NCBI GenBank assembly: GCA_002477755.1
Contig: DLKD01000014.1
Span: 59,342 to 123,341, forward strand
Length of the DNA: 64,000 bases
From: Gordonia sp. UBA7599
GTDB taxonomy: Bacteria > Actinomycetota > Actinomycetes > Mycobacteriales > Mycobacteriaceae
Reading direction: 5' to 3'
Shown: one piece after another, positions 1 to 64,000 of the stretch
How positions within the stretch are numbered: the first letter of the stretch is position 1
How the letters are laid out: every line of letters begins with the position of its first letter
Made by a program: the position numbers and the translations under genes
The notes under the pieces: generated by a model
Databases searched by the model: none
Told to the model about the DNA's origin: nothing
What the model saw: only the letters and a program-made list of their open reading frames with translations

Positions 1-173
1 ACGTCGTGTCGGTGGTGCGGGCGACCGCCGACGGTCCGCAGCTGGTCACCAACTGGCGGTACGGGTCTGACCTGCTCGACGCGGCGCAGGCCCGCGAACT
101 GGCCGACTTGTGGCTCGCCGTCGTGACGGAGCTAGTCCGCGGCTGGGGTGCCGACGACGAAGCTGCCGACTAG
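1..173 (+). CDS. C-terminal end of a non-ribosomal peptide synthetase (condensation-type domain), 5' part outside the window
   Basis: An open frame enters from the left edge (first full codon at base 3) and stops at TAG 171-173. The last ~56 residues read ...LVTNWRYGSDLLDAAQ... followed by an acidic tail, like the end of an NRPS condensation or epimerization domain, where a strand of the form 'W.Y....LLD' precedes a final helix. No thioesterase domain follows, so release would need another domain or protein. The 3' end overlaps the convergent SagB-type gene by 42 nt. The domain call rests on a short fragment. Confidence 0.5.
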   Translation, partial: VVSVVRATADGPQLVTNWRYGSDLLDAAQARELADLWLAVVTELVRGWGADDEAAD

Positions 174-1427
174 GCACTCGTCGAGTTCGTCGCGTCCGGT
201 GGCGGCGGCGAAGGCCGCAGTGTCGCCGTAGCCCTGGGCGACGCCGCCCAGGCCCATCGCGGTGGCGATCAGGTACAGCGACTGAGTGAGGATCCCGGCG
301 TGCTTGAGGATCACCGCGTACGGCATCTGCTCGTAGGTCCACATCATCCGCCCGACACGGGCGGCCAGCACGAACAGCACCTGCGGCTGCTTGCCGTCGG
401 CCAGGGTCAGTGCCGCCGGTTCCAAGAGTCGCTGCACCGCGGGGTCGTCGATGTCGGCCACCGGTTCCAGGGTGTGGGCGGCGGAGTCGTAGTGGTACAT
501 CCCCGGGGCGACGCCCTCGGCCACGCGCACGATCGGGTACACCTCGAGTTCGTACAGCGAACCGCCCGACGGATAGGGCTTGCTCGGCAGGCCCTCGCGC
601 ACCGATGCGCGGGTTCGCGCGCTGCGGTAGAGCAGTTCGCCGAGCGCGGCCAGCGTCGGCGGATGGTCGTCGTCGAACTCTCGCACCGAACGTCGGTCCT
701 CGACCGCGGCGGTCAATGACATGTCGCCGGTCCGCAGGGCGTCGAGGTCGGGGGTGCGCAGGGCGACGGCCTCGCCCGGGTAGGGCGCCGGCGCCTCGGG
801 CACCGGGTCAAAGCGGCCGTCGGCCCAGCGCGTCGGGCCGAAGTGCGCCCAACTGGTCGTGCGGTCGCCGACGGTGCTGCGCCGGTGGAACCACAGCTCA
901 TGCGGACCCCAGGCTGCGGTGGCGAACTCGGTGTTCTCGTCGTCGACGACGGCGTGCCCGGTCCACACCAGGTCGGTCCAGAACTGGGCCGGCGCGTTGT
1001 CGCTCAAGCCGAGCAGCGGCGCGAGGAGTGCGGGGTCGGTGATCTCGACGTCGCACCAGGCTCGGGGCGATTCCAGCACCGCAGCGCCGTCGACCTGTCG
1101 CAGCACGCTGAACTTGGACAGGTGCGCTGTGGCGACGCCGACGGTCGGTCGCGGTGACGGTGCGGCGCGGAACGGCCGCAGCGTGTACGCCTCATCGATC
1201 GCCAGGGTCACCGCACCCGCGCCCAGCAGATGCGCCAGCACCGCGGCCACGTCGGCGGGCGGGTCGGCGGAGAAGCGGATCGGCCCGGCGTTGAGCGCTC
1301 GCAGCGCCGCCATCGGTTTGGGCGACAGGCCCTCGAGCCGGGTCTTGCTGGGCAGGATGACCGCGGTGTCCGCGCCGGCCAGCAGGCACTTCACCCCCGG
1401 TGCGAGGGTGTAGGTGAGCGTCGCCAC
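132..1427 (-). CDS. SagB-type dehydrogenase, nitroreductase-fold oxidase
   Basis: 431 aa. The C-terminal ~200 residues carry the nitroreductase/SagB (ThcOx) pattern: an RRSVREF motif at the start of the FMN domain, then PSGGSLYELEVYPI, then a C-terminal GLGGVAQGYGD segment. SagB proteins are FMN-dependent oxidases that convert azolines to azoles on peptides; related proteins act with NRPS lines that make thiazole or oxazole natural products. The N-terminal ~220 residues are a less conserved domain seen in two-domain SagB relatives. It lies tail to tail with the NRPS end at the window edge, which supports a tailoring role in that cluster. The substrate is unknown. Confidence 0.75.
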   Translation of the reverse strand: MATLTYTLAPGVKCLLAGADTAVILPSKTRLEGLSPKPMAALRALNAGPIRFSADPPADVAAVLAHLLGAGAVTLAIDEAYTLRPFRAAPSPRPTVGVATAHLSKFSVLRQVDGAAVLESPRAWCDVEITDPALLAPLLGLSDNAPAQFWTDLVWTGHAVVDDENTEFATAAWGPHELWFHRRSTVGDRTTSWAHFGPTRWADGRFDPVPEAPAPYPGEAVALRTPDLDALRTGDMSLTAAVEDRRSVREFDDDHPPTLAALGELLYRSARTRASVREGLPSKPYPSGGSLYELEVYPIVRVAEGVAPGMYHYDSAAHTLEPVADIDDPAVQRLLEPAALTLADGKQPQVLFVLAARVGRMMWTYEQMPYAVILKHAGILTQSLYLIATAMGLGGVAQGYGDTAAFAAATGRDELDECLVGSFVVGTPAAD

Positions 1428-1436
1428 GATCCGGGG

Positions 1437-2546
1437 CTACCGGGGCGTGAGGATCGTCAGGTTCTTGCCGATGTGCTGCGTGCCGTAGACGATGCCGGTG
1501 GCCTGGTCGACGGCGATGGTGTGGATCGCCACGCCCGTCGGAACCGTGGTCAGGATCGCGCCCGAGTCGGCGTTGTAGACGGTGATCGTCTTGCGTTGCA
1601 GGTTGGCCGAGTAGACCAGGCGGCGCTTGGCGTCGATCGCCAGCTTCGACGGCGATGTCTTGGTATCGATAGTCTTCACGATCCGCAGCGACACCGGGTC
1701 GATGATCGAGATCTTGCCGGTGTCGAAGCTGTTGGCCCAGATGCGGCCGGTCGTGGGGTCGACCTTCGCGCGCGAATTCGACGGGGTGGCGATCTTCTTG
1801 ATTACGCGGTTGGTGCGTAGGTCGATGACAGCGACAAAGTTGTTCTTCTTCGCGTCGTAATCGGCGTTGCCGACGTAGAGACGGTTGCGCGAGGCGTCGA
1901 TGTCGGGGAAGGACGCCTTGTAAAGGTTGGGGATCTCACCGACGAGACGCCCGCCCGACGACACGATCGCGACCTTGTTGGTTCCGTTGAGGCCGACGTA
2001 GAACTTGCCGGTGGCCGGGTCGGCGACCGCGCCCATCGGGTGCGACGTGGGCAGTGCGATCAGGTTGCGCGGGCTCACGGCCTTGGCGTCCATGCTGAAC
2101 ACGGTGATGCCGCTGGCGTGGGCGTTGGTGACCAGGACGCGGCTGCGCTTGGGATCGATGGCCAGGCCGTCGGGCACCTGCTGCACCGGGAGTACCTCGG
2201 TGGTCCCGAACATCATCCGGCCGCCCGGCTGGTTGGAAAGGTCGATGCTGCGGACCGGGGTCTTGGTGACGGTGCTGAACACTTCGACCTTCGGGCGCAC
2301 CGGGTCGGGCGACGGGATGAAGTCCTTACCGGTGGTGCGCAGCGAGTCGTTGTTGTCGGCGATGAACAGCTGTTTGCGGCCCGCATCGAGGGCGAGTTCA
2401 CCGCCGCTGGACACACCGGCGGGAACCGCGGTGACGGTGTAGGACGGTGCCGCCGAAGCGGTTCCGGGGACGGCGATGGCAGCAGACACGACGAGAGCGG
2501 CGGCGGCGCTCGCGGCGCGCGTCCAGCCCAGGGGAGTCAGGTTCAT
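1437..2546 (-). CDS. secreted YncE-like beta-propeller protein
   Basis: 369 aa with a Sec signal peptide of about 32 residues (hydrophobic core AALVVSAAIAV, then TASAA as likely cleavage site). The rest is a series of blades with repeated motifs such as LALDAGRKQLFIADN, LAIDPKRSRVLVTNA and LAIDAKRRLVYSAN, typical of seven-bladed YVTN/YncE propellers. No catalytic residues are expected; the family is thought to bind partners or ligands outside the membrane. It sits 9 nt downstream of, and on the same strand as, the SagB-type gene's upstream side, so both may be one transcript. An IdeR-like box abuts the ATG. Confidence 0.8.
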   Translation of the reverse strand: MNLTPLGWTRAASAAAALVVSAAIAVPGTASAAPSYTVTAVPAGVSSGGELALDAGRKQLFIADNNDSLRTTGKDFIPSPDPVRPKVEVFSTVTKTPVRSIDLSNQPGGRMMFGTTEVLPVQQVPDGLAIDPKRSRVLVTNAHASGITVFSMDAKAVSPRNLIALPTSHPMGAVADPATGKFYVGLNGTNKVAIVSSGGRLVGEIPNLYKASFPDIDASRNRLYVGNADYDAKKNNFVAVIDLRTNRVIKKIATPSNSRAKVDPTTGRIWANSFDTGKISIIDPVSLRIVKTIDTKTSPSKLAIDAKRRLVYSANLQRKTITVYNADSGAILTTVPTGVAIHTIAVDQATGIVYGTQHIGKNLTILTPR

Positions 2547-2560
2547 AAGGCAAGCCTAAC
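2546..2560 (-). promoter_or_regulatory. candidate IdeR/DtxR box upstream of the beta-propeller gene
   Basis: Read on the minus strand the site is GTTAGGCTTGCCTTA, an imperfect palindrome with TTAGGC and GCCTTA half-sites, close to the known DtxR/IdeR core TTAGGC..GCCTAA. It directly touches the start codon at 2546. If real, this gene and possibly the SagB-type gene below it are repressed by iron, suggesting that the NRPS product is a siderophore. Confidence 0.4.
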
Positions 2561-2599
2561 CCACGGGATATCCGCCGGTCGTACGGGGTGCGGGGAGCC

Positions 2600-3742
2600 T
2601 CAGTCGACGAGTTCGAGGATCGTCGCGTTGGCCATCCCACCGGCCTCGCACATGGTTTGCAGGCCGTAGCGGATGCCGTTGTCGCGCATGTGGTGAACCA
2701 GCCGGGTCATGAGGATCGCACCGGACCCGCCGAGCGGATGCCCGACGGCGATCGCCCCGCCGAGCGGGTTCAGCACGTCATCGCTCGCGCCGGTCTCGGC
2801 CTGCCAGGCCATGGGCACGGGGGCGAATGCCTCGTTCACCTCGAAGGCGCCGATGTCGGCGATCGACAGTCCGGAGCGTTGCAGTGCCTTCTGCGTCGCG
2901 GGGATCGGGCCGGTCAGCATGATGACGGGGTCATCGGCGGCGAGGACCGCGGTGTGGACCCGCGCGATCGGCGTCCAGCCCTGCTGCTTGGCGTACTCGG
3001 AGCTCGTGATGAGCAGACCGGCCGCACCGTCGGAGATCTGCGACGAGTTGCCCGCGGTGATCACACCGTTCTCGTCGAACGCGGTCTTCAAGCCGGCGAG
3101 CGTCTCGACCGTAGTGGTGCGGCGCAGCCCCTCGTCGAAGGCGAGTTCGTTGAGTTTCACCAGCTGGCTGTCGAAGGCACCGGCGTCGGCGGCCGCGGCG
3201 GTGCGCTCGTGGCTGCGTGCGGAGTATTCGTCGACCTGTGTGCGCGACATGCCCCAGCGGCTGGCGATCATCTCCGCACCGACGCCCTGGTTGAACGTGT
3301 CGACGCCGAACCGGTCCAGGACCGACGGCGGGTAGGGCACCCCGGCGGCGCGCGCCGAGCCCATCGGGACCCGCGACATGGATTCAACACCGCCGGCGAT
3401 GGCGACCTCGTATTGGCCGGAGATAACGCCCGCGGCCGCGAAGTGCACCGCCTGCTGCGCCGAGCCGCACCGCCGGTCGACGACGGTGGCCGGGACCGTC
3501 TGCGGCCAATCCGCCGCGAGGACGGCCAGGCGTCCGACGCTGCCCGACTGGTCGCCGACCTGGCTGACGCAGCCCCACACGACGTCGTCGATGGTGGCGG
3601 GGTCGAATCCGGTGCGCTGCGCCAAGGCGCTCAACACCGTGGCCGACAGGTCGACCGGGTGTACGTCGGCCAGCGAGCCGTTCCGCTTGCCGATCGGAGT
3701 CCGGACGGCGTCGACGATGACTGCATCTCTCATGATCGTCAT
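2600..3742 (-). CDS. acetyl-CoA acetyltransferase (thiolase)
   Basis: 380 aa from the ATG at 3742; the longer frame upstream (to 3865) is low-complexity and overlaps the neighbouring thioesterase gene, so it is rejected. Thiolase landmarks are present: active-site Cys near residue 92 in DRRCGSAQQ, NEAFAPVP, GHPLGGSGA, and the second catalytic Cys near 365 in CEAGGMANA. The enzyme joins or cleaves acetyl units on acyl-CoA in the cytosol (beta-oxidation or acetoacetyl-CoA formation). A thioesterase gene lies 28 nt upstream on the same strand, suggesting a two-gene acyl-CoA operon. Confidence 0.92.
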   Translation of the reverse strand: MTIMRDAVIVDAVRTPIGKRNGSLADVHPVDLSATVLSALAQRTGFDPATIDDVVWGCVSQVGDQSGSVGRLAVLAADWPQTVPATVVDRRCGSAQQAVHFAAAGVISGQYEVAIAGGVESMSRVPMGSARAAGVPYPPSVLDRFGVDTFNQGVGAEMIASRWGMSRTQVDEYSARSHERTAAAADAGAFDSQLVKLNELAFDEGLRRTTTVETLAGLKTAFDENGVITAGNSSQISDGAAGLLITSSEYAKQQGWTPIARVHTAVLAADDPVIMLTGPIPATQKALQRSGLSIADIGAFEVNEAFAPVPMAWQAETGASDDVLNPLGGAIAVGHPLGGSGAILMTRLVHHMRDNGIRYGLQTMCEAGGMANATILELVD

Positions 3743-3770
3743 TGTGGCAGTTGGTTGGCGCGGCACCCGC

Positions 3771-4580
3771 TCAGCCCTGCGGATCCTTGAAGTAGACGAG
3801 TTGATGGCTGGTCGCCAGGAGGGTTTCGCCGCCCCAGAGTTGGGCGTACTGGTCGAAGTGGCCATGGCTGAACCGCTGCGCGCGCGCCGTGCCCAGCACG
3901 TAGTCGCTGCCCTGCGCTGCGAGTTCGTCGGGCGACGCGTGGAAGTAGGTGGTCATGGTGATCGTCCCCGCCGGCATGTAGGCGCCGTGGCGCAGGAAGA
4001 CGCGGGGGAAGAACGCGTCGGACATCGAGGTGAGTGCCGGATAGTCCAACGGGCGTTCGGGTAGATCTCGCAGCCACAGGGTCGAGGTCGAGTCGTTGTT
4101 GGGGCTCTCGTACACGAGCTCGCCGACCACGAACCGCTTGTCGTAGTTGCGGGCCCAGGCGATGAAGTCCGGGAAGTCGACCGGGGCGGTGTCGGCGATG
4201 GTGGCGGGGTCGGCGGCGGGCGGCCGGACTTCGGTGTCGCCCCACGTCTCGCGGCGGATGCCGAAGACCGCGCTGCCGGTAGAGACCGTCGCGCCGTCCT
4301 GGGAGATGGTGAACGTCCAGTGCTGGTTGGTCCGGTTGGTGCGCTCGATACGGGTGTGCAAGTCCCAGGTTCCGTCAGCGACCGGGGCGGCGAAGTTGAT
4401 CGTCAGCGCTAGCGGTTGACCGAGGACATCTGGGTGTTGCAGGAGGGCGTTGAGCACGGTTGCGGCGGTGATGCCGCCGAACGGCCCGACCATGTTGCCG
4501 TAGGCCGGGTGGGTAGTCGCGTGGAAGACGCCGTCGGGCCGGGCGTCCACGGCGATCGCTTCATCGAAGACGTGGGTCAT
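3771..4580 (-). CDS. acyl-CoA thioesterase-like protein (double hotdog)
   Basis: 269 aa. The N-terminal hotdog begins with HPAYGNMVGPFGGITAATVLNALL, the hallmark of the TesB-like/4HBT_3 thioesterase family, in which a buried helix follows a GG(I/W) turn. The second hotdog contains HASPDELAAQGSDYVLGTARAQRFSHGHFDQYAQLW and ends in the usual 'GETLLATSHQLVYFK'. It is predicted to hydrolyse acyl-CoA thioesters. It lies just upstream of the thiolase gene, probably co-transcribed. Confidence 0.8.
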   Translation of the reverse strand: MTHVFDEAIAVDARPDGVFHATTHPAYGNMVGPFGGITAATVLNALLQHPDVLGQPLALTINFAAPVADGTWDLHTRIERTNRTNQHWTFTISQDGATVSTGSAVFGIRRETWGDTEVRPPAADPATIADTAPVDFPDFIAWARNYDKRFVVGELVYESPNNDSTSTLWLRDLPERPLDYPALTSMSDAFFPRVFLRHGAYMPAGTITMTTYFHASPDELAAQGSDYVLGTARAQRFSHGHFDQYAQLWGGETLLATSHQLVYFKDPQG

Positions 4581-4636
4581 GGCTTCGACGATAGGCCGGG
4601 CCCGTCGATGCCGGTCGAGTGGTTCGGTGCCGGGCG

Positions 4637-4948
4637 TCAGTCAGAGATGACCCCGTCGACGTAGAACCACCGGCCGTCCTCGCGGACGAAGCGGGACCGT
4701 TCGTGCAGCACGCCGAGGTTTCCATCCCCATCGAGGTAGGTGGCGCGGAACTCGACGACCCCGGTGTCGTCACCGACGCCGCCGTCCTGGGTATCGATGA
4801 TCTGCAGACCTCGCCAGCGCGGGTTGTCGTGGAGGTCGACTGATTCGGGTCTGGTCGACGGGTGCCAGGTGTCGAGGAGCCACTGCGCATCACCGTCGCG
4901 GAACGCCGCAAAACGCGATCGCATGAGTTCCTCGGCTGTCGTGGGCAT
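4637..4948 (-). CDS. YchJ-like UPF0225 family protein (NTF2-like fold)
   Basis: 103 aa. The motifs RSRFAAF, LLDTWHPSTRP, GVVEFRATYLDGDGNLGVLHERSRFVREDGRWFYVDG match the central domain of the YchJ/UPF0225 family. The SEC-C zinc motifs that flank this domain in E. coli YchJ are absent, as is common in actinobacterial members. Function is not established. Its start lies 16 nt from the left inverted repeat of the DUF559 cassette. Confidence 0.75.
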   Translation of the reverse strand: MPTTAEELMRSRFAAFRDGDAQWLLDTWHPSTRPESVDLHDNPRWRGLQIIDTQDGGVGDDTGVVEFRATYLDGDGNLGVLHERSRFVREDGRWFYVDGVISD

Positions 4949-4963
4949 GGGCTCAGGCTATCG

Positions 4964-5041
4964 CTGCGGAGATATGTCCCCTGCGCAGTCACCTCCGTGA
5001 TAATCACCGAGGTCGAGGCAATACGTACATTTTTCAGCAGC
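4964..5041. repeat. left inverted repeat of the DUF559 cassette
   Basis: This 78-nt arm pairs with 5884-5961 as an inverted repeat; I count about 9 mismatches. The inner 33 nt (5009-5041) are an exact match. Nested inside is a 23-nt near-palindrome (4991-5013) with halves ACCTCCGTGAT and ATCACCGAGGT. The arm also supplies the last codons and the TGA stop of the enclosed gene. Confidence 0.85.
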
Positions 5042-5846
5042 TCTGCGCGCCGTACCTGTGCCGCGACTTGCGGGTGAGTGCCACGATGTCGGCCATTGCG
5101 TCCTCCCAGTCGTAGAAGACGGTCGAGTAGGTGAGGCGGATCGGGAGGTATCCGGCCAACATGACCTTGCGGTCGCGCCAGCGATCCCGCTCGTAGTCCC
5201 GTTCGCCCATGTGGTGGGTCTTGCTGTCGCACTCGATGAGGAGGCGCCCGACCCCGAGGTCGTAGCGCCCGACACCGGGAATGCGCGGCTGGACGGCCAC
5301 TTTGAAATTGTGAGCGCGGAGCCGGACTCGCACGATCGACTCGGTCCCGGATTCGGCGTCCGGGTCGCATTTCTCGAGAAGCTGCATGGCGTCGTAATCG
5401 ATGAGTCCATCCAGCGCGCTGCGCATGTCCTCGACTGTCATCTTCTTGGTGTTCAGCACCGAATCGACCGCGGCGATCCAGTCTTCGGCACGCATACATT
5501 TCGCGGCGCATGCCAGAGCGAGTGCGGGTGAATCGATCGCGCCACCGGCGCGATGCAGGCGGCCGTGGTGCCGACAGAATCCCGCGCGGTTGTTGGCGCG
5601 TGTCCCGCGGGCGTGCACACCGGGATAGCCGGGTGCCACCCAGAAGTCGTGGAGGTCCAGAGCCGACACGCATGAGAGCACTCCGCCTCGGCGAACCGCC
5701 TCGACTGCCGCCGGGTTCGCAGTGGGGGTCGCGTACCAGCCGCCGCGCACCCGGGTCAGCGCACCGGACCGTACTGATCGGCGCAGTGTGCTGTCAGTTT
5801 CGCCGCGGGCAACCAATTCGGTCCGGGAGTACACGCCAACGTCCAC
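5034..5846 (-). CDS. DUF559 endonuclease-like protein with N-terminal AbiEi-type winged helix
   Basis: 270 aa, GTG start at 5846. The N-terminus (SRTELVARGETDSTLRRSVRSGALTRVRGGWYA) is the AbiEi antitoxin-type winged helix. The C-terminus (GVGRLLIECDSKTHHMGERDYERDRWRDRKVMLAGY) is the DUF559/Vsr-like PD-(D/E)XK core: the E and D of IECDSKTHH, then a conserved D..R. Such proteins are numerous in actinobacterial genomes and are annotated either as type IV antitoxins or endonucleases; no toxin partner lies nearby. The gene is enclosed by long inverted repeats, each with a palindrome that could be its own operator. It may be a passenger of a small mobile cassette. Confidence 0.75.
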   Translation of the reverse strand: MDVGVYSRTELVARGETDSTLRRSVRSGALTRVRGGWYATPTANPAAVEAVRRGGVLSCVSALDLHDFWVAPGYPGVHARGTRANNRAGFCRHHGRLHRAGGAIDSPALALACAAKCMRAEDWIAAVDSVLNTKKMTVEDMRSALDGLIDYDAMQLLEKCDPDAESGTESIVRVRLRAHNFKVAVQPRIPGVGRYDLGVGRLLIECDSKTHHMGERDYERDRWRDRKVMLAGYLPIRLTYSTVFYDWEDAMADIVALTRKSRHRYGAQSC

Positions 5847-5883
5847 GTCTTCTTAGACGCAGCGGGGCGGCATACGGCTCCAT

Positions 5884-5961
5884 GCTGCTGAAAAATGTAC
5901 GTATTGCCTCGACCTCCGTGATTATCACCGAGGTGCATGGACAGGGGATAGATCTCAGCAG
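5884..5961. repeat. right inverted repeat of the DUF559 cassette, with promoter-proximal palindrome
   Basis: Inverted partner of 4964-5041. The 23-nt near-palindrome at 5912-5934 differs from the left copy by one central base when both are read on the plus strand. It lies 66-88 nt upstream of the GTG start at 5846 and is the natural position for an operator bound by the AbiEi-type winged helix. AbiEi antitoxins are known to bind inverted repeats at their own promoters. Confidence 0.8.
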
Positions 5962-6024
5962 GGGTTGGAATCGGGCTGGTCGCAGATCTGGTTTAGGTCC
6001 TATAGGACAGCGATCGTTGGTTCC

Positions 6025-6492
6025 ATGCGTATCGGGATTGCAGTACTGAGCGGTGCGACCGCATTGATGCTGGTCGCCGCACCCGCGGCGGCCGAGCCGG
6101 TGAAGCCGGACCTAGGCCAACCCGCAAACGGCGTGTCGGCGCCGGGGTATCGCACGGACCGGACGGTGACCCCGGGGTTCTCGCCGATCCAGGTGCCGCC
6201 GCCGATTGTGACCGGCGGCGATGGACGCTCGCGCACGGTTGTGTACCGCGCGTATCCATTCCTGGCCGACTGGTTGCACCAGGCGATCGGACGTCAACCG
6301 TGGGAGGTGCAGGGAGCAGCGCGCGTGAGTTTCTACAACCCGGTTGCCGGCCAGACGGTCGTCATCAACCCCAACGGTCACTGCGACTTCACCGACGGAC
6401 AGCACCTCGACGCAGGCAGGGCGCTTGCGCCGATAACGGTCGATCTCGGCGGTTTCGCGGTGCGGATCGAGCCGCGCGCGCATCGACTCTAG
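6025..6492 (+). CDS. small secreted protein, function unknown
   Basis: 155 aa from the ATG at 6025, chosen because it starts directly at a signal peptide (MRIGIAVLSGATALMLVAAPAAAEP, cleavage after AAA). The longer upstream frame has no signal-like start. The mature part is Pro- and Gly-rich at first, then has a compact region (YPFLADWLHQAIGRQPWEVQGAARVSFYNP). I recognise no family. The gene lies between the DUF559 cassette and the siderophore-interacting protein. Confidence 0.65.
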   Translation: MRIGIAVLSGATALMLVAAPAAAEPVKPDLGQPANGVSAPGYRTDRTVTPGFSPIQVPPPIVTGGDGRSRTVVYRAYPFLADWLHQAIGRQPWEVQGAARVSFYNPVAGQTVVINPNGHCDFTDGQHLDAGRALAPITVDLGGFAVRIEPRAHRL

Positions 6493-6529
6493 CGCCGCCC
6501 ACCGGCCCGGCCGCTATCCAGCCCAATAA

Positions 6530-6546
6530 TTAGGGCAGGCTAAGCT
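6530..6546 (+). promoter_or_regulatory. candidate IdeR/DtxR box upstream of the siderophore-interacting protein
   Basis: The site TTAGGGCAGGCTAAGCT matches 14 of 17 positions of the known box TTAGGTTAGGCTAACCT. It ends 7 nt before the ATG at 6554. Placement over the promoter of an iron-uptake gene is what IdeR repression in high iron would need. Confidence 0.65.
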
Positions 6547-6553
6547 GGGTGGC

Positions 6554-7255
6554 ATGGGTAAAGGAGCTTTGGGCGTCCTGATGAAGGTGTCAGGCGCCGA
6601 CGACTATCAGATGACGGTCACGTCGGTCGAGAAGATCAACGAGGGTTACATGCGCCTCGGCTTCACCGCCGAACGGCTATTGGAGGAGCATCCGCCGCAC
6701 CCGACGCAGTGGGTGCGCATGTGGTTTCCGGGCGACAAGCCCCATCAGCGCGCGTACACGCTGCTCGACCAGGACGTGGCATCCGGCAGCTTCTCTCTTG
6801 AGTTTGCTCTGCATGCCGACGGGCCGGCCAGCAATTGGGCGCGCGGAGCATCGGTCGGCGACCAGATCGACGCGACGATGCTGGGCTCCAACTTCCAATT
6901 GCCCACCCCGCTGCCCAAGGAGTTCGTCGTCTTCGGTGACGCCGCATCACTGCCGGCGATCAACACCTTGCTCGACGCTATCGGCGAGACGCCTGCGCGG
7001 GTCTTCCTGGAATGGCAGGAGGAGCTCGAGGCGACCTTGCCGGTGCACGCCAAGCCGCAACATGAAGTGACCTGGGTACAGCGTCTCGACGGCGGTCGTC
7101 TTCTCCGTGAGCAAGCCGAGAGCGTCACCGTCTCGGAAGGAACTTTCGCCTGGGTCGCCTCCGACTGGCGCACCACCCGCGCGATCACCAAGACCCTCAA
7201 GTCGGTTCACGGTCTCCCCAAGACTTCGATCAAGGCCCAGGCGTACTGGAAATAG
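6554..7255 (+). CDS. siderophore-interacting protein (FAD-dependent ferric-siderophore reductase)
   Basis: 233 aa. The family pattern is clear: an FAD-binding barrel with HQRAYTLLDQD (RxYTxR-like FAD motif) and FALHADGPASNWARGASVGDQI, then a NAD(P)H-domain-like C-terminus with GDAASLPAINTLL and TFAWVASDWRTTRAITKTL. ViuB/MxcB-type proteins reduce Fe(III)-siderophores in the cytosol to release iron. A second in-frame ATG at 6581 is possible; the annotated start would be nearly leaderless, common in these bacteria. The IdeR-like box upstream fits an iron-starvation response. Confidence 0.9.
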   Translation: MGKGALGVLMKVSGADDYQMTVTSVEKINEGYMRLGFTAERLLEEHPPHPTQWVRMWFPGDKPHQRAYTLLDQDVASGSFSLEFALHADGPASNWARGASVGDQIDATMLGSNFQLPTPLPKEFVVFGDAASLPAINTLLDAIGETPARVFLEWQEELEATLPVHAKPQHEVTWVQRLDGGRLLREQAESVTVSEGTFAWVASDWRTTRAITKTLKSVHGLPKTSIKAQAYWK

Positions 7256-7327
7256 TCGACTCGGTGATCGAGTGCCTTCGAGGAGCTAGCCGAGAATGCG
7301 TATCGAGATCCCGTGAGCCGAAATGGC

Positions 7328-8398
7328 TCAGGGAGTCAGCCCCGGCCCCGTGATGAGCGGGAGGTCGAGGGTCGTGCGGACTCCCGACGGCCCTGCGACG
7401 ACGGTGGGGATGGCGTTCACAACACGGCCGACGCCGGCGGCGATGGCTGCGTGGTTGTGGTCGCCCTTGTCGCTGGTTGGGGTGATGTCGACGATGTACG
7501 ACGGTTCGCCGGTGATCTCGACGCGGTAGGCGCCGCCGCCGTGGGGAGGTCGGGCCAGGTCCGGGCACAGGTCGTCGCGGGTGCGGGTGATGTGCTCGAT
7601 CACGATCGCCTCCTTGCCGTCGACGAGGCCGATGATCTCGAACCGCACGGCCGCGCGGGTGCCCTTCTCGATGTGCAGCGCGGCGATGTCGTAGGACTCG
7701 GGCGCGGGGAAGCTCTCGTGGCGTTCACGGATCTCGTCGATCTCGACGCCGAAGCCAGCGGCCAGGATGCGCAGGGTGGTACCCCAGCCGAGGCCGAGGA
7801 TGCCGGGCAGGAACAGCAGCGGAGTCTCCTCGAGCGGCTTGCCGAAGCCCATCATGTCGCGCATCGTGATGACGCCGTCGTAGGTGGCGTAGTCGGCGAT
7901 CTCGTAGCAGCGGACCTGGGTGACCTTCTGGCAAGTGCTGGCCAGCGCGAAGGGGAGGAGGTCGTTGGCGAACCCCGGGTCGACGCCGGAGACATAGATG
8001 GACACGTCGGCCTCTTTGGCGCATGAGTCGATCTTCGCGATGGCCTTGTCGGGCATGTTGCCGTACGGGTACAGCATCCCCACCGGCGAGGTCCCGACGA
8101 TGTTGATGCCCGCGGCCAGGATCTGCAGGCAGTCGTTGAACGCCTCGATCGGCCGGGTGTCGCCCATTGCGCAGTAGACGGCGCACTCGGGCTGGGTAGC
8201 GATCAGCTCATCGATCGATCCGACGGCGGTAATGCCGGTGACGACGTCGAGGCCTGCGAGTTCGCCGGCGTCTTTGCCGATCTTCGACGGTGTCGAGACG
8301 CACAGGGCGACGAGCTCGAACCGGGGGTCCTCGATGAGTTGGGTCAGCGCGATGCGACCGGCGTTGCCTGTCCCGACGTGTGCGACTCGGATGGCCAT
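7328..8398 (-). CDS. dihydrodipicolinate reductase-like NAD(P)-binding oxidoreductase
   Basis: 356 aa, ATG at 8398 with a GAGGAG ribosome site 8 nt upstream. The N-terminus has a Rossmann fold (VAHVGTGNAGRIALTQLI). The remainder matches the diaminopentanoate dehydrogenase-like C-terminal family (GVDPGFANDLLPF, SYDIAALHIEKGTRAAVRFEIIG). Actinobacteria hold many paralogues of unknown substrate, often next to steroid or acyl-CoA genes. It is divergent from the SDR gene and shares a 146-nt control region that holds a KstR-like site. Confidence 0.8.
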   Translation of the reverse strand: MAIRVAHVGTGNAGRIALTQLIEDPRFELVALCVSTPSKIGKDAGELAGLDVVTGITAVGSIDELIATQPECAVYCAMGDTRPIEAFNDCLQILAAGINIVGTSPVGMLYPYGNMPDKAIAKIDSCAKEADVSIYVSGVDPGFANDLLPFALASTCQKVTQVRCYEIADYATYDGVITMRDMMGFGKPLEETPLLFLPGILGLGWGTTLRILAAGFGVEIDEIRERHESFPAPESYDIAALHIEKGTRAAVRFEIIGLVDGKEAIVIEHITRTRDDLCPDLARPPHGGGAYRVEITGEPSYIVDITPTSDKGDHNHAAIAAGVGRVVNAIPTVVAGPSGVRTTLDLPLITGPGLTP

Positions 8399-8498
8399 GG
8401 GTTTTCTCCTCGACAGTTATCGGAGCAGGTCCGGGCGTTTGCGCAGGTAGATGTACATTTGTCCGGACAGGTGTCCAGATCAGTAGACCACAGATTAC

Positions 8499-8512
8499 TA
8501 GAACGTGTTCTC
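8499..8512. promoter_or_regulatory. candidate KstR operator in the divergent promoter region
   Basis: TAGAACGTGTTCTC matches the KstR consensus TNNAACNNGTTNNA at all but the last position. KstR is the TetR-family repressor of cholesterol catabolism in mycobacteria and rhodococci. Another palindrome, TGTCCGGACA at 8460-8469, lies beside it on the side of the reductase-like gene. Confidence 0.5.
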
Positions 8513-8544
8513 ATTTCCCATTTTCCGGGGTACCGTAGCGCTTC

Positions 8545-9276
8545 ATGGGACGCGTAGACGACAAAGTTGTACTGATCACCGGCGGCGCTCGGGGCATGGG
8601 CGCCGAGCATGCGAGGGCGCTTGTCGCCGAGGGCGGCAAGGTCGTCATCGGGGACATCCTCGACGACGAGGGGCGTGCGCTCGCCGAGGAGATCGGCCCT
8701 AACGCCCGGTACGTCCACCTCGACGTTACGAGCGAGGACGACTGGGACGCGGCGATCAAGACCGCTGTCGACGAGTTCGGCAAACTCAACGGCTTGGTGA
8801 ACAACGCCGGCATCGTGAACGGCGCGCAGCTGGAGAAGTTCCGCATCGACAAGTTCCGCCAGATCCTCGACGTGAACCTGACCGGGTCGTTCATCGGCAT
8901 GGTCAAGGCGGTCGATCCGATGAAGGCGGCCGGCGGTGGTTCGATCATCAACGTGTCGTCGGTCGAGGGCCTGCAGGGTAGCCCCTGGGCGCACGGCTAC
9001 GTGGCCTCGAAGTGGGCTGTGCGCGGCCTCGCGAAGTCGGCGGCGCTCGAGCTGGGACCGCACAACATCCGGGTCAACTCGATCCACCCCGGCTTGATCC
9101 GCACGCCGATGACCGAGAACATCCCCGACGACATGCTGAAGATCCCGCTGGGTCGCGCTGCCCAGCCCGACGAGGTGTCGACGTTCGTCGTCTTCCTGAT
9201 CAGCGACGAGTCGTCGTACTCCACGGGCAGCGAGTTCATCATGGACGGCGGACTCACCGCCGGCGAGGCGCCGTAG
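8545..9276 (+). CDS. short-chain dehydrogenase, 3-alpha/20-beta-hydroxysteroid dehydrogenase type
   Basis: 243 aa classical SDR. Visible landmarks: TGGARGMG cofactor loop (12-19), NNAG (86-89), catalytic Ser in NVSS (138-139), Tyr152 and Lys156 in GYVASK. The cofactor loop is followed by Asp37 (IGDIL), which favours NAD(H). The spacing and sequence resemble the 20-beta-hydroxysteroid dehydrogenases of streptomycetes and mycobacteria. The KstR-like box 33 nt upstream supports a role in steroid metabolism, though the substrate is inferred. Confidence 0.85.
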   Translation: MGRVDDKVVLITGGARGMGAEHARALVAEGGKVVIGDILDDEGRALAEEIGPNARYVHLDVTSEDDWDAAIKTAVDEFGKLNGLVNNAGIVNGAQLEKFRIDKFRQILDVNLTGSFIGMVKAVDPMKAAGGGSIINVSSVEGLQGSPWAHGYVASKWAVRGLAKSAALELGPHNIRVNSIHPGLIRTPMTENIPDDMLKIPLGRAAQPDEVSTFVVFLISDESSYSTGSEFIMDGGLTAGEAP

Positions 9277-9297
9277 CGTCTCAGCCTGACCCACGGC

Positions 9298-9984
9298 CTA
9301 CAGCAGCAGATCGCCGAGCGCGAATGCTGCCGCCAGCGTGCCGAATCCGAGGATGAGCGAACGCGCGACCGTCGCTACCGGGTTGGAGTGGCCGAGCCGC
9401 GAGAGGGTGAACGAGGTCACCGCTAGCGATACCGTCGCGATCGCGACGATCCCGACGACGTGCGTGTCCCACGGCGTGACGATGGTCGCGAGGACCGGCA
9501 GAATCGCGCCGACGAGGAACGCCATCCCGACCTGAATCGCGTCACTCCAGGCCGCCCGGGTCGTGGTGAAATCCTTGATCCCGTACTCGATGAGGAGATG
9601 GGCGCCCAAGGCGTCGCCCTCGTTCAACTCGTCGGCGACGTTCTGTGCGGTCGTCGTGCTGACGCCCTTCTCCTCGAACCATGCGACGATCTCGGCCCTC
9701 TCCTCGTCGGGCGTCATCGCCAGGCGTTGCGACTCGTGGCCGATGAGGTCGCGCTCGGCTTCGACGTCGGCGAGTCGTTCCCCGAGCTTCGCGCCGAACG
9801 CCACCAGAGCGCCGACGAAGGCGTTGATGATCACCACGGCGTAAGTGGTTCGCGCTTCGACGTCGGCTCCGGCCAGACCGAGTCCCATACCTGCGACGGC
9901 GATGATGCCGTCGTTCACCTCGGTGATCCAGCTGCGGATCTCCTCGGGCTCAGACTCTCGCCAGCGCGTGAGGGAGAGGGGCAT
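9298..9984 (-). CDS. VIT1/CCC1-family membrane protein (putative iron/manganese transporter)
   Basis: 228 aa. The first membrane segment holds the family signature WITEVNDGIIAVAGMGLGLAGA. A soluble acidic helical insert (AERDLIGHESQRLAMTPDEERAEIVAWFEEKG) follows, as in VIT1/CCC1 proteins where it binds metal. Three more spans follow (LVGAILPVLATIV, VGIVAIATVSLAV, SLILGFGTLAAAFALG). Plant and yeast members export Fe2+ or Mn2+ from the cytosol; the bacterial role is usually metal detoxification. Confidence 0.85.
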   Translation of the reverse strand: MPLSLTRWRESEPEEIRSWITEVNDGIIAVAGMGLGLAGADVEARTTYAVVIINAFVGALVAFGAKLGERLADVEAERDLIGHESQRLAMTPDEERAEIVAWFEEKGVSTTTAQNVADELNEGDALGAHLLIEYGIKDFTTTRAAWSDAIQVGMAFLVGAILPVLATIVTPWDTHVVGIVAIATVSLAVTSFTLSRLGHSNPVATVARSLILGFGTLAAAFALGDLLL

Positions 9985-9993
9985 GTAGTGAGC

Positions 9994-10227
9994 CTACGGT
10001 GGCATGCGAATTCCGCGATTCCAACTCGCCTTGCGTTGCGGGTTCGCACCAGAATTTCGCTTTCGACTTGCGGCGGTTGCCTCTAGCGCCGCATCCGTGG
10101 CCGCATTCGTTGCGACGGCCACGAGATCGATCCACCCTTTCTGCGCTGCGCGATTGATGAACCGGATCTCGTACTCGGTCTTCTTGGTCGGCCGGACGAC
10201 TGGGAGGTCGCGGCCCGATGGAGTCAT
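9994..10227 (-). pseudogene. truncated toxin gene of a toxin-antitoxin pair
   Basis: The first ~46 residues (LPVVRPTKKTEYEIRFINRAAQKGWIDLVAVATNAATDA) look like the start of an actinobacterial RelE/ParE-like toxin family of about 115 residues, where the next segment is normally 'WDFLTRTP...'. Here the frame continues into Arg/Lys-rich sequence without that core and ends after 77 residues. It follows the antitoxin-like gene by 5 nt. The call as a broken toxin is an inference from recall of family members. Confidence 0.45.
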
Positions 10228-10232
10228 TGCAG

Positions 10233-10682
10233 TTACTCGGGGCGCGCGACGCGGGGTCCGTCTTGCCTAAACCATTCAAAGTCGGTTATGGCACGCATTC
10301 CCGAGGCGTGCGCTTCGGCAGTGCCTCGCCACGCGTCGAACTCTTCCAGGAGGCGTCGGTAACTTCCGAGTTCGACGGAGCTCCATAGAAGATGGCCGAT
10401 TTCGGTGGCGCACTGATGCTGGTCTTCGGCGGGGAGCGCGAGGATCCAGGGATGCAAGGCGCTGAGTGCCGTGGCGATGTTCCCGTCGGCGCGCATGACG
10501 GCACGCATCAGCGCCGAGGCGAGGGCTATCCCCGCTTCTTTGTCTTCGAGGTCGCCAGCCCTCATCAGGATTAGGTCGTCGGCATCGCGCCGCGTGATCC
10601 TTACGGCACCGTTCTCGGTACGCGCGACGACGTCCTTGGGGTGGCGGAGAAGTTCGGTGAAGGTTTCTGTTGCGGTGGCCAT
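10233..10682 (-). CDS. antitoxin-like protein (Phd/YefM-type N-terminus)
   Basis: 149 aa. The N-terminus (TFTELLRHPKDVVARTENGAVRITRRDADDLILMRAGD) is the Phd-like 'prevent-host-death' pattern. The helical C-terminus (LHPWILALPAEDQHQCATEIGHLLWSSVELGSYRRLLEEFDAWRGTAEAHA) would bind the toxin. A perfect palindrome lies 18 nt upstream, as expected for autoregulation. The toxin partner downstream is truncated, so the antitoxin is probably an orphan. Confidence 0.65.
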   Translation of the reverse strand: MATATETFTELLRHPKDVVARTENGAVRITRRDADDLILMRAGDLEDKEAGIALASALMRAVMRADGNIATALSALHPWILALPAEDQHQCATEIGHLLWSSVELGSYRRLLEEFDAWRGTAEAHASGMRAITDFEWFRQDGPRVARPE

Positions 10683-10700
10683 GCACTAGGCTAGCACAAC

Positions 10701-10718
10701 ATCAGATATTTATCTGAT
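10701..10718. promoter_or_regulatory. palindromic operator of the toxin-antitoxin remnant
   Basis: ATCAGATA-TT-TATCTGAT is a perfect 8-bp inverted repeat, AT-rich in a GC-rich region, 18 nt upstream of the antitoxin start. Antitoxins with Phd-like folds bind such sites to repress their operon. Confidence 0.6.
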
Positions 10719-10726
10719 ATGAGAAG

Positions 10727-11176
10727 TCACCCCACGCGATAGACCGTGTGCCGCACGCGATCGGCGTCGCGAGTCCCGTCGGCGATGAAGAGGGCATCCT
10801 GCAGGCCGGCCAGCGCCGGGTCGGCGGTTTCGAACCGGATCGTGACGCGGAAGTAGACGCCGGCCTCACTAGTGGTGCGCACGCCCTGGGCGCGGATGCC
10901 GATCAACGCCCCCTCGGCGGTCCGGGCGTCATACGTAGCATCGATCTCGACGACCAGACCGTCGCCCGAACCGCGGATCAGCTGACGGTCTCCGCCGCCG
11001 GGCCGGATCTCGGCGCGTAGCGCCTCCACCACGGAATCCTCAGCCGACGGCAATCCCCGCACTGTGCCGCCGAGGATCGGTGTGACACGGCGGTGGCCGT
11101 CGCGGGTGATCCCGACGTCGACGGACTCACCGAGGATCACCTCGATCTCGGCGACCGGGACGAGCACCGGGCTCAC
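10727..11176 (-). CDS. DUF3237 family protein
   Basis: 149 aa from the GTG at 11176; the longer frame upstream overlaps the preceding gene out of frame and is rejected. Motifs such as GESVDVGITRDGHRRVTPILGGTVRG, GGGDRQLIRGSGDGLVVEIDATY and GIRAQGVR are typical of the DUF3237 barrel. Its start overlaps the stop of the upstream gene by 4 nt (GTGA), so the two are translationally coupled. DUF3237 genes often sit next to FAD monooxygenases, which fits the monooxygenase tail fused to that upstream gene. Confidence 0.8.
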   Translation of the reverse strand: MSPVLVPVAEIEVILGESVDVGITRDGHRRVTPILGGTVRGLPSAEDSVVEALRAEIRPGGGDRQLIRGSGDGLVVEIDATYDARTAEGALIGIRAQGVRTTSEAGVYFRVTIRFETADPALAGLQDALFIADGTRDADRVRHTVYRVG

Positions 11177-13596
11177 GGCCCCTCGACCTCGACAGTCAGC
11201 GACGACCGCGCGTGCAAGTGGTCGGGGTGGAAGCCGGCCGCACGCTTGTAGTCGGCGGCGATCTCCTCGAGTTCCTCGCGGCTGATCACGTCGTGCACAT
11301 GGGTGAAGCCCTGCGGGGCGCGTTCGCGCGCAAGCGCCATGATCCGCTCCGGCCCGGTCTGGCGGGTCTTGGCCAGCAGCGCCGTCGTCAGTGGACGGCG
11401 GGCTTGCTCGTATTCGGTCAGGGCCGCCGCGACCGTCGGCTGGGTGGCAAGTTGATAGGCCAGCGTGCGTGCGTCGAGCGTGGCCTGCGAGCCGCCGTTC
11501 GATCCGTTCGGGTACATCGCATGAGCGGCGTCGCCCAGCAGAGTGACGGTGCCGAAACTCCATTGCGGCAGCGCCTCGACATCGCTGCTCGCGTACTCGA
11601 GGATCTCCTCGGACGCGCGCACGATGGCGGGGACGTCGATCCAGTCGAACACCCAGTCGTTGAACAGCGCGGCCAGCGGGAGGCCCTTGGACAGGTTCAT
11701 CGCATAGACGTCGACGCGCAGACGGTGGCCCGGCCGCAGGAGCAGGTCGGTGCCCAGGAGCCCCACGTCGACGGTGACCGCTCGGCCCGGCACGATTCGC
11801 TTGCGCTTGGCCAGCGAGAGCCAGGTGTACGGGTCAACGACGTCGCCGTTGGGCGCGAAGGTCGAACGCGCCGGGTCGTACGCGGTCAGTGACGCCACGA
11901 CCTGTCCCGACGTCAGTTGCGTCGAAACCCCGTTGGGCGCAACGTCGTTCAACGTCGCCACCCAGTAGCCGTCCCTGGCATCCAAGACGGTGTTGAGATG
12001 CAGGTTGGTGGGGCCGCTGATCACCGTCGGCGTCCGGACGGGCGCAGAGGTGAAGGTGAGCGCGTTGGTTTCGGCGATGCGCGAGTCATCGGTGCACGCG
12101 GGGAAGACGGCGAGCATCCCGACGGCCGGTTGCGCCGACTCGCGGGAGCAGAGCGTCGTCAGACCCGGGGCGATGGTCAAGCGCTGCGACGACGAGCCGG
12201 CCCGGGTTAGCGTCCCGTCGTGAGCGGCGGTCGGGGCCGTGCCGCTGCGCCGTCCGGACAGGTACATGCGCTGGTAGGACATGCCCGGTCGAGGGAAGTC
12301 CGACGTTGACGTCCAGCCGTTGCCGTGTTGGTAGAGCGTCACCGGACCGTAGCGGTCGATACCGTTGTCGATGCCCTTGAGCCAGCGGTCGAACCAGGCC
12401 TTCTGCAGGACGTCGATGCGGGGCGGTTGGCCGGCGCCACCCATCTTGTAGCCCATGTTCGCGTGGTAGGTCGGGCCCATGAACAGCTGCTTCTGCCCGG
12501 TGGGCAGTTGCAGTTTGTTGTACATGCGGAGCTCGTCGTAGGTGAAGATGTCGAACCACCCACCGAGGATGAACGTCGGGACGCGGATCTTGTCGGCGTG
12601 GTCCAGGTAGTCGCGTCGGATCGAGCTGTTCGGGTCGACCAGCGCGGCCACTGGCGGCGACAGTTGCTTGGTACTCGGGTTGGTCAGCGCCTCGATGAGC
12701 AGTGGGAAGAACACCGCGGGGTCGTGGACGCGGGAGGCGAGCCACTTCCAATCGAAGGTCCCGTTGAGCATGGAAGCGACGTTGGGGATCATCTTGAGCG
12801 AGTTGACGCCGGTCAGCCACATCGGGAGGAAGCCGATCCCGACGGCACCGCCCGGTGCGACGATCGAGTGCACCAGGTCGCCGCCGGGAACGACGGGGAA
12901 GATGGCCTTGAGGTGCTCGGGGTTCTTGTTGGCGGCGTAGATCTGGTTGATGCCCGAGTAGGAGCCGCCGGTCATCCCGACTTTGCCGTTGGACCACGGC
13001 TGCCGTGCAGCCCAGTCGATGACCTCGAGGGTGTCCTGCTGTTCACGGGCCTGGAAGACATCCCACACGCCTTGCGACCATCCGGTGCCGCGGACGTCGA
13101 CGATGATCTGCGTGTAACCCGAACGGACGAGGCGGGGGTCGACACCGCTGATGGCGATGCCCCCGCCCTTGATGAGCCCGAGGAGTTGTTCGGCGCTCGC
13201 GATGGGGGTTCCGGTGAGGTTGACCGACGCGACGATCTGTTCCAGGAGCGGCCACAGCACTGGATTGTTGGCCGCCTCGCCGGCCATCGAGAAGATCAGC
13301 TTGCTGTAGGGGGTGAGGTTCACCAACACGGGAGTCTTGGTCTTGATGGGTCGACCCGATCGGTCCGCGGGCCGGTAGACGTTGGCTCTAAGGATCACCC
13401 CGTCACTCATGCGCAGTTGTATGTCGCGGTCGGCGTGCATACCGGGGTACTGCGGGTTCGCCTTGTAGTCGGCGGTCCAGTGGCGCCCGTCAGCACCGCC
13501 GGAAGGTTGAGCCGCCGCGGTGCCGGCGATACCCGGTGCGACGAGGAGCGTTGATGCGACGGCGAGCATCGCGAGACGACGGAAATGTGATCGCAT
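11173..13596 (-). CDS. chimeric gene: secreted CocE/NonD hydrolase fused to the C-terminal part of an FAD monooxygenase
   Basis: 807 aa. Residues 1-29 are a signal peptide. Residues ~50 to ~645 are a CocE/NonD family alpha/beta-hydrolase of the X-Pro dipeptidyl-peptidase fold, with nucleophile Ser212 in GGSYSG and the C-terminal beta-rich domain (LRPGHRLRVDVYAMNLSKG). Near residue 646 (about base 11660) the sequence changes in frame to WVFDWIDVPAIVRASEEILEY and GDAAHAMYP, the C-terminal FAD motif of PHBH-type monooxygenases (usually GDAAHPMYP). The monooxygenase's N-terminal FAD fold is absent. A deletion joining two neighbouring genes explains this best. The hydrolase may work; the cytosolic-type flavoprotein tail probably cannot. 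Confidence 0.85.
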   Translation of the reverse strand: MRSHFRRLAMLAVASTLLVAPGIAGTAAAQPSGGADGRHWTADYKANPQYPGMHADRDIQLRMSDGVILRANVYRPADRSGRPIKTKTPVLVNLTPYSKLIFSMAGEAANNPVLWPLLEQIVASVNLTGTPIASAEQLLGLIKGGGIAISGVDPRLVRSGYTQIIVDVRGTGWSQGVWDVFQAREQQDTLEVIDWAARQPWSNGKVGMTGGSYSGINQIYAANKNPEHLKAIFPVVPGGDLVHSIVAPGGAVGIGFLPMWLTGVNSLKMIPNVASMLNGTFDWKWLASRVHDPAVFFPLLIEALTNPSTKQLSPPVAALVDPNSSIRRDYLDHADKIRVPTFILGGWFDIFTYDELRMYNKLQLPTGQKQLFMGPTYHANMGYKMGGAGQPPRIDVLQKAWFDRWLKGIDNGIDRYGPVTLYQHGNGWTSTSDFPRPGMSYQRMYLSGRRSGTAPTAAHDGTLTRAGSSSQRLTIAPGLTTLCSRESAQPAVGMLAVFPACTDDSRIAETNALTFTSAPVRTPTVISGPTNLHLNTVLDARDGYWVATLNDVAPNGVSTQLTSGQVVASLTAYDPARSTFAPNGDVVDPYTWLSLAKRKRIVPGRAVTVDVGLLGTDLLLRPGHRLRVDVYAMNLSKGLPLAALFNDWVFDWIDVPAIVRASEEILEYASSDVEALPQWSFGTVTLLGDAAHAMYPNGSNGGSQATLDARTLAYQLATQPTVAAALTEYEQARRPLTTALLAKTRQTGPERIMALARERAPQGFTHVHDVISREELEEIAADYKRAAGFHPDHLHARSSLTVEVEGP

Positions 13597-13799
13597 GAAC
13601 TAAAACCCCCCGGTGCGCGATGTGACTTTGCGGAGTATGGCACACGTGACTTAAACGCTGGAGGTGATCCGAGACCTGGGGATGCAGTTCATCAACGGAC
13701 TCGACGGCCAGAGGGGCTAGAGGGGTCGTTGTTGTCCAACGGTGCCGATGAGGCGTTCCGCGGAACGCATCTTGAGCGCCGTGGTACGGCGGCTGTCAT

Positions 13800-14021
13800 T
13801 CAGTCCATGAGCATGTCCGCGAGCCACTCGTCGGGGTCCATCGAGTCCAGCAGCGGACCCCAGCCGGGCACGATGACGAAATCCGCGGCGGTCAAAGTGA
13901 TGCCATGCCGGGTGGCCTCGCGGATCACGCGGTTGATGGTGCGCCGGTCCTCGGCGGTGGGTGCTGGTTCGTCACTTCGATCGGGAACGTAGGGCACCGC
14001 GCCCCGTGCATCAATATCCAT
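13800..14021 (-). CDS. small hypothetical protein
   Basis: 73 aa, ATG at 14021 with GAAGGGA about 8 nt upstream. The sequence (TAEDRRTINRVIREATRHGITLTAADFVIVPGWGPLLDSMDPDEWLADMLMD) looks structured, with an amphipathic helix followed by a strand and acidic tail. I recognise no family. It lies at the edge of the defence-like island. Confidence 0.5.
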   Translation of the reverse strand: MDIDARGAVPYVPDRSDEPAPTAEDRRTINRVIREATRHGITLTAADFVIVPGWGPLLDSMDPDEWLADMLMD

Positions 14022-14022
14022 G

Positions 14023-14040
14023 GTTCAAATCCCTTCGGGT
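14023..14040 (+). other. tRNA 3'-end-like fragment, possible attachment-site scar
   Basis: GGTTCAAATCCCTTCGGG matches the T-arm and start of the acceptor stem of the tRNA-Arg at 43638-43710 at 17 of 18 positions. No other tRNA part is present here. It lies beside the lower-GC defence-like genes, as an old integration scar would. It also contains the ribosome site of the small minus-strand gene, so chance resemblance cannot be excluded. Confidence 0.3.
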
Positions 14041-14076
14041 TGGCGGTCCAGTACCACTGCTAGGAGCGCCCACTGC

Positions 14077-14283
14077 CTAGTTGCCTGGCGATGCCTGGCG
14101 GATAGCGTGGACCAATTTCTCTGCCTTATAGGCGACCTCGTGCAAGAGGTCTACCTCCTCCTCGTCCAACTTCGTCATCGTCGGAACGTCGAAGTCCTCG
14201 CATGCATCGCTGAACAACTCACGATTCCTGCCATGCTCGGCGAGTGCTGCCTCCAGGTCCCCAAGGCCCGCAATTGTGATCAT
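14077..14283 (-). CDS. small hypothetical protein beside the helicase gene
   Basis: 68 aa from the ATG at 14283, chosen because GAAGGA lies 7 nt upstream on the minus strand; the longer frame to 14487 runs into the oppositely oriented helicase gene. The product is acidic and helical (GLGDLEAALAEHGRNRELFSDACEDFDVPTMTKLDEEEVDLLHEVAYKAEKLVHAI). Function unknown. It is divergent from the helicase gene and may belong to the same island. Confidence 0.5.
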   Translation of the reverse strand: MITIAGLGDLEAALAEHGRNRELFSDACEDFDVPTMTKLDEEEVDLLHEVAYKAEKLVHAIRQASPGN

Positions 14284-14361
14284 CGGTTGTCCTTCTCGCC
14301 AGTGTTCGTTCGCCGCAAGCGTTTCAGACAGTCTGTCGGTGAGGCCTGACAGACTGAGCCA

Positions 14362-17300
14362 ATGGAAGAGGGCATCTACGAAAAGCTCATCACGGATGGG
14401 TTGAAGCGGGGGCTCGCGTCGGCACCCCTCAAATCGGAGATTCGTGGCGTCGACAAAGCTGATCAGCCGCATGTCTTCGCTCGGCACATCGCCTCGATAG
14501 TCGAGCGAGAGCTCCGGTCCATCGCGAACCCGCTCACTAGGCTCACCAAAGCAAACGAACTACTTGGCGTAGTTGGCGCCGAGGATGAATTGGTCGCCTC
14601 CCCGCCGGAGGAACTCCTCCGCGTTTTCCGGGATGCAGCACCGGGCGTTCAGGATCGTACAAGACTTCGGCCGGCAACCCCGCTTGCTGATGTTGCATTG
14701 CTGACGAACGCTGGCAACGGTGAGCCGTCTATTGGACACGAGCTTTCAGCCGAGATGGCTTCAGCGGACTCTGTTGATCTGGTGTGTGCCTTCATTCGAT
14801 GGAGCGGTGTCCGCCTGCTTGAACCTCAGCTCCGCGACTTTGCTGCTGCCGGCAAACGCTTGCGAATCATTACGACCACGTACTTGGGGTCGACGGAGCG
14901 CAAGACCCTCGATCGGCTGGTGAACGATTACAACGCGGAGATAATGGTCCAATATGACGCGCTTCGCACCCGTCTCCACGCAAAGGCGTGGTTGTTCCGG
15001 AGAACTAGTGGTTTCGATACTGCCTACATCGGCTCATCGAACCTCTCCAATGCGGCGCTGATTGACGGTGTCGAATGGAACGTGCGGTTGTCGCGCGTTG
15101 CGACTCCGAGCCTTCTTGAACGGTTTGAAGCCACGTTTGAGACGTACTGGAGTGAGGACGAATCCTTCGAGCACTATGACCCGGCTAAAGACGGCGATCG
15201 CCTCGACGATGCGCTGGCAGAGGCATCCGGAAGATCAGCGCGACCAGGCGCGACGCTTCAACTCGCTGGGCTTGAGGTCCGCCCGTACCCGTATCAGACA
15301 GAGATGCTTGAGGAGCTCTGGGCGGAACGAACGATGCATGACCGCCACTGGAATCTGGTGGTTGCCGCAACCGGTACAGGGAAGACCGTGCTGGCGGCCC
15401 TTGATTATCGACACCTCTACCGCGAAAGCGGGGCGCAACGCCGGCCACGCCTCCTTTTTGTCGCCCATCGCCGCGAAATCCTCGAGCAGGCGCGACGGAC
15501 ATTCCGGGAAGTCCTGACGGATCCAGACTTTGGCGAGCTCTACGTATCGGGGCGGCGTCCTGACCGTTGGGAGCACGTGTTCGCGAGCGTTCAATCGCTT
15601 CACAGTTACGACGTCCAGAAGATCCCTGGCGATCACTTTGAAGTAGTGATCATCGACGAGTTCCATCACGCAGAAGCTTCGACGTATCGTCGCCTTCTCG
15701 ATCACCTCCGTCCGCAAGAATTGGTTGGATTGACGGCAACCCCGGAACGCGCCGACGGCGTCAACGTTGCCCAATTCTTTGGCAACAGGATCGCAACCGA
15801 GCTAAGGCTGTGGGACGCGTTGTCGGCGGAGTTACTGTGTCCGTTCCACTACTTCGGAATTTCGGACGGCATCGACCTGACCAGGGTCGATTGGGGTTAT
15901 GGTCGCTATGACACGGGAGAGCTGGAGCGCATCTACTCGGGTAGTGACGCGAGGGTTCGGCTGATCCTCAAGTCGGTGGCAGACAAACTTGCTGAACCCC
16001 GCGATGTGCGCGCGCTTGGCTTCTGTGTGTCGGTCAAGCACGCCGAGTTCATGGCACTGAGGTTCAACCAGGCTGGGATTCCGTCGGCAGTGGTCCATGG
16101 CGAGACACCGCAGGCTGACCGAGAGCGTGTCCGATCAGACCTTCAGCGACGGAGCGTCAACGTGGTGTTCTCAGTGGACGTATTCAACGAGGGTGTCGAC
16201 ATTCCAGAGGTCGACACGATCCTCATGCTGCGGCCGACTGAAAGCGCCACTATTTTCCTGCAGCAGCTGGGGCGCGGTCTTCGGCGGACCGAGGATAAGC
16301 CGGTGCTGACGGTACTGGACTTTGTTGGTCACCAACGTGAAGAGTTCCGTTGGGACCTGCGGCTTCGGGCGATGACGGGTCGTAGACGAAGTGAACTAGC
16401 GAAGGACGTCGAAAAGGATTTTCCGTTCCTGCCGTCAGGGTGTCGGATCGTCTTCGACGAGAGCTCCCAGGAGTCCGTGCTCAGCAACCTCAAGCAACAA
16501 CTGTCGGCACGGTGGCCAGACATGGTGAAGGAGCTGCGGAGTCTTGGCGACATTTCGCTTGCCGACTTTCTCAGTGAAACTGGCCTTGGGCTGGCGGACC
16601 TTCTTAAGCCAGGCAGTACTCCGCGATCGTGGACTTTGCTTCGTCGAGCCGCAGGCTTGGAGGATGAACCGGCGACTCCGCTCGAAAGCGCTCTTGCCAA
16701 GCGGGTGAGAGCGTTCGCCCACGTGGACGATCCAGTCCGTCTCAACGGGTTCCTGTCGCTGCTTGCACCCGTGGGGCCTAGCTATGAATCGATGTCGGTC
16801 GCGGAGCAGATCCTCGCCCGAATGATGTTCTTCAATCTTTGGCCCAAGGGCGGTGAGCACGCAAGCTATGGCGAAGGACTGCGGGCTCTCCGATCGTCGG
16901 AGGCAATAACCCGAGAGATCGGCTCGGTAATCCGCATCGCCAGCGACCAGTCGCGCCAATTGACCCGCCCGCTCGACGGCACCTTGGCGGAAGTGCCGCT
17001 TCAGATTCATGCGCGGTACAACCGTGAGGAGATCCTCGCCGGACTTGGGCACGCGTCCCTCTCATCGCTGCCGGCGCATTTTCGTGAAGGGGTCAAGTAC
17101 TTCGAAGGACTCAACGTGGATGCCTTCTTCGTCACCTTGGAGAAGTCGGATTCGGAGTTCTCGCCGACCACGATGTACCGCGACTACCCGATCAGCCGCT
17201 CCCTATTCCATTGGGAATCTCAATCAACCACCAGCCTGAACTCGCCGACCGGTCAGCGGTACGTGAACGGCACGAGCACTGTGTTGCTGTTCGCGCGGAC

Positions 17301-17457
17301 CAACAAGGACGGGGACTTTGGAGCCAGGCCATACCTATTCTTGGGTCCAGCGACGATTGTTGACCACCAGGGAGAGAAGCCAATTGCGATTACCTGGAAG
17401 CTGAAGTACGAGATGCCAGCTGAGTTCTTTAACGAGGCCAAGGTTGCTGCAGGGTAG
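14362..17457 (+). CDS. PLD nuclease-SF2 helicase-DUF3427 protein, putative phage defence or DNA-processing enzyme
   Basis: 1031 aa. Residues ~110-270 form a phospholipase D-type nuclease domain with a single HxK motif (His206, Lys208) and downstream GSSN (224-227), so it would dimerise to make an active site. Residues ~300-660 are an SF2 helicase: Walker A ATGTGKT (336-342), DEFHH (432-436), and the helicase C motifs VFSVDVFNEGVDIPEVDTILMLRPTESATIFLQQLGRGLRR. The C-terminal third matches DUF3427. Such proteins resemble restriction-type helicase-nucleases and are found in defence islands. Base composition is lower in GC than neighbours, indicating transfer. The gene is followed after 43 nt by an HTH gene, probably one operon. 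Confidence 0.85.
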   Translation: MEEGIYEKLITDGLKRGLASAPLKSEIRGVDKADQPHVFARHIASIVERELRSIANPLTRLTKANELLGVVGAEDELVASPPEELLRVFRDAAPGVQDRTRLRPATPLADVALLTNAGNGEPSIGHELSAEMASADSVDLVCAFIRWSGVRLLEPQLRDFAAAGKRLRIITTTYLGSTERKTLDRLVNDYNAEIMVQYDALRTRLHAKAWLFRRTSGFDTAYIGSSNLSNAALIDGVEWNVRLSRVATPSLLERFEATFETYWSEDESFEHYDPAKDGDRLDDALAEASGRSARPGATLQLAGLEVRPYPYQTEMLEELWAERTMHDRHWNLVVAATGTGKTVLAALDYRHLYRESGAQRRPRLLFVAHRREILEQARRTFREVLTDPDFGELYVSGRRPDRWEHVFASVQSLHSYDVQKIPGDHFEVVIIDEFHHAEASTYRRLLDHLRPQELVGLTATPERADGVNVAQFFGNRIATELRLWDALSAELLCPFHYFGISDGIDLTRVDWGYGRYDTGELERIYSGSDARVRLILKSVADKLAEPRDVRALGFCVSVKHAEFMALRFNQAGIPSAVVHGETPQADRERVRSDLQRRSVNVVFSVDVFNEGVDIPEVDTILMLRPTESATIFLQQLGRGLRRTEDKPVLTVLDFVGHQREEFRWDLRLRAMTGRRRSELAKDVEKDFPFLPSGCRIVFDESSQESVLSNLKQQLSARWPDMVKELRSLGDISLADFLSETGLGLADLLKPGSTPRSWTLLRRAAGLEDEPATPLESALAKRVRAFAHVDDPVRLNGFLSLLAPVGPSYESMSVAEQILARMMFFNLWPKGGEHASYGEGLRALRSSEAITREIGSVIRIASDQSRQLTRPLDGTLAEVPLQIHARYNREEILAGLGHASLSSLPAHFREGVKYFEGLNVDAFFVTLEKSDSEFSPTTMYRDYPISRSLFHWESQSTTSLNSPTGQRYVNGTSTVLLFARTNKDGDFGARPYLFLGPATIVDHQGEKPIAITWKLKYEMPAEFFNEAKVAAG

Positions 17458-17500
17458 CCAGGAAAAGGAGAGACCAGTCAACCGGGAGGTCCGTCGAGCA

Positions 17501-18943
17501 ATGAATATCACCAGAACCTTCGAGAGCACCGCCGAATACTTGCTTGCCAAAGCCCATCACGCAGCATTCGGTAAGCCTCCCACCGGGCCATGGCTGCGGG
17601 CGATTGCAATGCGTGCCGGGACGAGGGGCCCGGTTGCGACTCTCGCCGATGCCGGCGCCGCGGCTGGTGTGACCCGTGAGCGGATGCGTCAGGTAATGAA
17701 GAAGTTGGCTCCTCATTTGGAGGGCGGGATTGATCCCCGCGCCGTCGACCTCGCTCGTGAGCTTGTAGCCCATTCGCCAGTGCCCGAACCGATTGGGGCC
17801 CAATTCGACGCCGCGGGATTGACGCGCTCTACTCTCACCGGGGAGGGGTTCTTGAACTTTCTGAACCTGGCCGGTGTCAGTCCCACTGACCTCGTAGGGA
17901 CGGATCTGGTGTGCGTCGATGGGTGGGTTGTCGAGGCGTCTGAACTGCCCGTGATGAATGCCGTGACAGTGGTCAGGCGCCAAACGAGTTCGTTCGGGAT
18001 GACCACGGTTGAGGAAGTCCAGAGGACACTTTCGAGCGCAGACACCGCAGTTGATCCCAGCGACATCGAACGAATCCTGAGGGGTGAGCCCACCGTTCGA
18101 TGGAGTGGCCGGTGGCTCTGGATGGAAAAGGACGACAGTTTGCACGCCAATCGCCTTGTCAACACGGCTAGGTCGATCCTCTCCGTGAATTCACCTCTGT
18201 CTGTTGGATCCATCCATGACGGTGCGAAACGGATGTGGAAGTTTCGGAAGGTTGCTGTTCTGCCTCCGGTCTCCGCGATGCAAGGCTTCTTCGAAGCCAG
18301 TCCCTACTTCATCGTTGAGGGCGACATGGTCCGGTCGTTGGAGCCGCTGGACTATCACGTGGTCCAAGGAGAGATCACTGCCGCAATGATCGATGTACTT
18401 AAAGAATCTCCCTACCAAGTCATGGATCGGAGATCACTCGAGGAGGCCTGCGCCGACGCGGGTGTCCCCGCAGGGACCTTCGGAGTGTGGACGACGTACG
18501 CGGAATGGATGGAGAAGTTTGGCCATGACGTGTGGGGGTTGCGGGGCAGTTCACCTAGCGCAGCAGCCGTCAAGGCCATTCGCGACGCAGCGAAGGCGCG
18601 GCGAAAGGCCGAGTCGCGCAGAAAGGCGTGGGTTCGGGATCGTGCTGGCAGGTTTGTCCAGACGATGGACGTGACCACCTCGTTCGTCAGCTCAGGCGTC
18701 ATGTCTTTCGTACCCGAGATCCACGAGATGTTTGCGGGCGAGTCACTCACGGTTGTTCATGGAGGCGAGGAAGTAGGCACGGCGAAGCTCGGCGCTAACC
18801 ACTCGTTCTGTTGGGGTTGGGGTCGAGTCATCCGCAAGCTTGGTGTGCAACCAGGGCAGGTGGTCAGGCTCGCAGCCGATGTTGATTCGCGGACGGTGGA
18901 GCTGACCATTGGCAATGAGGAGTTGTGGGACGCGTCGAGCTAA
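17501..18943 (+). CDS. HTH protein with sigma-70 region-4-like motif, partner of the helicase gene
   Basis: 480 aa if started at the ATG 17501 (GGAGG about 12 nt upstream); an ATG at 17444 would overlap the helicase gene. Near the N-terminus GPVATLADAGAAAGVTRERMRQVMKKL is a sigma-70 region 4-type helix-turn-helix. The middle repeats winged-helix-like segments (LVNTARSILSVNSPLSVGSIHDGA; PYQVMDRRSLEEACADAGV). A basic linker (KARRKAESRRKAWVRDR) leads to a beta-rich end. No known function; the position after the PLD-helicase suggests a DNA-recognition or regulatory partner. Lower GC than the flanks. Confidence 0.65.
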   Translation: MNITRTFESTAEYLLAKAHHAAFGKPPTGPWLRAIAMRAGTRGPVATLADAGAAAGVTRERMRQVMKKLAPHLEGGIDPRAVDLARELVAHSPVPEPIGAQFDAAGLTRSTLTGEGFLNFLNLAGVSPTDLVGTDLVCVDGWVVEASELPVMNAVTVVRRQTSSFGMTTVEEVQRTLSSADTAVDPSDIERILRGEPTVRWSGRWLWMEKDDSLHANRLVNTARSILSVNSPLSVGSIHDGAKRMWKFRKVAVLPPVSAMQGFFEASPYFIVEGDMVRSLEPLDYHVVQGEITAAMIDVLKESPYQVMDRRSLEEACADAGVPAGTFGVWTTYAEWMEKFGHDVWGLRGSSPSAAAVKAIRDAAKARRKAESRRKAWVRDRAGRFVQTMDVTTSFVSSGVMSFVPEIHEMFAGESLTVVHGGEEVGTAKLGANHSFCWGWGRVIRKLGVQPGQVVRLAADVDSRTVELTIGNEELWDASS

Positions 18944-18976
18944 CCGTTACGGCGGCACGTTGAATCCGCTCGCGAG

Positions 18977-19225
18977 TCAAATGCCCCAAGCGAATTCGCG
19001 GGCGACTAATTCTGGGCACGCCTGGCAGGCGAGGATGACTACGAAATAGGCGGCGTCCTTGTCGACCGCGTTCCCGTCGCCGGTACGCGGGAACAGGTGA
19101 TCCTCTGACCAGTCGACGAGCTCGTCGCCGAAGTCGGCCGGGGTCGGCACCGAGACGTCGAAAGTTTCCTCGTGGACATGCTCCTCGTCGTCGTAGATGT
19201 TGGTGAACCGAGCGGTGATCTCCAT
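18977..19225 (-). CDS. small hypothetical protein
   Basis: 82 aa from the ATG at 19225. The sequence (MEITARFTNIYDDEEHVHEETFDVSVPTPADFGDELVDWSEDHLFPRTGDGN...) is acidic and alternates like beta strands, ending in ILACQACPELVAREFAWGI. No family recognised. The start is uncertain because no clear ribosome site precedes it, and an upstream in-frame GTG is possible. Confidence 0.45.
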   Translation of the reverse strand: MEITARFTNIYDDEEHVHEETFDVSVPTPADFGDELVDWSEDHLFPRTGDGNAVDKDAAYFVVILACQACPELVAREFAWGI

Positions 19226-19309
19226 GACGACAGCATCGCCGGCTGCACTGACAAACCTGACCAACTCAGGCCTCACGCGAGTAGGTTCCTCCCGAGGAGG
19301 AACTTGATC

Positions 19310-20173
19310 ATGAAACGACCCGCGCCAACGCGCCGGTGGCACCTGCGCGCTGCGACTATCGCTGCGACGGGACTACTCGCGGCGCTTGCACCGATCAGCG
19401 TCGTCGGTGCCGCACGCGCCGACAACGGCGGCGACCCGCCACCGAAAGGCGCCAACAATTGGGCCTGCCGCAGTGCAACGCATCCGACTCCGGTGGTCTT
19501 GGTTCACGGCACGACGGCCAACCAGAACCAGAACTGGGCGACGCTCTCGCCGGCACTGACCGATGCGGGGTACTGCGTCTACACCTTCACCTACGGTGTT
19601 CTGCCCGGGCTGCCCGGCATCGGGGGCCTTGGCCCGTTCGCGGCTTCGGTCAAGCGTCTCGCGCAGTTTGCCGACACGGTGCGCAGCCGCACGGGTGCGG
19701 ACAAGCTCGACTTCGTCGGCCACTCCCAGGGGGCGGCGGTCCAGATGGCGTACCTGCGCGACTATGAGGGCGCAAAGCACGCCCGTCGCGTGATCAACTT
19801 CGCCGGAGTCGTGTCGGGGCCGCCCGCGGGTGCACTGGGCGGGCTGCTCGGTTTGGCCCCGGGCGCGGTGGGAACGGTGTGTCCGGCGTGTGCCACCCTG
19901 GGCGACCCCGCGACATACCGGATCGTGAACTACCCGAACGTCCAGTACGTCAACATCGCCAGCAACACCGACGAGGTCGTGCAGCCGCCGTCGGTGTCCT
20001 TCATGAAGCCAGCGCCCAACGTCCGCAACGTGCTGGTGCAGTCGTATTGCCCGGGGATGATGGTCGGGCACGACGCCATGTCGAAGAACCCGACGGTCCG
20101 TCGGATCATCATGAACGGGCTCGATCCGGCGACGGCACAGCCGGTGCCCTGCGGTCCGAACGACCCGTTCTAG
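19310..20173 (+). CDS. secreted lipase/esterase (alpha/beta hydrolase, lipase class 2-like)
   Basis: 287 aa from the ATG at 19310, chosen for the GAGGAGG ribosome site and the signal peptide that follows (KRPAPTRRWHLRAATIAATGLLAALAPISVVGAARA). The mature enzyme has the oxyanion motif PVVLVHGTTANQNQNW, the nucleophile elbow GHSQG, and later VNIASNTDEVVQPP with the catalytic Asp and VGHDAM with the His. It belongs to the secreted actinobacterial lipases that hydrolyse acyl esters outside the cell. Four Cys could form two disulfides. Confidence 0.85.
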   Translation: MKRPAPTRRWHLRAATIAATGLLAALAPISVVGAARADNGGDPPPKGANNWACRSATHPTPVVLVHGTTANQNQNWATLSPALTDAGYCVYTFTYGVLPGLPGIGGLGPFAASVKRLAQFADTVRSRTGADKLDFVGHSQGAAVQMAYLRDYEGAKHARRVINFAGVVSGPPAGALGGLLGLAPGAVGTVCPACATLGDPATYRIVNYPNVQYVNIASNTDEVVQPPSVSFMKPAPNVRNVLVQSYCPGMMVGHDAMSKNPTVRRIIMNGLDPATAQPVPCGPNDPF

Positions 20174-20292
20174 GGCCCTCCAAGCCGAACCTCGGAGGTC
20201 GCTGGGAGGTTGGTGTGGGCGTGCTTGGGCGTCTTCCCTCCGGACGTTGGCACTGTCAGCCTTGAGTTCCGGCACGACTCGAGGAGGCTGAC

Positions 20293-20469
20293 ATGGCATT
20301 CCGACACAGCACTTCGCATACGGCGCCCGCGCAACACCGCGTCGTCTCAGTGGTCCTCGGTGCGATCGTGGGCAGCTCGTCCATGATCGGCGCCATCGTC
20401 GCCAATCAGGTCCACTTCAATCAGACCGGTTCGACGCTGTTCCCCTTCATCGCGACGCTTGCTCGGTAG
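20293..20469 (+). CDS. single-span small membrane protein, paralogue 1 of 3
   Basis: 58 aa, ATG at 20293 with GAGGAGG 8 nt upstream. A basic N-terminus (FRHSTSHTAPAQHR) is followed by one membrane helix (VVSVVLGAIVGSSSMIGAIVA) and a short tail ending in NQTGSTLFPF. The layout matches the two small proteins downstream: basic start, single helix, TG(A/S)(S/T)L tail. The upstream sequence also shares a GCTGGGAGGT element with paralogue 2. No family known to me. Confidence 0.6.
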   Translation: MAFRHSTSHTAPAQHRVVSVVLGAIVGSSSMIGAIVANQVHFNQTGSTLFPFIATLAR

Positions 20470-20512
20470 GCGTCTGGTTGTCTTGAGGGAGTTGGCATTT
20501 CGGCTCGCGAGG

Positions 20513-20600
20513 TCTCGATACACCGGCTCGCAAGCTCGTCGGCACTCGACCACCCATATGTCGGCACTCGACCACCGCCGGATCCACTCGACAACCGTCG
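20513..20600. repeat. Gordonia-type intergenic repeat
   Basis: The stretch contains GAGGTCTCGATACACCGG and two copies of TCGGCACTCGACCACC (20539 and 20561). Sequences of the form GGTCTCGATAC...CTCGACCACC recur between genes in Gordonia chromosomes. The repeat fills most of the 268-nt gap between the first two small membrane protein genes, and I see no gene in it. Confidence 0.5.
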
Positions 20601-20737
20601 AATCGCCCGATTTCCGTGGCCCCAATCACATTGAAGCTGGGAGGCCGCTGGGAGGTCTCTCCGAGCCTGCTTAGGCGCATTCCCAAGTGTCGGGGGTGCG
20701 TGTCAGCCTGGATATACCAAGTCACCAGGAGGACGCC

Positions 20738-20920
20738 ATGACTATTCGGCACACGGGCAAGCACCGCATCGTTGCAGCGCCGGCGTACCGCGTTCACCGT
20801 CGGGTCACGTGGATCCTGTCGGCGATCGTCGTGAGCCTGGCCATGATCGTCGTCGCCGTCGCGAACATGGTGTATTTCACCGAGACCGGCGCGAGCCTCA
20901 TCCCCGGCCTCGGCCACTAA
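20738..20920 (+). CDS. single-span small membrane protein, paralogue 2 of 3
   Basis: 60 aa, ATG at 20738 with AGGAGG upstream. It starts TIRHTGKHRIVAAPAYRVHRR, then has one membrane helix (VTWILSAIVVSLAMIVVAVANMVYF) and ends TETGASLIPGLGH. It is about 70 percent identical to the next gene and weakly similar to the previous one. Function unknown; the extracellular tail is only ~12 residues. Confidence 0.65.
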   Translation: MTIRHTGKHRIVAAPAYRVHRRVTWILSAIVVSLAMIVVAVANMVYFTETGASLIPGLGH

Positions 20921-21068
20921 ACAGACACGAAGTACCGACGTCCCCGGCGCCCTATGGGCCCGGGGACGTTGTGCGTCCGGGGAATTCGGGTAGTCGACTA
21001 CGCGCGCGTAACCCCCGTGCAGTTGGGACCGTGGACACACACGAAACACCGACGACGAGGAGGACGCC

Positions 21069-21251
21069 ATGACCATCCGGCACACCGGCAAGCACAGCAT
21101 CGTGACGACCCCGATCTACCGCGCTCACCGTCGGGTCACGTGGATCCTTTCGTCCATCGTTGTGAGTCTGGCCCTGATCGTCGTCGCCATGGCCGACTTG
21201 GTCTACACGACCCAGACCGGCGCGAGCCTCACCGGCGGCCTCTTCTTCTGA
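21069..21251 (+). CDS. single-span small membrane protein, paralogue 3 of 3
   Basis: 60 aa, ATG at 21069 with GAGGAGG upstream. Its start TIRHTGKHSIVTTPIYRAHRR, helix (VTWILSSIVVSLALIVVAMADLVY) and tail TQTGASLTGGLFF repeat paralogue 2 closely, including the DNA around the start codon, so the pair arose by tandem duplication. An AraC regulator gene follows 41 nt downstream on the same strand. Confidence 0.65.
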   Translation: MTIRHTGKHSIVTTPIYRAHRRVTWILSSIVVSLALIVVAMADLVYTTQTGASLTGGLFF

Positions 21252-21292
21252 ACTGCCTCGTCGGCTACCGTGGGCCCCGACAAGGAGCGCCG

Positions 21293-21970
21293 ATGGACCC
21301 GACTATCACGTGGCGCGGCGACGTCGTCGACCACGGCGATGCCGCCGTCTATCGAGGGGCCTTCGGCCCGACGCGAATCCACCGCCACTACGCCGTCCAG
21401 CTCGTCCACTGCCCGCAGGGGCTGACGATCAGCGTCGACGATGAGCCCATCGACGTGGTGTCCGCCGTCATCGGCTCGGGCGTCGCGCACGGCATCGCCT
21501 CGTCGGGGATCGGGGAGTTCTCCTACTTCGCACCCCACTCCCAGCGCGGCCGACGGTGGCAGGAATATCTCGACGGTCGGCAGGTCGCCGCTGTCGACGG
21601 TCCGCCGGCCCCCTCTCGCCCGAGCGGCGAGCGTCACGACCTGGCCGTCGCCATCGTCACGTGGGTGGGGGAGCGGGTCGCCGCCGAACCCGACCGGCCG
21701 TTGCGCGCCGACGACGCGACCGCCCAGTTCCACCTCTCGCAAAGCGCGATCCTGCGCACCCTGCGCGACGAGCTCGCCGTGACGTTCTCGTCGGTCGTGA
21801 AGTGGGAGCGGCTGTGCGTCGCGCTGCGACTCATCGTCGACGGTGCTTCGGTCACCGAGGCGGCCATCGGCGGTGGGTTCTTCGACGGCCCGCACTTCAC
21901 CCGAGCCTGCAACGAGATGCTGGGTCTGCCGCCCAAACTCCTCGACGTCGGACTCGTCCGGCCGGCCTGA
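21293..21970 (+). CDS. AraC-family transcriptional regulator
   Basis: 225 aa, ATG at 21293. The N-terminal part (RIHRHYAVQLVHCPQGLTISVDDEPI) resembles a cupin ligand-binding domain. The C-terminal ~100 residues are an AraC-type double HTH, with FHLSQSAILRTLRDELAVTFSSVVKWERLCVALRLIVDGASVTEAAIGGGFFDGPHFTRACNEMLGLPP holding both recognition helices. It precedes the MMPL transporter gene on the same strand and is a likely local regulator. Confidence 0.8.
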   Translation: MDPTITWRGDVVDHGDAAVYRGAFGPTRIHRHYAVQLVHCPQGLTISVDDEPIDVVSAVIGSGVAHGIASSGIGEFSYFAPHSQRGRRWQEYLDGRQVAAVDGPPAPSRPSGERHDLAVAIVTWVGERVAAEPDRPLRADDATAQFHLSQSAILRTLRDELAVTFSSVVKWERLCVALRLIVDGASVTEAAIGGGFFDGPHFTRACNEMLGLPPKLLDVGLVRPA

Positions 21971-22028
21971 GGCGCGAGCGCCGGATTCGTACAAGCCCGG
22001 CTCACCGTCGGGCGACGACGATGACACG

Positions 22029-24173
22029 GTGCTGAAAAAGGAACCCCGCCGTCCCGCCCGCCTCGGTGCCCTCGCCGCCATCCTCGTCCTGGCAGTCCTC
22101 GGCATCGCCCTGATGCCCTCGACCGTCACGCATCTGAAGACGGGTGGCCTGGCCGCTGATTCCAGCGAATCGGTCCGAGCCGACGCACTGCTCAAGAAGC
22201 ACTTCCCTGCGGCCACGCCCGACATCGTTCTGGTGTTGACGCCCGGCGCTGGGGGCCGGGCCGGGGCGGTCAGGACTGTCGAGGCGGTCGCGAGGCTCCC
22301 CCACGTCACTGCGGTCCACTCCTACTTCTCCGACACCCCGGTGCCCGAACTCGCCACCGCCGATGGGCGCGCGGGACTGGCCTTCGTGTCTGCGCCGGGA
22401 GTGGGCGCGCCAGCCGATCTGATCAAGATCGTCGACGGTGCTCGTGAGGCCGGGCAGCGTTACGGAGTCGGCGTGACCGCCGGGGGTGACGGGGTGATCG
22501 ACGGGGCGATCGACAAGCTGGCCGAGGAGAGCCTCGTGCGCTCCGAGCTCATCGCCGCGCCGGTGGTCGCGGTGATACTGCTGATCGTCTTCGGGTCGGT
22601 GTGGGCGGCGGCGATGCCACTGCTCGCGGGCGGTGCGGCCGTCGCGATCGCCATGGCGCTGCTGCACGTTCTGGCCCGACTGACCGACGTCTCGACCTTC
22701 GCGATCAACCTGGCGACCGCGCTCGGCTTCGGTCTCGCGATCGACTACAGCCTGTTCATCGTGTCGCGATGGAGGGAATGCCGCGCCCAGGGGATGAGTC
22801 CGCAGCAGTCGCGCCGCACCACGCTACGCACCTCGGGCCGGACCATCGCGTTCTCCGGGATCACTGTCGTGATCGTGATGGCTGCGCTGCTCGTCTTCCC
22901 CGGATACTTCCTCAAGTCGTTGGCCTACAGCGGCATCATCACCATCGCGACGGTGATGGCCGTGACGCTGTTCGTCGTCCCGTGGATGCTGGAGGTCGTC
23001 GGAGAGCGGGCTCTGCGCCGCTACCGCTGGAGCCGTTGGGCGGCGGTCGAGTACGACCCCGACGCGCAGGCGCCGCGCAACCCGCCGAGCGGCACCCGCA
23101 CCTGGGCAGGGGCGGTGCTCATCACCGGGCTGCTGATCGGCGCTGCCGCACCGTTCCTGCATGCCAACTTCATTGCCCGCGACTACCGCGAACTTCCGGC
23201 CAACGACCCCGCTCGCCACGGCACCGAGGCACTGATCACCCAGTTCCCGGCGCTGGCGCAGAACAGCGCGTCAGTCGCGTTCCCCGACGGTGCGCCGCGC
23301 GCCGAACTGGACGCGACGGCCCGGCGTCTCGCGCAGATCCCCGACGTCGAGTCGGTTCGGTGGTCGGGAGGCCAGGCAACACGCTCGACGACGATCCCGC
23401 CGTCGCCCTTCGATGCGGCGATGTTCGGCACCGGCTCCGGCCCGACGTGGATCCAGGCCAACCTCGCCGTCGCTGCCGAGTCGGAGCGTGCCGCCGACGC
23501 GGTGCGGGCGATTCGTACCGAGGTCGGCGGTGAGGCGTTGGTCGGGGGTCCGACGGCGGGCCTCGTCGATATCAACGACGGGCTCACGTCTCGCCTGCCG
23601 TATGCCGTCGTCGCGATCGTCGTCGTCACCGCATTGCTGTTGTTCCTACTCACCGGGTCGGTGGTGTTGCCGGTCATCGGCGTTGCGTTGTCGGTGTTGT
23701 CCCTCGGTGCGACTTTCGGCTCCTTGGTCTTCATCTTCCAAGAAGGGCACCTGCGCGAGCTGCTCGGCGGGTTCACCGCCTTCGGTGCCATCAACGTGAC
23801 CGCGCCGATCCTGTTGTTCTGCATCGCCTACGGGCTGTCGATGGACTATCAGATGTTCATCCTGGCGCGCATCGCCGAGGAGTACGCCGGCGGCCGGAGT
23901 AGTGCCGATGCGGTGGCGATCGGGATGGCCGCGACCCGCCGCGTCATCGGTGCGGCGGCGGTGTTGATCGGGATCGTCCTCGCCGCGCTGGCCGCATCGC
24001 AGCTGACCTACCTGAAGATCCTCGGCGTCGGATTGGCCACCGCGATCGTCGTCGACGCGTTTATCGTGCGGCTCTTCCTGCTGCCGAACGTGATGAGGAT
24101 TGTCGGGGACGCGGCCTGGTACCGACCGCGCTGGCTCGACCCGGTCTACGAGCGGCTCAAGGTTTCGCATTAG
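22029..24173 (+). CDS. MMPL-family RND transporter
   Basis: 714 aa from the GTG at 22029; the frame extends upstream through the AraC gene but that part is not family-like. Two MMPL halves are visible, each with a periplasmic domain and a bundle of spans: first LIAAPVVAVILLIVFGSVWAA, LGFGLAIDYSLFIVSRWRE, ending in VVPWMLEVVGERALRRYRW; then the second with VAIVVVTALLLFLLTGS, IAYGLSMDYQMFILARI. The DYS and DYQ Asp-Tyr pairs in TM4/TM10 are the proton-relay sites of MmpL proteins. In mycolic-acid bacteria they export lipids or siderophores; the cargo here is unknown. Confidence 0.88.
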   Translation: MLKKEPRRPARLGALAAILVLAVLGIALMPSTVTHLKTGGLAADSSESVRADALLKKHFPAATPDIVLVLTPGAGGRAGAVRTVEAVARLPHVTAVHSYFSDTPVPELATADGRAGLAFVSAPGVGAPADLIKIVDGAREAGQRYGVGVTAGGDGVIDGAIDKLAEESLVRSELIAAPVVAVILLIVFGSVWAAAMPLLAGGAAVAIAMALLHVLARLTDVSTFAINLATALGFGLAIDYSLFIVSRWRECRAQGMSPQQSRRTTLRTSGRTIAFSGITVVIVMAALLVFPGYFLKSLAYSGIITIATVMAVTLFVVPWMLEVVGERALRRYRWSRWAAVEYDPDAQAPRNPPSGTRTWAGAVLITGLLIGAAAPFLHANFIARDYRELPANDPARHGTEALITQFPALAQNSASVAFPDGAPRAELDATARRLAQIPDVESVRWSGGQATRSTTIPPSPFDAAMFGTGSGPTWIQANLAVAAESERAADAVRAIRTEVGGEALVGGPTAGLVDINDGLTSRLPYAVVAIVVVTALLLFLLTGSVVLPVIGVALSVLSLGATFGSLVFIFQEGHLRELLGGFTAFGAINVTAPILLFCIAYGLSMDYQMFILARIAEEYAGGRSSADAVAIGMAATRRVIGAAAVLIGIVLAALAASQLTYLKILGVGLATAIVVDAFIVRLFLLPNVMRIVGDAAWYRPRWLDPVYERLKVSH

Positions 24174-24305
24174 GGGGCGGTGACGCTAGGTCAGCCCTCA
24201 TACCGGGCAAAACGTCCCGAACGCCGAAACAGGTAGGCAAGTACTCATGCCGGGCGGCTCGGTGAGTGAGACGGTTGTTCTACAACCGGATCAACAGGAG
24301 GAACG

Positions 24306-24698
24306 ATGATTCTGCCCAAGCTGACACGAACCGCTCTCGCCGTCGCGGTGGGGGCGTCCGCGCTCACCGCAACAGCACTCGGCTCGTCGACGGCGTCGGC
24401 GGCGCCCGCGACAAAAGTCTGGGCCGACGGATCGTCGATCTACGCCCGCGCCGACAGGCTTCCGCCGGGCCTGAAGGAGTGCGGGCTCCACGTTCCGCCG
24501 GCGCCCTACGACATCGTCGGCACGTACCTAGGGAGCCAGCAGGGCACCAATATCAATGGCACGACCCGCGGCAGTTCGATCACCCTGGTGATGCGCGGGG
24601 CATGGCCCGCCTCGTACGTGGTCCGTTTCGAATGCACGCGGACTGACGACTTCATCTTCGGTATCGACCGCAGGGTCAGCGTGGGCGGGTTGAGCTGA
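24306..24698 (+). CDS. secreted small protein, tandem copy A
   Basis: 130 aa, ATG at 24306 with AGGAGG upstream. Signal peptide to about residue 33 (ALAVAVGASALTATALGSSTASAA). The mature domain (TKVWADGSSIYARADRLPPGLKECGLHVPPAPYDIVGTYLGSQQG...) ends RRVSVGGLS and looks like an all-beta Ig-like fold with two Cys. The next gene encodes a paralogue. A small hairpin, CGGTTGT-TCT-ACAACCG, lies 18-34 nt upstream. Confidence 0.7.
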   Translation: MILPKLTRTALAVAVGASALTATALGSSTASAAPATKVWADGSSIYARADRLPPGLKECGLHVPPAPYDIVGTYLGSQQGTNINGTTRGSSITLVMRGAWPASYVVRFECTRTDDFIFGIDRRVSVGGLS

Positions 24699-25165
24699 TG
24701 ATCCGCCCGTTTCCTACACGACGAGTCGGGCTCCCACATCGGCCCGAGTCGGAAGGCTGCGCGCCGCGTTGGATTTGCGCGCCCACCCGCGTCGCTGTCG
24801 CCGCGCTGGCCATCAGCGGCTCCACGTTCGCCGGCGCGATGCTCGTCCCGTCGTCGGCGTTCGCGGCGCCTGCGGTCAAGGTGTGGTCCGCCGGATCCTC
24901 GATCTACGCCCAAATCGACCGGATGCCGCCGGGCGCCAAGAGCTGCCTGCTGCAGGTCCCGCCCACGTTCTACGACGTTATCGGCCTCACTCTTGGCAGC
25001 GGCGTGGGGAAGTCGGATCGGCGTGAGACGGGAGGGTCATCGCTCACACTCTCGGTCGGCGGTCTGTTGCCGGGACCCTATGACGTCCACCTGAATTGCC
25101 TCCACCCCGGCCACCCCGTCCTGATCAGCACCACGCGCCGCGTCAGCGTGGGGGGACTGAGCTGA
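24698..25165 (+). CDS. secreted small protein, tandem copy B
   Basis: 155 aa; the ATG overlaps the last base of the previous stop codon, so translation is coupled. After a longer leader (membrane-like VAVAALAISGSTFAGAMLVPSSAFAA) the mature part VKVWSAGSSIYAQIDRMPPGAKSCLLQVPPTFYDVIGLTLGSG... parallels copy A and ends with the same RRVSVGGLS. Function unknown. It is followed by a strong nested hairpin. Confidence 0.65.
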   Translation: MIRPFPTRRVGLPHRPESEGCAPRWICAPTRVAVAALAISGSTFAGAMLVPSSAFAAPAVKVWSAGSSIYAQIDRMPPGAKSCLLQVPPTFYDVIGLTLGSGVGKSDRRETGGSSLTLSVGGLLPGPYDVHLNCLHPGHPVLISTTRRVSVGGLS

Positions 25166-25168
25166 CAC

Positions 25169-25241
25169 CCTGAAAGCTGCCAAATATCGAGGTCCCGAGG
25201 GAGTATCTCCCTCGGGACCTCAGTAGTCGACAGCTTTCAGG
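25169..25241. terminator. nested double hairpin between convergent genes
   Basis: Inner stem: 15 bp, 25189-25203 with 25207-25221 (GAGGTCCCGAGGGAG, loop TAT), perfect. Outer stem: 11 bp, 25169-25179 (CCTGAAAGCTG) with 25231-25241, also perfect. It separates the convergent copy B and DUF779 genes and would stop transcription in both directions. Confidence 0.75.
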
Positions 25242-25246
25242 GGCTG

Positions 25247-25666
25247 TTAGGTCAACTCCGCACCTGTAAGCGGCGGAGAAGCGTCGAGGAGGACGTTCTC
25301 GTCGTCGGAGAAGACCCGCGAGCGGGAGAGGAACCGCACCCCTTCGGGTGCCTCCAACGAGAACCCGGCGCCGCGGCCCGGCACGACGTCGAGGATCAGC
25401 TGCGTGTGCTTCCAGAGCTGGAACTGGTCGCCGTTGATCCACACGCGCACCGCCGGCAGCGGATCGGGCAGCGCGATCTCGCCGACGAGAACGTCGCGCT
25501 GTCCGATCCGGTACTCGCCGACCGGGTAACACATCGGCGCCGATCCGTCGCAGCAGCCACCGGACTGATGGATCATGAGACCGCCGTGGAGCTCTGACAG
25601 CTTGGTCAAGAGCTCCACGGCGGAGTCGGTGGCAACCACGCGCTCGGGAGTGGTTGTGTCAGACAT
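25247..25666 (-). CDS. DUF779 family protein linked to aldehyde dehydrogenase
   Basis: 139 aa, ATG at 25666. The segment MIHQSGGCCDGSAPMCYP with three clustered Cys is the DUF779 signature, followed by WINGDQFQLWKHTQLILDVVPGRGAGFSLE. The gene starts 4 nt after the stop of the aldehyde dehydrogenase gene. This pairing is conserved in actinobacteria and proteobacteria growing on alcohols; the biochemical role is not settled, though metal or thiol chemistry is plausible from the Cys cluster. Confidence 0.85.
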   Translation of the reverse strand: MSDTTTPERVVATDSAVELLTKLSELHGGLMIHQSGGCCDGSAPMCYPVGEYRIGQRDVLVGEIALPDPLPAVRVWINGDQFQLWKHTQLILDVVPGRGAGFSLEAPEGVRFLSRSRVFSDDENVLLDASPPLTGAELT

Positions 25667-25670
25667 CGGC

Positions 25671-27194
25671 TTAGAAGAAGCCCTTGGCGGACTGCGCGTA
25701 GCCCACCAGCAGGTTCTTGGTCTGCTGGTAGTGCTCAAGCATCGCCAGGTGGTTCTCGCGCCCGATGCCGGACTGCTTGTAGCCGCCGAAGGCCGCGTGC
25801 GCAGGGTAGTCGTGGTAGGTGTTCGTCCACACCCGACCGGCCTGGATGTCACGGCCCGCCCGGTAGGCGACCGCGCCGTTGCGGCTCCACACACCGGCGC
25901 CGAGGCCGTAGAGCGTGTCGTTGGCGATCGAGATCGCCTCGTCGTAGTCGGAGAAGGACGTCACCGAGAGCACCGGACCGAAGATCTCCTCCTGGAAGAT
26001 CCGCATGTCGTTGCGGCCGGCGAACACGGTGGGGGTGATGTAGAAACCACCGGCCAGGTCGCCGCCCAGATCGAGCGGCTCACCGCCGGTCAACACCTTG
26101 GCGCCCTCTTCCTTGCCGATCGACAGGTAGGACTTGATCTTCTCGAACTGATCGCTGGAGGCCTGGGCGCCCATCATCGTGTCGGTGTCCAACGGGTTGC
26201 CCTGCTTGATGGCCTTGACCCGGGCGATCGCCTTGTCGAGGAAGCCGTCGTAGATGCCCTTCTGGATCAGGCCGCGGCTCGGGCAGGTGCAGACCTCGCC
26301 CTGGTTGAGGGCGAACATCGTGAAGCCCTCCAGCGCGCGGTCGAGGAAGCCGTCGTCGGCGCTCATCACGTCGTCGAAGAAGATGTTGGGGCTCTTGCCG
26401 CCCAACTCCAGCGTCACCGGAATCAGGTTCTCCGACGCGTACTGCATGATCAGGCGGCCCGTCGTGGTCTCGCCGGTGAATGCGATCTTGCGGATGCGGT
26501 TGCTCGACGCCAACGGCTTGCCCGCCTCGACGCCGAAGCCGTTGACGATGTTGACCACACCGTCGGGCAGCAGGTCGCCGATGATGCTGAACAAGAACAG
26601 GATCGATGCCGGGGTCTGCTCGGCCGGCTTCAGCACCACACAGTTGCCCGCGGCGAGTGCCGGGGCGAGCTTCCACACGGCCATGAGGATCGGGAAGTTC
26701 CACGGGATGATCTGCCCGACGACGCCGAGCGGCTCGTGGAAGTGGTAGGCGACGGTGTCGGAGTCGATCTCGGAGATCCCGCCCTCCTGGGCGCGCACGA
26801 CGCCGGCGAAGTAGCGGAAGTGGTCGACGGCCAGCGGGATGTCGGCGGCGAGGGTCTCGCGGACCGCCTTGCCGTTGTCCCAGGTCTCGGCGACGGCGAT
26901 CTTCTCGAGGTTCGCCTCGATGCGGTCGGCGATCTTGTTGAGGATCACCGCGCGCTCGGCGACCGACGTCTTGCCCCACGCCGGTGCCGCGGCCCAAGCG
27001 GCGTCGAGCGCGAGGTCGATGTCCTCGGCTGTCGAGCGTGCGACCTCACAGAAGGTCTTGCCGTCGACGGGCGACGGGTTCTCGAAGTATTGGCCCTTGA
27101 CCGGCGGGACCCACTTGCCGCCGATCCAGTTGTCGTAGCGCGACTCGTAGCTCATCACGGAGCCCTCGGTACCGGGCTTGGCGTAGACAGACAT
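25671..27194 (-). CDS. NAD-dependent (acet)aldehyde dehydrogenase, ExaC-type
   Basis: 507 aa from the ATG at 27194 (AAAGGAG upstream). ALDH landmarks: IIPWNFP, GET TTG glycine loop near 240, general base Glu263 in [10 protein letters not shown], catalytic Cys302 in [19 protein letters not shown]. The double-Cys context and the DUF779 neighbour match the acetaldehyde dehydrogenases used in ethanol oxidation. The divergent-side regulator upstream on the same strand contains a GAF domain and probably controls it. Confidence 0.92.
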
Positions 27195-27262
27195 GATCGC
27201 TCCTTTGCGAATGGTGAGGTGGCTCACACACTACGAGCGAAGTGGTTGCAACGGCGTTGCAC

Positions 27263-28507
27263 TCAGCGAGAAAGCCGTCGATCCAGGAGACGCGCGCGTC
27301 CCATGGCCCGGGCGCGACTGGCGTGCCCCGGGGGGAGGACGGCGGCGAGGTGGGCCCACGCCGTGAGGTCGTCGCGGCCCAACGGGGACGACACCCACGC
27401 ATCGAGTGCGGCCGCATCACCGCTGGCGACCAGGCGTGAACGGAGGTCGACGAGGAGTTCGTCGAACAGCTCGACGACGCCCGGCGCACCCGATTCGGCG
27501 AGCAGGCCGCCGCGCCCCAGCTCCCGGATCGCGGCGATGATCTCGCCCTTCTCGATCCGGCGCCGCACCTCGTCGACGTCGGAGGAGACGTCGACGGTGA
27601 GCCGGTAAGGCCGTGACGCGACGACGTCGCCGAGCGTCCGGCGCAACCGCGAGATCTCGACGCGCACGGTCACCGCACCCAGCTCGTCGTCGGCGAGCAT
27701 CATCGCGAGCTGTTCGGTGGTCAGCCCCTCCGGGTAGGCCTGCAGTAGGAGGATGATCTCGGCGTGGCGTGGTGAGAGCGGGCGCGTCGTCCCGTCGGCG
27801 TCGCGCCACAGCGGCGCGGAGTCCAGGGTGGTCAGGCGCGGCGAGCACGCGGCCCCGGGGGTGAGGTCGACGGCGGGGGCGCGCAACTCGAGTTCGACGG
27901 CGGCGGCTACCGACCGGACCGCGGCCAGGGCGAACGGGGTGGCGGCCACGTCGCCGCCGGTGATGTCGAGGACGCCCAGCAGCCCACCGGTCAGCGGGTC
28001 GTGGATCGGAGCCGCCGAACAACTCCACTTCTGCACCATCCCGACGAAATGCTCCGGCCCGACGACCTGCACGCCGCGGTCGACGGCCAGCGCCAAACCG
28101 GGCGCGTTGGTGCCGACGGCGGTCTCGCTCCACACCGAGCCTTCGACGAAGTTGATGTGGCTTGCCGCATCGCGCGCAGTGCGGCACCCGTCGACCCACA
28201 GCAGGCGACCCGCGGCGTCGGTGGTGGCGACGACGGCATCGACGTCGGCGAGATCGTCGACGAGGAGTGAGCGGATCAGTGGCCGGACCGCGGCGAGGCG
28301 GTGGGAATCGCGGTAGGCGCGGAAATCGGCGTCGGAAACGCTGTCGCCGTCGGGGGTCGCCGTCTCGGGATCGACGCCGCGGTCGCGGGAGCGCTCCCAC
28401 GATTCGCGGACCATCGAGCGGACCGAGCCGTCGGGCGGCAGGATGCCGCTCAGGAACTGCTCGTAGGCGCGCTTGACCCGGGTGGGTTGTGCGGCGCCGA
28501 TGCCCAT
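27263..28507 (-). CDS. GAF-domain transcriptional regulator (AcoR-like N-terminus without AAA domain)
   Basis: 414 aa from the ATG at 28507 with AAGGAG 6 nt upstream. The N-terminus (RESWERSRDRGVDPETA) and GAF domain (INFVEGSVWSETAVGTNAPGLALAVDRGVQVVGPEHF, CSAAPIHDPLTGGLLGVLDITG) are those of AcoR-type regulators of alcohol and acetoin use. Instead of the sigma-54 AAA domain it has a winged helix (LSPRHAEIILLLQAYPEGLTTEQLAMMLADDELGAVTVRVEISRLRRTLG). It lies directly upstream of the aldehyde dehydrogenase/DUF779 pair, which it probably activates. Confidence 0.82.
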   Translation of the reverse strand: MGIGAAQPTRVKRAYEQFLSGILPPDGSVRSMVRESWERSRDRGVDPETATPDGDSVSDADFRAYRDSHRLAAVRPLIRSLLVDDLADVDAVVATTDAAGRLLWVDGCRTARDAASHINFVEGSVWSETAVGTNAPGLALAVDRGVQVVGPEHFVGMVQKWSCSAAPIHDPLTGGLLGVLDITGGDVAATPFALAAVRSVAAAVELELRAPAVDLTPGAACSPRLTTLDSAPLWRDADGTTRPLSPRHAEIILLLQAYPEGLTTEQLAMMLADDELGAVTVRVEISRLRRTLGDVVASRPYRLTVDVSSDVDEVRRRIEKGEIIAAIRELGRGGLLAESGAPGVVELFDELLVDLRSRLVASGDAAALDAWVSSPLGRDDLTAWAHLAAVLPPGHASRARAMGRARLLDRRLSR

Positions 28508-28609
28508 GGAGCTCCTTTTCGCGCAGGTGTTACCTGCGATTGTGCATCGCCGCTGTGACCTGGGCAACAAAGCCATACAGTGGCCGGAGCAGCAGCGGAA
28601 GGGTGCCCG

Positions 28610-31006
28610 ATGACGAAGTCCCCGAACAACAGCTCGCAGACCGACGCGCATGGCGTCGACAAACCTCACTTGGCTCGCGAGCATCTGCCCATCCCCGACG
28701 TTCAGCATGTCGGTCTGACGACCTATGACGCCAAGGACCCCAACACGTCCTACCCGCCGATCAAGGAGTTGCGTCCGCCCGCCGGGGCACCGAACGTGCT
28801 GATCGTGCTGCTCGACGACGTTGGGTTCGGTGCCTCGACGACCTTCGGCGGTCCGTGCGCCACCCCGGTCGCCGACCGGATGGCTGAAGAGGGCATCAGG
28901 CTGGACCGGTTCCACACGACGGCACTGTGCTCGCCGACGCGACAGGCCATGCTCACCGGGCGCAACCACCACTCGGTGGGCATGGGGGCGATCACCGAGA
29001 TGGCCACGTCGGCGCCGGGTAACAGCAGCATCCGGCCCAAGGAGAAGGCACCGGTCGCCGAGACCCTCAAGCTCAACGGATACTCCACGGCCCAGTTCGG
29101 CAAGTGCCACGAGGTGCCGGTGTGGGAGGTGAGCCCGGTCGGCCCCTTCAGTCAATGGCCGACGGGGTCGGGGTTCGAGTACTTCTACGGCTTCGTCGGC
29201 GGCGAGGCCAACCAGTACTACCCGGGGCTGTACGAGGGCACGACGCCGGTCGAGCCGTCGAGCACCCCGGAGCAGGGCTACACGCTCACCCAGGACCTCG
29301 CCGACCACGCCATCACCTGGGTGCGCCAACAGAAGGCGCTGGCCCCGGACAAGCCCTTCTTCATGTACTTCGCGCCCGGGGCGACCCACGCGCCCCACCA
29401 CGTTCCCCAGGAGTGGTCCGACAAATACCGGGGGAAGTTCGACGAGGGCTGGGACAAGCTGCGCGAGCAGATCTTCGCGCGGCAGAAAGAGCTCGGCGTG
29501 ATTCCCGCCGACGCGGAGCTGACCGCGCGGCACGAGGAGATCCCGGCGTGGGACGACATGCCCGCCGAGCTCAAGCCGGTGCTCGCCCGGCAGATGGAGA
29601 TCTACGCGGGCTTCCTTGAGCAGACCGACTACGAGGTGGGGCGAGTACTCGACGCCATCGACTCGCTCGGTGCGCTCGACGACACCCTGGTCTTCTACAT
29701 CATCGGCGACAACGGAGCGTCCGCCGAGGGGACGCCGGTGGGCTGCTTCAACGAGATGACGACGTTGAACGGGATGCCCGGGATCGAGACCACCGAGTTC
29801 CTGATGTCCAAGATCGACGACTTCGGCACACCCGAGGCCTACAACCACTACGCGGTGGGCTGGGCGCACGCCCTGTGCACGCCGTATCAGTGGACCAAGC
29901 AGGTCGCCTCGCACTGGGGTGGCACCCGCAACGGCACCATCGTGCGATGGGGCAACGGACTCGGCGACGGCGGTGGGATCCGCCATCAGTTCCACCACGT
30001 GATCGACATCGTCCCGACCATCCTCGAAGCGGCCGGCATTCCCGCGCCGCAGTCGGTGAACGGCATCACCCAGGCGCCGCTGGAGGGCGTCAGCATGCTG
30101 GGGTCGTTGCGCAGCGCCGATGCGCCCGAGACCCACGACGTCCAGTACTTCGAGATCATGGGCAATCGCGGAATCTACTTCCAGGGCTGGACGGCGGTCA
30201 CCAAGCACCGCACGCCGTGGAAGATGGCGGCGCCACTCCCGTTCGACGAGGACGTGTGGGAGCTGTATGGACCCGGCGATTGGACGCAATCACGCGATCT
30301 GTCCAAAGAGCAGCCCGAGCAGCTCGCCTACCTGCAGCGGCTGTGGTTGATCGAAGCGACCAAGTACGGGGTCGTGCCGCTCGACGACCGCACGGTCGAG
30401 CGGATCATCCCCGAGTTGTCGGGCCGACCGTCGCTCATCAAGGGCACGTCGCAACTGATGTTCAGCGGCATGCGCCTGGCCGAGGCGGCCGTCATCTCCG
30501 TCAAGAACCGCTCCCACGCGGTGACCGCCGAGATTGACGTGCCCGACGGCGGCGCCAACGGTGTGATCGTGACGCAGGGCGGCCTGGCCGGCGGGTGGGC
30601 GCTGTATGTCCACGAGAAGAAGCTGACGTACTGCTACAACTTCTTCGGCATCGACTACTACGTGACCTCGGCAGAGAAGGAGATCCCGGCGGGCCGGCAC
30701 CAGGTGCGGATGGAGTTCGCCTACGACGGTGGTGGGCTCGCCCAGGGCGGCGACATCACCCTCTTCTACGACGGTGAGCCGGTCGGGACGGGACGGGTGG
30801 ACCGGACCCAGCCGGTCGGATTCTCCGCCGACGAGGCGTGCGACGTCGGGCGCGACACCGGCTCCTCACCGTCGCCGGACTACCGACCCGGGACGTCGGC
30901 CTTTACCGGGACGATCGCCTGGGTGGAGATCGATACCGGCGACGACGACCACGACCATCTGGTCACCGCCGAGGACCGCTTGCGGATTGCCATGGGAAAG
31001 CAGTGA
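28610..31006 (+). CDS. arylsulfatase (type I, formylglycine-dependent)
   Basis: 798 aa, ATG at 28610 preceded by GGAAGGG. Sulfatase signature: Cys107 in LCSPTRQAMLTGR (CxPxR, the site converted to formylglycine). Metal ligands are suggested by the Asp pair in VLLDDVGFG (69-70) and FYIIGDNGAS. The C-terminal ~150 residues form a beta-rich domain (GGLAGGWALYVHEKKLTYCYNFFGID). The size and layout match large actinobacterial AtsA-like enzymes, which release sulfate from esters. There is no signal peptide, so it is probably cytosolic. A formylglycine-generating enzyme is needed but is not in this window. Confidence 0.9.
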   Translation: MTKSPNNSSQTDAHGVDKPHLAREHLPIPDVQHVGLTTYDAKDPNTSYPPIKELRPPAGAPNVLIVLLDDVGFGASTTFGGPCATPVADRMAEEGIRLDRFHTTALCSPTRQAMLTGRNHHSVGMGAITEMATSAPGNSSIRPKEKAPVAETLKLNGYSTAQFGKCHEVPVWEVSPVGPFSQWPTGSGFEYFYGFVGGEANQYYPGLYEGTTPVEPSSTPEQGYTLTQDLADHAITWVRQQKALAPDKPFFMYFAPGATHAPHHVPQEWSDKYRGKFDEGWDKLREQIFARQKELGVIPADAELTARHEEIPAWDDMPAELKPVLARQMEIYAGFLEQTDYEVGRVLDAIDSLGALDDTLVFYIIGDNGASAEGTPVGCFNEMTTLNGMPGIETTEFLMSKIDDFGTPEAYNHYAVGWAHALCTPYQWTKQVASHWGGTRNGTIVRWGNGLGDGGGIRHQFHHVIDIVPTILEAAGIPAPQSVNGITQAPLEGVSMLGSLRSADAPETHDVQYFEIMGNRGIYFQGWTAVTKHRTPWKMAAPLPFDEDVWELYGPGDWTQSRDLSKEQPEQLAYLQRLWLIEATKYGVVPLDDRTVERIIPELSGRPSLIKGTSQLMFSGMRLAEAAVISVKNRSHAVTAEIDVPDGGANGVIVTQGGLAGGWALYVHEKKLTYCYNFFGIDYYVTSAEKEIPAGRHQVRMEFAYDGGGLAQGGDITLFYDGEPVGTGRVDRTQPVGFSADEACDVGRDTGSSPSPDYRPGTSAFTGTIAWVEIDTGDDDHDHLVTAEDRLRIAMGKQ

Positions 31007-31020
31007 CTAATCGTCGCTGA

Positions 31021-32220
31021 TCAATGGCGGCCCTGATCGGGCAGTGGTGCCTGCGCTGACCGGCGGTGCGCGCGTAGCAACGGCAGTGCGACGACGAGTG
31101 CGACCGCGGGCAGCGCGAAGCCGAATCCCAGCGCCGATGCGTTGCCGGCCAGTGCGCCCAGCGCCACTGCGCCGATCAGTGCGCCGCCGTAGTTGAACAG
31201 GTTGACCCGGGCGACGACCTCGTCGCTGCGATCGGGGTCGAGTTCGCCCGCCCAACTGAACGCGACCGGGACGAGCAGTCCCGCAGCTCCGCCGGCCAGC
31301 GCGAATCCGACGACCGCGGGACCCGGCGCATGGACCGCGACGACGAGCACGCACCCGACGAGGGCGACGAGTGAGCCGACGATTCCGGTGTGCAGCCGCC
31401 CCCAGCGTCGGACCATCGGGTCGGCGGCCAGCCGGCCCGCCAGGACGACGCCGAGGTAGGCGGCATAGGCCAGTGGTGCCACCGCCTTCGTCGTGCCGAG
31501 TCCGTCCTCCATGTACAGCGTGCTCCACGTCGCCACCGCGGAGTCGACGACGAACGCCGCGAACACGAGCCCGCCGACCATCCAGATCCCGCGCAACGGC
31601 AGACGCGCGCGGTCCTGTGGCTCGTGGGTCGGCGGGCGAGCGGTGATGTACCGGTCCCCGAACCGCAGGACGAGTGCCGCCACGACGACGGCGAGCACCG
31701 CCGCGACGATGACCGGTGTGAGTGCGTGCAGCCCGGTCGACTGGGCGCCCGAGGTGGCGAGTGCGCCCGTGATCGCCGCGACCGTGTACGCGGCGTAGAG
31801 GCGACCGAACAGCGGAGTCGACGATCGTGCTTCGGCAAGTGCGCCGGCCATGTTGGCGGCTGCGTCGACACAACCGAGGCCGACTCCGTAGACCACGACG
31901 GCCACGGTGAACATGGCGACGGTCGAGGCGTTGATCGCGACCACCAGCGAGACGGCCTGCAGGCCGAACCCGACCGCCAGCGCCCAGCGACTGCCCCGGC
32001 GGACGGCGATGACGTCGGCGAGCACCGAGCCACCCGCGGCCGCCACACACACGCCGAGCAGGATCGCCGAGATCAGCGTCTCGGTGAGGTCGAGGCGCTC
32101 CTTGAACGTCGGGAGCGTGGAGACGATGGCCGCGTAACCGAAACCCTGTGCCGCGAACGCGGCCGCGGTCACCGCCAGCGTCGACGTCGGGAGGCCGCGC
32201 CAACGAGTCGTCTCAGACAA
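31021..32220 (-). CDS. MFS transporter
   Basis: 399 aa, TTG start at 32220 with AGGAGG 5 nt upstream. Twelve hydrophobic segments are visible, with an ADVIAVRRGSRW loop between TM2 and TM3 as in major facilitator proteins. Sequence resembles YbjJ-type sugar or drug MFS proteins, but the substrate cannot be told. Its ribosome site lies inside a perfect inverted repeat, which may block translation. Confidence 0.8.
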   Translation of the reverse strand: MSETTRWRGLPTSTLAVTAAAFAAQGFGYAAIVSTLPTFKERLDLTETLISAILLGVCVAAAGGSVLADVIAVRRGSRWALAVGFGLQAVSLVVAINASTVAMFTVAVVVYGVGLGCVDAAANMAGALAEARSSTPLFGRLYAAYTVAAITGALATSGAQSTGLHALTPVIVAAVLAVVVAALVLRFGDRYITARPPTHEPQDRARLPLRGIWMVGGLVFAAFVVDSAVATWSTLYMEDGLGTTKAVAPLAYAAYLGVVLAGRLAADPMVRRWGRLHTGIVGSLVALVGCVLVVAVHAPGPAVVGFALAGGAAGLLVPVAFSWAGELDPDRSDEVVARVNLFNYGGALIGAVALGALAGNASALGFGFALPAVALVVALPLLRAHRRSAQAPLPDQGRH

Positions 32221-32221
32221 G

Positions 32222-32250
32222 CACTCCTCCTATCTCAGATAGGAGGAGTG
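32222..32250 (-). promoter_or_regulatory. perfect inverted repeat that buries the ribosome site of the MFS gene
   Basis: Two 14-nt arms (CACTCCTCCTATCT and its complement) are separated by a single base. On the transcript the 3' arm contains AGGAGG of the MFS gene and the 5' arm is CCUCCU, so the RNA hairpin hides the whole Shine-Dalgarno sequence. It could instead, or also, be a DNA operator. It lies in the 34-nt gap after the zinc-ribbon gene on the same strand. Confidence 0.7.
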
Positions 32251-32254
32251 TGCC

Positions 32255-32401
32255 CTACTTGCTCTCGTTGCTCTGGGGTTCGCTCTCGTGTCCCGGACAC
32301 CACTGGTCGGCGGGGACGGTCGCGCGGACCTCTTCGATGTGGGTGCCGCACCCGGCCCACGTCGTCTTGCCGCACACGGGGCACCGAACTGCTTCACACA
32401 T
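32255..32401 (-). CDS. small CxxC zinc-ribbon protein
   Basis: 48 aa, ATG at 32401 with GAGAGGA upstream; too short for most gene callers. Sequence MCEAVRCPVCGKTTWAGCG, then HIEEVRATVPADQWCPGH, with Cys/His spacing of a zinc ribbon. Small proteins of this form are widespread and unstudied in mycolic-acid actinobacteria. It lies upstream of the MFS gene on the same strand. The 32402-32580 gap holds no clear gene. Confidence 0.7.
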   Translation of the reverse strand: MCEAVRCPVCGKTTWAGCGTHIEEVRATVPADQWCPGHESEPQSNESK

Positions 32402-32580
32402 GGGCCTATCCTCTCAGTTCGCCGCAGCGGCCGCGGCGGCAGCGCTGAACTCGCGGAAGACCTCGAAGGCGCGGGCGGCGAAACCCGTACGAGACTCCCG
32501 CTAGCATCCCCCTGGGGGGTTAGGTGAGGTCTGCCGATTCTTTCAAGAGCCACCGCCCCCGGCGGGCGCAGACTGGATGC

Positions 32581-32970
32581 ATGAACGAGAGAAAAGACAT
32601 CAACATCTGGCCCGGCCTCGGCTACGACGACGCGATTGCGCAGCGGGCATGGCTGTCGAGACTCGGCTTCGAGGAGGGGATCCTCGTCGAAGGAGACGGA
32701 GACCACGAGGTGCAGCACTCGGAGATGCTCTGGCCCGACGGCGGGCGCGTCATGATCCACTCGCTGCGAAAGACGAGCGACCTACCCGGGGCCGTCGGGA
32801 CCGGCAACGTCTACGTCGTCGTCACCGACCCCGACGCGGTCTACGCCCGGGCCCGCGAGATCGACGCAACGATGGTGCGAGACATGGCCGAAGAGGACTA
32901 TGGATCACGAGGGTTCACGGTCTCCGACCCCGAGGGAAACGCATGGAGTTTCGGAACATACGCGGGCTGA
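32581..32970 (+). CDS. VOC-family protein (glyoxalase/bleomycin-resistance fold)
   Basis: 129 aa from the ATG at 32581. It has the paired beta-alpha-beta-beta-beta pattern: INIWPGLGYDDAIAQRAWLSRLGFEE and NVYVVVTDPDAVYARAREIDATMVRDMAEEDYGSRGFTVSDPEGNAWSFGTY, the last being the typical C-terminal 'DPEGN.W.FG' motif. Likely binds a small ligand or metal; substrate unknown. The AraC gene overlaps its end by 28 nt, so the two are one unit. Confidence 0.85.
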   Translation: MNERKDINIWPGLGYDDAIAQRAWLSRLGFEEGILVEGDGDHEVQHSEMLWPDGGRVMIHSLRKTSDLPGAVGTGNVYVVVTDPDAVYARAREIDATMVRDMAEEDYGSRGFTVSDPEGNAWSFGTYAG

Positions 32971-33749
32971 GCAGCAATCCACCGCCGCTGCCCGCCGGCG
33001 TCACCGTCACGCCGTACCGAATCGTCGGCGCGCAGCCCGGTGAGCACATCGGCTTACCGTCGTCGACCATCACGCTCGTCGTCGACCTCGGCAACGGCCT
33101 GGATCTGGGCGAACCGGGCCGCGCGGGCGTGCGGACCTTCCAATGCTGTTTGGGCGGGATGCACCTGGAACCGGTGACCATCCATCACGACGGCTCGCAG
33201 GTCGGCGTACAGGTGAACCTCGACCCGGCCGCCTTTCGTGCGCTGTTCGCCATGCCGCCCGGCGAGTTGTGGAGTGCGAACATCGATCTCGATGCCGCCG
33301 CGCCCGCGCTGGCGCGCCGACTCTACGACGAGGCTGGGTCGGCGGTGTACGAGGACCGCGGGCTCGTCGTCGGCGACATCATCGCCCAGGCGTTGCGCGA
33401 CTCGGCCGACGGTGCCGACCCCGATGCCGAGCACGCGTGGCAACTCATCCAGCGCACCCGGGGCCGCATCACCGTCGCGACGCTTGTCGAGATGTCGGGA
33501 TGGTCGGCGCGCAAACTCACCGGGGTGTTCACCGCCGAGTACGGCATCGGTCCCAAACAGGCGGCCCGGCTTGCGCGCTTCGAGCACGCCCGCGCGCGGC
33601 TGGAGGGCGGCGAGCCGATCGCCGAGGTCGCCGTCGAATGCGGTTATGCCGACCAGGCCCACCTGACACGCGAGTTCGCCACCATCACCGGCCACCCGCC
33701 CAAGGAATTCCTGCGGGTGCGCGCGGCCGAGTTCAGCGACGCTACTTGA
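32943..33749 (+). CDS. AraC-family transcriptional regulator
   Basis: 268 aa from the ATG at 32943, inside the end of the VOC gene. The N-terminus is a cupin-like sensor domain. The C-terminus has the AraC HTH pair: ITVATLVEMSGWSARKLTGVFTAEYGIGPKQAARLARFEHARARL and EPIAEVAVECGYADQAHLTREFATITGHPPKEF. It probably controls its own VOC operon or the NCS1 transporter gene, which is convergent and overlaps its 3' end by 8 nt. Confidence 0.88.
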   Translation: MEFRNIRGLSSNPPPLPAGVTVTPYRIVGAQPGEHIGLPSSTITLVVDLGNGLDLGEPGRAGVRTFQCCLGGMHLEPVTIHHDGSQVGVQVNLDPAAFRALFAMPPGELWSANIDLDAAAPALARRLYDEAGSAVYEDRGLVVGDIIAQALRDSADGADPDAEHAWQLIQRTRGRITVATLVEMSGWSARKLTGVFTAEYGIGPKQAARLARFEHARARLEGGEPIAEVAVECGYADQAHLTREFATITGHPPKEFLRVRAAEFSDAT

Positions 33750-35172
33750 CGGTGCGCTTGGCGACCTGCTGTTCGCGTGGCGCGATCATCTTCTTCAGCC
33801 CCAGGCCGTAGACGACCGCCGACGCATAGAAGCCGACCAGCATGCCCAGCGCGGCGTAGGAGACCCCGCCGTGCGGCATGCGTCCGCCGTCGAAGATCTG
33901 CAGGGCGTACAGGCACACCGAGCCGATGACCGCGATGGCGACCGAGAACAGCCCCCACTTGTAGGACAGCGTGTTGTCGTACAGCAGCCCGGTCACGTCG
34001 ACCTTCCGCTTGATGTACTGGTCCATCAGGATCGTGTTGAGCCAGGGCCCGATCCAGTAGCCGACGACCATGATGAAGCCCTCGAAGTTCGACGGCACGT
34101 TCTGCAACGCCGCCCAACCGAGCAGGAACGCCAGGACCGTCCACAACAGTGGCCCGACCAGGCGATTCGCTGCTGCGCTGACACCGGCCTTCTCCAACGA
34201 GACCAGCTTGCTGACCGAGCCGAGGGTGACCGTGTTCGACGAGAACGAACCGATCAGGAAACCGAGGAGCACCAGCACGCCCAGCACTGCGGGCAGGTCG
34301 TCGGTGAATTGCTTGACCGGGTTGTCCTGGTCGGTCAGGCCGACGGCGATCGCCGCCGCGACACCGACGCTCATCAGGAACATCGACGAGCAGAACAGCC
34401 CGAGCGCAGCGCCGATGCCGGCGGCCTTCGGCGACACCGTCGGGGCGTAGGAACTGAAGTCGGTGGCGTAGGGGCCCCACCCGACGGTGTACGCCCAGGC
34501 CATGCAGGCGACGACGACGATCGCGATGAGTGCGTTCAGGTTCCACTCGGTGGCCGGTCCGGAGGACGGCTCGGCGTTGACGAACGTGATGATCCCGGCG
34601 ATCACCATGAGGACCAGGGTGATCGGGAACAGGATGCGCTGGAACATCCCGTAGTTGAAGTTCACCCGCGTGCCGAGCGCTGCGACGAGGAGCTGGAGCA
34701 CGACGATGATGGCCAGTGCGCCGAGCGTCTTGATGCCGAACAATGCGTTCAAGGCGAGCGCGGCCACCACCGAGTTGACGGTGAACCAACCCAGCGAGCT
34801 CAGTACCGCCATGACGGTGGTGACGATCATGTTGCCCTTGGACCCGAACGCGAGCTTGCCGAGCGCGATCGGCGGCATGTGCAGCCGGACCCCGGTCGCG
34901 GTGAGCAGGCCGTGGGTGAGCGCACCGAATGCGGTGCCGAGGAATACGCCCAGCAGCGCCTGCGTGAAGCTGAGGTCGATGAAGTAGACCGCAATCATGC
35001 CGACGTAGATCGCGCCGAACTCGATGTGCGGTGTCACCAGCCAGGTCCAGAAGAACATCCACGGACTGCGGGTCTTCACGGGTTCGGCGACCTCGGTGCG
35101 GTCTGGGCCTGGATCGGGTCCGTAGCCGGCGACTCGTGCGCCGGCGGTGAGATCGTCAAACGTGGTGGTCAT
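33742..35172 (-). CDS. NCS1-family permease (purine/cytosine/allantoin-type)
   Basis: 476 aa from the ATG at 35172. About 12 hydrophobic segments; the start region WMFFWTWLVTPHIEFGAIYVG and the segment FGSKGNMIVTTVMAVLSSLGWFTVNSVVAALAL are typical of NCS1 cation symporters for nucleobases and related compounds. The VGWGPYATDFSSYAP motif in the middle is conserved in cytosine permeases. The longer frame to 35370 lacks membrane character. The substrate is not determinable from sequence alone. Confidence 0.85.
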   Translation of the reverse strand: MTTTFDDLTAGARVAGYGPDPGPDRTEVAEPVKTRSPWMFFWTWLVTPHIEFGAIYVGMIAVYFIDLSFTQALLGVFLGTAFGALTHGLLTATGVRLHMPPIALGKLAFGSKGNMIVTTVMAVLSSLGWFTVNSVVAALALNALFGIKTLGALAIIVVLQLLVAALGTRVNFNYGMFQRILFPITLVLMVIAGIITFVNAEPSSGPATEWNLNALIAIVVVACMAWAYTVGWGPYATDFSSYAPTVSPKAAGIGAALGLFCSSMFLMSVGVAAAIAVGLTDQDNPVKQFTDDLPAVLGVLVLLGFLIGSFSSNTVTLGSVSKLVSLEKAGVSAAANRLVGPLLWTVLAFLLGWAALQNVPSNFEGFIMVVGYWIGPWLNTILMDQYIKRKVDVTGLLYDNTLSYKWGLFSVAIAVIGSVCLYALQIFDGGRMPHGGVSYAALGMLVGFYASAVVYGLGLKKMIAPREQQVAKRTVK

Positions 35173-35338
35173 GTGGTGCTCCCCCCGGATGGGACACGGT
35201 TGCCGACCGCTAGGCGGTTTTACGTGATGTAACTCCGCTAAACCTAGCCTGATGGTGAGGGCGAGTGCGGTGTGTCCCCGAAACCCGTCGACCAGAGGGC
35301 CCTCGCAGGGAGGTATTCCCCTTCTGGCCCGATATTTG

Positions 35339-36502
35339 TCAGCTTTGCGAGGAGCCCAGGCCGTCGGCAAGGCCCGACGACGGTGCCTCGGGGATCGGTC
35401 CGCTGATGCGCGCGTCCAGTGCCTTCATCAGAACCGGCCAGGCGGTGAACAGCTCGTCGCGCCAGTACTCCCAGCGGTGGGTGCCCGACGCCTTGACGCT
35501 GCCCTGGAACGGGATGCCCAGCTTCTTGAGCCGATTGGTCATCCGGCCGGTGCACACTGCGCTGCCGAATTCGAGGAAGGCGCCCTTGACGGTCGTGTCC
35601 AGCGGATCGGCAGCCACGTTGTTGTAGGTGCCCGGCATGCCGCTGCCCGACGAGAGGTAGACGGTCTTGCCCGCCAACTGCTCGGCGTTGACGAAGGGGT
35701 CGTGTGCGCGCCACGCCGGGTCGGTGAACTTGCCCCACATGTTGACCGAGTTCCCGCCGCCGCGGCTGATGTCCCACTGGGTGAGGAACTGGTTCTCCGG
35801 GCTGGAGATGTTGGCGCAGTCGCTGAATCCGCCGACCGCGGTGTACATGTGGGGGAATCGGGTCGCGATGGCCAGCGCAGCGAGTCCGCCCATCGATGCG
35901 CCGGCGATCGCCGCCACCCCGTTGGATCCGAAGCGCTGAGCAAGCAGCGGCGGGAGTTCGCGGGTCAGGAAGGTCTCCCACATGAACTTCTTGTTGCCCA
36001 TCCCGGGCTCGGGGGCCTGCCAGTCCGTGTAGTAGCTGTGCGGGTCGCCGACCGGTGTCACGACGTTCACGTCGGTCTTCGACGCGAGGTCGGCCAGCCG
36101 TGTCTCGGAATACCACCCGGACTCGGTCTCGCGGGCCTCAGCGCCGTCGAGGAAATAGATCGTCGGACGCTTGCCCGGACGCGCTTTCAGACGCACCTTC
36201 TGGCCGGGCCGCGCAGGGCGGGCCGGGTCGTACGGGCGTTGCAGGTCGACGACGACCTCGCGTTCCATCGCCGCGGAGAACACCCGCAACCGCTCGCGCC
36301 CTTTGAACGGCGTGACCGACACGATCCGAGGACTCGGCGCAGTCGGGCCAGCCGCGGGGCCGGGTGGTCGCGGGGGTGGCGGAGCTCCGTCGGCGACGGT
36401 GGTACCGATGGTCAGGCCGACGGCCAGTGTCGTCGCCACCGCGACGCTGGTCCGCACCAGAGGTTGTCTCAAGCTATTCGGCCTTTCCTTGACGCGCCGC
36501 AT
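35339..36502 (-). CDS. secreted mycolyltransferase/antigen 85-like esterase
   Basis: 387 aa. Signal peptide near residues 12-40 (LVRTSVAVATTLAVGLTIGTTVADGA) followed by a Pro-rich linker. The fold is the esterase D/antigen 85 family: PTIYFLDGAEA, NVVTPVGDPHSYYTDW, nucleophile in GASMGG, and C-terminal GTHRWEYWRDEL with the catalytic His. Antigen 85 proteins transfer mycolic acids onto arabinogalactan and trehalose in the envelope. A relative is encoded at 41242. Confidence 0.87.
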   Translation of the reverse strand: MRRVKERPNSLRQPLVRTSVAVATTLAVGLTIGTTVADGAPPPPRPPGPAAGPTAPSPRIVSVTPFKGRERLRVFSAAMEREVVVDLQRPYDPARPARPGQKVRLKARPGKRPTIYFLDGAEARETESGWYSETRLADLASKTDVNVVTPVGDPHSYYTDWQAPEPGMGNKKFMWETFLTRELPPLLAQRFGSNGVAAIAGASMGGLAALAIATRFPHMYTAVGGFSDCANISSPENQFLTQWDISRGGGNSVNMWGKFTDPAWRAHDPFVNAEQLAGKTVYLSSGSGMPGTYNNVAADPLDTTVKGAFLEFGSAVCTGRMTNRLKKLGIPFQGSVKASGTHRWEYWRDELFTAWPVLMKALDARISGPIPEAPSSGLADGLGSSQS

Positions 36503-36627
36503 CCCCAGTCACACGCGTCACTTCAGTAACAGCGAGAAGTATGTGCGGTTTGTGGTCATGAGCGCTAGCCCCGTCGCCGAACCGAGACGCCGCCGTGATG
36601 AACGGTGGTCGAGGGTGCAGTGAGCCG

Positions 36628-38103
36628 CTACGCCGTGATCGATGCCCGTTCGGCGGCGCGGCCGAAGACCATCTGCTCACCGATGCGGTCGAAGCGGTGG
36701 TCGATGGCGTCGGCGAAGTAGTTCTGCCGCACGTTCCACGGCCGCTTGGTGCCAGACTTCGGCAGCGCATGCGGTGACCTCGCGACGTAGCCGGCTTGGA
36801 TATCCCAGGCCAGTTTCTCGGCTTGCGGCTTGCCGCTCAGATGCGGATAGGCGTGGGTGTACCCGTGAGAAGTCATGTAGGACAGCAGCTTTGCCACCTT
36901 GACGGCCGTGATGTCGGCGCGCAGCGTCCACGAGGCGTTGGTGTAGCCCACGCACCACGCCAGGTTGGGCACCTCGTCGAGCATGTGCGCCTTGTAGATG
37001 AACCGGTCCTGCGGTTTGATCTCGGTGCCGTCCAGGCTGATCGTCACGCCGCCGAGGGCCTGCAGTTGCAGCCCGGTTGCGGTGACCACGATGTCGGCCT
37101 CGATATGCCCGCCGGAGCGCAGTGCGATGCCGGTCGCGTCGAAGCGCTCGATGTGATCGGTGACGACCTCGACCCGACCGGAGCTGATTGCACCGAACAG
37201 GTCGCCGTCGGCGTCCAGGCACAGTCGCTGGTCGTAGGGGTCGTAGCTTGGGTTGAAGTGGATGTCGACGGGATACCCGGCGGGCAGATTCGCCACCGCC
37301 GTCCGGCGCAGCAGCGATTTCATGGTCCCGGGTGACTTACGGGAGACGAGCCAGAGCATGCCTTCCAGGAGCGCGGCGCTCCATTTGGCGACCGCGTGAG
37401 ACGTGCGCTGCGGTAGCACTTTTCGAACCAGCTCGGTAAACGCCGAGATCCGTCCGCTCTTGATGATGTAGGTGGGGGAGCGTTGCAGCATCGTCACCCT
37501 GGCGGCGTCCCGCGCCAGTGCGGGGACCAGCGTGATCGCCGTGGCGCCGCTGCCGATCACCACCACCCGCTTGCCCGCGTAGTCCAGGTCCTCCGGCCAG
37601 AACTGCGGGTGCACCAGGATGCCGGCGAAGGTCTCCAGGCCGGGGAAATCGGGGGTGTAGCCCTGGTCGTAGGAGTAGTAACCGCTGCCGAAGAACACGA
37701 ACCGCGCACGGTAGGACTGTTCGACGCCGTCCTCGATGGCCCGCACCGTCCAGGTGTCGGTGGCGCCATCCCAGTCGGCCGACTGTACGTGGCTGCCGAA
37801 CCGTACGTGGTCGTCGATTCCGTACTTGTGGGCGGTCTCAGCCAGGTACTCGCGGATGTCGGTGCCGTCGGCGACGTCTTCCTTGCGGGTCCACGGTTCC
37901 CACGGGAAGCTCAGCGAGTAGATGCTGCTGTCGCTGCGCACACCGGGGTAACGGAACAGATCCCAGGTGCCTCCGATCTGGGCGCGGCGTTCCAGGATCA
38001 CATAGCGCAGTGCCGGGTTGCGTTGATGGATCCGGTACGCCGCACCGATGCCGGAAATTCCAGCACCGACGATGACGACGTCGACGTTCTCGGTTGCGGT
38101 CAC
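36628..38103 (-). CDS. EthA-like flavin monooxygenase (Baeyer-Villiger type)
   Basis: 491 aa, close in length to mycobacterial EthA. First FAD motif VGAGISG (12-18), then GGTWDLFRYPGVRSDSSIYSLSFPWEPW, the Baeyer-Villiger fingerprint FAGILVHPQFWP (FxGxxxHxxxW), the NADPH motif VVIGSGATAITL, and the C-terminal ATGLQL. It inserts oxygen next to ketones or oxidises S/N in thioamides. Divergent from the acyltransferase gene; no EthR-like repressor is adjacent. Confidence 0.9.
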   Translation of the reverse strand: MTATENVDVVIVGAGISGIGAAYRIHQRNPALRYVILERRAQIGGTWDLFRYPGVRSDSSIYSLSFPWEPWTRKEDVADGTDIREYLAETAHKYGIDDHVRFGSHVQSADWDGATDTWTVRAIEDGVEQSYRARFVFFGSGYYSYDQGYTPDFPGLETFAGILVHPQFWPEDLDYAGKRVVVIGSGATAITLVPALARDAARVTMLQRSPTYIIKSGRISAFTELVRKVLPQRTSHAVAKWSAALLEGMLWLVSRKSPGTMKSLLRRTAVANLPAGYPVDIHFNPSYDPYDQRLCLDADGDLFGAISSGRVEVVTDHIERFDATGIALRSGGHIEADIVVTATGLQLQALGGVTISLDGTEIKPQDRFIYKAHMLDEVPNLAWCVGYTNASWTLRADITAVKVAKLLSYMTSHGYTHAYPHLSGKPQAEKLAWDIQAGYVARSPHALPKSGTKRPWNVRQNYFADAIDHRFDRIGEQMVFGRAAERASITA

Positions 38104-38264
38104 AGGCGCCTCTCCCGATCACGGTGTGGTGCTCGTCACTCCACGATATAGTGCGGTGCGACGCTCGCCAGCGATAGTTGGCGAACTTCAGCGCCACGGT
38201 CGATCGCCATTTTGGTGATGCGTGGACCCGTGGAGTCGTGACGGGAGCCCAATAGGATCGGCGC

Positions 38265-39380
38265 ATGGCCGCCCGCGTCCCCGCGCTCACCGGTATCCGC
38301 ACGCTAGCGGCGCTATCGGTGTGCCTTACTCATGCCGCCTACTGGACCGGGCACTACCAGGACACCTACGCCGGACGGCTCAGCGCGCGCTTCGAGGTCG
38401 GGGTGACGATCTTCTTCGTGCTCTCGGGCTACCTGCTGTACTCGGCATGGGTCACCCGACTGAGAAAGGGACCCGACGCCGAGCCCGTGTCGATCCCCAC
38501 TTACTTCGCCCACCGCGCGCGGCGGATCCTGCCCGCCTACTGGCTCACCGTCGTCGGGGTCTATCTGGTTTATCTCGTGCGGGAGAACCCCACCGAGTAC
38601 GGCGCCGGATGGGGTGGGTTCTGGCGGAACATGACGTTCACCCAGCTCTTCGGGCTCGGGCACCAGCACACCGGGTTGACGCAGATGTGGAGCATGGTCG
38701 CGGAGGTGGCCTTCTATCTCGTGCTGCCGGTCATCGCGATCCTCGGCGTCGCGATTTGTCGACGACGATGGCGTCCAGACCTCCTGTTGTGCCTGCTCGG
38801 AGCAGTGGCGTTGGTCTCACCGCTGTGGATCTTCGCGGTCGTCGGCGCCGACGTCGACATCACCGCCCGCATCTGGCCGCCGACATTCTTCTGGTGGTTC
38901 GTCGCCGGGATGGTGCTGGCCGTCTGCGTCCCGCTGGTGGCTCGGGTGAACACTGCGTGGTGGGTCGTCGCAGGCGCCGCAGCGTTCCTCGTGTCGGGTA
39001 TGTCGGCCGCCGGCGGGCCGACGATGAGCCCCAACACCGCCGCCGAGACGATCGTCAAACACGTCCTGTATCTCGTTGTCTCCCTTGGGTTTATCGTCCC
39101 GCTCGCGGTCAACGGCAGTGGTGGTGCCGACGACTGGTGGTCGCGGATCTGGGCGAGCCGACCGGTGCGCTGGTTCGGCGAGATCTCCTACGAGTTCTTC
39201 TGTGTGCACGTCCTCGTCCTCGAGTTCGTGATGAGCCTGCTGGGGTATCAGGTGCTGGCGACGGGGTCGATGTGGTTGACGTTCCTCGTCACGACTGCCC
39301 TCGCGACCCCGCTGGCGTGGCTGCTGCACCGGGTCACCAGGCCGATCTGGCACCGAAACAGTGTCGGCGCGGATCGGTAG
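38265..39380 (+). CDS. membrane acyltransferase (OafA/acyltransferase 3 family)
   Basis: 371 aa, ATG at 38265. The first span carries the family motif RVPALTGIRTLAALSVCLTHAAYW with the catalytic His-containing helix end, and FEVGVTIFFVLSGYLLYSAWV follows. About ten spans in total. These proteins O-acylate sugars, lipids or peptides at the membrane. Target unknown; it may act on cell-envelope glycans given the neighbouring esterases. Confidence 0.87.
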   Translation: MAARVPALTGIRTLAALSVCLTHAAYWTGHYQDTYAGRLSARFEVGVTIFFVLSGYLLYSAWVTRLRKGPDAEPVSIPTYFAHRARRILPAYWLTVVGVYLVYLVRENPTEYGAGWGGFWRNMTFTQLFGLGHQHTGLTQMWSMVAEVAFYLVLPVIAILGVAICRRRWRPDLLLCLLGAVALVSPLWIFAVVGADVDITARIWPPTFFWWFVAGMVLAVCVPLVARVNTAWWVVAGAAAFLVSGMSAAGGPTMSPNTAAETIVKHVLYLVVSLGFIVPLAVNGSGGADDWWSRIWASRPVRWFGEISYEFFCVHVLVLEFVMSLLGYQVLATGSMWLTFLVTTALATPLAWLLHRVTRPIWHRNSVGADR

Positions 39381-39390
39381 TATTGGTGAG

Positions 39391-40644
39391 ATGAGCTCGA
39401 GAGTCCCGCCCGCCCCGTCCACCGCCGATATCCGGCGCTGGACCGAGGCCGCGCAGGTGCCGGGGCCCCACCGCGAACTGTCGGATTCCGCGGCGATCAT
39501 GATCGCCTCCGGTTTCGTCACGCCCGAGGCCCGCACCGTCATCGTCGCCCGTCAGTCCCGCGGTCTGCCGCTGGCGACGCTGCCCACTGGTTTCGGCGAC
39601 CTGCGGCGGCTGCAGCGGGGCATCTCCCAGCTCGAGGCGCAGCTGGCCAACCCGGTCCTGCCGACGATGGTCCGCTCGGGAATGCAGAACCGTCTCAACG
39701 GCTTGATTCGACGACGGGAAGACGCGCGCAAACAGATCGTCCTGGGTAAAGGCGTCTACGCCGGTGGCACGCGAGCGATCCGCCGCGAGCGCCGCGAAGG
39801 TGTCTACCTGGAGATTGAGGCCCGCGAGCGGCTGTTCGACGGCCTGCTGCACACGCCGACTCCAGACGTGAACACCGGCGGTTATGTGCGCCGTGCCGGC
39901 GGTGCCGCCTTCGGCAAGCTCGCCGGCTTCGTCGGCGGGCTGGCGGTGCGCGCCATGGGCCAGCAGGTGGAGAGTTGGGCGCGCGAGGCGCTGACCCCGC
40001 GGCCGATGCCTGCCGCACCGGCGGCTCCGCAGCAGATGGCGTTCATCGACGGCTACGAGACGCTGCTCTACGTCGTCGGCGCGTACTACGACCGCATCCA
40101 GGCCAGCCCTTCCTGGCGCTCGGAGCACTTCGAGGTGCAGCGCAGCCAGATCAACCTGCATGCCGACGTTGCCGACGTCGCCGCCGACATCATCGCGCTG
40201 CGCTCGGTCCGCGTCGACCTTGACCGCGCGATGCGCAACGGTGGTTTCGACCAGCAGTTCGTCGACCACATCGCCGCGAAAGAGCAGGACTTGCGCCCGG
40301 TGTGGACGCAGTTGCTCGAACGCGTCCAGGCTCTCGCCGAGGTTGCGCACGTGATGGATTCGGCCGCCGTCGAACTGCGGCTGATCGACGAGTACGACCG
40401 TGCGACGACGATCGACGACCGGATCGTCGAGTTGGTGTCGCGCTCGGGTAGTCGGGAGATTTCGGCTGACAACTCCCAGCGCCTCACACAGCAGGTCCGC
40501 GCGGGGGAGGAGCAGTTGCGCATCTACCGCGACGTGCTGGCCGGCAACATCGCCCGGCTCTCACCGGTCGACGCGATGGGTAAGCCGCTGGAGCTGCCGG
40601 AACGCTACGAGCCCTCTCAGCCCCTTGACCACGACGCGAGGTAG
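39391..40644 (+). CDS. hypothetical protein, helical
   Basis: 417 aa from the ATG at 39391. No signal peptide and no clear domain. The sequence is rich in Arg, Ala and Glu with long helices (LRRLQRGISQLEAQLANPVLP; HFEVQRSQINLHADVADVAADIIALRSVRVDLDRAMRNGGFDQQFVDHIAAKEQDL), which suggests a coiled-coil protein. One moderately hydrophobic stretch (FGKLAGFVGGLAVRAMG) may touch the membrane. Its end overlaps the convergent thioesterase gene by 28 nt. Confidence 0.7.
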   Translation: MSSRVPPAPSTADIRRWTEAAQVPGPHRELSDSAAIMIASGFVTPEARTVIVARQSRGLPLATLPTGFGDLRRLQRGISQLEAQLANPVLPTMVRSGMQNRLNGLIRRREDARKQIVLGKGVYAGGTRAIRRERREGVYLEIEARERLFDGLLHTPTPDVNTGGYVRRAGGAAFGKLAGFVGGLAVRAMGQQVESWAREALTPRPMPAAPAAPQQMAFIDGYETLLYVVGAYYDRIQASPSWRSEHFEVQRSQINLHADVADVAADIIALRSVRVDLDRAMRNGGFDQQFVDHIAAKEQDLRPVWTQLLERVQALAEVAHVMDSAAVELRLIDEYDRATTIDDRIVELVSRSGSREISADNSQRLTQQVRAGEEQLRIYRDVLAGNIARLSPVDAMGKPLELPERYEPSQPLDHDAR

Positions 40645-41084
40645 AACTTCTCCTCGTCGGTGAGTCGGCGCAGGTTGTGCGCTTCGATATCTACGACGGC
40701 CATCTGCGTCGACGCCACGCACGCCGGTTTGCTCGGCTTGGCGTCGGGGGCGGCGGACCCGACCGACTCGGAAGCGCCGCGGATCTCATAGCCGATCGTG
40801 AAGTCGACCGATCGGAAGCCCTTGATCCACATGCCGATCTCCAGCGGTGAATCGGCGTGGCGCAGCTGGCTCTGATAGCGGATGTCGACGTGGACGATCA
40901 TGGCGCTCTTGATCAGCGGTTGGTACTCCGGTCCCGCGGAGAGCAGCCAGTCGACGCGGGCCTCCTCCATCAGGGTGACCATGCGCGCATGGTTGATGTG
41001 TCCGAAGGCGTCCATATCCGACCAGCGGACGGGTACTTGCGCGACGAAGGCGAACTCATGTTTGCCGAGGTGGTCCGTGCTCAC
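40617..41084 (-). CDS. acyl-CoA thioesterase (4HBT hotdog)
   Basis: 155 aa, GTG start at 41084. The motif VPVRWSDMDAFGHINHARMVTLMEEARVDWL is the 4-hydroxybenzoyl-CoA thioesterase pattern with the catalytic Asp. One hotdog domain, forming dimers or tetramers. It is predicted to hydrolyse acyl-CoA; the exact substrate is unknown. Confidence 0.87.
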   Translation of the reverse strand: MSTDHLGKHEFAFVAQVPVRWSDMDAFGHINHARMVTLMEEARVDWLLSAGPEYQPLIKSAMIVHVDIRYQSQLRHADSPLEIGMWIKGFRSVDFTIGYEIRGASESVGSAAPDAKPSKPACVASTQMAVVDIEAHNLRRLTDEEKFYLASWSRG

Positions 41085-41241
41085 CGGGCAATCGTAGTGC
41101 GGCTACGCGGTTGTGACCGCGACCACGTCGTAATGCAAACGTAGCGCGACATTCGCCGAGATTTTGCGCTCGTCACAGGTCCCTGTCAGACGGCGCTCGT
41201 ACCCTGGATTTCACAGTCCCACGAGTCTTGGCAGGTAGATC

Positions 41242-42228
41242 ATGCGTTTTCACCGGTTGGTAGGCACCGCCGCTGTCGTTGCCGTGTGCGCGACCGCGGG
41301 TGTCGTGCTGCCCGCCGTCGCCGACGCTAACGCCGCGCCCGCGCGGATCGCCAAGTCTGTGAAGGTCGGTACGATGCGCACCGACATCGTCGTGGCATCG
41401 CCCACCATGGGCAAGCGCGTGAGCGTCTCGGTGCTGACCCCGCGGGTCGATCGGGGCCCTCGGCCGACTGTCTACCTGCTCGACGGGAACGACGCGGCTG
41501 GCGGCGTCAGCGACTGGATGTCGAAGGGCGGTATCCGTTCCTTCTTCGCCGACAAGAATGTCAACGTCGTCGTCCCGCGCGATGCGGCCGGCACTTTCTA
41601 CACCAACTGGCGCAAGCACGATCCGAAGATCGGCAAGCCGCAGTGGGAGACCTTCCTGACGACGGAACTGCCGCCGCTGATCAACAAGCAGTTCAACGGC
41701 ACTGGACGCGCCGCGCTGATCGGTGTGTCGATGGGCGGGCAGGGTGCTTTCGCGCTGCTGAGCCGGCACCCCAATCTGTTCACGGGGGCAGCCTCGATTT
41801 CCGGTTGCCCACCGGTGTCCGGGCCGCTGAACCAGGCCTACGTGCGGACCACCGTCGCAAAGTCGGGTGGCAATGCCGACAACATGTGGGGCCCGCCCGG
41901 GTCGAAGCTGTGGGTCGCCCATGATCCGCTGACCCACCTCAACGCTCTGCGCGGGAAGAACCTGTTCCTCTCGGCCGGTTCCGGCGCGATCGGTCCGCCC
42001 GACCTCCTCCCGCAGCCCAAGAGCGACTTGCCCGAAGATGCGGTGACCGCCTCGGCGTCAGCGTTGGAGTTGGGTGCCTACCGGTGCTCACTCGAGTTCG
42101 CGCTGCAGCTGCGCCAAGCAGGAATCGCGTACAACGACGGGTTCCGGATCATCGGAACGCACCGGTGGGAGTACTTCCGTGGCGACCTCCCCGCCGCGTG
42201 GGCGACGGTTTCCCGCGGTCTCTGGTAG
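41242..42228 (+). CDS. secreted mycolyltransferase/antigen 85-like esterase
   Basis: 328 aa, ATG at 41242. Signal peptide to about residue 30 (GTAAVVAVCATAGVVLPAVADANA). The antigen 85 fold shows RPTVYLLDGNDAAGGVSDW, NVVVPRDAAGTFYTNWRK, nucleophile elbow GVSMGGQGA, and C-terminal GTHRWEYFRGDLPAAW with the catalytic His. Similar in every block to the protein at 35339-36502 but without its Pro-rich linker. Predicted site of action is the outer envelope. Confidence 0.88.
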   Translation: MRFHRLVGTAAVVAVCATAGVVLPAVADANAAPARIAKSVKVGTMRTDIVVASPTMGKRVSVSVLTPRVDRGPRPTVYLLDGNDAAGGVSDWMSKGGIRSFFADKNVNVVVPRDAAGTFYTNWRKHDPKIGKPQWETFLTTELPPLINKQFNGTGRAALIGVSMGGQGAFALLSRHPNLFTGAASISGCPPVSGPLNQAYVRTTVAKSGGNADNMWGPPGSKLWVAHDPLTHLNALRGKNLFLSAGSGAIGPPDLLPQPKSDLPEDAVTASASALELGAYRCSLEFALQLRQAGIAYNDGFRIIGTHRWEYFRGDLPAAWATVSRGLW

Positions 42229-42353
42229 TCGCGCACCGAGATTGACGCTGCGCGAGTTGCAAACCCAACATGGCGCGCGGACTGCCAACACGGTCGGGTG
42301 TGGGTAAGACGCGTGGGCCGTTGGAAACTATGGCGTGCGCCAGCGGTGTTGCC

Positions 42354-43415
42354 TTAACCGGTGGCCCAGTCGGCTGCGAACTTGAGGAACGCGTCGTTCT
42401 CGTCGGGCTCGGTCACGGTGACGCGCACGCCGTCGCCGTCGAAGGGGCGCAGGATGACGCCGGCATCGACGGCGGCCTTCGCGAACGGCACGGCGTCGTC
42501 GCCCAGGGCGATCCACACGAAGTTGGCCTGCGACTCGGGCACCCGGTAGCCGAGTTCGCGCAGTTCTGCGGTCACACGGGCACGCTCGACGACGATTGCG
42601 TCGGTGCGGGCCAGCAGCTCATCGTCGGCGTCGAGACAGGCGATGGCGGCGCGCTGGGCCAGCGAGTTGATGGAGAACGGGATGTGCGCCTTGCCGAGCG
42701 CGGTGATGACGGCCGGGTCGCCGACGGCGTATCCGACGCGCAGGCCGGCCAGCCCGTACGCCTTGGAGAACGTTCGCAGGATGACGAGGTTTCTGAACTC
42801 GCGCCGTAGTTCCAGGGCGTCGTAGTCCTGGGAGGCGTCGAGGCGCATGTACTCGAAGTAGGCCTCGTCGAGCGCGACGACGACGTCGTCGGGGACCGCC
42901 CGCAGGAACGCGACGAGATGCTCGCGGCTGACGACGGTGCCCGTCGGATTGTTGGGGTTGCAGACGAAGATCAAGCGCGTGCGGTCGGTGATCGCCTGAG
43001 CCATGGACGGCAGGTCATAGGCGAGACCGTCGTCGAGCGGGATCTGCACGGGAACCGCGCCGACGAGGCGGGTGGCCAGCGGATACGTCTCGAACGAGCG
43101 CCAGCCGAAGAGCACCTCGTCGCCTGGGCGGCACGTGATGGTGATCAGGTTCTGGCACAGCGTCACCGAGCCGCAGCCGGTCTGGATCTCCTCGGGGGAG
43201 ACGCCCAGCTTCTTCGCCAGGGCGTCGGTGAGGTCGACCATCGCGTTGTCGGGGTAGCGATTGACGGTCGACGCGGCGTCGGCGATCGCGGCGGCAACAC
43301 TGGGCAGGGGCCCGAAGGTGGTCTCGTTGCTGGCGAGCTTGATCGCTCCCGGGTAGGTCTTGCCGGGAACGTAGACCGGCAGGTCGTCGAGGTCGCTGCG
43401 CAGGCGTGGTGTCAC
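42354..43415 (-). CDS. histidinol-phosphate/aromatic amino acid aminotransferase (HisC2/Pat-like)
   Basis: 353 aa PLP enzyme of fold type I. Landmarks: NPNNPTGT, DEAYFEYM with the Asp that binds the PLP ring nitrogen, Schiff-base Lys218 in TFSKAYGLAGLRVGYA, and RVTVTEPDEN near the end. Length and sequence match the second HisC-like enzyme of mycobacteria (hisC2, also called pat), which acts on aromatic 2-oxo acids. The position next to tRNA-Ser(GCU) and tRNA-Arg(ACG) resembles that locus. No other his genes are nearby, which favours Pat. Confidence 0.88.
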   Translation of the reverse strand: MTPRLRSDLDDLPVYVPGKTYPGAIKLASNETTFGPLPSVAAAIADAASTVNRYPDNAMVDLTDALAKKLGVSPEEIQTGCGSVTLCQNLITITCRPGDEVLFGWRSFETYPLATRLVGAVPVQIPLDDGLAYDLPSMAQAITDRTRLIFVCNPNNPTGTVVSREHLVAFLRAVPDDVVVALDEAYFEYMRLDASQDYDALELRREFRNLVILRTFSKAYGLAGLRVGYAVGDPAVITALGKAHIPFSINSLAQRAAIACLDADDELLARTDAIVVERARVTAELRELGYRVPESQANFVWIALGDDAVPFAKAAVDAGVILRPFDGDGVRVTVTEPDENDAFLKFAADWATG

Positions 43416-43515
43416 TCCGACAGCGTATCGGCCGGGGTCGGAACCTAGTGGTTTGCACCCCGTCGCATCGGGTGTGTAACCTACGTGTTCGGCAGTTCGA
43501 AAGGACTCCGCACCA

Positions 43516-43607
43516 GGAGGCGTGCCAGAGCGGCCGAATGGGACTCACTGCTAATGAGTTGTCCGGCCAACACCGGACCGGAGGTTCAAATCCTCTCGCC
43601 TCCGCCA
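43516..43607 (+). tRNA. tRNA-Ser (anticodon GCU)
   Basis: A 92-nt class II tRNA with acceptor GGAGGCG pairing CGCCTCC, anticodon GCT at 43550-43552 in loop CTGCTAA, a long variable arm, T-arm GGTTCAAATCC and an encoded CCA (43605-43607). Divergent from the HisC2-like gene. Confidence 0.97.
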
Positions 43608-43637
43608 CCGCATTCGTGCGACACAACTGAAGATTTC

Positions 43638-43710
43638 GCGCCCGTAGCTCAACGGATAGAGCATCTGACTACGGATCAGAAGGTTAGGGGTTCGAATCCC
43701 TTCGGGCGCA
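43638..43710 (+). tRNA. tRNA-Arg (anticodon ACG)
   Basis: A 73-nt tRNA: acceptor GCGCCCG with CGGGCGC, anticodon ACG at 43671-43673 (loop CTACGGA), T-arm GGTTCGAATCCC, discriminator A. CCA is not encoded. It follows tRNA-Ser by 30 nt and ends in a terminator, so the two form one transcript. Confidence 0.97.
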
Positions 43711-43718
43711 CTCTGAAA

Positions 43719-43753
43719 GAAGCCCGCTTCGGTTCTATGCCGGAGCGGGCTTC
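43719..43753 (+). terminator. intrinsic terminator after the tRNA pair
   Basis: Perfect 10-bp stem GAAGCCCGCT (43719-43728) with AGCGGGCTTC (43744-43753), extended by TCGG/CCGG-like pairs toward the loop, starting 9 nt after tRNA-Arg. The U-tract is weak, as often in high-GC actinobacteria. Confidence 0.75.
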
Positions 43754-43783
43754 TTCGTGTGTCGCACCACTAGGATTGGATGC

Positions 43784-44236
43784 GTGGGTCAGGACAATGC
43801 GCAAAATGGGCAGATTGCCGGCCTGGAGCGTGTGTCCGGGGTGAGTTGGGCCGAATGGTTGACCGCATTCGATGCAGCGGGGGCGCGGTCCCTTCCACAC
43901 AACAAGATCGCGAGGATCGCCCTGGACTTCATGCCAGAAGGTGTAAAGAACCCCGAATGGTGGGCGCAGGGCGCCGCGATTGGTTACGAGTACGAGGTGG
44001 GGATCAGGCTCCCGGGCCAGTCGTCGACGGGCACCTTCAGGGTGAACGCGAGCCGCACGATACCGGGCGACCGCGACGCGGCGATCGAGGAATGGATCGC
44101 CAGGCATGGTCGAGGCGCCGAGCAGCTGGGGCACGAGGTGTCGAAGCAGCGCACCTCCCGCACCGAGAAGCGCAGCTTCTGGCGCGCGTCGCTCGAAGGC
44201 GCAGGCAAGCTCGGCGGGGGTTTGTTTAGAAATTGA
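43784..44236 (+). CDS. hypothetical protein
   Basis: 150 aa, GTG start at 43784. Conserved-looking motif VSWAEWLTAFDAAGARSLPHNKIARIALDFMPEGVKNPEWWAQGAAIGYEYEVG and RTIPGDRDAAIEEWIARHG, followed by a basic tail (SKQRTSRTEKRSFWRAS). I do not recognise the family. The 3' end overlaps the convergent DUF4396 gene by 11 nt. Confidence 0.65.
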   Translation: MGQDNAQNGQIAGLERVSGVSWAEWLTAFDAAGARSLPHNKIARIALDFMPEGVKNPEWWAQGAAIGYEYEVGIRLPGQSSTGTFRVNASRTIPGDRDAAIEEWIARHGRGAEQLGHEVSKQRTSRTEKRSFWRASLEGAGKLGGGLFRN

Positions 44237-45179
44237 TCGGCACGAAGAGTGCCGTGAGGACGATCGCGGCGATCAGGATCGCGTAGGTTCCGCCGATCCA
44301 GGCCAGCGCGCGTGGCAGGGGCAGGGATGGCATCTCCATCGCCATGCCGCCGTGCCCTGCATGGTGCTTCATGTCGCCCATTGCCATCCCGGCGTGTTCT
44401 GACCCGTGCTCCATGTCGCCCATCGACATCCCGCCCTCGCGCATCGACATCTCACCGTGCGCCGGGCCATGGGTTGCCATAGCGGGTTCAGGGGAGCGGT
44501 GTCCGAGGTGCGGGGCCACTTGATCGGCACCGGGCAGCGTCATGCAACCGTGCTTCAAATGGTGCGAGACCAGCCAGTGGTTGATCGGGAAGGCGATGAC
44601 AGCGCCCACGATCGTCGCGATGCTCATCCGGAACCAGAACTCCGGATTGATCGGATCCTCTGACCCCGGCCACGCGTGCGCCAGCAGCACCATCGTCGGG
44701 ATCATTCCCGTCATGACCATGTTCATCGACACGGTCTCGGCGAAGAACGTCTTGCGCACCGCCTTGAAGTAGTCGCCGCCGTACATTCCCCGCATCATCA
44801 GCGCTTGGAAGATGAACAGACCGCAGACGAACCCGGCGGTGTACTCGATCAGGATGTCCCAGCCGTTCGCAAGGTGGAATGCGGGAACGACGGCGGCGGC
44901 GATCAAGATGCCGGTCGCGTCGCCCGCCACGCAGTGCATCTCGCTGTTGAGCCCCTGCTTCCAAGGTGCTTTGGTGTAGGCGTCGTGTGCGCCGGGGAAC
45001 GGGCGGCGACAGGCCAGAAGATAGAAGACGAGTCCGATCGGACCGGTGTAGAGGGTGACGAGGATCCACGCCGCGCGCTGCACCCAGCTCGTCACGCCGT
45101 TGGTGATGCTGTCCCACACCACAAAGCTGAAGCTCGCCGCCGTCAGAGTGAACCACACCAGCATCGCGCCGTTCAGCAT
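44226..45179 (-). CDS. DUF4396 membrane protein with His/Met-rich segment
   Basis: 317 aa. N-terminal spans, then PWKQGLNSEMHCVAGDATGILIAA with His and Cys, GDYFKAVRKTFFAETVSMNMVMTGMIPTMV, and INHWLVSHHLKHGCMT, all DUF4396 marks. Residues ~230-285 are a repeated His/Met/Gly region (MSMREGGMSMGDMEHGSEHAGMAMGDMKHHAGHGGMAM) like copper-binding tails. A last span ends the protein. It is probably involved in metal, perhaps copper, handling in the membrane; this is inferred from composition. Confidence 0.82.
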   Translation of the reverse strand: MLNGAMLVWFTLTAASFSFVVWDSITNGVTSWVQRAAWILVTLYTGPIGLVFYLLACRRPFPGAHDAYTKAPWKQGLNSEMHCVAGDATGILIAAAVVPAFHLANGWDILIEYTAGFVCGLFIFQALMMRGMYGGDYFKAVRKTFFAETVSMNMVMTGMIPTMVLLAHAWPGSEDPINPEFWFRMSIATIVGAVIAFPINHWLVSHHLKHGCMTLPGADQVAPHLGHRSPEPAMATHGPAHGEMSMREGGMSMGDMEHGSEHAGMAMGDMKHHAGHGGMAMEMPSLPLPRALAWIGGTYAILIAAIVLTALFVPINF

Positions 45180-45286
45180 CGTCAGGGTTCCTCTTCGTCG
45201 TGATGTATTTCAGGCAAGTCTATGAAATCGGACATGATTGCTGGGAGAGTCGCGGAACTTGGTCAAGCGCCTCCTACCCTTGCCTC

Positions 45287-46561
45287 ATGGAATCGCCGAT
45301 CCCCGAGTACCTGCGAGCTGCCCTCGAGTCAGTCGAAGCCGACGACTCGGGTGCGGTCGCCGACTACATTCCCGAGCTCGCGTCCGCGGATCCGGATCAG
45401 CTCGCGGTGGCGGTGTCGACGGTGGACGGCTACATCTACGAGGTCGGCGACACCGAGACCGAGTTCAGCATCCAGTCGATCTCCAAACCTTTTGTGTACG
45501 CGCTGGCGCTGGCCGACCGCGGGTTCGACGAGGTGCTCGGCAAGATCGGCGTCGAACCGACGGGCGACGCCTTCAACGACATCTCCCTGGAAGAGGGCAC
45601 CGGACGTCCCCGCAATCCGATGGTGAACGCGGGTGCGATCGCGACTCATACACTGGCCGGTCCGGACGGCGCGTCGGCGGAGCAGCGGGTCGAGCGGATC
45701 CTGGCGGGGTTGAGTGCGTTCGCGGGGCGTGAGCTGACCGTCGACGAGTCGGTCTACGAGTCAGAACTGTCGACCGCGTTTCGCAACCGCGCGTTGGCGA
45801 ACCTGTTGCGCGCCAACGACATCATCGCCGACGACCCGGTGATTGCCGTTGCCGGTTACACGAGACAGTGCTCGGTCCTGGTCACCACGCGTGACCTCGC
45901 ACTGATGGCGGCGACGCTGGCCAACGGCGGGGTGAACCCACAGTCCGGACGCCCGGTGGTGCCCGGCCCGGTGGTGCGGCAGGTGCTGAGCGTGATGTCG
46001 ACCTGCGGCATGTACGACGGCGCCGGCGACTGGATGACGCGGGTCGGGATTCCGGCCAAGAGCGGCGTCGCCGGCGGGCTGATCGGGGCATTGCCCGGCG
46101 AAGTGGGGGTGGCCACCTTCTCGCCGCGACTCGACCGGCACGGCAACAGCGTGCGGGGCGTCGACCTGTTCACCCACTTCACCAACGACATGGATCTGCA
46201 CATCATGGGTTCGGCGCCAGCAGCGTCGTCGACGATCCGGTCGGCAAGGATCGTCGGGTCCGGTGAAGACGCCGTCTCCGTGATCGGGTTGCAGGGCGCC
46301 ATCCGCTTCTCCGGTGCCGAGCGCGTGGTGCGCGCGGTGACCGAGAATCCGCCGACCACGACGCGGGTGGTGCTCGAGTTGAGTCGGGTCAACGAACTCG
46401 ACGAAGCCGCTTCCCGCATGTTCGAGAGCCTGATCCTCGAACTGACCAAAGCCGGGTACCGGGTATTCGCGGTGGATCCCGACGGTGTGCTCGATACCCG
46501 CGACGTGCAGGATTTGGTAACCCCGGTGGCCAGCATCGAGCAGTTGGTCTCACCGATTTAG
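45287..46561 (+). CDS. glsA: glutaminase with C-terminal STAS domain
   Basis: 424 aa from the ATG at 45287. Residues ~10-310 are a serine-type glutaminase: FSIQSISKPFVYALAL holds the SxxK nucleophile, then NPMVNAGAIAT and GYTRQCSVLVTTRDLALMAATLANGG. It hydrolyses glutamine to glutamate and ammonia. Residues ~325-424 are a STAS domain (RVVLELSRVNELDEAASRMFESLILELTKAGYRVFAVDPDG), a protein-interaction module found in a subset of actinobacterial glutaminases. The CoA-transferase gene follows after 16 nt. Confidence 0.92.
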   Translation: MESPIPEYLRAALESVEADDSGAVADYIPELASADPDQLAVAVSTVDGYIYEVGDTETEFSIQSISKPFVYALALADRGFDEVLGKIGVEPTGDAFNDISLEEGTGRPRNPMVNAGAIATHTLAGPDGASAEQRVERILAGLSAFAGRELTVDESVYESELSTAFRNRALANLLRANDIIADDPVIAVAGYTRQCSVLVTTRDLALMAATLANGGVNPQSGRPVVPGPVVRQVLSVMSTCGMYDGAGDWMTRVGIPAKSGVAGGLIGALPGEVGVATFSPRLDRHGNSVRGVDLFTHFTNDMDLHIMGSAPAASSTIRSARIVGSGEDAVSVIGLQGAIRFSGAERVVRAVTENPPTTTRVVLELSRVNELDEAASRMFESLILELTKAGYRVFAVDPDGVLDTRDVQDLVTPVASIEQLVSPI

Positions 46562-46577
46562 ATCTAGAGTCGAGGGC

Positions 46578-47867
46578 GTGACCATCACCGGAGACGGCCC
46601 CGTTCCGCCCGAGCGGCTCCTCGACTTCGTCGACGACGGGACCGCACTCATCTCGCCGATCTTCGCCGGCACTCCCGAGACGTTGATCGACGCACTCGAG
46701 GCGGGCCAGGCCGGGCTGTCCGGGGTGCGCGTGCACAGCATGGGTGAGTACCGCGAGTGTGCCTATATCCGCGGTGAGTTCGGCGACCGCTTGAGGCACG
46801 TCGACTACTACCTGGCGGGCGGAACGCGAGAGGCGTTCCGCAAAGGCCAGTGTGACCTGGTGCCCAACCACTTCTCCGAGATGCCGAGCCTGCTGCGTGC
46901 GATGCCGCGACAGAAGCTGGTGATCGCCGGCGCCTCGATGCCGGATGCGCACGGCTACTTCACCCTCGGCACGAATGCCGACTACTGCGCCGCCCTGATC
47001 GGCGAGGTGCCGTTCTTCCTCGAGGCGAACCATCAGATGCCGCGCACCCACGGAGAAAACGCGATCCATGTGAGCCAAGTGGCCGGCTGGACCGAGGTGG
47101 ACCGGCCGCTGTTCACGCAGGAGTCCACGGCCGTCGAAGACCTTGATCCGCGGGATCGGGCGATTGCCGAACACATCGTCGACCGGATTCCAGACGGCGC
47201 GTGCATGCAGTTCGGGATCGGGTCGATCCCCGACGCAGTTGCCTCCCTGCTTCAGGGGCAACGTCGCGACCTCGGCGTGCACACCGAAGTGATCACCGAC
47301 GGCCTGATGAAGCTCATCCGATCCGGCACCGCCACCGGGGTGCGCAAGACCAACCGGCGCGGACAGGCCGTTGCCACCTTCGCGCTCGGCTCGCGCGAGC
47401 TCTACGACTGGATCGACGACAATCCCGGCGTTGCGCTGCTGCCGGTGGACAAGACCAATGATCCACGGGTGGTCGGCACCGAACCGGGCATGATCTCGAT
47501 CAACGCGACCACCGAGGTCGACTTGTACGGCCAAGCAGCAAGCGAGACGATTGCCGGGAAGTACTACTCGTCGTCGGGTGGTCAGGTCGATTTTGCCCGG
47601 GGCGTGCAGTACTCGGAGAACGGTCAAGGATTTCTCGTCACGAGGGCCACCACGAACAAGGGCATCAGCAAGATCACCGCCCGCCTGTCACCCGGCAGCG
47701 TGGTGACCACACATAAGAACACCACCGACAAGGTGGTGACCGAGTACGGCATCGCCGACCTGCGCGGTCGCTCGCTTCGCGAACGGGCGACGGCGTTGAT
47801 CGCGATCGCAGCGCCCGAGCACCGCGACGAACTAGGCCGCCAGGCTCGGGAAATGGGACTGGCCTGA
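46578..47867 (+). CDS. acetyl-CoA hydrolase/CoA-transferase (Cat1-like)
   Basis: 429 aa, GTG start. Family motifs: MQFGIGSIPDAVASLL, HTEVITDGLM with the likely catalytic Glu, and GGQVDFARGVQYSENGQGFL near the C-terminus. Such enzymes move CoA between acetate and succinate or other acids via a glutamyl-CoA intermediate. The gene is followed by a zinc dehydrogenase after 31 nt. Confidence 0.9.
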   Translation: MTITGDGPVPPERLLDFVDDGTALISPIFAGTPETLIDALEAGQAGLSGVRVHSMGEYRECAYIRGEFGDRLRHVDYYLAGGTREAFRKGQCDLVPNHFSEMPSLLRAMPRQKLVIAGASMPDAHGYFTLGTNADYCAALIGEVPFFLEANHQMPRTHGENAIHVSQVAGWTEVDRPLFTQESTAVEDLDPRDRAIAEHIVDRIPDGACMQFGIGSIPDAVASLLQGQRRDLGVHTEVITDGLMKLIRSGTATGVRKTNRRGQAVATFALGSRELYDWIDDNPGVALLPVDKTNDPRVVGTEPGMISINATTEVDLYGQAASETIAGKYYSSSGGQVDFARGVQYSENGQGFLVTRATTNKGISKITARLSPGSVVTTHKNTTDKVVTEYGIADLRGRSLRERATALIAIAAPEHRDELGRQAREMGLA

Positions 47868-47898
47868 TCGCAATCGCCGAGTTCGATAGCCTCCAAAG

Positions 47899-49104
47899 AT
47901 GAGCGGGACGACATCGAATCAGACGACATCGAATCAGATGAAAGCCGTGGTCTGTCAGAACGGGAAGCTCGACGTCCGCGACGTCGCCAGGCCTGAGCCG
48001 GGCGAGGGGAACGTCCTACTGAAGGTCTTGCGCGCCGGGATCTGCGGCAGCGATCTGCACGCGCGGACCCACTGCGACGACACCGCCGACATCGCCACGG
48101 AGGTCGGGTACGACAATTTCATGCGCTCGGCCGACGCGGTGGTGATGGGCCACGAATTCGTCGGTGAAGTCGTCTCCTACGGCCCCGGCTGTCGCAAACG
48201 CTGGAAGCCGGGCACCCGGATCTGCGCGCTGCCGATCATCATGCACGGCGGCGACGTCGAGATGGTCGGGCTGGCGCAGCAGGCCCCAGGCGCGTTCGCC
48301 GAGTACATCGAGGTGAGTGAGGCGCTGGCCATGCCCGTGCCCGACGATGTGAGCGACGAGGACGCCGCGCTGACCGAGCCGCTGGCCGTCGCCCACCACG
48401 CGGTCCGTCGCAGCGGCATCGGCAAGCGCGACGTCGCCGTCGTCATCGGCTGCGGCCCCATCGGGCTGTCGGTGATCATGCTGCTCAAAGCTGCCGGGGT
48501 GAAGACCGTCGTCGCCAGTGACCTCTCGCAGGGCCGGCGCGCGCTGGCCGCCCGGTGCGGCGCAGACAAGGTGGTCGACCCGACGCAGGAGTCGCCCTAT
48601 TCCGCCGTCAAGCAGCAGCAGAAGCACTTCACCGATGCCCCGGCGCTGTTTGGCGAGGCGTTCAAGGCGCTGAAGGCGTTGCAGACGATTCCGGGTGTGC
48701 CCTGGCGCCACATTGTCCGGCTTGCCTCGGACGCGGGGCTCACCCCCAGCGGCCCCGTGGTCTTCGAGTGCGTCGGCGTGCCCGGCATGATCGACTCGAT
48801 CATCCGCGACTCGCCGCTGCGCTCGCTGGTCGTCGTGGTCGGTGTCTGCATGGAGGCCGACACCATCCGCCCGGCGCTGGCCATCAACAAGGAGATCGAC
48901 CTGCGGTTCGTCTTCGGCTACAACCCGGACGAATTCGCCGAGATCCTGCACTTCATGCACAAGGGGACCATTGATCCGTCCGTGCTGATCACCGCAACCG
49001 TCGGACCCGACGGCATGGCATCGGCCTTCGACGGTCTGGGGAAAGCGGAGAAGCACGCGAAGGTTCTCTTCGATCCGTCGAGCGCGGTGTCAGAACTGTC
49101 CTGA
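47899..49104 (+). CDS. zinc-dependent alcohol dehydrogenase family protein
   Basis: 401 aa as annotated, 388 aa if started at the ATG 47938. Motifs: GICGSDLHARTH (zinc-ligand Cys and His), GHEFVGEVVSYGP, and the NAD-binding VVIGCGPIGLSVIMLLKAAGV. The structural zinc Cys cluster of classical ADHs is missing, as in one-zinc medium-chain dehydrogenases. The N-terminal TTSNQTTSNQ results from a 15-bp tandem duplication just before the second start, so the shorter protein is likely the conserved form. Confidence 0.87.
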   Translation: MSGTTSNQTTSNQMKAVVCQNGKLDVRDVARPEPGEGNVLLKVLRAGICGSDLHARTHCDDTADIATEVGYDNFMRSADAVVMGHEFVGEVVSYGPGCRKRWKPGTRICALPIIMHGGDVEMVGLAQQAPGAFAEYIEVSEALAMPVPDDVSDEDAALTEPLAVAHHAVRRSGIGKRDVAVVIGCGPIGLSVIMLLKAAGVKTVVASDLSQGRRALAARCGADKVVDPTQESPYSAVKQQQKHFTDAPALFGEAFKALKALQTIPGVPWRHIVRLASDAGLTPSGPVVFECVGVPGMIDSIIRDSPLRSLVVVVGVCMEADTIRPALAINKEIDLRFVFGYNPDEFAEILHFMHKGTIDPSVLITATVGPDGMASAFDGLGKAEKHAKVLFDPSSAVSELS

Positions 49105-49127
49105 CCTCCGGGCGTACGATCACGCCC

Positions 49128-49745
49128 ATGGACATTCTTGTAGGAATCATCGCGATAATTGTCGGCGCTCTGTTTTGTTTCCAGGGCATCGTCGCAATGC
49201 GACTGGTGATCGCCCTCTGGGGCCTGTTCGTCGGATTCAACTTCGGTGCCGGACTCGTCAGCGCGATCACCGGGGACGGCTTTCTCTCGACCGTCCTGGG
49301 CTGGGTCATCGGCATCATCTGCGCCCTGTTGTTCGGCCTCTTCGCCTACCTCTACTACGCCGTCGCCGTCGTTATCGCGATGGCGTCGGTCGGCTTCCTC
49401 ATCGGCTCCGCGGTGATGGTCGCCCTGAACGTCTCCTGGAACTGGGTCATCATCCTCGTCGGCGTGATCGTCGGAGTTCTGCTGGCCGCGCTGGCGATAG
49501 CCGTGAACCTGCCGACCATCATCCTCATCGTCATCAGCGCCCTCGGTGGTGCCACGGCGATTGTCGGCGGTCTGATGTTCCTGTTCGGCCAACTCAACGT
49601 CAGCGAGTTCACGGTCGGCAGCGTCACCGCCACCATCGACGAGTCCTGGTGGTTGTGGGTGCTCTACATCGTGCTCGCGGTGCTCGGCATCGTCAGCCAG
49701 GCCCGCGAAGTGAGCAACGACCGCGATATGAGCGAGGAGTGGTGA
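49128..49745 (+). CDS. DUF4203-like multi-span membrane protein
   Basis: 205 aa, ATG at 49128. Almost entirely hydrophobic, about seven spans (DILVGIIAIIVGALFCF; LVIALWGLFVGFNFGAG; VLGWVIGIICALLFGLFAYLYYAVAVVIAMASVGFLIGSAV), matching the TMEM198/DUF4203 pattern with Gly-rich helices. A charged C-terminal tail (SNDRDMSEEW) is cytosolic. Function unknown. Confidence 0.75.
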   Translation: MDILVGIIAIIVGALFCFQGIVAMRLVIALWGLFVGFNFGAGLVSAITGDGFLSTVLGWVIGIICALLFGLFAYLYYAVAVVIAMASVGFLIGSAVMVALNVSWNWVIILVGVIVGVLLAALAIAVNLPTIILIVISALGGATAIVGGLMFLFGQLNVSEFTVGSVTATIDESWWLWVLYIVLAVLGIVSQAREVSNDRDMSEEW

Positions 49746-49746
49746 G

Positions 49747-50286
49747 CTAAGCGGCTCCGTCGACCGCAGCTTCCAATTGCGCCAACCGGCGCGCGGGGCT
49801 GCCCCCTATCTCGACGACTCTGGCGTCGCCCGTGAGCTCGGGATCGTCGATGAGTTCGAGCAGTGCGTCGTTCATCGCCTCGCGCAACTCGAGATCCTCG
49901 TCAAGGCCGGCGGCCACGTCGTCGCGCGACGACAACGGGAGTACGACGAGGAGATCGGCCCCCGCCATCGCCTTCATGACCAGTTCCGTCCCGGCGTCGA
50001 TGAGCCCCGACGAGGCTGTTGGCCGGCCTAGCGTCTCGAGCGCGACCAGGTAAGCCAAGAAGTCGAGCGGACCACGCTCGGCAATCGCATCGGCGTCGGC
50101 GTCGTCCAACCGCGCCGCAGCCAGCCGCAATTGCGTGAAGAACAGCCCGGCGTCGAGGTAGTCGTCTGCCCCGTCGAGCAGCTCGTACGGGTCGGGCAGC
50201 ACGGTGTACTCCGGATGCGCCGACGCGAAGGCTTCGACGAGCGTCGTCTTGCCGCTGGCATGCGTCCCCGACACGACGATCCGCAC
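49747..50286 (-). CDS. AAA_28-type P-loop NTPase
   Basis: 179 aa, GTG start at 50286. It opens with the Walker A loop VVSGTHASGKTTL at residue ~5. The following helical core (YLDAGLFFTQLRLAAARLDDADADAIAERGPLDFLAYLVALETLG) includes the 'D(R)GPLD' motif of NadR/thymidylate-kinase-like enzymes. It probably phosphorylates a small nucleoside-like molecule. The start lies 3 nt after the stop of the GNAT gene, so the two are one operon. Confidence 0.8.
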   Translation of the reverse strand: MRIVVSGTHASGKTTLVEAFASAHPEYTVLPDPYELLDGADDYLDAGLFFTQLRLAAARLDDADADAIAERGPLDFLAYLVALETLGRPTASSGLIDAGTELVMKAMAGADLLVVLPLSSRDDVAAGLDEDLELREAMNDALLELIDDPELTGDARVVEIGGSPARRLAQLEAAVDGAA

Positions 50287-50288
50287 CG

Positions 50289-50783
50289 TCAGCCGCCCGC
50301 CTCGCGCGCCAACGCGACCAGCGCATCGCCGTCGAGGCGCTGCACGGTCCACTCGTCCATGCCGACGGCGCCGATGCCGCGGTAGAAGCCAATGGCCGGG
50401 GTGTTCCAGTCGAGTACCGACCACTCGAAGCGGGCGCAGTCCCGCTCGACGGCCAACCGGGCCAGATGCACCATCAACGCTCGCCCGACTCCTCGTCGAC
50501 GAGCCTCCTCGACGACGAACAGGTCCTCCAGATACAGCCCGCGCCGGCCCTCCCACGTCGAGAAGTTGTGGAAGAACAGCGCGAAACCGACGGGTGAGTC
50601 GTCGAGCTCGGCGATCACCACCTCGGCGCCGGGCTGCGGTCCGAACAACTGCTGAGCCAGCAAGTTCTCGGTCGCGACCACCGCGTCGGGCTCGTTCTCG
50701 TAGTCGGCCAGGCCGTGGATCAGCGTGAGGATCACCGGCACATCCGCGCGTGTTGCCGAGCGGATCACCGTCGAATCGCCCAT
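50289..50783 (-). CDS. GNAT N-acetyltransferase (diamine acetyltransferase-like)
   Basis: 164 aa. GNAT fold with LEDLFVVEEARRRGVGRALMVHLARLAVERDCARFEWSVLDWNTPAIGFYRGIGA, which contains the acetyl-CoA loop RRGVG and the 'WNTPAIGFYRG' motif typical of spermidine/spermine acetyltransferases. N-terminal TLIHGLADYEN is also found in that group. Predicted substrate: a polyamine or other amine. Confidence 0.88.
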   Translation of the reverse strand: MGDSTVIRSATRADVPVILTLIHGLADYENEPDAVVATENLLAQQLFGPQPGAEVVIAELDDSPVGFALFFHNFSTWEGRRGLYLEDLFVVEEARRRGVGRALMVHLARLAVERDCARFEWSVLDWNTPAIGFYRGIGAVGMDEWTVQRLDGDALVALAREAGG

Positions 50784-50899
50784 GGGGCAAACGTACCCCG
50801 ATGGTCACACCCCGGCCTCTATGTGGCTGAAACGCACCGTTTTGCCGGACTGGCGGCTATGTTTGCGGCGTCAAACTACCTTCGCGAAAGGAATCTTCC

Positions 50900-51646
50900 G
50901 TGTCTGAGTCACTCGCCCGCCGCGGGCTCGCCGAACTCTTCGGCACGTTCTGGCTGGTCTTCGGCGGCTGTGGTTCGGCGATCTTCGCCGCCAAGCAGAT
51001 CACCGGCGACCCGCACGTCGGCGCGTTCAACATCGGGATCGGCTACCTGGGCGTGGCGCTGGCCTTCGGCCTCACCGTGCTCACCATGGTGTACGCCGTC
51101 GGGCACATCTCCGGTGGTCACTTCAACCCGGCCGTCACGATCGGTGCGGTGGTCGCAGGGCGCCTCCCGGCCAAGGACCTGATCCCCTACTGGATCGCCC
51201 AGGTCGTGGGTGGTCTCCTCGCCGGTCTGGCCCTGTGGGGCATCGCCAAGGGGCGTCCCGATTTCTACGCCACCGGCAACATGGCCGCCAACGGATTCGG
51301 TGCGCATTCGCCCGACGGATACGGCCTGGTCGCCGTGCTGATCGCGGAGATCCTGCTGACCGCGTTCTTCCTGATCGTCATCCTCGGCTCGACAGACAAG
51401 CGTGCCCCCGCCGGCTTCGCCGGTGTCGCGATCGGCCTGTCGCTCACGCTGATCCACCTCATCTCGATCCCGATCAGCAACACCTCGGTGAACCCGGCGC
51501 GCTCGACCGGCGTTGCGTTCTTCAACGGTGACGGCGCACCGGGACAGCTCTGGCTGTTCTGGCTCGCCCCCCTCGTCGGCGGCATCATCGGTGCAGTGGT
51601 CTACGTGCTGCTGTTCACTGACGAGAAGCTGAAGGTGGAGGCCTGA
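50900..51646 (+). CDS. aqpZ: aquaporin Z
   Basis: 248 aa, GTG start. Six spans plus two half-helices with NPA motifs: HFNPAVTIG and [29 protein letters not shown] at the start is characteristic of AqpZ, and the His in [14 protein letters not shown] with Arg after the second NPA form the narrow selectivity filter for water. Located in the cell membrane. Confidence 0.95.
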
Positions 51647-51653
51647 TAGCGGC

Positions 51654-52604
51654 TTAGCGCCAGGTCCGCCCGAGGTGCGCTTGACGGCGCATTTCGGCGG
51701 CCCAACCCGGGGCACCCGGCTCCACGTCGACGATCGGCGGGGCGGGTGCCTCGGCCATTTTCTCGTAGGCGAGGCGCGCTCGGTGACCGTCGTCGACGAT
51801 GATCTCGACCGACCCGGAATCCCGCAGGTCGTCGCGGGCGGCGATGAGGCGGTCGATGGTCTCGCTCAGCGTGTTGAGCAGGGCGATGCGGTTGGCCTCC
51901 AACATCGCGCGCTGCAATGCGGGCGCGGTGCCGGCGACGCGGGTGCCGTCGCGGAAACTGCCTGCGGCCAGCCGTAGCGCCAGCCCGCTCTCCCCGGCCC
52001 CGACCGCAGCGGTGGCGTTCGCGGTCAGGTGCGGCAGGTGGGAGATGGCAGCGACGGCCCGGTCGTGGGCGTCGTTGGCCGCTGGCACGACTTGCGCGCC
52101 GCAGTCCAGTGCCAGCGATGCGACCACCCGCCAAGCGTCGGGATCGGTGTCGTCGGCGGTGGCCACCATCCACATCGCCCCGTCGAAGAGGTCGGGGTCG
52201 GTCGCGGCCCAGCCGGACTGGCTGGTCCCGGCCATCGGGTGTCCGCCGACGTAGCGGGCGCCGGGGTGGTGGCGCGCGACGGCGTCGGCGACTGGTTCTT
52301 TCACGCTGACGACGTCGGTCAGCACACAGTCGGGGGCGAGATCGGCGACGACGGGCAGCAAGTCGTCCAAGGTGGTGACCGGTGTCGCGACGATGATGAG
52401 CGCATCGGATTGCGCCGCCCGGCGCAGCACTGCCTCGAGGTCGGTGGAGGCGTCGAAGCCGTCGGCGCGCGCCGCCGCGGCACCCGCGTCGGACCTGTTG
52501 TAGCCGAAGGCGGTCCGGCCGTCACGCGCGACCGCGCGCAGAATCGACCCGCCGATGAGGCCGAGCCCCAGCACGCAGATCGGCGGTCGCGATGCAGCAG
52601 TCAC
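51654..52604 (-). CDS. tyrA: prephenate dehydrogenase
   Basis: 316 aa. N-terminal Rossmann motif CVLGLGLIGGSILRAVA, then the NAD-loop FGYNRS. The prephenate dehydrogenase marks VTDVVSVKEPVADAV, GGHPMAGTSQSGWAATDPDLFDGAMW and AISHLPHLTANA are present. It converts prephenate to 4-hydroxyphenylpyruvate in tyrosine synthesis. It lacks a fused chorismate mutase or ACT domain. Confidence 0.93.
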   Translation of the reverse strand: MTAASRPPICVLGLGLIGGSILRAVARDGRTAFGYNRSDAGAAAARADGFDASTDLEAVLRRAAQSDALIIVATPVTTLDDLLPVVADLAPDCVLTDVVSVKEPVADAVARHHPGARYVGGHPMAGTSQSGWAATDPDLFDGAMWMVATADDTDPDAWRVVASLALDCGAQVVPAANDAHDRAVAAISHLPHLTANATAAVGAGESGLALRLAAGSFRDGTRVAGTAPALQRAMLEANRIALLNTLSETIDRLIAARDDLRDSGSVEIIVDDGHRARLAYEKMAEAPAPPIVDVEPGAPGWAAEMRRQAHLGRTWR

Positions 52605-52671
52605 CGCACCAGCGTGTCACATTGTGCCGATGACTTGGGCAACCGCGCCCGAGGCGACTACGGTGGCGAGC

Positions 52672-53190
52672 ATGGCTGCGAGCGGGAATGACTCCGACGG
52701 CGACCTCGACGGATTCGCCATTGCGGTCGTCCGTGAGGAGACCGCCTGGAAGGTGACCGCGCTAAAGCCCTCGGCGCTCACCGATCTCGCCGACGCCGAG
52801 CGTCAACTGCGCGACCTGCGCGCGGTGGGTGCGGTCTTCGGGCTCCTCGACGTCGACGACGAGTTCTTCGTCGTGCTCCGCCCGGCTCCTGGGGGTGCAC
52901 GGCTCTTGCTCTCCGACGCCACTGCCGCCCTCGACTACGACGTCGCCGCCGACGCCCTCGAGGCGTTGAATATCGACGCGCCTGACCTCGATCCCGACGA
53001 TCTCGACGACGTCGACCCGTGGGAGGAGGGCGACCTCGCCGTCCTCGCCGACTTGGGGCTGCCCGACGCGGTGATGAGCGTGATCGTCTCCGACACCGAC
53101 CTCTACGCCGACGAGCAGGTCGGCATGATCGCCGCCCGCCTCGGCTTTGCCGACGATCTGGCCAAGGTCCTCGACTCGCTGGGCCACTAG
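52672..53190 (+). CDS. tRNA adenosine deaminase-associated protein
   Basis: 172 aa from the ATG at 52672. The sequence DGFAIAVVREETAWKVTALKP ... AVGAVFGLLDVDDEFFVVLRPAPGGARLLLSDATAALDYDVAADALEAL matches an actinobacterial family found directly upstream of tadA. The centre is very acidic (DLDPDDLDDVDPWEEGDL). It ends 3 nt before the tadA start. Its function is unproven, though the fixed neighbourhood suggests a role with TadA. Confidence 0.85.
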   Translation: MAASGNDSDGDLDGFAIAVVREETAWKVTALKPSALTDLADAERQLRDLRAVGAVFGLLDVDDEFFVVLRPAPGGARLLLSDATAALDYDVAADALEALNIDAPDLDPDDLDDVDPWEEGDLAVLADLGLPDAVMSVIVSDTDLYADEQVGMIAARLGFADDLAKVLDSLGH

Positions 53191-53193
53191 GCC

Positions 53194-53658
53194 ATGACGG
53201 TCCGCGACGACGAGCAGCTCATCCGGCTCGCGATCGGGGCCGCTGCCGATTCCGGACCTGACGACGTCCCCATCGGAGCCGTCGTCGTCGACCCGGAGGG
53301 ATTCGTGATCGCCAGCGCCGGTAACAGGCGTGAGGCCGATGGCGATCCGTGCGCACATGCCGAAGTCCTTGCGCTGCGCGCCGCCGCCCGCGAGTTCGGC
53401 GACGGCTGGCGGCTGGGCGGATGCACGCTGGCGGTCACCGTCGAGCCGTGCACGATGTGCGCCGGCGCGATCGGGCTGGCGCGAATCGAGAAGGTCGTGT
53501 TCGGGGCGTGGGAGCCCAAGACGGGGGCCGTGGGGTCGTTGTGGGACGTGTTGCGCGATCCCCGGGTGTCGCATCGGCCACAGGTCCGCGGCGGCGTACT
53601 GGCCGAAGAATGCGCCGACCTGCTGAAACGCTTCTTTACGGGTCAACGGGACGTTTAG
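53194..53658 (+). CDS. tadA: tRNA-specific adenosine-34 deaminase
   Basis: 154 aa. Zinc site: His55 and Glu57 in CAHAEVLAL, Cys86 and Cys89 in VEPCTMCAGAI. GRRxADGDPxAHAE-like context and length fit TadA, which makes inosine at the wobble base of tRNA-Arg(ACG). That tRNA is encoded in this window at 43638-43710. Confidence 0.93.
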   Translation: MTVRDDEQLIRLAIGAAADSGPDDVPIGAVVVDPEGFVIASAGNRREADGDPCAHAEVLALRAAAREFGDGWRLGGCTLAVTVEPCTMCAGAIGLARIEKVVFGAWEPKTGAVGSLWDVLRDPRVSHRPQVRGGVLAEECADLLKRFFTGQRDV

Positions 53659-53747
53659 GCCGTATCCGGTCGAAATGTGGACTAGACCGGGCGGGCATGG
53701 CACATTTAGCGGGTCAGATCTGTACTAAGGACTTAAAGGAGCTACCA

Positions 53748-54023
53748 ATGTCTGATGCCAGTGACAAGGTCACCGAGGCCGTCAACGCCGCCAAGGAGAA
53801 GCTGGGCGACCTGGCTGACACCGAGAAGGTCACCGACGCGGTCAACGCCGCCAAGGAGAAGCTCGGCGACCTGGCCAACAACGAGAAGGTTGCCGACGCC
53901 GTGAACCAGGCCAAGGAGAAGCTGGGCGACCTGACCGACAACGAGAAGGTTGCCGAGGTCGTCGAGGCTGCCAAGGGCAAGCTCGGTGAGCTCAAGGACA
54001 AGCTGACCGGCGGCGACAAGTAG
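53748..54023 (+). CDS. small helical repeat protein
   Basis: 91 aa, ATG at 53748 with AAAGGAG upstream. After the first few residues it consists of about four near-identical 22-residue units of the form VTDAVNAAKEKLGDLADTEK. The 66-nt units are also nearly identical in DNA, so the gene can expand or contract by recombination. Composition (Ala, Lys, Glu, Asp) suggests a soluble amphipathic helix protein like LEA or CsbD-type stress proteins. Function unknown. Confidence 0.75.
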   Translation: MSDASDKVTEAVNAAKEKLGDLADTEKVTDAVNAAKEKLGDLANNEKVADAVNQAKEKLGDLTDNEKVAEVVEAAKGKLGELKDKLTGGDK

Positions 54024-54059
54024 CCCCAGCAGTACCTTGTGCCGCCAGCGGCACGCACC

Positions 54060-54112
54060 CTGTACCGCAGGTGACCATATCGATTTAGCGTCGACGGTTA
54101 CCTGCGGTACAG
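54060..54112. repeat. inverted repeat immediately upstream of tRNA-Ser(CGA)
   Basis: 13-bp arms CTGTACCGCAGGT (54060-54072) and its complement (54100-54112) are perfect, with three further pairs after one mismatch. The right arm ends 8 nt before the tRNA and overlaps the likely -10 (TACAGT, 54108-54113). It may be a terminator for the repeat protein gene or an operator on the tRNA promoter. Confidence 0.6.
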
Positions 54113-54120
54113 TCTTTCGC

Positions 54121-54208
54121 GGTGGCGTGTCCGAGCGGCCGAAGGTGCAGCACTCGAAATGCTGTGTGCGGTAACCCCGTACCGGGGGTTCAAATCCCCC
54201 CGCCACCG
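54121..54208 (+). tRNA. tRNA-Ser (anticodon CGA), integration site of the satellite
   Basis: An 88-nt class II tRNA: acceptor GGTGGCG with CGCCACC, anticodon CGA at 54155-54157 (loop CTCGAAA), T-arm GGTTCAAATCCCC, discriminator G. The last 21 nt belong to attL, and the element keeps the tRNA intact. Confidence 0.97.
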
Positions 54209-54210
54209 CC
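54188..54210 (+). other. attL
   Basis: The 23-bp core starts GTTCAAATCCCCCC and covers the T-loop and 3' acceptor strand of tRNA-Ser(CGA). It is identical to 63941-63963 and the identity stops sharply on both sides. Confidence 0.93.
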
Positions 54211-54247
54211 GAGAAGTGCCCCCTATCTGTGCAGGTAGGGGGCACTT

Positions 54248-55423
54248 TCATGTTCGGGAGGTGCCCGTCTGGGCATCCGGTGGGCACATTTTGGGCACAG
54301 TTGCCAGCGACCGCGCCTGATCCAGGGCGATTCCGATGGCATCTAGGTCATCGTCGAACAGGTCCGAATACACGTCGAGAGTCATGGCCGCCGACGCGTG
54401 CCCGAGCATCCTTTGCAGTGCCTTCACGTTCACCCCGGCCGAGATCGCCAGCGACGCCGCGGTGTGTCGGAGGTCGTGCAACGTCACCGTTGGCACGCCG
54501 GACCGGATGACGGCGCGGTCGAACCATCCTCGTTCGCTCTTGGGCCGCAGGAGATAGCCGCCGTTGTCCCCGGCGAACACCAGCGCCCCCGGTGGGCGGC
54601 CGTCGATGAGCGCGCGCAGCTCGAAGACGAGGAACTCCGGTATCGCGGACACGCGCGCCTCACCTGACTTCGGTGTGCCGACGTGGTGGACCTGCTCGAC
54701 CTGCACCGCGTTCTCGGCGACCTCGACGCGCTTGCGTACGAGGTCCAGGTGCTCGACGCGCAGCGCGATCGCTTCACCCCACCGAAGACCGGTGTATGCG
54801 AGGAACCGGATGAGCGTCGGATACTTCGCGGCGGCCGCGAGCGCCTCGACCTGGGAATGGTTGAGGTAGACGCGTCGCTTGGGTTGCTTGCGTGGCAGGT
54901 TCTCCGGTGTCCGAGCAGGGTTGGACGACAACCGGCGCGCCTTCACCGCAGCGTCCAGGAGGCCCGCGAGGACACCGTAGGCACGTAGGACGACGGTGGC
55001 GCCGGCGGCCTTCTTGGTCACCACGCGGTTGCCGTCCTGGTCGACGTCGACGACTTCGCGCCGCATCTCTGCTATCCATGCCTCGACCGCGCCGACGTCG
55101 ATATCGGTCAGTCGCTTGCGCCCCCAATACGGCTTCACGTGCACGTGCCACGCCGTCGCGATCGACTTGTACGACGACGGTTTCAAGTCGATCTGTTTGC
55201 GGTCGAGCCACTCGTCTGCGAGCTGAGAGACCCTGATACGACCGAGCGTCGGCGACACGTAGGACCCGGAGAGCTTCTGAACCTCGACGGTCGCCGCGTA
55301 CGCCTCGGCGTCGCGCTTCGTGGCAAACCCGCGCTTCTTGGTTTGCCGGTGGTCCGGCTTGCGGTACCGGACCATGTAGCGGGTTTCGCCGGTCTTGGTC
55401 GTGTACTTCTCAATCGTCGCCAT
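54248..55423 (-). CDS. int: tyrosine site-specific integrase
   Basis: 391 aa from the ATG at 55423. N-terminal arm-binding domain (TRYMVRYRKPDHRQTKKRGFATKRDAEAYA), SAM-like core-binding domain (~60-165), then the catalytic domain with Arg214 (TGLRWGEA), His316 and Arg319 (LHDLRHTAA), His342 (LGHAS) and Tyr352 (LDVYSDLF). It recombines the attP core with the tRNA-Ser 3' end. The start overlaps the end of the repressor gene by 14 nt, so both are made from one leftward transcript. Confidence 0.95.
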   Translation of the reverse strand: MATIEKYTTKTGETRYMVRYRKPDHRQTKKRGFATKRDAEAYAATVEVQKLSGSYVSPTLGRIRVSQLADEWLDRKQIDLKPSSYKSIATAWHVHVKPYWGRKRLTDIDVGAVEAWIAEMRREVVDVDQDGNRVVTKKAAGATVVLRAYGVLAGLLDAAVKARRLSSNPARTPENLPRKQPKRRVYLNHSQVEALAAAAKYPTLIRFLAYTGLRWGEAIALRVEHLDLVRKRVEVAENAVQVEQVHHVGTPKSGEARVSAIPEFLVFELRALIDGRPPGALVFAGDNGGYLLRPKSERGWFDRAVIRSGVPTVTLHDLRHTAASLAISAGVNVKALQRMLGHASAAMTLDVYSDLFDDDLDAIGIALDQARSLATVPKMCPPDAQTGTSRT

Positions 55424-55961
55424 CGCCACCACCGCCGTGCCGGTTCTTCGCCTGGTCCTCACGAATCCGCGTGTTGACCTCCACGAGTTCGCCGATGAAA
55501 CCCGCCAGCCCCGCTTGAGCCTTCGACTGGGTTTCCGGGTCATCACCGAGGGACGCGAACAACTTCGCCATCAACGCCGTCGGTGTCTGCTGTGGGTCGA
55601 CCCACCACTCATTGAGCGGGTCACCGGGCGGTGGATCAAGTCGCAGGTACGCCCATATGCGCGCAGCGGCCGTCTCGCCGAAGACGCTCGGCACCCTGTC
55701 GTCCCCGCTGTGCGCTTCGGGCATCAGCAGCAGATCCGGCGTCACGTCCAGAGCGACCGCAATCGCAAACAGGTCGTCGACGTCGACGCGGCGCGCGGTG
55801 TTCTCAATCTGGCTGATCGCCGAGGCGGACATCGTCCGCCCGTTCGTTGTCAGCTCCTCGGCTAGCGCTCGCATCGAGTACCCCCTGCGCTTTCGGTACC
55901 GGGTGACGTTCGCCGCGACGGTGCGTCCGACGTCGCCGATGTCGATGGGTCTAGTTGCCAT
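55410..55961 (-). CDS. HTH (Xre/Cro-type) repressor of the satellite
   Basis: 183 aa from the ATG at 55961. N-terminal lambda-repressor-like HTH: VTRYRKRRGYSMRALAEEL ... SASAISQIENTARRVDVDDLFAIAVALDV. The C-terminal part (WAYLRLDPPPGDPLNEWWVDPQQTPTALMAKLFASLGDD) has no RecA-cleavage (S24 peptidase) domain, so induction would need a helper anti-repressor rather than the SOS response, as in many satellites. It is divergent from the excisionase-like gene, with operators between. Confidence 0.88.
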   Translation of the reverse strand: MATRPIDIGDVGRTVAANVTRYRKRRGYSMRALAEELTTNGRTMSASAISQIENTARRVDVDDLFAIAVALDVTPDLLLMPEAHSGDDRVPSVFGETAAARIWAYLRLDPPPGDPLNEWWVDPQQTPTALMAKLFASLGDDPETQSKAQAGLAGFIGELVEVNTRIREDQAKNRHGGGGDGDD

Positions 55962-56003
55962 GATCGGAACAATATCGCGAATCTTGCGCGATCTCCACGG
56001 CCT

Positions 56004-56062
56004 GTGATAAACCGTTATCACCGAAACAGATGTTTCGGAAAACAGAACACCGAAAGAGATGT
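56004..56062. promoter_or_regulatory. operator cluster between the satellite repressor and the rightward operon
   Basis: Two perfect inverted repeats lie side by side: GTGATAA-ACCG-TTATCAC (56004-56021) and CCGAAACA-GA-TGTTTCGG (56021-56038). A 15-nt direct repeat, CACCGAAACAGATGT (56019) and CACCGAAAGAGATGT (56048), overlaps the second. The sites lie over the divergent promoters and are likely bound by the repressor and the excisionase-like protein. Confidence 0.7.
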
Positions 56063-56068
56063 AGAGAG

Positions 56069-56299
56069 ATGCCAAGAGTTGAAGACGCGAAGCGGGCGGC
56101 TCAAGCGCCGCTGCTGCCCGCGATGGGAACGGCCGACGAGGTTGCCAAAGTGGTCCGCGTGACGACGGCCGCGCTGGCACAGGACCGGTACCTCGGTCGC
56201 GGCATCCCTTACGTGAAGCATGGCAAGCGCGTGCTCTACCGGTGGGACGACGTGCGCGCCTACCTCGACGCGAACCGCATCGACCCGGGAGCCGCGTAG
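56069..56299 (+). CDS. excisionase-like MerR/AlpA-type DNA-binding protein
   Basis: 76 aa from the ATG at 56069. The core MGTADEVAKVVRVTTAALAQDRYLGRGIPYVKHGKRVLYRWDDVRAYLDANRI is the winged helix of the Xis/AlpA 'helix-turn-helix 17' family, ending in the typical 'YRWDDVRAYLD'. First gene of the rightward operon, as expected for a directionality factor that is expressed on induction. Confidence 0.85.
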   Translation: MPRVEDAKRAAQAPLLPAMGTADEVAKVVRVTTAALAQDRYLGRGIPYVKHGKRVLYRWDDVRAYLDANRIDPGAA

Positions 56300-56301
56300 T
56301 C

Positions 56302-56469
56302 ATGCGCGGACGCGACCAGTTCGAACACCAGGACCTCGGCCTCGGTTATCCGCCGGCCGACGAGACCGAAGACCTACGCGCACCCGCGCAAGGGAATGCC
56401 CCCGGTGCTCATCCGACCAAGAACGACACCGAGGGCGACCACACCACCAACCACCAAAAGGAGCAGTAG
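56302..56469 (+). CDS. small satellite protein, unknown
   Basis: 55 aa, ATG at 56302, two bases after the excisionase stop. Hydrophilic and probably disordered (GLGYPPADETEDLRAPAQGNAPGAHPTKNDTEGDHTTNHQKEQ). No function can be named. Confidence 0.5.
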   Translation: MRGRDQFEHQDLGLGYPPADETEDLRAPAQGNAPGAHPTKNDTEGDHTTNHQKEQ

Positions 56470-56661
56470 ATGCAACCCCAGCATATCGTCCGTACCCCGC
56501 TCGGCAATCCTGTCGAGTCAGTCCTCGGCTACCTCAACAGCAGGCACCCCGCCGCCCGTCAGAACGGCCGGTTCGCCGAGGTCCTCGTCGAGCTGCCCGA
56601 CGGCACGTTCACCTTCGAAGTCCTGCCCGTATCGGCACTGTCGATTGAGGTGACCCGATGA
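56470..56661 (+). CDS. small satellite protein, unknown
   Basis: 63 aa, ATG directly after the previous stop, AAAGGAGCA upstream. Sequence QHIVRTPLGNPVESVLGYLNSRHPAARQNGRFAEVLVELPDGTFTFEVLPVSALSIEV looks like a small alpha-beta fold. Its stop overlaps the next start by 4 nt. Confidence 0.6.
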   Translation: MQPQHIVRTPLGNPVESVLGYLNSRHPAARQNGRFAEVLVELPDGTFTFEVLPVSALSIEVTR

Positions 56662-57191
56662 GCCACCAGTCGCGCCTGTCCTGCGAGCATTGTGGCGACG
56701 AGGCCACCGTCGTCGACGACGACGGAGACTTCTTCATGGAGCAGCTCGACGAGTGGAACGAGCAGCACGCCCAGTGCGCCGAGCCCGAGTCTGAGGACAC
56801 CTTCGACCTTCACGGTTGGTGCGCCTACTGGTGTGCTCTCGCCCTCGACGGGACCGTTCCCCACAACGGCGCGACTGTCGCCGAGCACGGCAACTACTGC
56901 GCCGGACCGAACTACTTCGTCGACGGCCAGACCGCCGACGGCACTCCGGGTTGGTTCAACGTCTCACCGGTTCAGCGTTACCTGCACGGCACCGTCACGC
57001 GCGCCGAGTCGGCCCTACGGGAATCCCAACGCCACGCCGTGGGCCTGTCCTGGACCGACCCCGTCGACCCCGACCTCATCCTCTCCGCAGCCACAGCACG
57101 CGAACTCGGAGTGTTCCTGATCCGATGCGCCGACATCGCACTCGGCCTCGACCGCCCCGCTCGGCGGATCAACCGGCCAGGCGGTGCGTAG
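56658..57191 (+). CDS. satellite protein with N-terminal zinc-finger-like motif
   Basis: 177 aa. CEHCGDEATVVDDDGDFFMEQLDEWNEQHAQC has the Cys/His spacing of a zinc finger. The middle contains HGWCAYWCAL and ADGTPGWFNVSPVQRYL, and the C-terminal half DPDLILSAATARELGVFLIRCADIALGLDR is the type of segment seen in phage early proteins of mycobacteria and gordonia. No known role. Confidence 0.7.
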   Translation: MSHQSRLSCEHCGDEATVVDDDGDFFMEQLDEWNEQHAQCAEPESEDTFDLHGWCAYWCALALDGTVPHNGATVAEHGNYCAGPNYFVDGQTADGTPGWFNVSPVQRYLHGTVTRAESALRESQRHAVGLSWTDPVDPDLILSAATARELGVFLIRCADIALGLDRPARRINRPGGA

Positions 57192-57382
57192 TGGACGAGA
57201 GGACACAACACGTCGCCACTCTTCTACAGACAGCGCGACACAAGATCGGCCGGGCTCTGCGAGACCTCGACGAGTACGGCGCCGCCCTGGACTTGCTGCT
57301 ACTCGCCCAGGCCGCCGAGCACCTGGCCGAGGCAGTCGACGAGGCTGACCACCGACACGAGATCCGCCGAGGTCCCGAATGA
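57191..57382 (+). CDS. small helical satellite protein
   Basis: 63 aa, GTG start overlapping the previous stop by one base. Entirely helical (ERTQHVATLLQTARHKIGRALRDLDEYGAALDLLLLAQAAEHLAEAVDEADHR), likely a dimeric coiled coil. Role unknown. Confidence 0.6.
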   Translation: MDERTQHVATLLQTARHKIGRALRDLDEYGAALDLLLLAQAAEHLAEAVDEADHRHEIRRGPE

Positions 57383-57588
57383 CGGCGCGGGAATGCGGTG
57401 TGTGCGGGCGGCCGATGCTGTGCGAACAGCCCCAAAGGCATCTGGTCTGTTCCCCGGTGTGCCCGTCGTGCTGGGTACCGATCCTCGTCGGCGACCAGTG
57501 CGGCCGTTGCCCGACGTCGGTACCGCGTCTCGGCGTGCCCCGACCCGGCCCCAAGCCCAGCCGCAGGACGGGAGGTGCCCGCAGGTGA
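57379..57588 (+). CDS. small zinc-ribbon satellite protein
   Basis: 69 aa; ATG overlaps the previous stop by 4 nt. Eight Cys in CxxC pairs (CGVCGRPMLCEQPQRHLVCSPVCPSCWVPI, DQCGRCP) indicate two zinc-ribbon modules. Pro/Arg-rich tail (PRPGPKPSRRTGG). A DNA- or RNA-binding role is likely from the fold type but not proven. Confidence 0.65.
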   Translation: MTARECGVCGRPMLCEQPQRHLVCSPVCPSCWVPILVGDQCGRCPTSVPRLGVPRPGPKPSRRTGGARR

Positions 57589-57908
57589 GTCAACCGGCCT
57601 ACGCCACCGCCCTCGACGGTCTCCTCGGCACCCTGGAACGCCTGGAACGTCACGGCACCCCGCCCGTCCTCGGCACCCCGACATGGCGCGAACTGCCCGA
57701 CGGTCATCCGCTGCGCGCCGCCGCGATCCTCAGAGCCGCTTTGCTGTGGTGCTTCGAGCACGACCTTGCCGACGACCACACCGAGCGCATGAAGACGGCC
57801 GCGCTCGACGTCGTCGACGGTACCGACTGGGCGGCCGCAGCCAACAGCATCCGCCGGCGTGACGAAGCGATCAAGAGTGGCGCTCGCATCGAAAGGAGGT
57901 CCGCGTGA
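57585..57908 (+). CDS. DUF2742 family protein
   Basis: 107 aa, GTG start in a 4-nt GTGA overlap. The segment PVLGTPTWRELPDGHPLRAAAILRAALLWCFEHDLA ... GTDWAAAANSI matches DUF2742, a family known almost only from small actinobacterial prophages and phiRv1-like elements, directly upstream of the replication ATPase. Function unknown. Confidence 0.72.
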   Translation: MSQPAYATALDGLLGTLERLERHGTPPVLGTPTWRELPDGHPLRAAAILRAALLWCFEHDLADDHTERMKTAALDVVDGTDWAAAANSIRRRDEAIKSGARIERRSA

Positions 57909-59104
57909 GCGAACCCGACCACCAGATCACCCCGGCCGATGTCGCCGCGAACACCAAACCCAAACCACCCCGGCAACGCCAACGCACCCGCGCAGGCAAA
58001 TCGAATACGCCGAGTCTGGCAGCGGTGGCCGAGCCGGTGCCGAGGCCCGGCCCGGAGCTGATGCGCGACCTCAAGGCCACCATTGCCCGGTACTGCGTCC
58101 TGCCGACCGAGTCCGCGCTCATCGCCGTGACCCTGTATGCGGCCTACACCCACCTGTCAGACAGCTTCGACTACGCGCCGCGCATGGTGGTGCGATCGGC
58201 GATGAAACGCTCCGGTAAGTCCCGGCTCCTCGAAGTCCTCGCCGAGCTGGTCCACCAGCCATTGCAAACGATCAACGCGACGGTGCCCTACATCTTCCGC
58301 AGCCTGTCCGACCAGGACCCGCCCACGCTGATCTTCGACGAGGCCGACACCGTGTTCGGCACCAAGGCCAAGGCCGAGGCGAACGAGGACTTGCGCGGCC
58401 TGCTCAACGCCGGATTCCGCCGCGGGCAGACCGTGGGCCGCACCGTCGGCCCGATGCACACCCCGCAACAGTTCCCGACGTTCGCCCCGGCGGTCCTGGC
58501 CGGTATCGGCCGCATGCCCGACACCATTGAGGACCGCGCCGTGGTCATCGTGATGAAGCGCCGCAAGCCCACCGAGACCGTTGAACAGTTCCGGTTCGGC
58601 CGCGACGTGCCGATCCTGCACGAGCTGCGCGCCGAGCTCGCCCGGTGGGCCGAGACCATCACCCCGGGCATACCCGAGGACCTACCCGTCTACGACCGCG
58701 AGGCAGACACCTGGGAGCCGCTGATCGCGGTCGCCGACGCCGCCGGCGGCCACTGGCCGCAGCTTGCGCGCATGGCGTGCAAGGTGATGTGTGGTGCGGC
58801 TGGCGACGACGACGCCGACCAGCTCCCCACGATGCTGCTGGCCGACATCAAGGAAGTGTTCGACGAACGCATGCACGGGACGACGTTCCTCGCGTCCAAC
58901 GTGCTGTGCGACGAGCTGCGCAAGATCGACGACGCCCCGTGGTCGTCGATGGAACTGAACCCGACCAAGCTCGGAATGAAGCTCGGAGACCACCGCATCC
59001 GATCGCGCCGTCGGCCCGAGGGGGACCGCAAGCGCGGCTACTTCCGCGAGGACTTCATCGACGTGTGGGAGCGCCATCTACCCGCGCGAGGCGACGATGC
59101 CTAG
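57905..59104 (+). CDS. DUF3631 P-loop ATPase, satellite replication protein
   Basis: 399 aa, GTG start, 4-nt overlap with the DUF2742 gene. Walker A around Lys105 (SAMKRSGKSRLLEVL), Walker B LIFDEAD (142-148), sensor-like RMPDTIEDRAVVIVMKRR. The C-terminal DUF3631 region has an expected helical/winged end (IRSRRRPEGDRKRGYFREDFIDVWERHLP). Such proteins are primase/helicase-like replication factors of mini-prophages and plasmids. The iteron-like block starts right after its stop codon, as replication initiators and their origins often lie together. Confidence 0.82.
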   Translation: MSEPDHQITPADVAANTKPKPPRQRQRTRAGKSNTPSLAAVAEPVPRPGPELMRDLKATIARYCVLPTESALIAVTLYAAYTHLSDSFDYAPRMVVRSAMKRSGKSRLLEVLAELVHQPLQTINATVPYIFRSLSDQDPPTLIFDEADTVFGTKAKAEANEDLRGLLNAGFRRGQTVGRTVGPMHTPQQFPTFAPAVLAGIGRMPDTIEDRAVVIVMKRRKPTETVEQFRFGRDVPILHELRAELARWAETITPGIPEDLPVYDREADTWEPLIAVADAAGGHWPQLARMACKVMCGAAGDDDADQLPTMLLADIKEVFDERMHGTTFLASNVLCDELRKIDDAPWSSMELNPTKLGMKLGDHRIRSRRRPEGDRKRGYFREDFIDVWERHLPARGDDA

Positions 59105-59105
59105 C

Positions 59106-59296
59106 CGTAAGGGTGTCCAAGGGTGTCCAGGGTGTCCCGTTCGCAGGTCAGAGCACACGTCCACCCTGAAAAGCGAGGGCGTCCCAAAGGTGTCCCGTCC
59201 ACCCCTGGGACACCCTGGGACACCCTTACCGAATCGGCCAAAAACATGCCCTGACCAGGCAACGGGACACCCTGGACACCCTTGGACACCCTTACG
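59106..59296. repeat. iteron-like block with perfect 36-bp inverted repeat, candidate replication origin
   Basis: 59106-59141 and 59261-59296 are exact inverted copies. Each arm holds three GGTGTCC units, and about four more in either orientation lie in the 119-nt middle (for example GGGACACC at 59210-59225), where a second smaller hairpin can form. The same motif occurs roughly ten times in 190 nt. Frames across it are low-complexity (GVQGV-type) and probably not translated. It lies between the DUF3631 gene and the next operon segment; it could also act as a terminator. Confidence 0.65.
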
Positions 59297-59315
59297 GACA
59301 GAAACGGTAGCGAGA

Positions 59316-59486
59316 ATGACCGAACCGACCCTTGAGACGCGGCGTCTGCGCCACGGTTGCACCGCTGTCTACCTTCCACGAGATCCCCGCAGAGTGTCTG
59401 TCGAGCGTCTCGGCGCCACCCACCTGTTCCGCGTCCTGCGCGGCGCCCTGCACCTCGTCGACAGCGGCACCGAGGCCGCGTCGTGA
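59316..59486 (+). CDS. small satellite protein, unknown
   Basis: 56 aa from the ATG at 59316, chosen because the longer frame runs into the repeat block. Sequence RRLRHGCTAVYLPRDPRRVSVERLGATHLFRVLRGALHLVDSG. The stop overlaps the WhiB start by 4 nt (GTGA). Confidence 0.6.
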   Translation: MTEPTLETRRLRHGCTAVYLPRDPRRVSVERLGATHLFRVLRGALHLVDSGTEAAS

Positions 59487-59797
59487 CCGCCACCCAACCG
59501 CGCCCCGAACCCGACGTCGTCGAGCTCCTCGCCCGCATCCTGCGCGACGGTGCGGATCTCGCTGGCGCCGAATGCATCGGCAACCCAGATCCGTTCGATC
59601 CACCCGGCCCCGTCGAACCCCTCGACGACGTCGAATACCGGCACCGCGCCGCGGCTGCGATCTGTGCGCGTTGCCCAGTCCTGGACCGCTGCACCGACTG
59701 GGCACAGTCGCAACCGGCCGACGGCATGGTCCGCGCCGGCCACCTACCCATCACACCCCGCCCCCCAGGACGCCCCCGAAAGGACACCGCCGCATGA
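59483..59797 (+). CDS. phage-type WhiB-like iron-sulfur regulator
   Basis: 104 aa, GTG start. Four Cys in WhiB spacing: Cys31 (AECIGNPDPF), Cys61, Cys64 and Cys70 (ICARCPVLDRC), which bind a [4Fe-4S] cluster. The usual GVWGG turn is replaced by GMVRAGH. The short basic tail (PRPPGRPRKD) resembles the DNA-binding end of host Wbl proteins. Wbl proteins act with the sigma-A subunit of RNA polymerase; a phage-encoded one, WhiB of TM4, blocks host WhiB2 and superinfection. A similar role here is an inference. Confidence 0.85.
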   Translation: MTATQPRPEPDVVELLARILRDGADLAGAECIGNPDPFDPPGPVEPLDDVEYRHRAAAAICARCPVLDRCTDWAQSQPADGMVRAGHLPITPRPPGRPRKDTAA

Positions 59798-60267
59798 ACA
59801 ACCCGACGTTCGACGACGACCACGAGTTCAACGACTACGAAACCAACTGGCTCAATTGGGCCGCGCAAACGATGCTCGAACGCGACTGGCATGGCACCGC
59901 CCGCGACGCCCGGTTCCTGTCGATGCTGGCCGAACGCTACCGCCTCGAAGACGAGGCTGACCCGGAGCGGTCCGCCGCAAACTTGGCCAAGACGCGCCGC
60001 CGAATCCGCATCGAACGCGCCGTCGTCGGCTGCCTGATCCACGGCCGCGCCGGATACCAAATCGGATTCACCGACGCATTCGTCGGACTCCTACCTGTCG
60101 TCGACAACGTCACGGTAAGCGAATTGTCCGGCCCGCTGTTCTGGGCATTGAGCCAACCCTCAGACCGGCTACGCGACTACCTGACCATCACCTACGCGCT
60201 CGCCGAGTCCGACCAGGAGCAGACAGACCGCATCCGAGACCGTGACCGTCGTGAGGATGAGCAGTGA
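59794..60267 (+). CDS. satellite protein of unknown function
   Basis: 157 aa; ATG overlaps the WhiB stop by 4 nt. Acidic start (NNPTFDDDHEFNDYETNWLNWAAQTMLERDW), then basic helices (NLAKTRRRIRIERAVVGCLIHGRAGYQIGFTDAFVGLLPVVDNV). No family recognised. Its position between the regulator and the head genes leaves a role in replication or head assembly open. Confidence 0.65.
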   Translation: MNNPTFDDDHEFNDYETNWLNWAAQTMLERDWHGTARDARFLSMLAERYRLEDEADPERSAANLAKTRRRIRIERAVVGCLIHGRAGYQIGFTDAFVGLLPVVDNVTVSELSGPLFWALSQPSDRLRDYLTITYALAESDQEQTDRIRDRDRREDEQ

Positions 60268-60665
60268 AAACCGCAGCGGTCAACGGAGTGCTCCTCGACG
60301 AGGCCGACACACGTCTAGTCGTCGACGTCCTCGGCTACCTCGGCCGGGTCGCCACCGAGAACGGCCGCCGCCCGACACCGAAGGTTGAGGCCCTGCGCCG
60401 ACGCCTGCAATCCGCGTACGCGTCTGTTTCGGCCCGCACTGTTTCTGACGGCGCGAGCCTCAGCGGCCCGACGCGTCCCCGACTGTTGCCTGAAGGGTAT
60501 GAACTCGTCGACACGGCCCAGGCCGCACGGCTCCTCGGCACCACCGCGGACACGGTCCGGTATCACGCTCGCCGCGGATCTCTACCGGCTCAGCGTGCCG
60601 GTGGGCGGTGGCTACTTGACGCGGCAGCCGTCGCAGCTATCGCCGAACAACGCGCCCGCCGATAG
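60264..60665 (+). CDS. DNA-binding protein with C-terminal excisionase-type HTH, upstream of the head genes
   Basis: 133 aa, GTG start. The C-terminal ~55 residues (ELVDTAQAARLLGTTADTVRYHARRGSLPAQRAGGRWLLDAAAVAAIAEQ) are a MerR/excisionase-like winged helix. The N-terminal part is helical (LVVDVLGYLGRVATENGRRPTPKVEALRRRLQ). Mini-prophages carry such a protein just before the protease. Its place, where small terminase genes usually lie, makes a DNA-recognition role in packaging possible, but this is only positional. Confidence 0.7.
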   Translation: MKTAAVNGVLLDEADTRLVVDVLGYLGRVATENGRRPTPKVEALRRRLQSAYASVSARTVSDGASLSGPTRPRLLPEGYELVDTAQAARLLGTTADTVRYHARRGSLPAQRAGGRWLLDAAAVAAIAEQRARR

Positions 60666-61263
60666 CTGGTACCGCTTCGCCGCCACCACCACCACCACCG
60701 GCGCCGAGGTGTTCATCTACGACGCCATCAGCGGCCGCACCAGCGTCGCAAGCTTCATCGCCGAACTGGCCGCCCTCGACGGCGCCCCCGTCACCGTCCG
60801 AATCAACTCCGGTGGTGGCGACGTATACAGCGCCATCGCCATCGCCAACGCAATCCGCCGCCACCCTGGCCGCACCACCGTCGTCGTCGACGGCCTCGCC
60901 GCCAGCGCCGCCAGCTTCATCGCCGTCTGTGCAGATCAAACCCTCATCGCACCCAACGCCGAGCTCATGATCCACGACGCCGCGGTCCTGGACACCAGCG
61001 GCAACCCCGCCGAGCTGCGCGACCTCGCCGACGACCTCGACCGCATCAGCGACAACATCGCCAGCATGTACGCCGCGAAGGCCGGCGGCAGCGTCGAATC
61101 GTGGCGCAAGCTCATGCGCACCGAAACGTGGTACACCGCCGAACAGGCCGTCACAGCCGGACTGGCCGACCGAATCCTCACCGAGGACCGCCCCGCCGCG
61201 ATCCGCGGCAACAACCTGCGCATCGTCGCCGCCGCGCGCCGCGCACGCACCCACCGAAAGTAG
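60601..61263 (+). CDS. ClpP-like prohead protease
   Basis: 220 aa from the GTG at 60601 (60595 is an alternative); it overlaps the upstream gene by 65 nt in another frame. ClpP/SppA fold: RINSGGGDVYSAIAIANAIRRH (69-), nucleophile Ser102 in DGLAASAAS, His125 in LMIHDAA, and Asp190 in AVTAGLADRI. Phage ClpP-like enzymes mature the head by cutting scaffold and capsid. Directly followed by cement and capsid genes. Confidence 0.87.
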   Translation: MGGGYLTRQPSQLSPNNAPADSWYRFAATTTTTGAEVFIYDAISGRTSVASFIAELAALDGAPVTVRINSGGGDVYSAIAIANAIRRHPGRTTVVVDGLAASAASFIAVCADQTLIAPNAELMIHDAAVLDTSGNPAELRDLADDLDRISDNIASMYAAKAGGSVESWRKLMRTETWYTAEQAVTAGLADRILTEDRPAAIRGNNLRIVAAARRARTHRK

Positions 61264-61273
61264 GTATCCCGTC

Positions 61274-61633
61274 ATGTCCGTTATTCCACAGGCCCGCGTC
61301 TACGCCCCCGGCGCCGACGTCACATGCACCGCAACCGCCGCGATCACCGCCCGCCGCTTCGTCGGCGTCTCCGGTAACCGCTCCGCCCGCGGGAACATCG
61401 CCGTTGCCACCGCCACCGCCGCCGCGCGCGCGTTCGGAGTCGCCCGCAACGACGCCGCCACAGGTGAACTCGTCGGCATCGTCCGCGTCACCGCCGGAGG
61501 CACCATCGCCGCCGGTGCCGACGTCGAAGTCGGCGCTGACGGCAAAGCCGTGACCAAGGCCAGCGGCATCCCCGTCGGCTACGCCGTCACCGGCGCCACC
61601 AACAACGCCGTCGTCGAGCTCGCCCTCTTCTAA
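61274..61633 (+). CDS. capsid cement/decoration protein (DUF2190-like)
   Basis: 119 aa, ATG at 61274. Ala/Gly/Val-rich all-beta sequence: YAPGADVTCTATAAITARRFVGVSGNRSARGNIAVATATAAARAFGVARNDAATGELVGIVR ... GGTIAAGADVEVGADGKAVTKASGIPVGYAV, the pattern of DUF2190 capsid-stabilising proteins that sit on the head surface. Its position between protease and capsid genes is the usual one. Confidence 0.78.
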   Translation: MSVIPQARVYAPGADVTCTATAAITARRFVGVSGNRSARGNIAVATATAAARAFGVARNDAATGELVGIVRVTAGGTIAAGADVEVGADGKAVTKASGIPVGYAVTGATNNAVVELALF

Positions 61634-61652
61634 GCCCGAAAGGAACCCCACC

Positions 61653-62534
61653 ATGACCAGCTCACTCGTTCCCAAGCTCGACGGCCGCAACCTGACCGTC
61701 GACGTCGCCCTCAAACAGCCCACGATCATCCGCGACCGTATCGCCCGACTCGCCGACGATCAGATCCTGTTGCCTCACCTGTTCCACGGCCTCGGCAAGC
61801 CCGTCGAAGGCGGAGGCCTGTTGTACACCGTCACCAAGAATGAAGACCTGTACACCAGCGACGTTGAGACCCGAGCCCCCGGCGACGAATACAAGGTCGT
61901 CGAAGGCACCGACCCCGAAGTCCGCAAAGCCGATTTGGCCGATTGGGGCGGCAAATTCCAGGTCTTCGACGAGGCCCGCCGCCGCAACGATGTCGACGCC
62001 GTCGACCAGCAGACCACCCAACTCGCCAACACGATCACCCGCCGCCTGGACAAAGCCGTTGTCGACGCCATCAACGCCGCAGTCACCGGCGACAACATCG
62101 TCCCCGGCAACGACTGGACCGCCCTACAATTCGCCGACGGCGCCGAAGACGTCACCCCCACCAGCGAACGGCCCACCGCCGACTTTTCCGCCGCCCAACT
62201 CGCCGCCGACCTCCAACAGCTCGGCGTCCGCCACGACCTACTCCTCGTCGGCGCCGAAGCAGCCCACCACCTACGCGTCGCCTACGCCGAGAAACTCGCC
62301 GGGATGCTCGACTCCGCCGGACTCAAACTCGTCGTCAACCCGCAAATCCCCACCGGGCAAGCATGGGTCGCCAAGGCCGGAGAGGTCGGCGTCGTCGGTT
62401 TCGAACAACCCCTGACCGTCATCACCTGGCGCGACGAAGCCACCCGCTCCACATGGGTGCAGTGCTACGTCGTCCCGGCCGTGGCCGTCAACCGACCCCA
62501 CGCCATGAAGAAACTCACCGGCCTGGCCGGCTAA
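61653..62534 (+). CDS. major capsid protein (HK97 fold)
   Basis: 293 aa, ATG at 61653 with GAAAGGA upstream. Sequence LTVDVALKQPTIIRDRIARLADDQILLPHLF ... APGDEYKVVEGTDPEVRKADLADWGGKFQVFDEARRRNDVDAVDQQTTQLANTITRRLDKAVVDAIN gives the N-arm and spine helix; TAADLQQLGVRHDLLLVGAEAAHHLRVAY and C-terminal TVITWRDEATRSTWVQCYVVPAVAVNRPHAMKKLTG give the A-domain. This resembles capsid proteins of small gordonia and mycobacterial phages. Product would form the satellite head; its size relative to the helper cannot be read from sequence. Confidence 0.85.
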   Translation: MTSSLVPKLDGRNLTVDVALKQPTIIRDRIARLADDQILLPHLFHGLGKPVEGGGLLYTVTKNEDLYTSDVETRAPGDEYKVVEGTDPEVRKADLADWGGKFQVFDEARRRNDVDAVDQQTTQLANTITRRLDKAVVDAINAAVTGDNIVPGNDWTALQFADGAEDVTPTSERPTADFSAAQLAADLQQLGVRHDLLLVGAEAAHHLRVAYAEKLAGMLDSAGLKLVVNPQIPTGQAWVAKAGEVGVVGFEQPLTVITWRDEATRSTWVQCYVVPAVAVNRPHAMKKLTGLAG

Positions 62535-62553
62535 CCCGAAAGGACACACCGAC

Positions 62554-63036
62554 ATGGCACTCACACTCGAGTTCGACGACACCCAACAAGGCGCCCTGTT
62601 CGACCTGCTGGGCATCCCCACCGGCACCGACGTCACCGTCGACGCCCTCCTCGAAGTCCTCGCCGACGCCCTCGACCACGACGACCAGGACGAACCGCAG
62701 CCGTCGAACGTCGCCGCCATCGCCAACCGCCTCGGAATGGACGTCATCGACTCCGACAGCCTCGCAGCACTACGCCGCGACGCCGACGAAGGCCGCCGAC
62801 TCGCCGCCGAAGCCGCCCGCACCAAAGTCGAGACCCTCGTCGACAACGCCATCCGCCGCGGCAAGATCACCCCCGCCCGCCGTAAACACTGGGTCACTCT
62901 CATCACCAACGACGCCGCCCTCGGCGACACCCTCAACGCCATCCCCGACGAAACCGCCATCCCCCTCACCGAAATTGGCCACGGCATCGACGACGACGGC
63001 GACGACCTCACCCAACCCGCACCCTGGTTCCGATAG
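62554..63036 (+). CDS. scaffold-like protein (Mu I protein C-terminus type)
   Basis: 160 aa, ATG at 62554. The acidic start (DALLEVLADALDHDDQDEPQ) is followed by a helical region and RRGKITPARRKHWVTLITNDAALGDTLNAIPDE, which resembles the C-terminal scaffold part of Mu-like I/Z proteins ('GKITPAQR...' repeat). This placement after the capsid gene is unusual (scaffolds usually lie before). It ends the head operon. The scaffold assignment is inferred. Confidence 0.6.
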   Translation: MALTLEFDDTQQGALFDLLGIPTGTDVTVDALLEVLADALDHDDQDEPQPSNVAAIANRLGMDVIDSDSLAALRRDADEGRRLAAEAARTKVETLVDNAIRRGKITPARRKHWVTLITNDAALGDTLNAIPDETAIPLTEIGHGIDDDGDDLTQPAPWFR

Positions 63037-63337
63037 AAACCTCGGCGTCAAACACACCCAGCCGCGCAGGATGTCTGGCACAGCCAGGCGGCACGGGAAC
63101 GCATGGCGGCATCACCACGGAGGCCACAACATTGAGAGGTCTCCCAGTGCCGACCAGCGCCGAACCGCAGAGCCCGCGACCCGCTCCAGGTCGCGGGCTC
63201 TCGCAACGGCACCCCGAAAATATTCGGGCACCGGCCCCACCTGACTGCGCCGGTAGCCAGGAAATTTTTTTCGGGAGCGGCTGTGGTGGGCGGGATTTGT
63301 TCGGGTTGACCCTGGGAATGCCCTGTTGCGGTGCTCA
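63037..63337. other. non-coding stretch after the head operon
   Basis: No convincing gene is present. A strong hairpin lies at 63170-63200. The rest includes an AT-rich stretch (AGGAAATTTTTTTCGGG near 63260) unusual for the region. In satellites such a segment may carry the packaging (pac/cos) signal used by the helper, but no motif identifies it here. Confidence 0.5.
63170..63200 (+). terminator. hairpin terminator of the head operon
   Basis: Perfect 11-bp stem GAGCCCGCGAC (63170-63180) with GTCGCGGGCTC (63190-63200), loop of 9 nt, located 134 nt after the last head gene. No U-tract, as usual in actinobacteria. Confidence 0.65.
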
Positions 63338-63589
63338 TCACCGCCGCCGCGCATCGTGTTCGACGACCTGCTCGGCATCACCAGCAATCCGCTGCCCGTC
63401 GGGCATTTCGAGCGCATCGATGGACGACGGCAAATCGTCTGAGTTCAGACGATTTAGGTTCCGGCCGATCGACATCAGGTAGCGCGCCCGCGACTCACTG
63501 ATCCCGACCTCGGCCAGCATGGGCAGCCACTCGCCGTGCGCGACATCGGTCTTCGCGGTTGCGGGTACGCGGTATCGTGGGCAACACAT
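63338..63589 (-). pseudogene. fragment of a DUF3102-like phage protein
   Basis: The frame reads AKTDVAHGEWLPMLAEVGISESRARYLMSIGRNLNRLN, like the 'AK..L.HGEW..WL......S..TA..YM....N' core of DUF3102 proteins from phages and mobile elements. The normal N-terminal ~30 residues are missing, and no ribosome site precedes the possible ATG at 63589. A 24-bp palindrome lies inside the frame. It is probably a remnant left at the attR end. Confidence 0.45.
63432..63455. promoter_or_regulatory. perfect 24-bp palindrome
   Basis: AAATCGTCTGA-GT-TCAGACGATTT, 11-bp perfect arms. It lies inside the DUF3102-like remnant near attR. Possible roles are an integrase/Xis arm site, a transcription terminator or a helper-phage packaging mark. 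Confidence 0.5.
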
Positions 63590-63665
63590 GGCGTGGCAGC
63601 GGTAGGGGAGTGACCCCGATCCGCAGTAAGACCAATCATCCGATCCGATTTTCAGGAGATCCGTC

Positions 63666-63860
63666 ATGACTGTTTCGATTCCGTCCATCCGTCGGTGCGC
63701 TGCGAAGTGTGGTCTTCGTCTGCACAAGTCGAGTCGCTGGGACCTCGGCCCGTTCTATCTGGTCGATGCGCAGACGGCCGGTGTTGTTGCGAGTGGCCTC
63801 GACGAGGACCAGGCTGCCGAGGCCGTGGGCACATATTGGGCACACTTGGCCCGAATTTGA
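63666..63860 (+). CDS. small satellite/prophage protein
   Basis: 64 aa, ATG at 63666 with AGGAG 9 nt upstream. Sequence TVSIPSIRRCAAKCGLRLHKSSRWDLGPFYLVDAQTAGVVASGLDEDQAAEAVGTYW resembles small proteins that recur in actinobacterial phages ('RLRLHKSR..D...GPYWLVD..T..VV.G'). Function unknown; last gene before attR. Confidence 0.6.
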   Translation: MTVSIPSIRRCAAKCGLRLHKSSRWDLGPFYLVDAQTAGVVASGLDEDQAAEAVGTYWAHLARI

Positions 63861-63940
63861 GGTGATCTAGGGTGATGCGTGGTCACCTATCTGCGCTGGT
63901 CAACCCACATTTCCGGCTCTGACCAGCGGGGCGGAATAGA

Positions 63941-63963
63941 GTTCAAATCCCCCCGCCACCGCC
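63941..63963 (+). other. attR
   Basis: Exact copy of the 23 bp at 54188-54210, the 3' end of tRNA-Ser(CGA) without the rest of the tRNA. It is preceded by AT-richer element DNA and followed by chromosomal sequence to the window end. Confidence 0.93.
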
Positions 63964-64000
63964 AAACTCCCCCGTCTCTGTCGGCGCCGGTTGAATCCTG

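What the first reader, a model, noticed from the sequence alone, without database searches (positions are those of the whole stretch)
54188..63963. Minimal capsid-encoding phage satellite without terminase, portal or tail
Seen: exact 23-bp att repeats, integrase, repressor, excisionase-like gene, replication ATPase, WhiB, and a head module of protease, cement, capsid and scaffold-like proteins; nothing that looks like terminase large subunit, portal, tail or lysis. Established: capsid-forming PICIs of other bacteria make their own heads and use helper tails, and phiRv1/phiRv2 of M. tuberculosis have a similar gene set. Inference: this is a smaller kind of capsid-forming satellite that must also borrow the packaging motor and portal from a helper, or that makes shells for another use.
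Basis: partly seen in the sequence, partly recalled or inferred. Interest (0 to 1): 0.88.

Follow-up and report, generated by a model that had tools for sequence, protein, structure and literature searches.

The report
Capsid-carrying phage satellite with helper cos
This is a small mobile element that carries genes for a phage head but no DNA-packaging motor or portal, and it carries the cutting site of a particular group of phages, so it probably has its DNA packaged by their motor.

Summary
In detail: a 9.75-kb integrated element in a Gordonia genome, with exact 23-bp att repeats at tRNA-Ser(CGA), integrase, repressor, replication ATPase and a head operon (HTH protein, ClpP-type protease, cement, HK97-type capsid, scaffold); no terminase large subunit or portal was found. 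It is not a decayed prophage. Of 67 non-redundant capsid loci with at least 5 kb upstream, 41 have the HTH gene and no TerL/portal, 26 have TerL/portal and no HTH gene, none is mixed. The satellite capsids form one clade, sister to Schnabeltier/Rem711-type phages; 26 elements with set ends measure 8.8-11.6 kb.

New here: a cos-like site after the head operon (63211-63278). A model from eight deposited phage ends finds it (E=4.7e-6). A model from eleven satellites, scanned over 59 Gordonia genomes, gave six hits: three in satellites, three just upstream of terS in prophages.

Best reading: a cos-type satellite that brings its own head proteins and borrows terminase, portal and tail from phages of that terminase group. 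Whether its capsid forms whole shells or mixes with helper capsid (as SaPIbov5 Ccm does) is open. No helper was found in this genome.

The parts
54121..54210 (+). tRNA-Ser(CGA), integration target
   Evidence: ARAGORN
54188..54210 (+). attL, 23-bp repeat
   Evidence: exact repeat
54280..54299 (+). left integrase arm-type site GTGGGCACATTTTGGGCACA
   Evidence: pattern found only here and at 63825
54248..55423 (-). tyrosine integrase
   Evidence: PF00589 4.8e-20
55410..55961 (-). XRE-family repressor
   Evidence: PF01381 8.6e-9
56030..56299 (+). HTH protein, excisionase-like candidate
   Evidence: PF12728 0.0011, phrog_66 0.001
56658..57191 (+). 177-aa protein, unknown
   Evidence: no confident family
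57393..57908 (+). DUF2742 protein
   Evidence: PF10888 1.6e-9
57905..59104 (+). DUF3631 replication-type ATPase
   Evidence: PF12307 3.8e-48
59105..59297 (.). iteron array (GGGTGTCC-type units in inverted clusters), candidate replication origin
   Evidence: 51-nt arms 92% complementary; ten units with up to one mismatch; role inferred
59480..59797 (+). WhiB-like protein
   Evidence: PF02467 3.1e-6
59794..60267 (+). 157-aa protein, conserved in a few relatives
60264..60665 (+). HTH17 protein: N-terminal part plus MerR/excisionase-type HTH; in all 41 terminase-less loci with at least 5 kb upstream, in none of 29 loci with TerL, portal or MuF
   Evidence: PF12728 4.4e-9
60385..61263 (+). ORF of the ClpP-type head protease (domain about 60650-61206; start codon uncertain)
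   Evidence: NF045542 1.5e-48, phrog_2976 3.2e-72
61274..61633 (+). cement/decoration protein
   Evidence: PF09956 1.6e-7, phrog_673 2.5e-22
61653..62534 (+). HK97-type major capsid protein
   Evidence: NF042926 3e-100, phrog_1650 1.9e-54
62554..63036 (+). scaffold protein, split from the protease
   Evidence: phrog_2976 columns 251-376, 1.1e-20
63044..63205 (+). conserved non-coding block with GGCGTCAAACACACC, ATGCATGG-like and CCGACCAGCGCCGAAC motifs and a GC hairpin; role unknown
   Evidence: shared with relatives
63211..63278 (+). cos-like site homologous to Schnabeltier-group phage ends
   Evidence: phage-only HMM 21.5 bits, E=4.7e-6; only such site found in the host genome
63246..63255 (+). 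predicted cohesive end TGCGCCGGTA, if 10 nt long
   Evidence: by alignment with deposited phage ends; inferred (Mbo4 is annotated with a 14-nt end)
63825..63844 (+). right integrase arm-type site GTGGGCACATATTGGGCACA
63941..63963 (+). attR, 23-bp repeat
   Evidence: exact repeat

Best explanation
It is an integrated cos-type phage satellite that encodes its own head proteins. It sits at tRNA-Ser by its integrase and is held by an XRE repressor. After a helper phage enters, it excises, replicates from its iterons with the DUF3631 ATPase, and expresses protease, cement, capsid and scaffold. These build, or help to build, a small prohead on the helper's portal. The helper's terminase cuts the satellite at its cos site and packs one unit of about 9.75 kb, and the helper's connectors and tail finish the particle. 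Shown by sequence: gene content, att sites, no TerL or portal found, one terminase-less capsid lineage under purifying selection, and a cos-like site homologous to that of Schnabeltier/Ruthy/Rem711-group phages. Inferred: induction, replication, small capsids, use of the helper's portal and tail, and cutting at this site.
For: No TerL/portal in the element. 41 versus 26 loci fall in two exclusive classes; 42 satellite capsids are one clade, 97/82 support, 1 label change against 24.7 in shuffles. 26 elements with set ends measure 8781-11612 bp, median 10051; one genome has two adjacent copies that differ at 1 of about 9270 positions. MCP dN/dS is about 0.09-0.42 in 12 pairs, often beside unrelated integrases. 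Phage-end model: window 21.5 bits, E=4.7e-6 (for 0.02 Mb), next best 1.0; 20 of 45 satellites above 10.0 bits, the best false hit seen with it, all on the head-gene strand. Satellite-only models find phage cos: across the joined ends of Schnabeltier, E=0.0011, next 0.65; in prophage loci L106, L151, L142, E=1.9e-13 to 1.8e-9, and at the Schnabeltier right end, 2.6e-5. In 59 Gordonia genomes: 6 hits, 3 in satellites (one new, at the same tRNA-Ser), 3 just upstream of terS in prophages. L240 and L077 sites match only M. abscessus prophages among 50,697 phage records, 80-92% identity, terS among the features under 11 of 14 and 11 of 13. L076, L093 and L274 share TGCCGAGGTA with the end of Gordonia phage Ruthy.
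Against: No helper was found in the host genome: no Schnabeltier-type TerL hit (without a positive control), no such cos in four phage-bearing contigs (at most 5.2 bits; only 20.0 of 25.3 kb of C105), and only the window's own site genome-wide (150 of 1249 candidates scored). The window's predicted end with its arms is in no IMG/VR contig, and its 106-nt cos region matches no phage record by blastn. With the combined model 17 of 45 satellites stay below threshold: 4 are cut short after the capsid gene, 6 show an arm and T-run by eye (weak in L101), 7 show none. The 59-genome scan missed known sites in G236 and G141. The stem plus T-run also looks like an intrinsic terminator. One 619-aa ORF of a relative (L078) has no family. 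No particle, excision or transfer data exist.
Confidence: 0.82

Rival explanations
1. Capsid redirector (like SaPIbov5 Ccm): the satellite capsid protein does not form whole shells but mixes with helper capsid protein, for example as pentamers, and forces small heads. This is a sub-model of the best explanation, differing only in the capsid step.
For: Ccm is a capsid homologue at 24% identity on a cos-type satellite that replaces helper pentamers (PMC8569155, passages); here identity to phage capsids is at most 41% among the 30 of 129 records listed. 8 of 45 loci have the capsid without detected protease, cement or scaffold, and 11 more lack the protease domain (some loci are cut short), so they would need helper partners.
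Against: The window and 22 other loci have protease, cement and scaffold as well, which a Ccm-type mechanism does not need (Ccm alone is required).
Confidence: 0.4
2. Decayed prophage: a remnant that lost TerL, portal, tail and lysis genes.
For: Its capsid is phage-derived and its head genes are a subset of the phage order.
Against: One clade, narrow sizes, many tRNA targets, low dN/dS, an HTH17 gene in every member with enough upstream DNA, and an own att and replication set.
Confidence: 0.04
3. The shell serves another use (encapsulin-like compartment or gene-transfer agent) and the cos-like site is only a terminator hairpin.
For: Stem plus T-run fits a terminator; no motor or portal is encoded.
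Against: A terminator does not explain the conserved upstream AAATATTC element, loop sequences equal to a phage end, 90-92% identity over 101 nt to prophage DNA beside terS, or a genome scan that returns only satellites and terS-proximal sites; 7 of 31 sites lie upstream of the capsid end rather than after the head genes.
Confidence: 0.05
4. Multimers of the satellite are packed into ordinary helper heads, and its head genes act mainly against the helper.
For: cos packaging allows several units per head (recalled); PICMIs are reported not to encode capsid remodelling (start of abstract in a listing).
Against: Full head sets in 23 of 45 loci would be costly if unused.
Confidence: 0.12

Closest known systems
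cos-type SaPI (SaPIbov5 with Ccm)
   Same: Satellite of a cos phage with a capsid-protein homologue (passages of PMC8569155; that it carries a helper-type cos and no terminase or portal is recalled).
   Different: Different phylum; here up to a full head set (protease, cement, scaffold) and an HTH17 gene; no evidence yet of mixing with helper capsid.
Capsid-forming PICIs (cf-PICIs)
   Same: Satellites with their own capsid and head protease.
   Different: cf-PICIs encode both terminase subunits, portal, connectors and HNH (as described in PMC10690885, passages); this one has no TerL, portal or connector that I could find.
Candidate mycobacterial PICIs, including phiRv1/phiRv2 (PMC10654092, passages)
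   Same: Integrase plus capsid gene, tRNA sites, replication genes; some of those candidates probably belong to this lineage (not checked).
   Different: That paper defines candidates by integrase plus capsid and notes terminase in some; the passages seen report no terminase-less lineage, HTH17 marker or shared cos.
Mulch/Flayer satellites of Streptomyces phages (PMC10690885, passages)
   Same: Actinobacterial satellites with capsid genes.
   Different: They encode both terminase subunits and a portal.
Schnabeltier/Rem711/Ruthy-group siphoviruses
   Same: Sister capsid clade (Schnabeltier, Rem711) and the same type of cos.
   Different: Phages of about 45-52 kb with TerL, portal and tail; protease and scaffold in one gene in Schnabeltier-type phages; no HTH17 in the loci searched.

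Membership tests
Phage satellite / PICI in the broad sense | Integrated element with integrase, repressor, own replication gene and att sites | tested here: met
Phage satellite / PICI in the broad sense | Lacks genes needed for an own virion | tested here: met
   no TerL, portal, tail or lysis families
Phage satellite / PICI in the broad sense | Induced and transferred by a helper phage | not testable with these tools
   needs infection experiments
cf-PICI | Encodes capsid and head protease | tested here: met
cf-PICI | Encodes TerL, portal and connectors | tested here: not met
cos-type SaPI (SaPIbov5-like mode) | Carries a cos site of a helper type | tested here: met
   cutting itself untested
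cos-type SaPI (SaPIbov5-like mode) | Encodes a capsid-protein homologue | tested here: met
cos-type SaPI (SaPIbov5-like mode) | Capsid homologue enters helper shells and changes their size | not testable with these tools
   needs particles
cos-type SaPI (by descent) | Homology of the element's genes to SaPIs | not tested
   no SaPI was compared
phiRv1/phiRv2 | Same capsid family | not tested
   the phiRv elements were not fetched; four typed DUF2742 relatives use PF05065
Decayed prophage | Broken genes, irregular sizes, scattered placement among phages | tested here: not met

The most novel reading that the evidence does not exclude
A single lineage of satellites, spread over Gordonia, Mycobacterium, Mycobacteroides, Rhodococcus, Prescottella, Nocardia, Williamsia, Tsukamurella, Dietzia and Corynebacterium, arose once from a Schnabeltier-like phage by keeping cos and the head module while losing terminase, portal and tail, then spread by swapping integrase and replication parts; its HTH17 protein, sitting where terS-terL-portal stood, is a satellite-specific factor that steers the helper's terminase or portal to satellite proheads.
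Probability: 0.35. Interest if true: 0.88.

Novelty: new variant of a known kind. Interest (0 to 1): 0.8.

Why it matters
Satellites are known that steal whole heads, or that make whole heads plus motor. This lineage sits between: its own head proteins but a borrowed motor and portal, which raises a concrete question of how a foreign portal and terminase work on another element's shell. The shared cos sites point to likely helpers by sequence, so pairs can be tested. The lineage reaches mycobacteria, where induction of such candidate islands by phages had, in the passages I read, not been shown experimentally.

Tried and rejected
Decayed prophage: rejected. HTH17 as a homologue of the phage TerS: profile comparison gave no relation (probability 0.2%); its phrog_57 hit (2.8e-4) covers only the HTH. 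Hidden TerL in DUF3631: Pfam gives only DUF3631, and PHROGs nothing better than 0.34. My portal model is weak (it missed the L225 portal, which PHROGs found), so portal absence in relatives rests on family scans of large ORFs; three of 33 had no match, the largest being L078 (619 aa, stop to stop). A known RNA family in the tail: nothing but the tRNA reached its curated score. The conserved block as a pattern in IMG/VR gave 2 contigs, one a satellite, the other looking like coding DNA by eye. Plasmids: no capsid match. The blastn hit of the tail to phage Jeeves (E=3) is a different type of end. The block before cos (63044-63205) stayed without a function.

Controls against me: 2 of 20 phage loci of other capsid clades scored 9.2 and 10.0 bits with the cos model away from any cos, hence the stricter 10.0 count; of 9 Schnabeltier-clade loci one (L144) was missed and one (L053) scored only 6.5, below the shuffle maximum, at the right place. 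One of 28 hits above the shuffles lay on the other strand (L138).
Full report
What was checked. The att repeats are exact (23 bp, 54188-54210 and 63941-63963), the left one being the 3' end of tRNA-Ser(CGA). The host is a Gordonia by inference: two genomes marked 'same genus' hold the matching capsid on contigs of the same lengths (7424 and 251359 bp) as named records of Gordonia aichiensis and G. jacobaea. The assembly G000 has 3.80 Mb in 173 contigs, 93.9% complete. The arm-type pattern occurs in the window only beside the two att copies. In 2 of 3 fetched Gordonia genomes the DNA right after the same tRNA reads like the window's right flank, as expected of an empty site.

Genes. Family scans give integrase, XRE repressor, HTH/excisionase-like protein, DUF2742, DUF3631 ATPase, WhiB, a second HTH protein (here HTH17), ClpP-type head protease, cement, HK97-type capsid and scaffold. 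The protease matches the first and the scaffold the last part of phrog_2976, so a gene that is single in Schnabeltier-type phages is split here around cement and capsid. In Schnabeltier the order is terS-terL-portal-protease-cement-capsid-connectors; here HTH17 stands where terS-terL-portal would. Ten GGGTGTCC-type units (up to one mismatch) in two inverted clusters follow the DUF3631 gene (59105-59297), a likely origin.

Relatives. A capsid search (E up to 1e-10, satellites and phages alike) found matches in 36 of 301 genomes of the host's family, 48 places, and in 4 of 394 of the class, two of those Gordonia including the host; none in plasmids; in 129 phage records, all below 60% identity. 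I used 40 of those 48 places (8 partial, weak or second copies left out), 28 named loci and the best 80 of 177 IMG/VR loci: 146 loci, reduced at 95% capsid identity to 86. Of these, 45 have HTH17 and no TerL, portal or MuF; 29 have TerL, portal or MuF and no HTH17; 12 have neither, all with less than 5 kb upstream. With at least 5 kb upstream the counts are 41, 26 and 0, and none is mixed. For the capsid tree, rows under 230 aa (3 satellites, 2 others) were dropped and 4 phage references added: of 85 rows, 42 satellites lie on one side of one branch (97/82), next to a group with 11 Schnabeltier/Rem711-type phage rows; 10 rows had no label.

Not a remnant. In 26 of 45 loci both ends could be set: 8781-11612 bp, median 10051. 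Most sit at tRNA genes of many kinds. Weaker cases: L079 and L034 have repeats without a tRNA, the repeats of L045 and L098 are 15-17 bp, in L048 a 24-bp tRNA repeat was chosen over a longer one, and L060 was measured from tandem copies. Those copies differ at 1 of about 9270 positions. In 12 pairs, capsid dN/dS (Nei-Gojobori) is about 0.09-0.42 while the integrase is often unrelated, so the head module is kept by selection and moves between backbones. Of 33 distinct unassigned ORFs of relatives scanned (10, 10, 9 new and 4 new) none matched TerL, portal or head families. Most are replication helicases, primases or initiators; some have only weak or HTH matches (L076, L045, L086, L088) or a family of unknown function (L101); L078, L081 and L036 have none. 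Head content varies: of 45 loci 23 have protease, cement and scaffold, 8 none of these besides the capsid, 14 are in between, some loci being cut short.

The cos-like site. Shared k-mers after the head genes led to a conserved non-coding block, whose last part reads like the joined ends of phage Schnabeltier. Tests followed. (1) A model from 14 satellites, searched on both strands of the Schnabeltier genome with its ends joined, has its best hit across the junction, E=0.0011, next 0.65; over ten shuffled genomes the best E was 3. (2) A model from the joined deposited ends of eight phages only (Schnabeltier, Opie, Rem711, Bowser, Hedwig, Mbo4, Ruthy, Finkle) was searched over 45 satellites and 4 truncated terminase-less loci. 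The window scores 21.5 bits, E=4.7e-6 (for 0.02 Mb), 680 bp after the capsid ORF. 25 of 45 and 3 of 4 exceed the best of 49 shuffled controls (7.5 bits), 27 of these 28 on the head-gene strand; 20 of 45 and 2 of 4 exceed 10.0 bits, all on that strand. 132.9 kb of other DNA (20 pieces) peaked at 4.8. In 8 of 9 Schnabeltier-clade prophage loci the best hit lies just upstream of terS (6.5-22.9 bits; L144 missed); in 20 loci of other clades it lies at scattered places, two reaching 9.2 and 10.0. (3) A combined model, partly circular, gave 31 of 49 (28 of 45) above 195 shuffles, all on the plus strand, 24 after and 7 before the end of the capsid gene; 17 of 45 were not called. (4) DUF2742 is found in 40 of 148 mycobacterial genomes; of 20 such places fetched, three carry the HTH17-capsid module (L228, L230, L240). 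With the combined model only L230 and L240, not used in it, score (22.0, 14.7); L228 is cut short after the capsid; the other 17 reach at most 6.2. Of those 17, three have a TerL hit (one typed: portal and PF05065 capsid), three more were typed with a PF05065 capsid and no TerL hit, 11 were not typed as to capsid.

In 218.5 kb it hit the window, the prophage loci L106, L151 and L142 (E=1.9e-13, 5.7e-11, 1.8e-9) and the right end of Schnabeltier (2.6e-5), and besides only an overlapping minus-strand hit there (0.088); nothing in the host's four phage contigs. In the host genome it found only the window's site (6.4e-13; 150 of 1249 candidates scored). In 59 Gordonia genomes it gave 6 hits at E up to 0.001. 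Three are satellites: the window, the G. aichiensis element (G211:C70, known) and a new one in G788 with integrase, XRE, HTH, DUF2742, WhiB, HTH17, protease, cement, capsid and scaffold at the same tRNA-Ser(CGA). Three lie just upstream of terS-terL-portal in prophages (G814, G282, G162). The scan used strict filters and 85 scored candidates per genome and missed the known sites of G236 (G. jacobaea satellite) and G141 (prophage). These results raise my confidence from 0.78 to 0.82.

Pairs. Blastn of L240's 101-nt site against 50,697 phage records gave 14 records, all M. abscessus prophages, 11 over the full length at 90-92% with the terminase small subunit among the features under the match. 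L077 (Mycobacteroides chelonae) gave 13, all M. abscessus prophages; the best, 92% over 74% of the query, has no annotated feature under it, and 11 others list the terminase small subunit. The Gordonia satellites L076, L093 and L274 (G788) share TGCCGAGGTA with the right end of Gordonia phage Ruthy; L048 shares ACTCCGCAGCGGT with the end of Rem711. For the window neither a blastn match nor its end with arms in IMG/VR was found, so its helper is known only as to terminase group. The end length of 10 nt is assumed; Mbo4 is annotated with 14. GMA4, MalagasyRose and Jeeves ends do not show the architecture.

Mechanism. Recognition and cutting by the helper's terminase, entry through the helper's portal and helper tails follow from established cos packaging and from the missing genes; they are inference. 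The published precedent for a satellite of a cos phage with a capsid homologue is SaPIbov5, where Ccm forms pentamers with helper hexamers in T=4 heads (passages of PMC8569155). The capsid-only members favour that mode; full sets like the window's favour own shells. That unit sizes near 10 kb would fit a small head is from recall of other systems.

Novelty. Candidate mycobacterial PICIs with capsid genes, phiRv1/2 among them, are in print (PMC10654092, passages), so the kind is known. In seven searches of an open-access library (listings and start of abstracts) I saw no account of a terminase-less, portal-less capsid lineage marked by HTH17 or of its cos site. The SatelliteFinder paper was not held, and the original cf-PICI paper was not seen.

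Noticed in passing
G000:C105 (L192) 12906-19516: Another element in the same genome: integrase (related by profile, 1e-121), HTH gene and a TerL, laid out like the TerL-bearing mycobacterial island L225 (by eye).
   Followed up: partly
G000:C31 (L190), C55 (L049), C69 (L191): Phage contigs with portal, capsid, TerL or tape measure genes; no Schnabeltier-type cos found in them.
   Followed up: partly
L225 4828-9489; also L226, L233: DUF2742/integrase backbone carrying a TerL; in L225 also portal, scaffold and a PF05065 capsid: the same backbone takes different head modules.
   Followed up: partly
window 63044-63205: Conserved block with ATGCATGG and CCGACCAGCGCCGAAC motifs; in L047 it stays after the capsid while the cos lies elsewhere, so it may have its own function.
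   Followed up: partly
window 63338-63727 (-): ORF with a weak DUF3102 match (0.028) between cos and attR; perhaps cargo or a remnant.
   Followed up: no
G067:C2 about 95950-114514 (L060, L181): Two adjacent satellite copies, 1 difference in about 9270 positions, near tRNA-Thr: a sign of recent integration.
   Followed up: partly
L274 (G788:C76:1-12500): A second Gordonia satellite of the same build at the same tRNA-Ser(CGA), found through its cos site.
   Followed up: partly
L105 (IMG/VR contig): Satellite with a tape-measure hit about 3.2 kb after the capsid; perhaps next to or inside a prophage.
   Followed up: no
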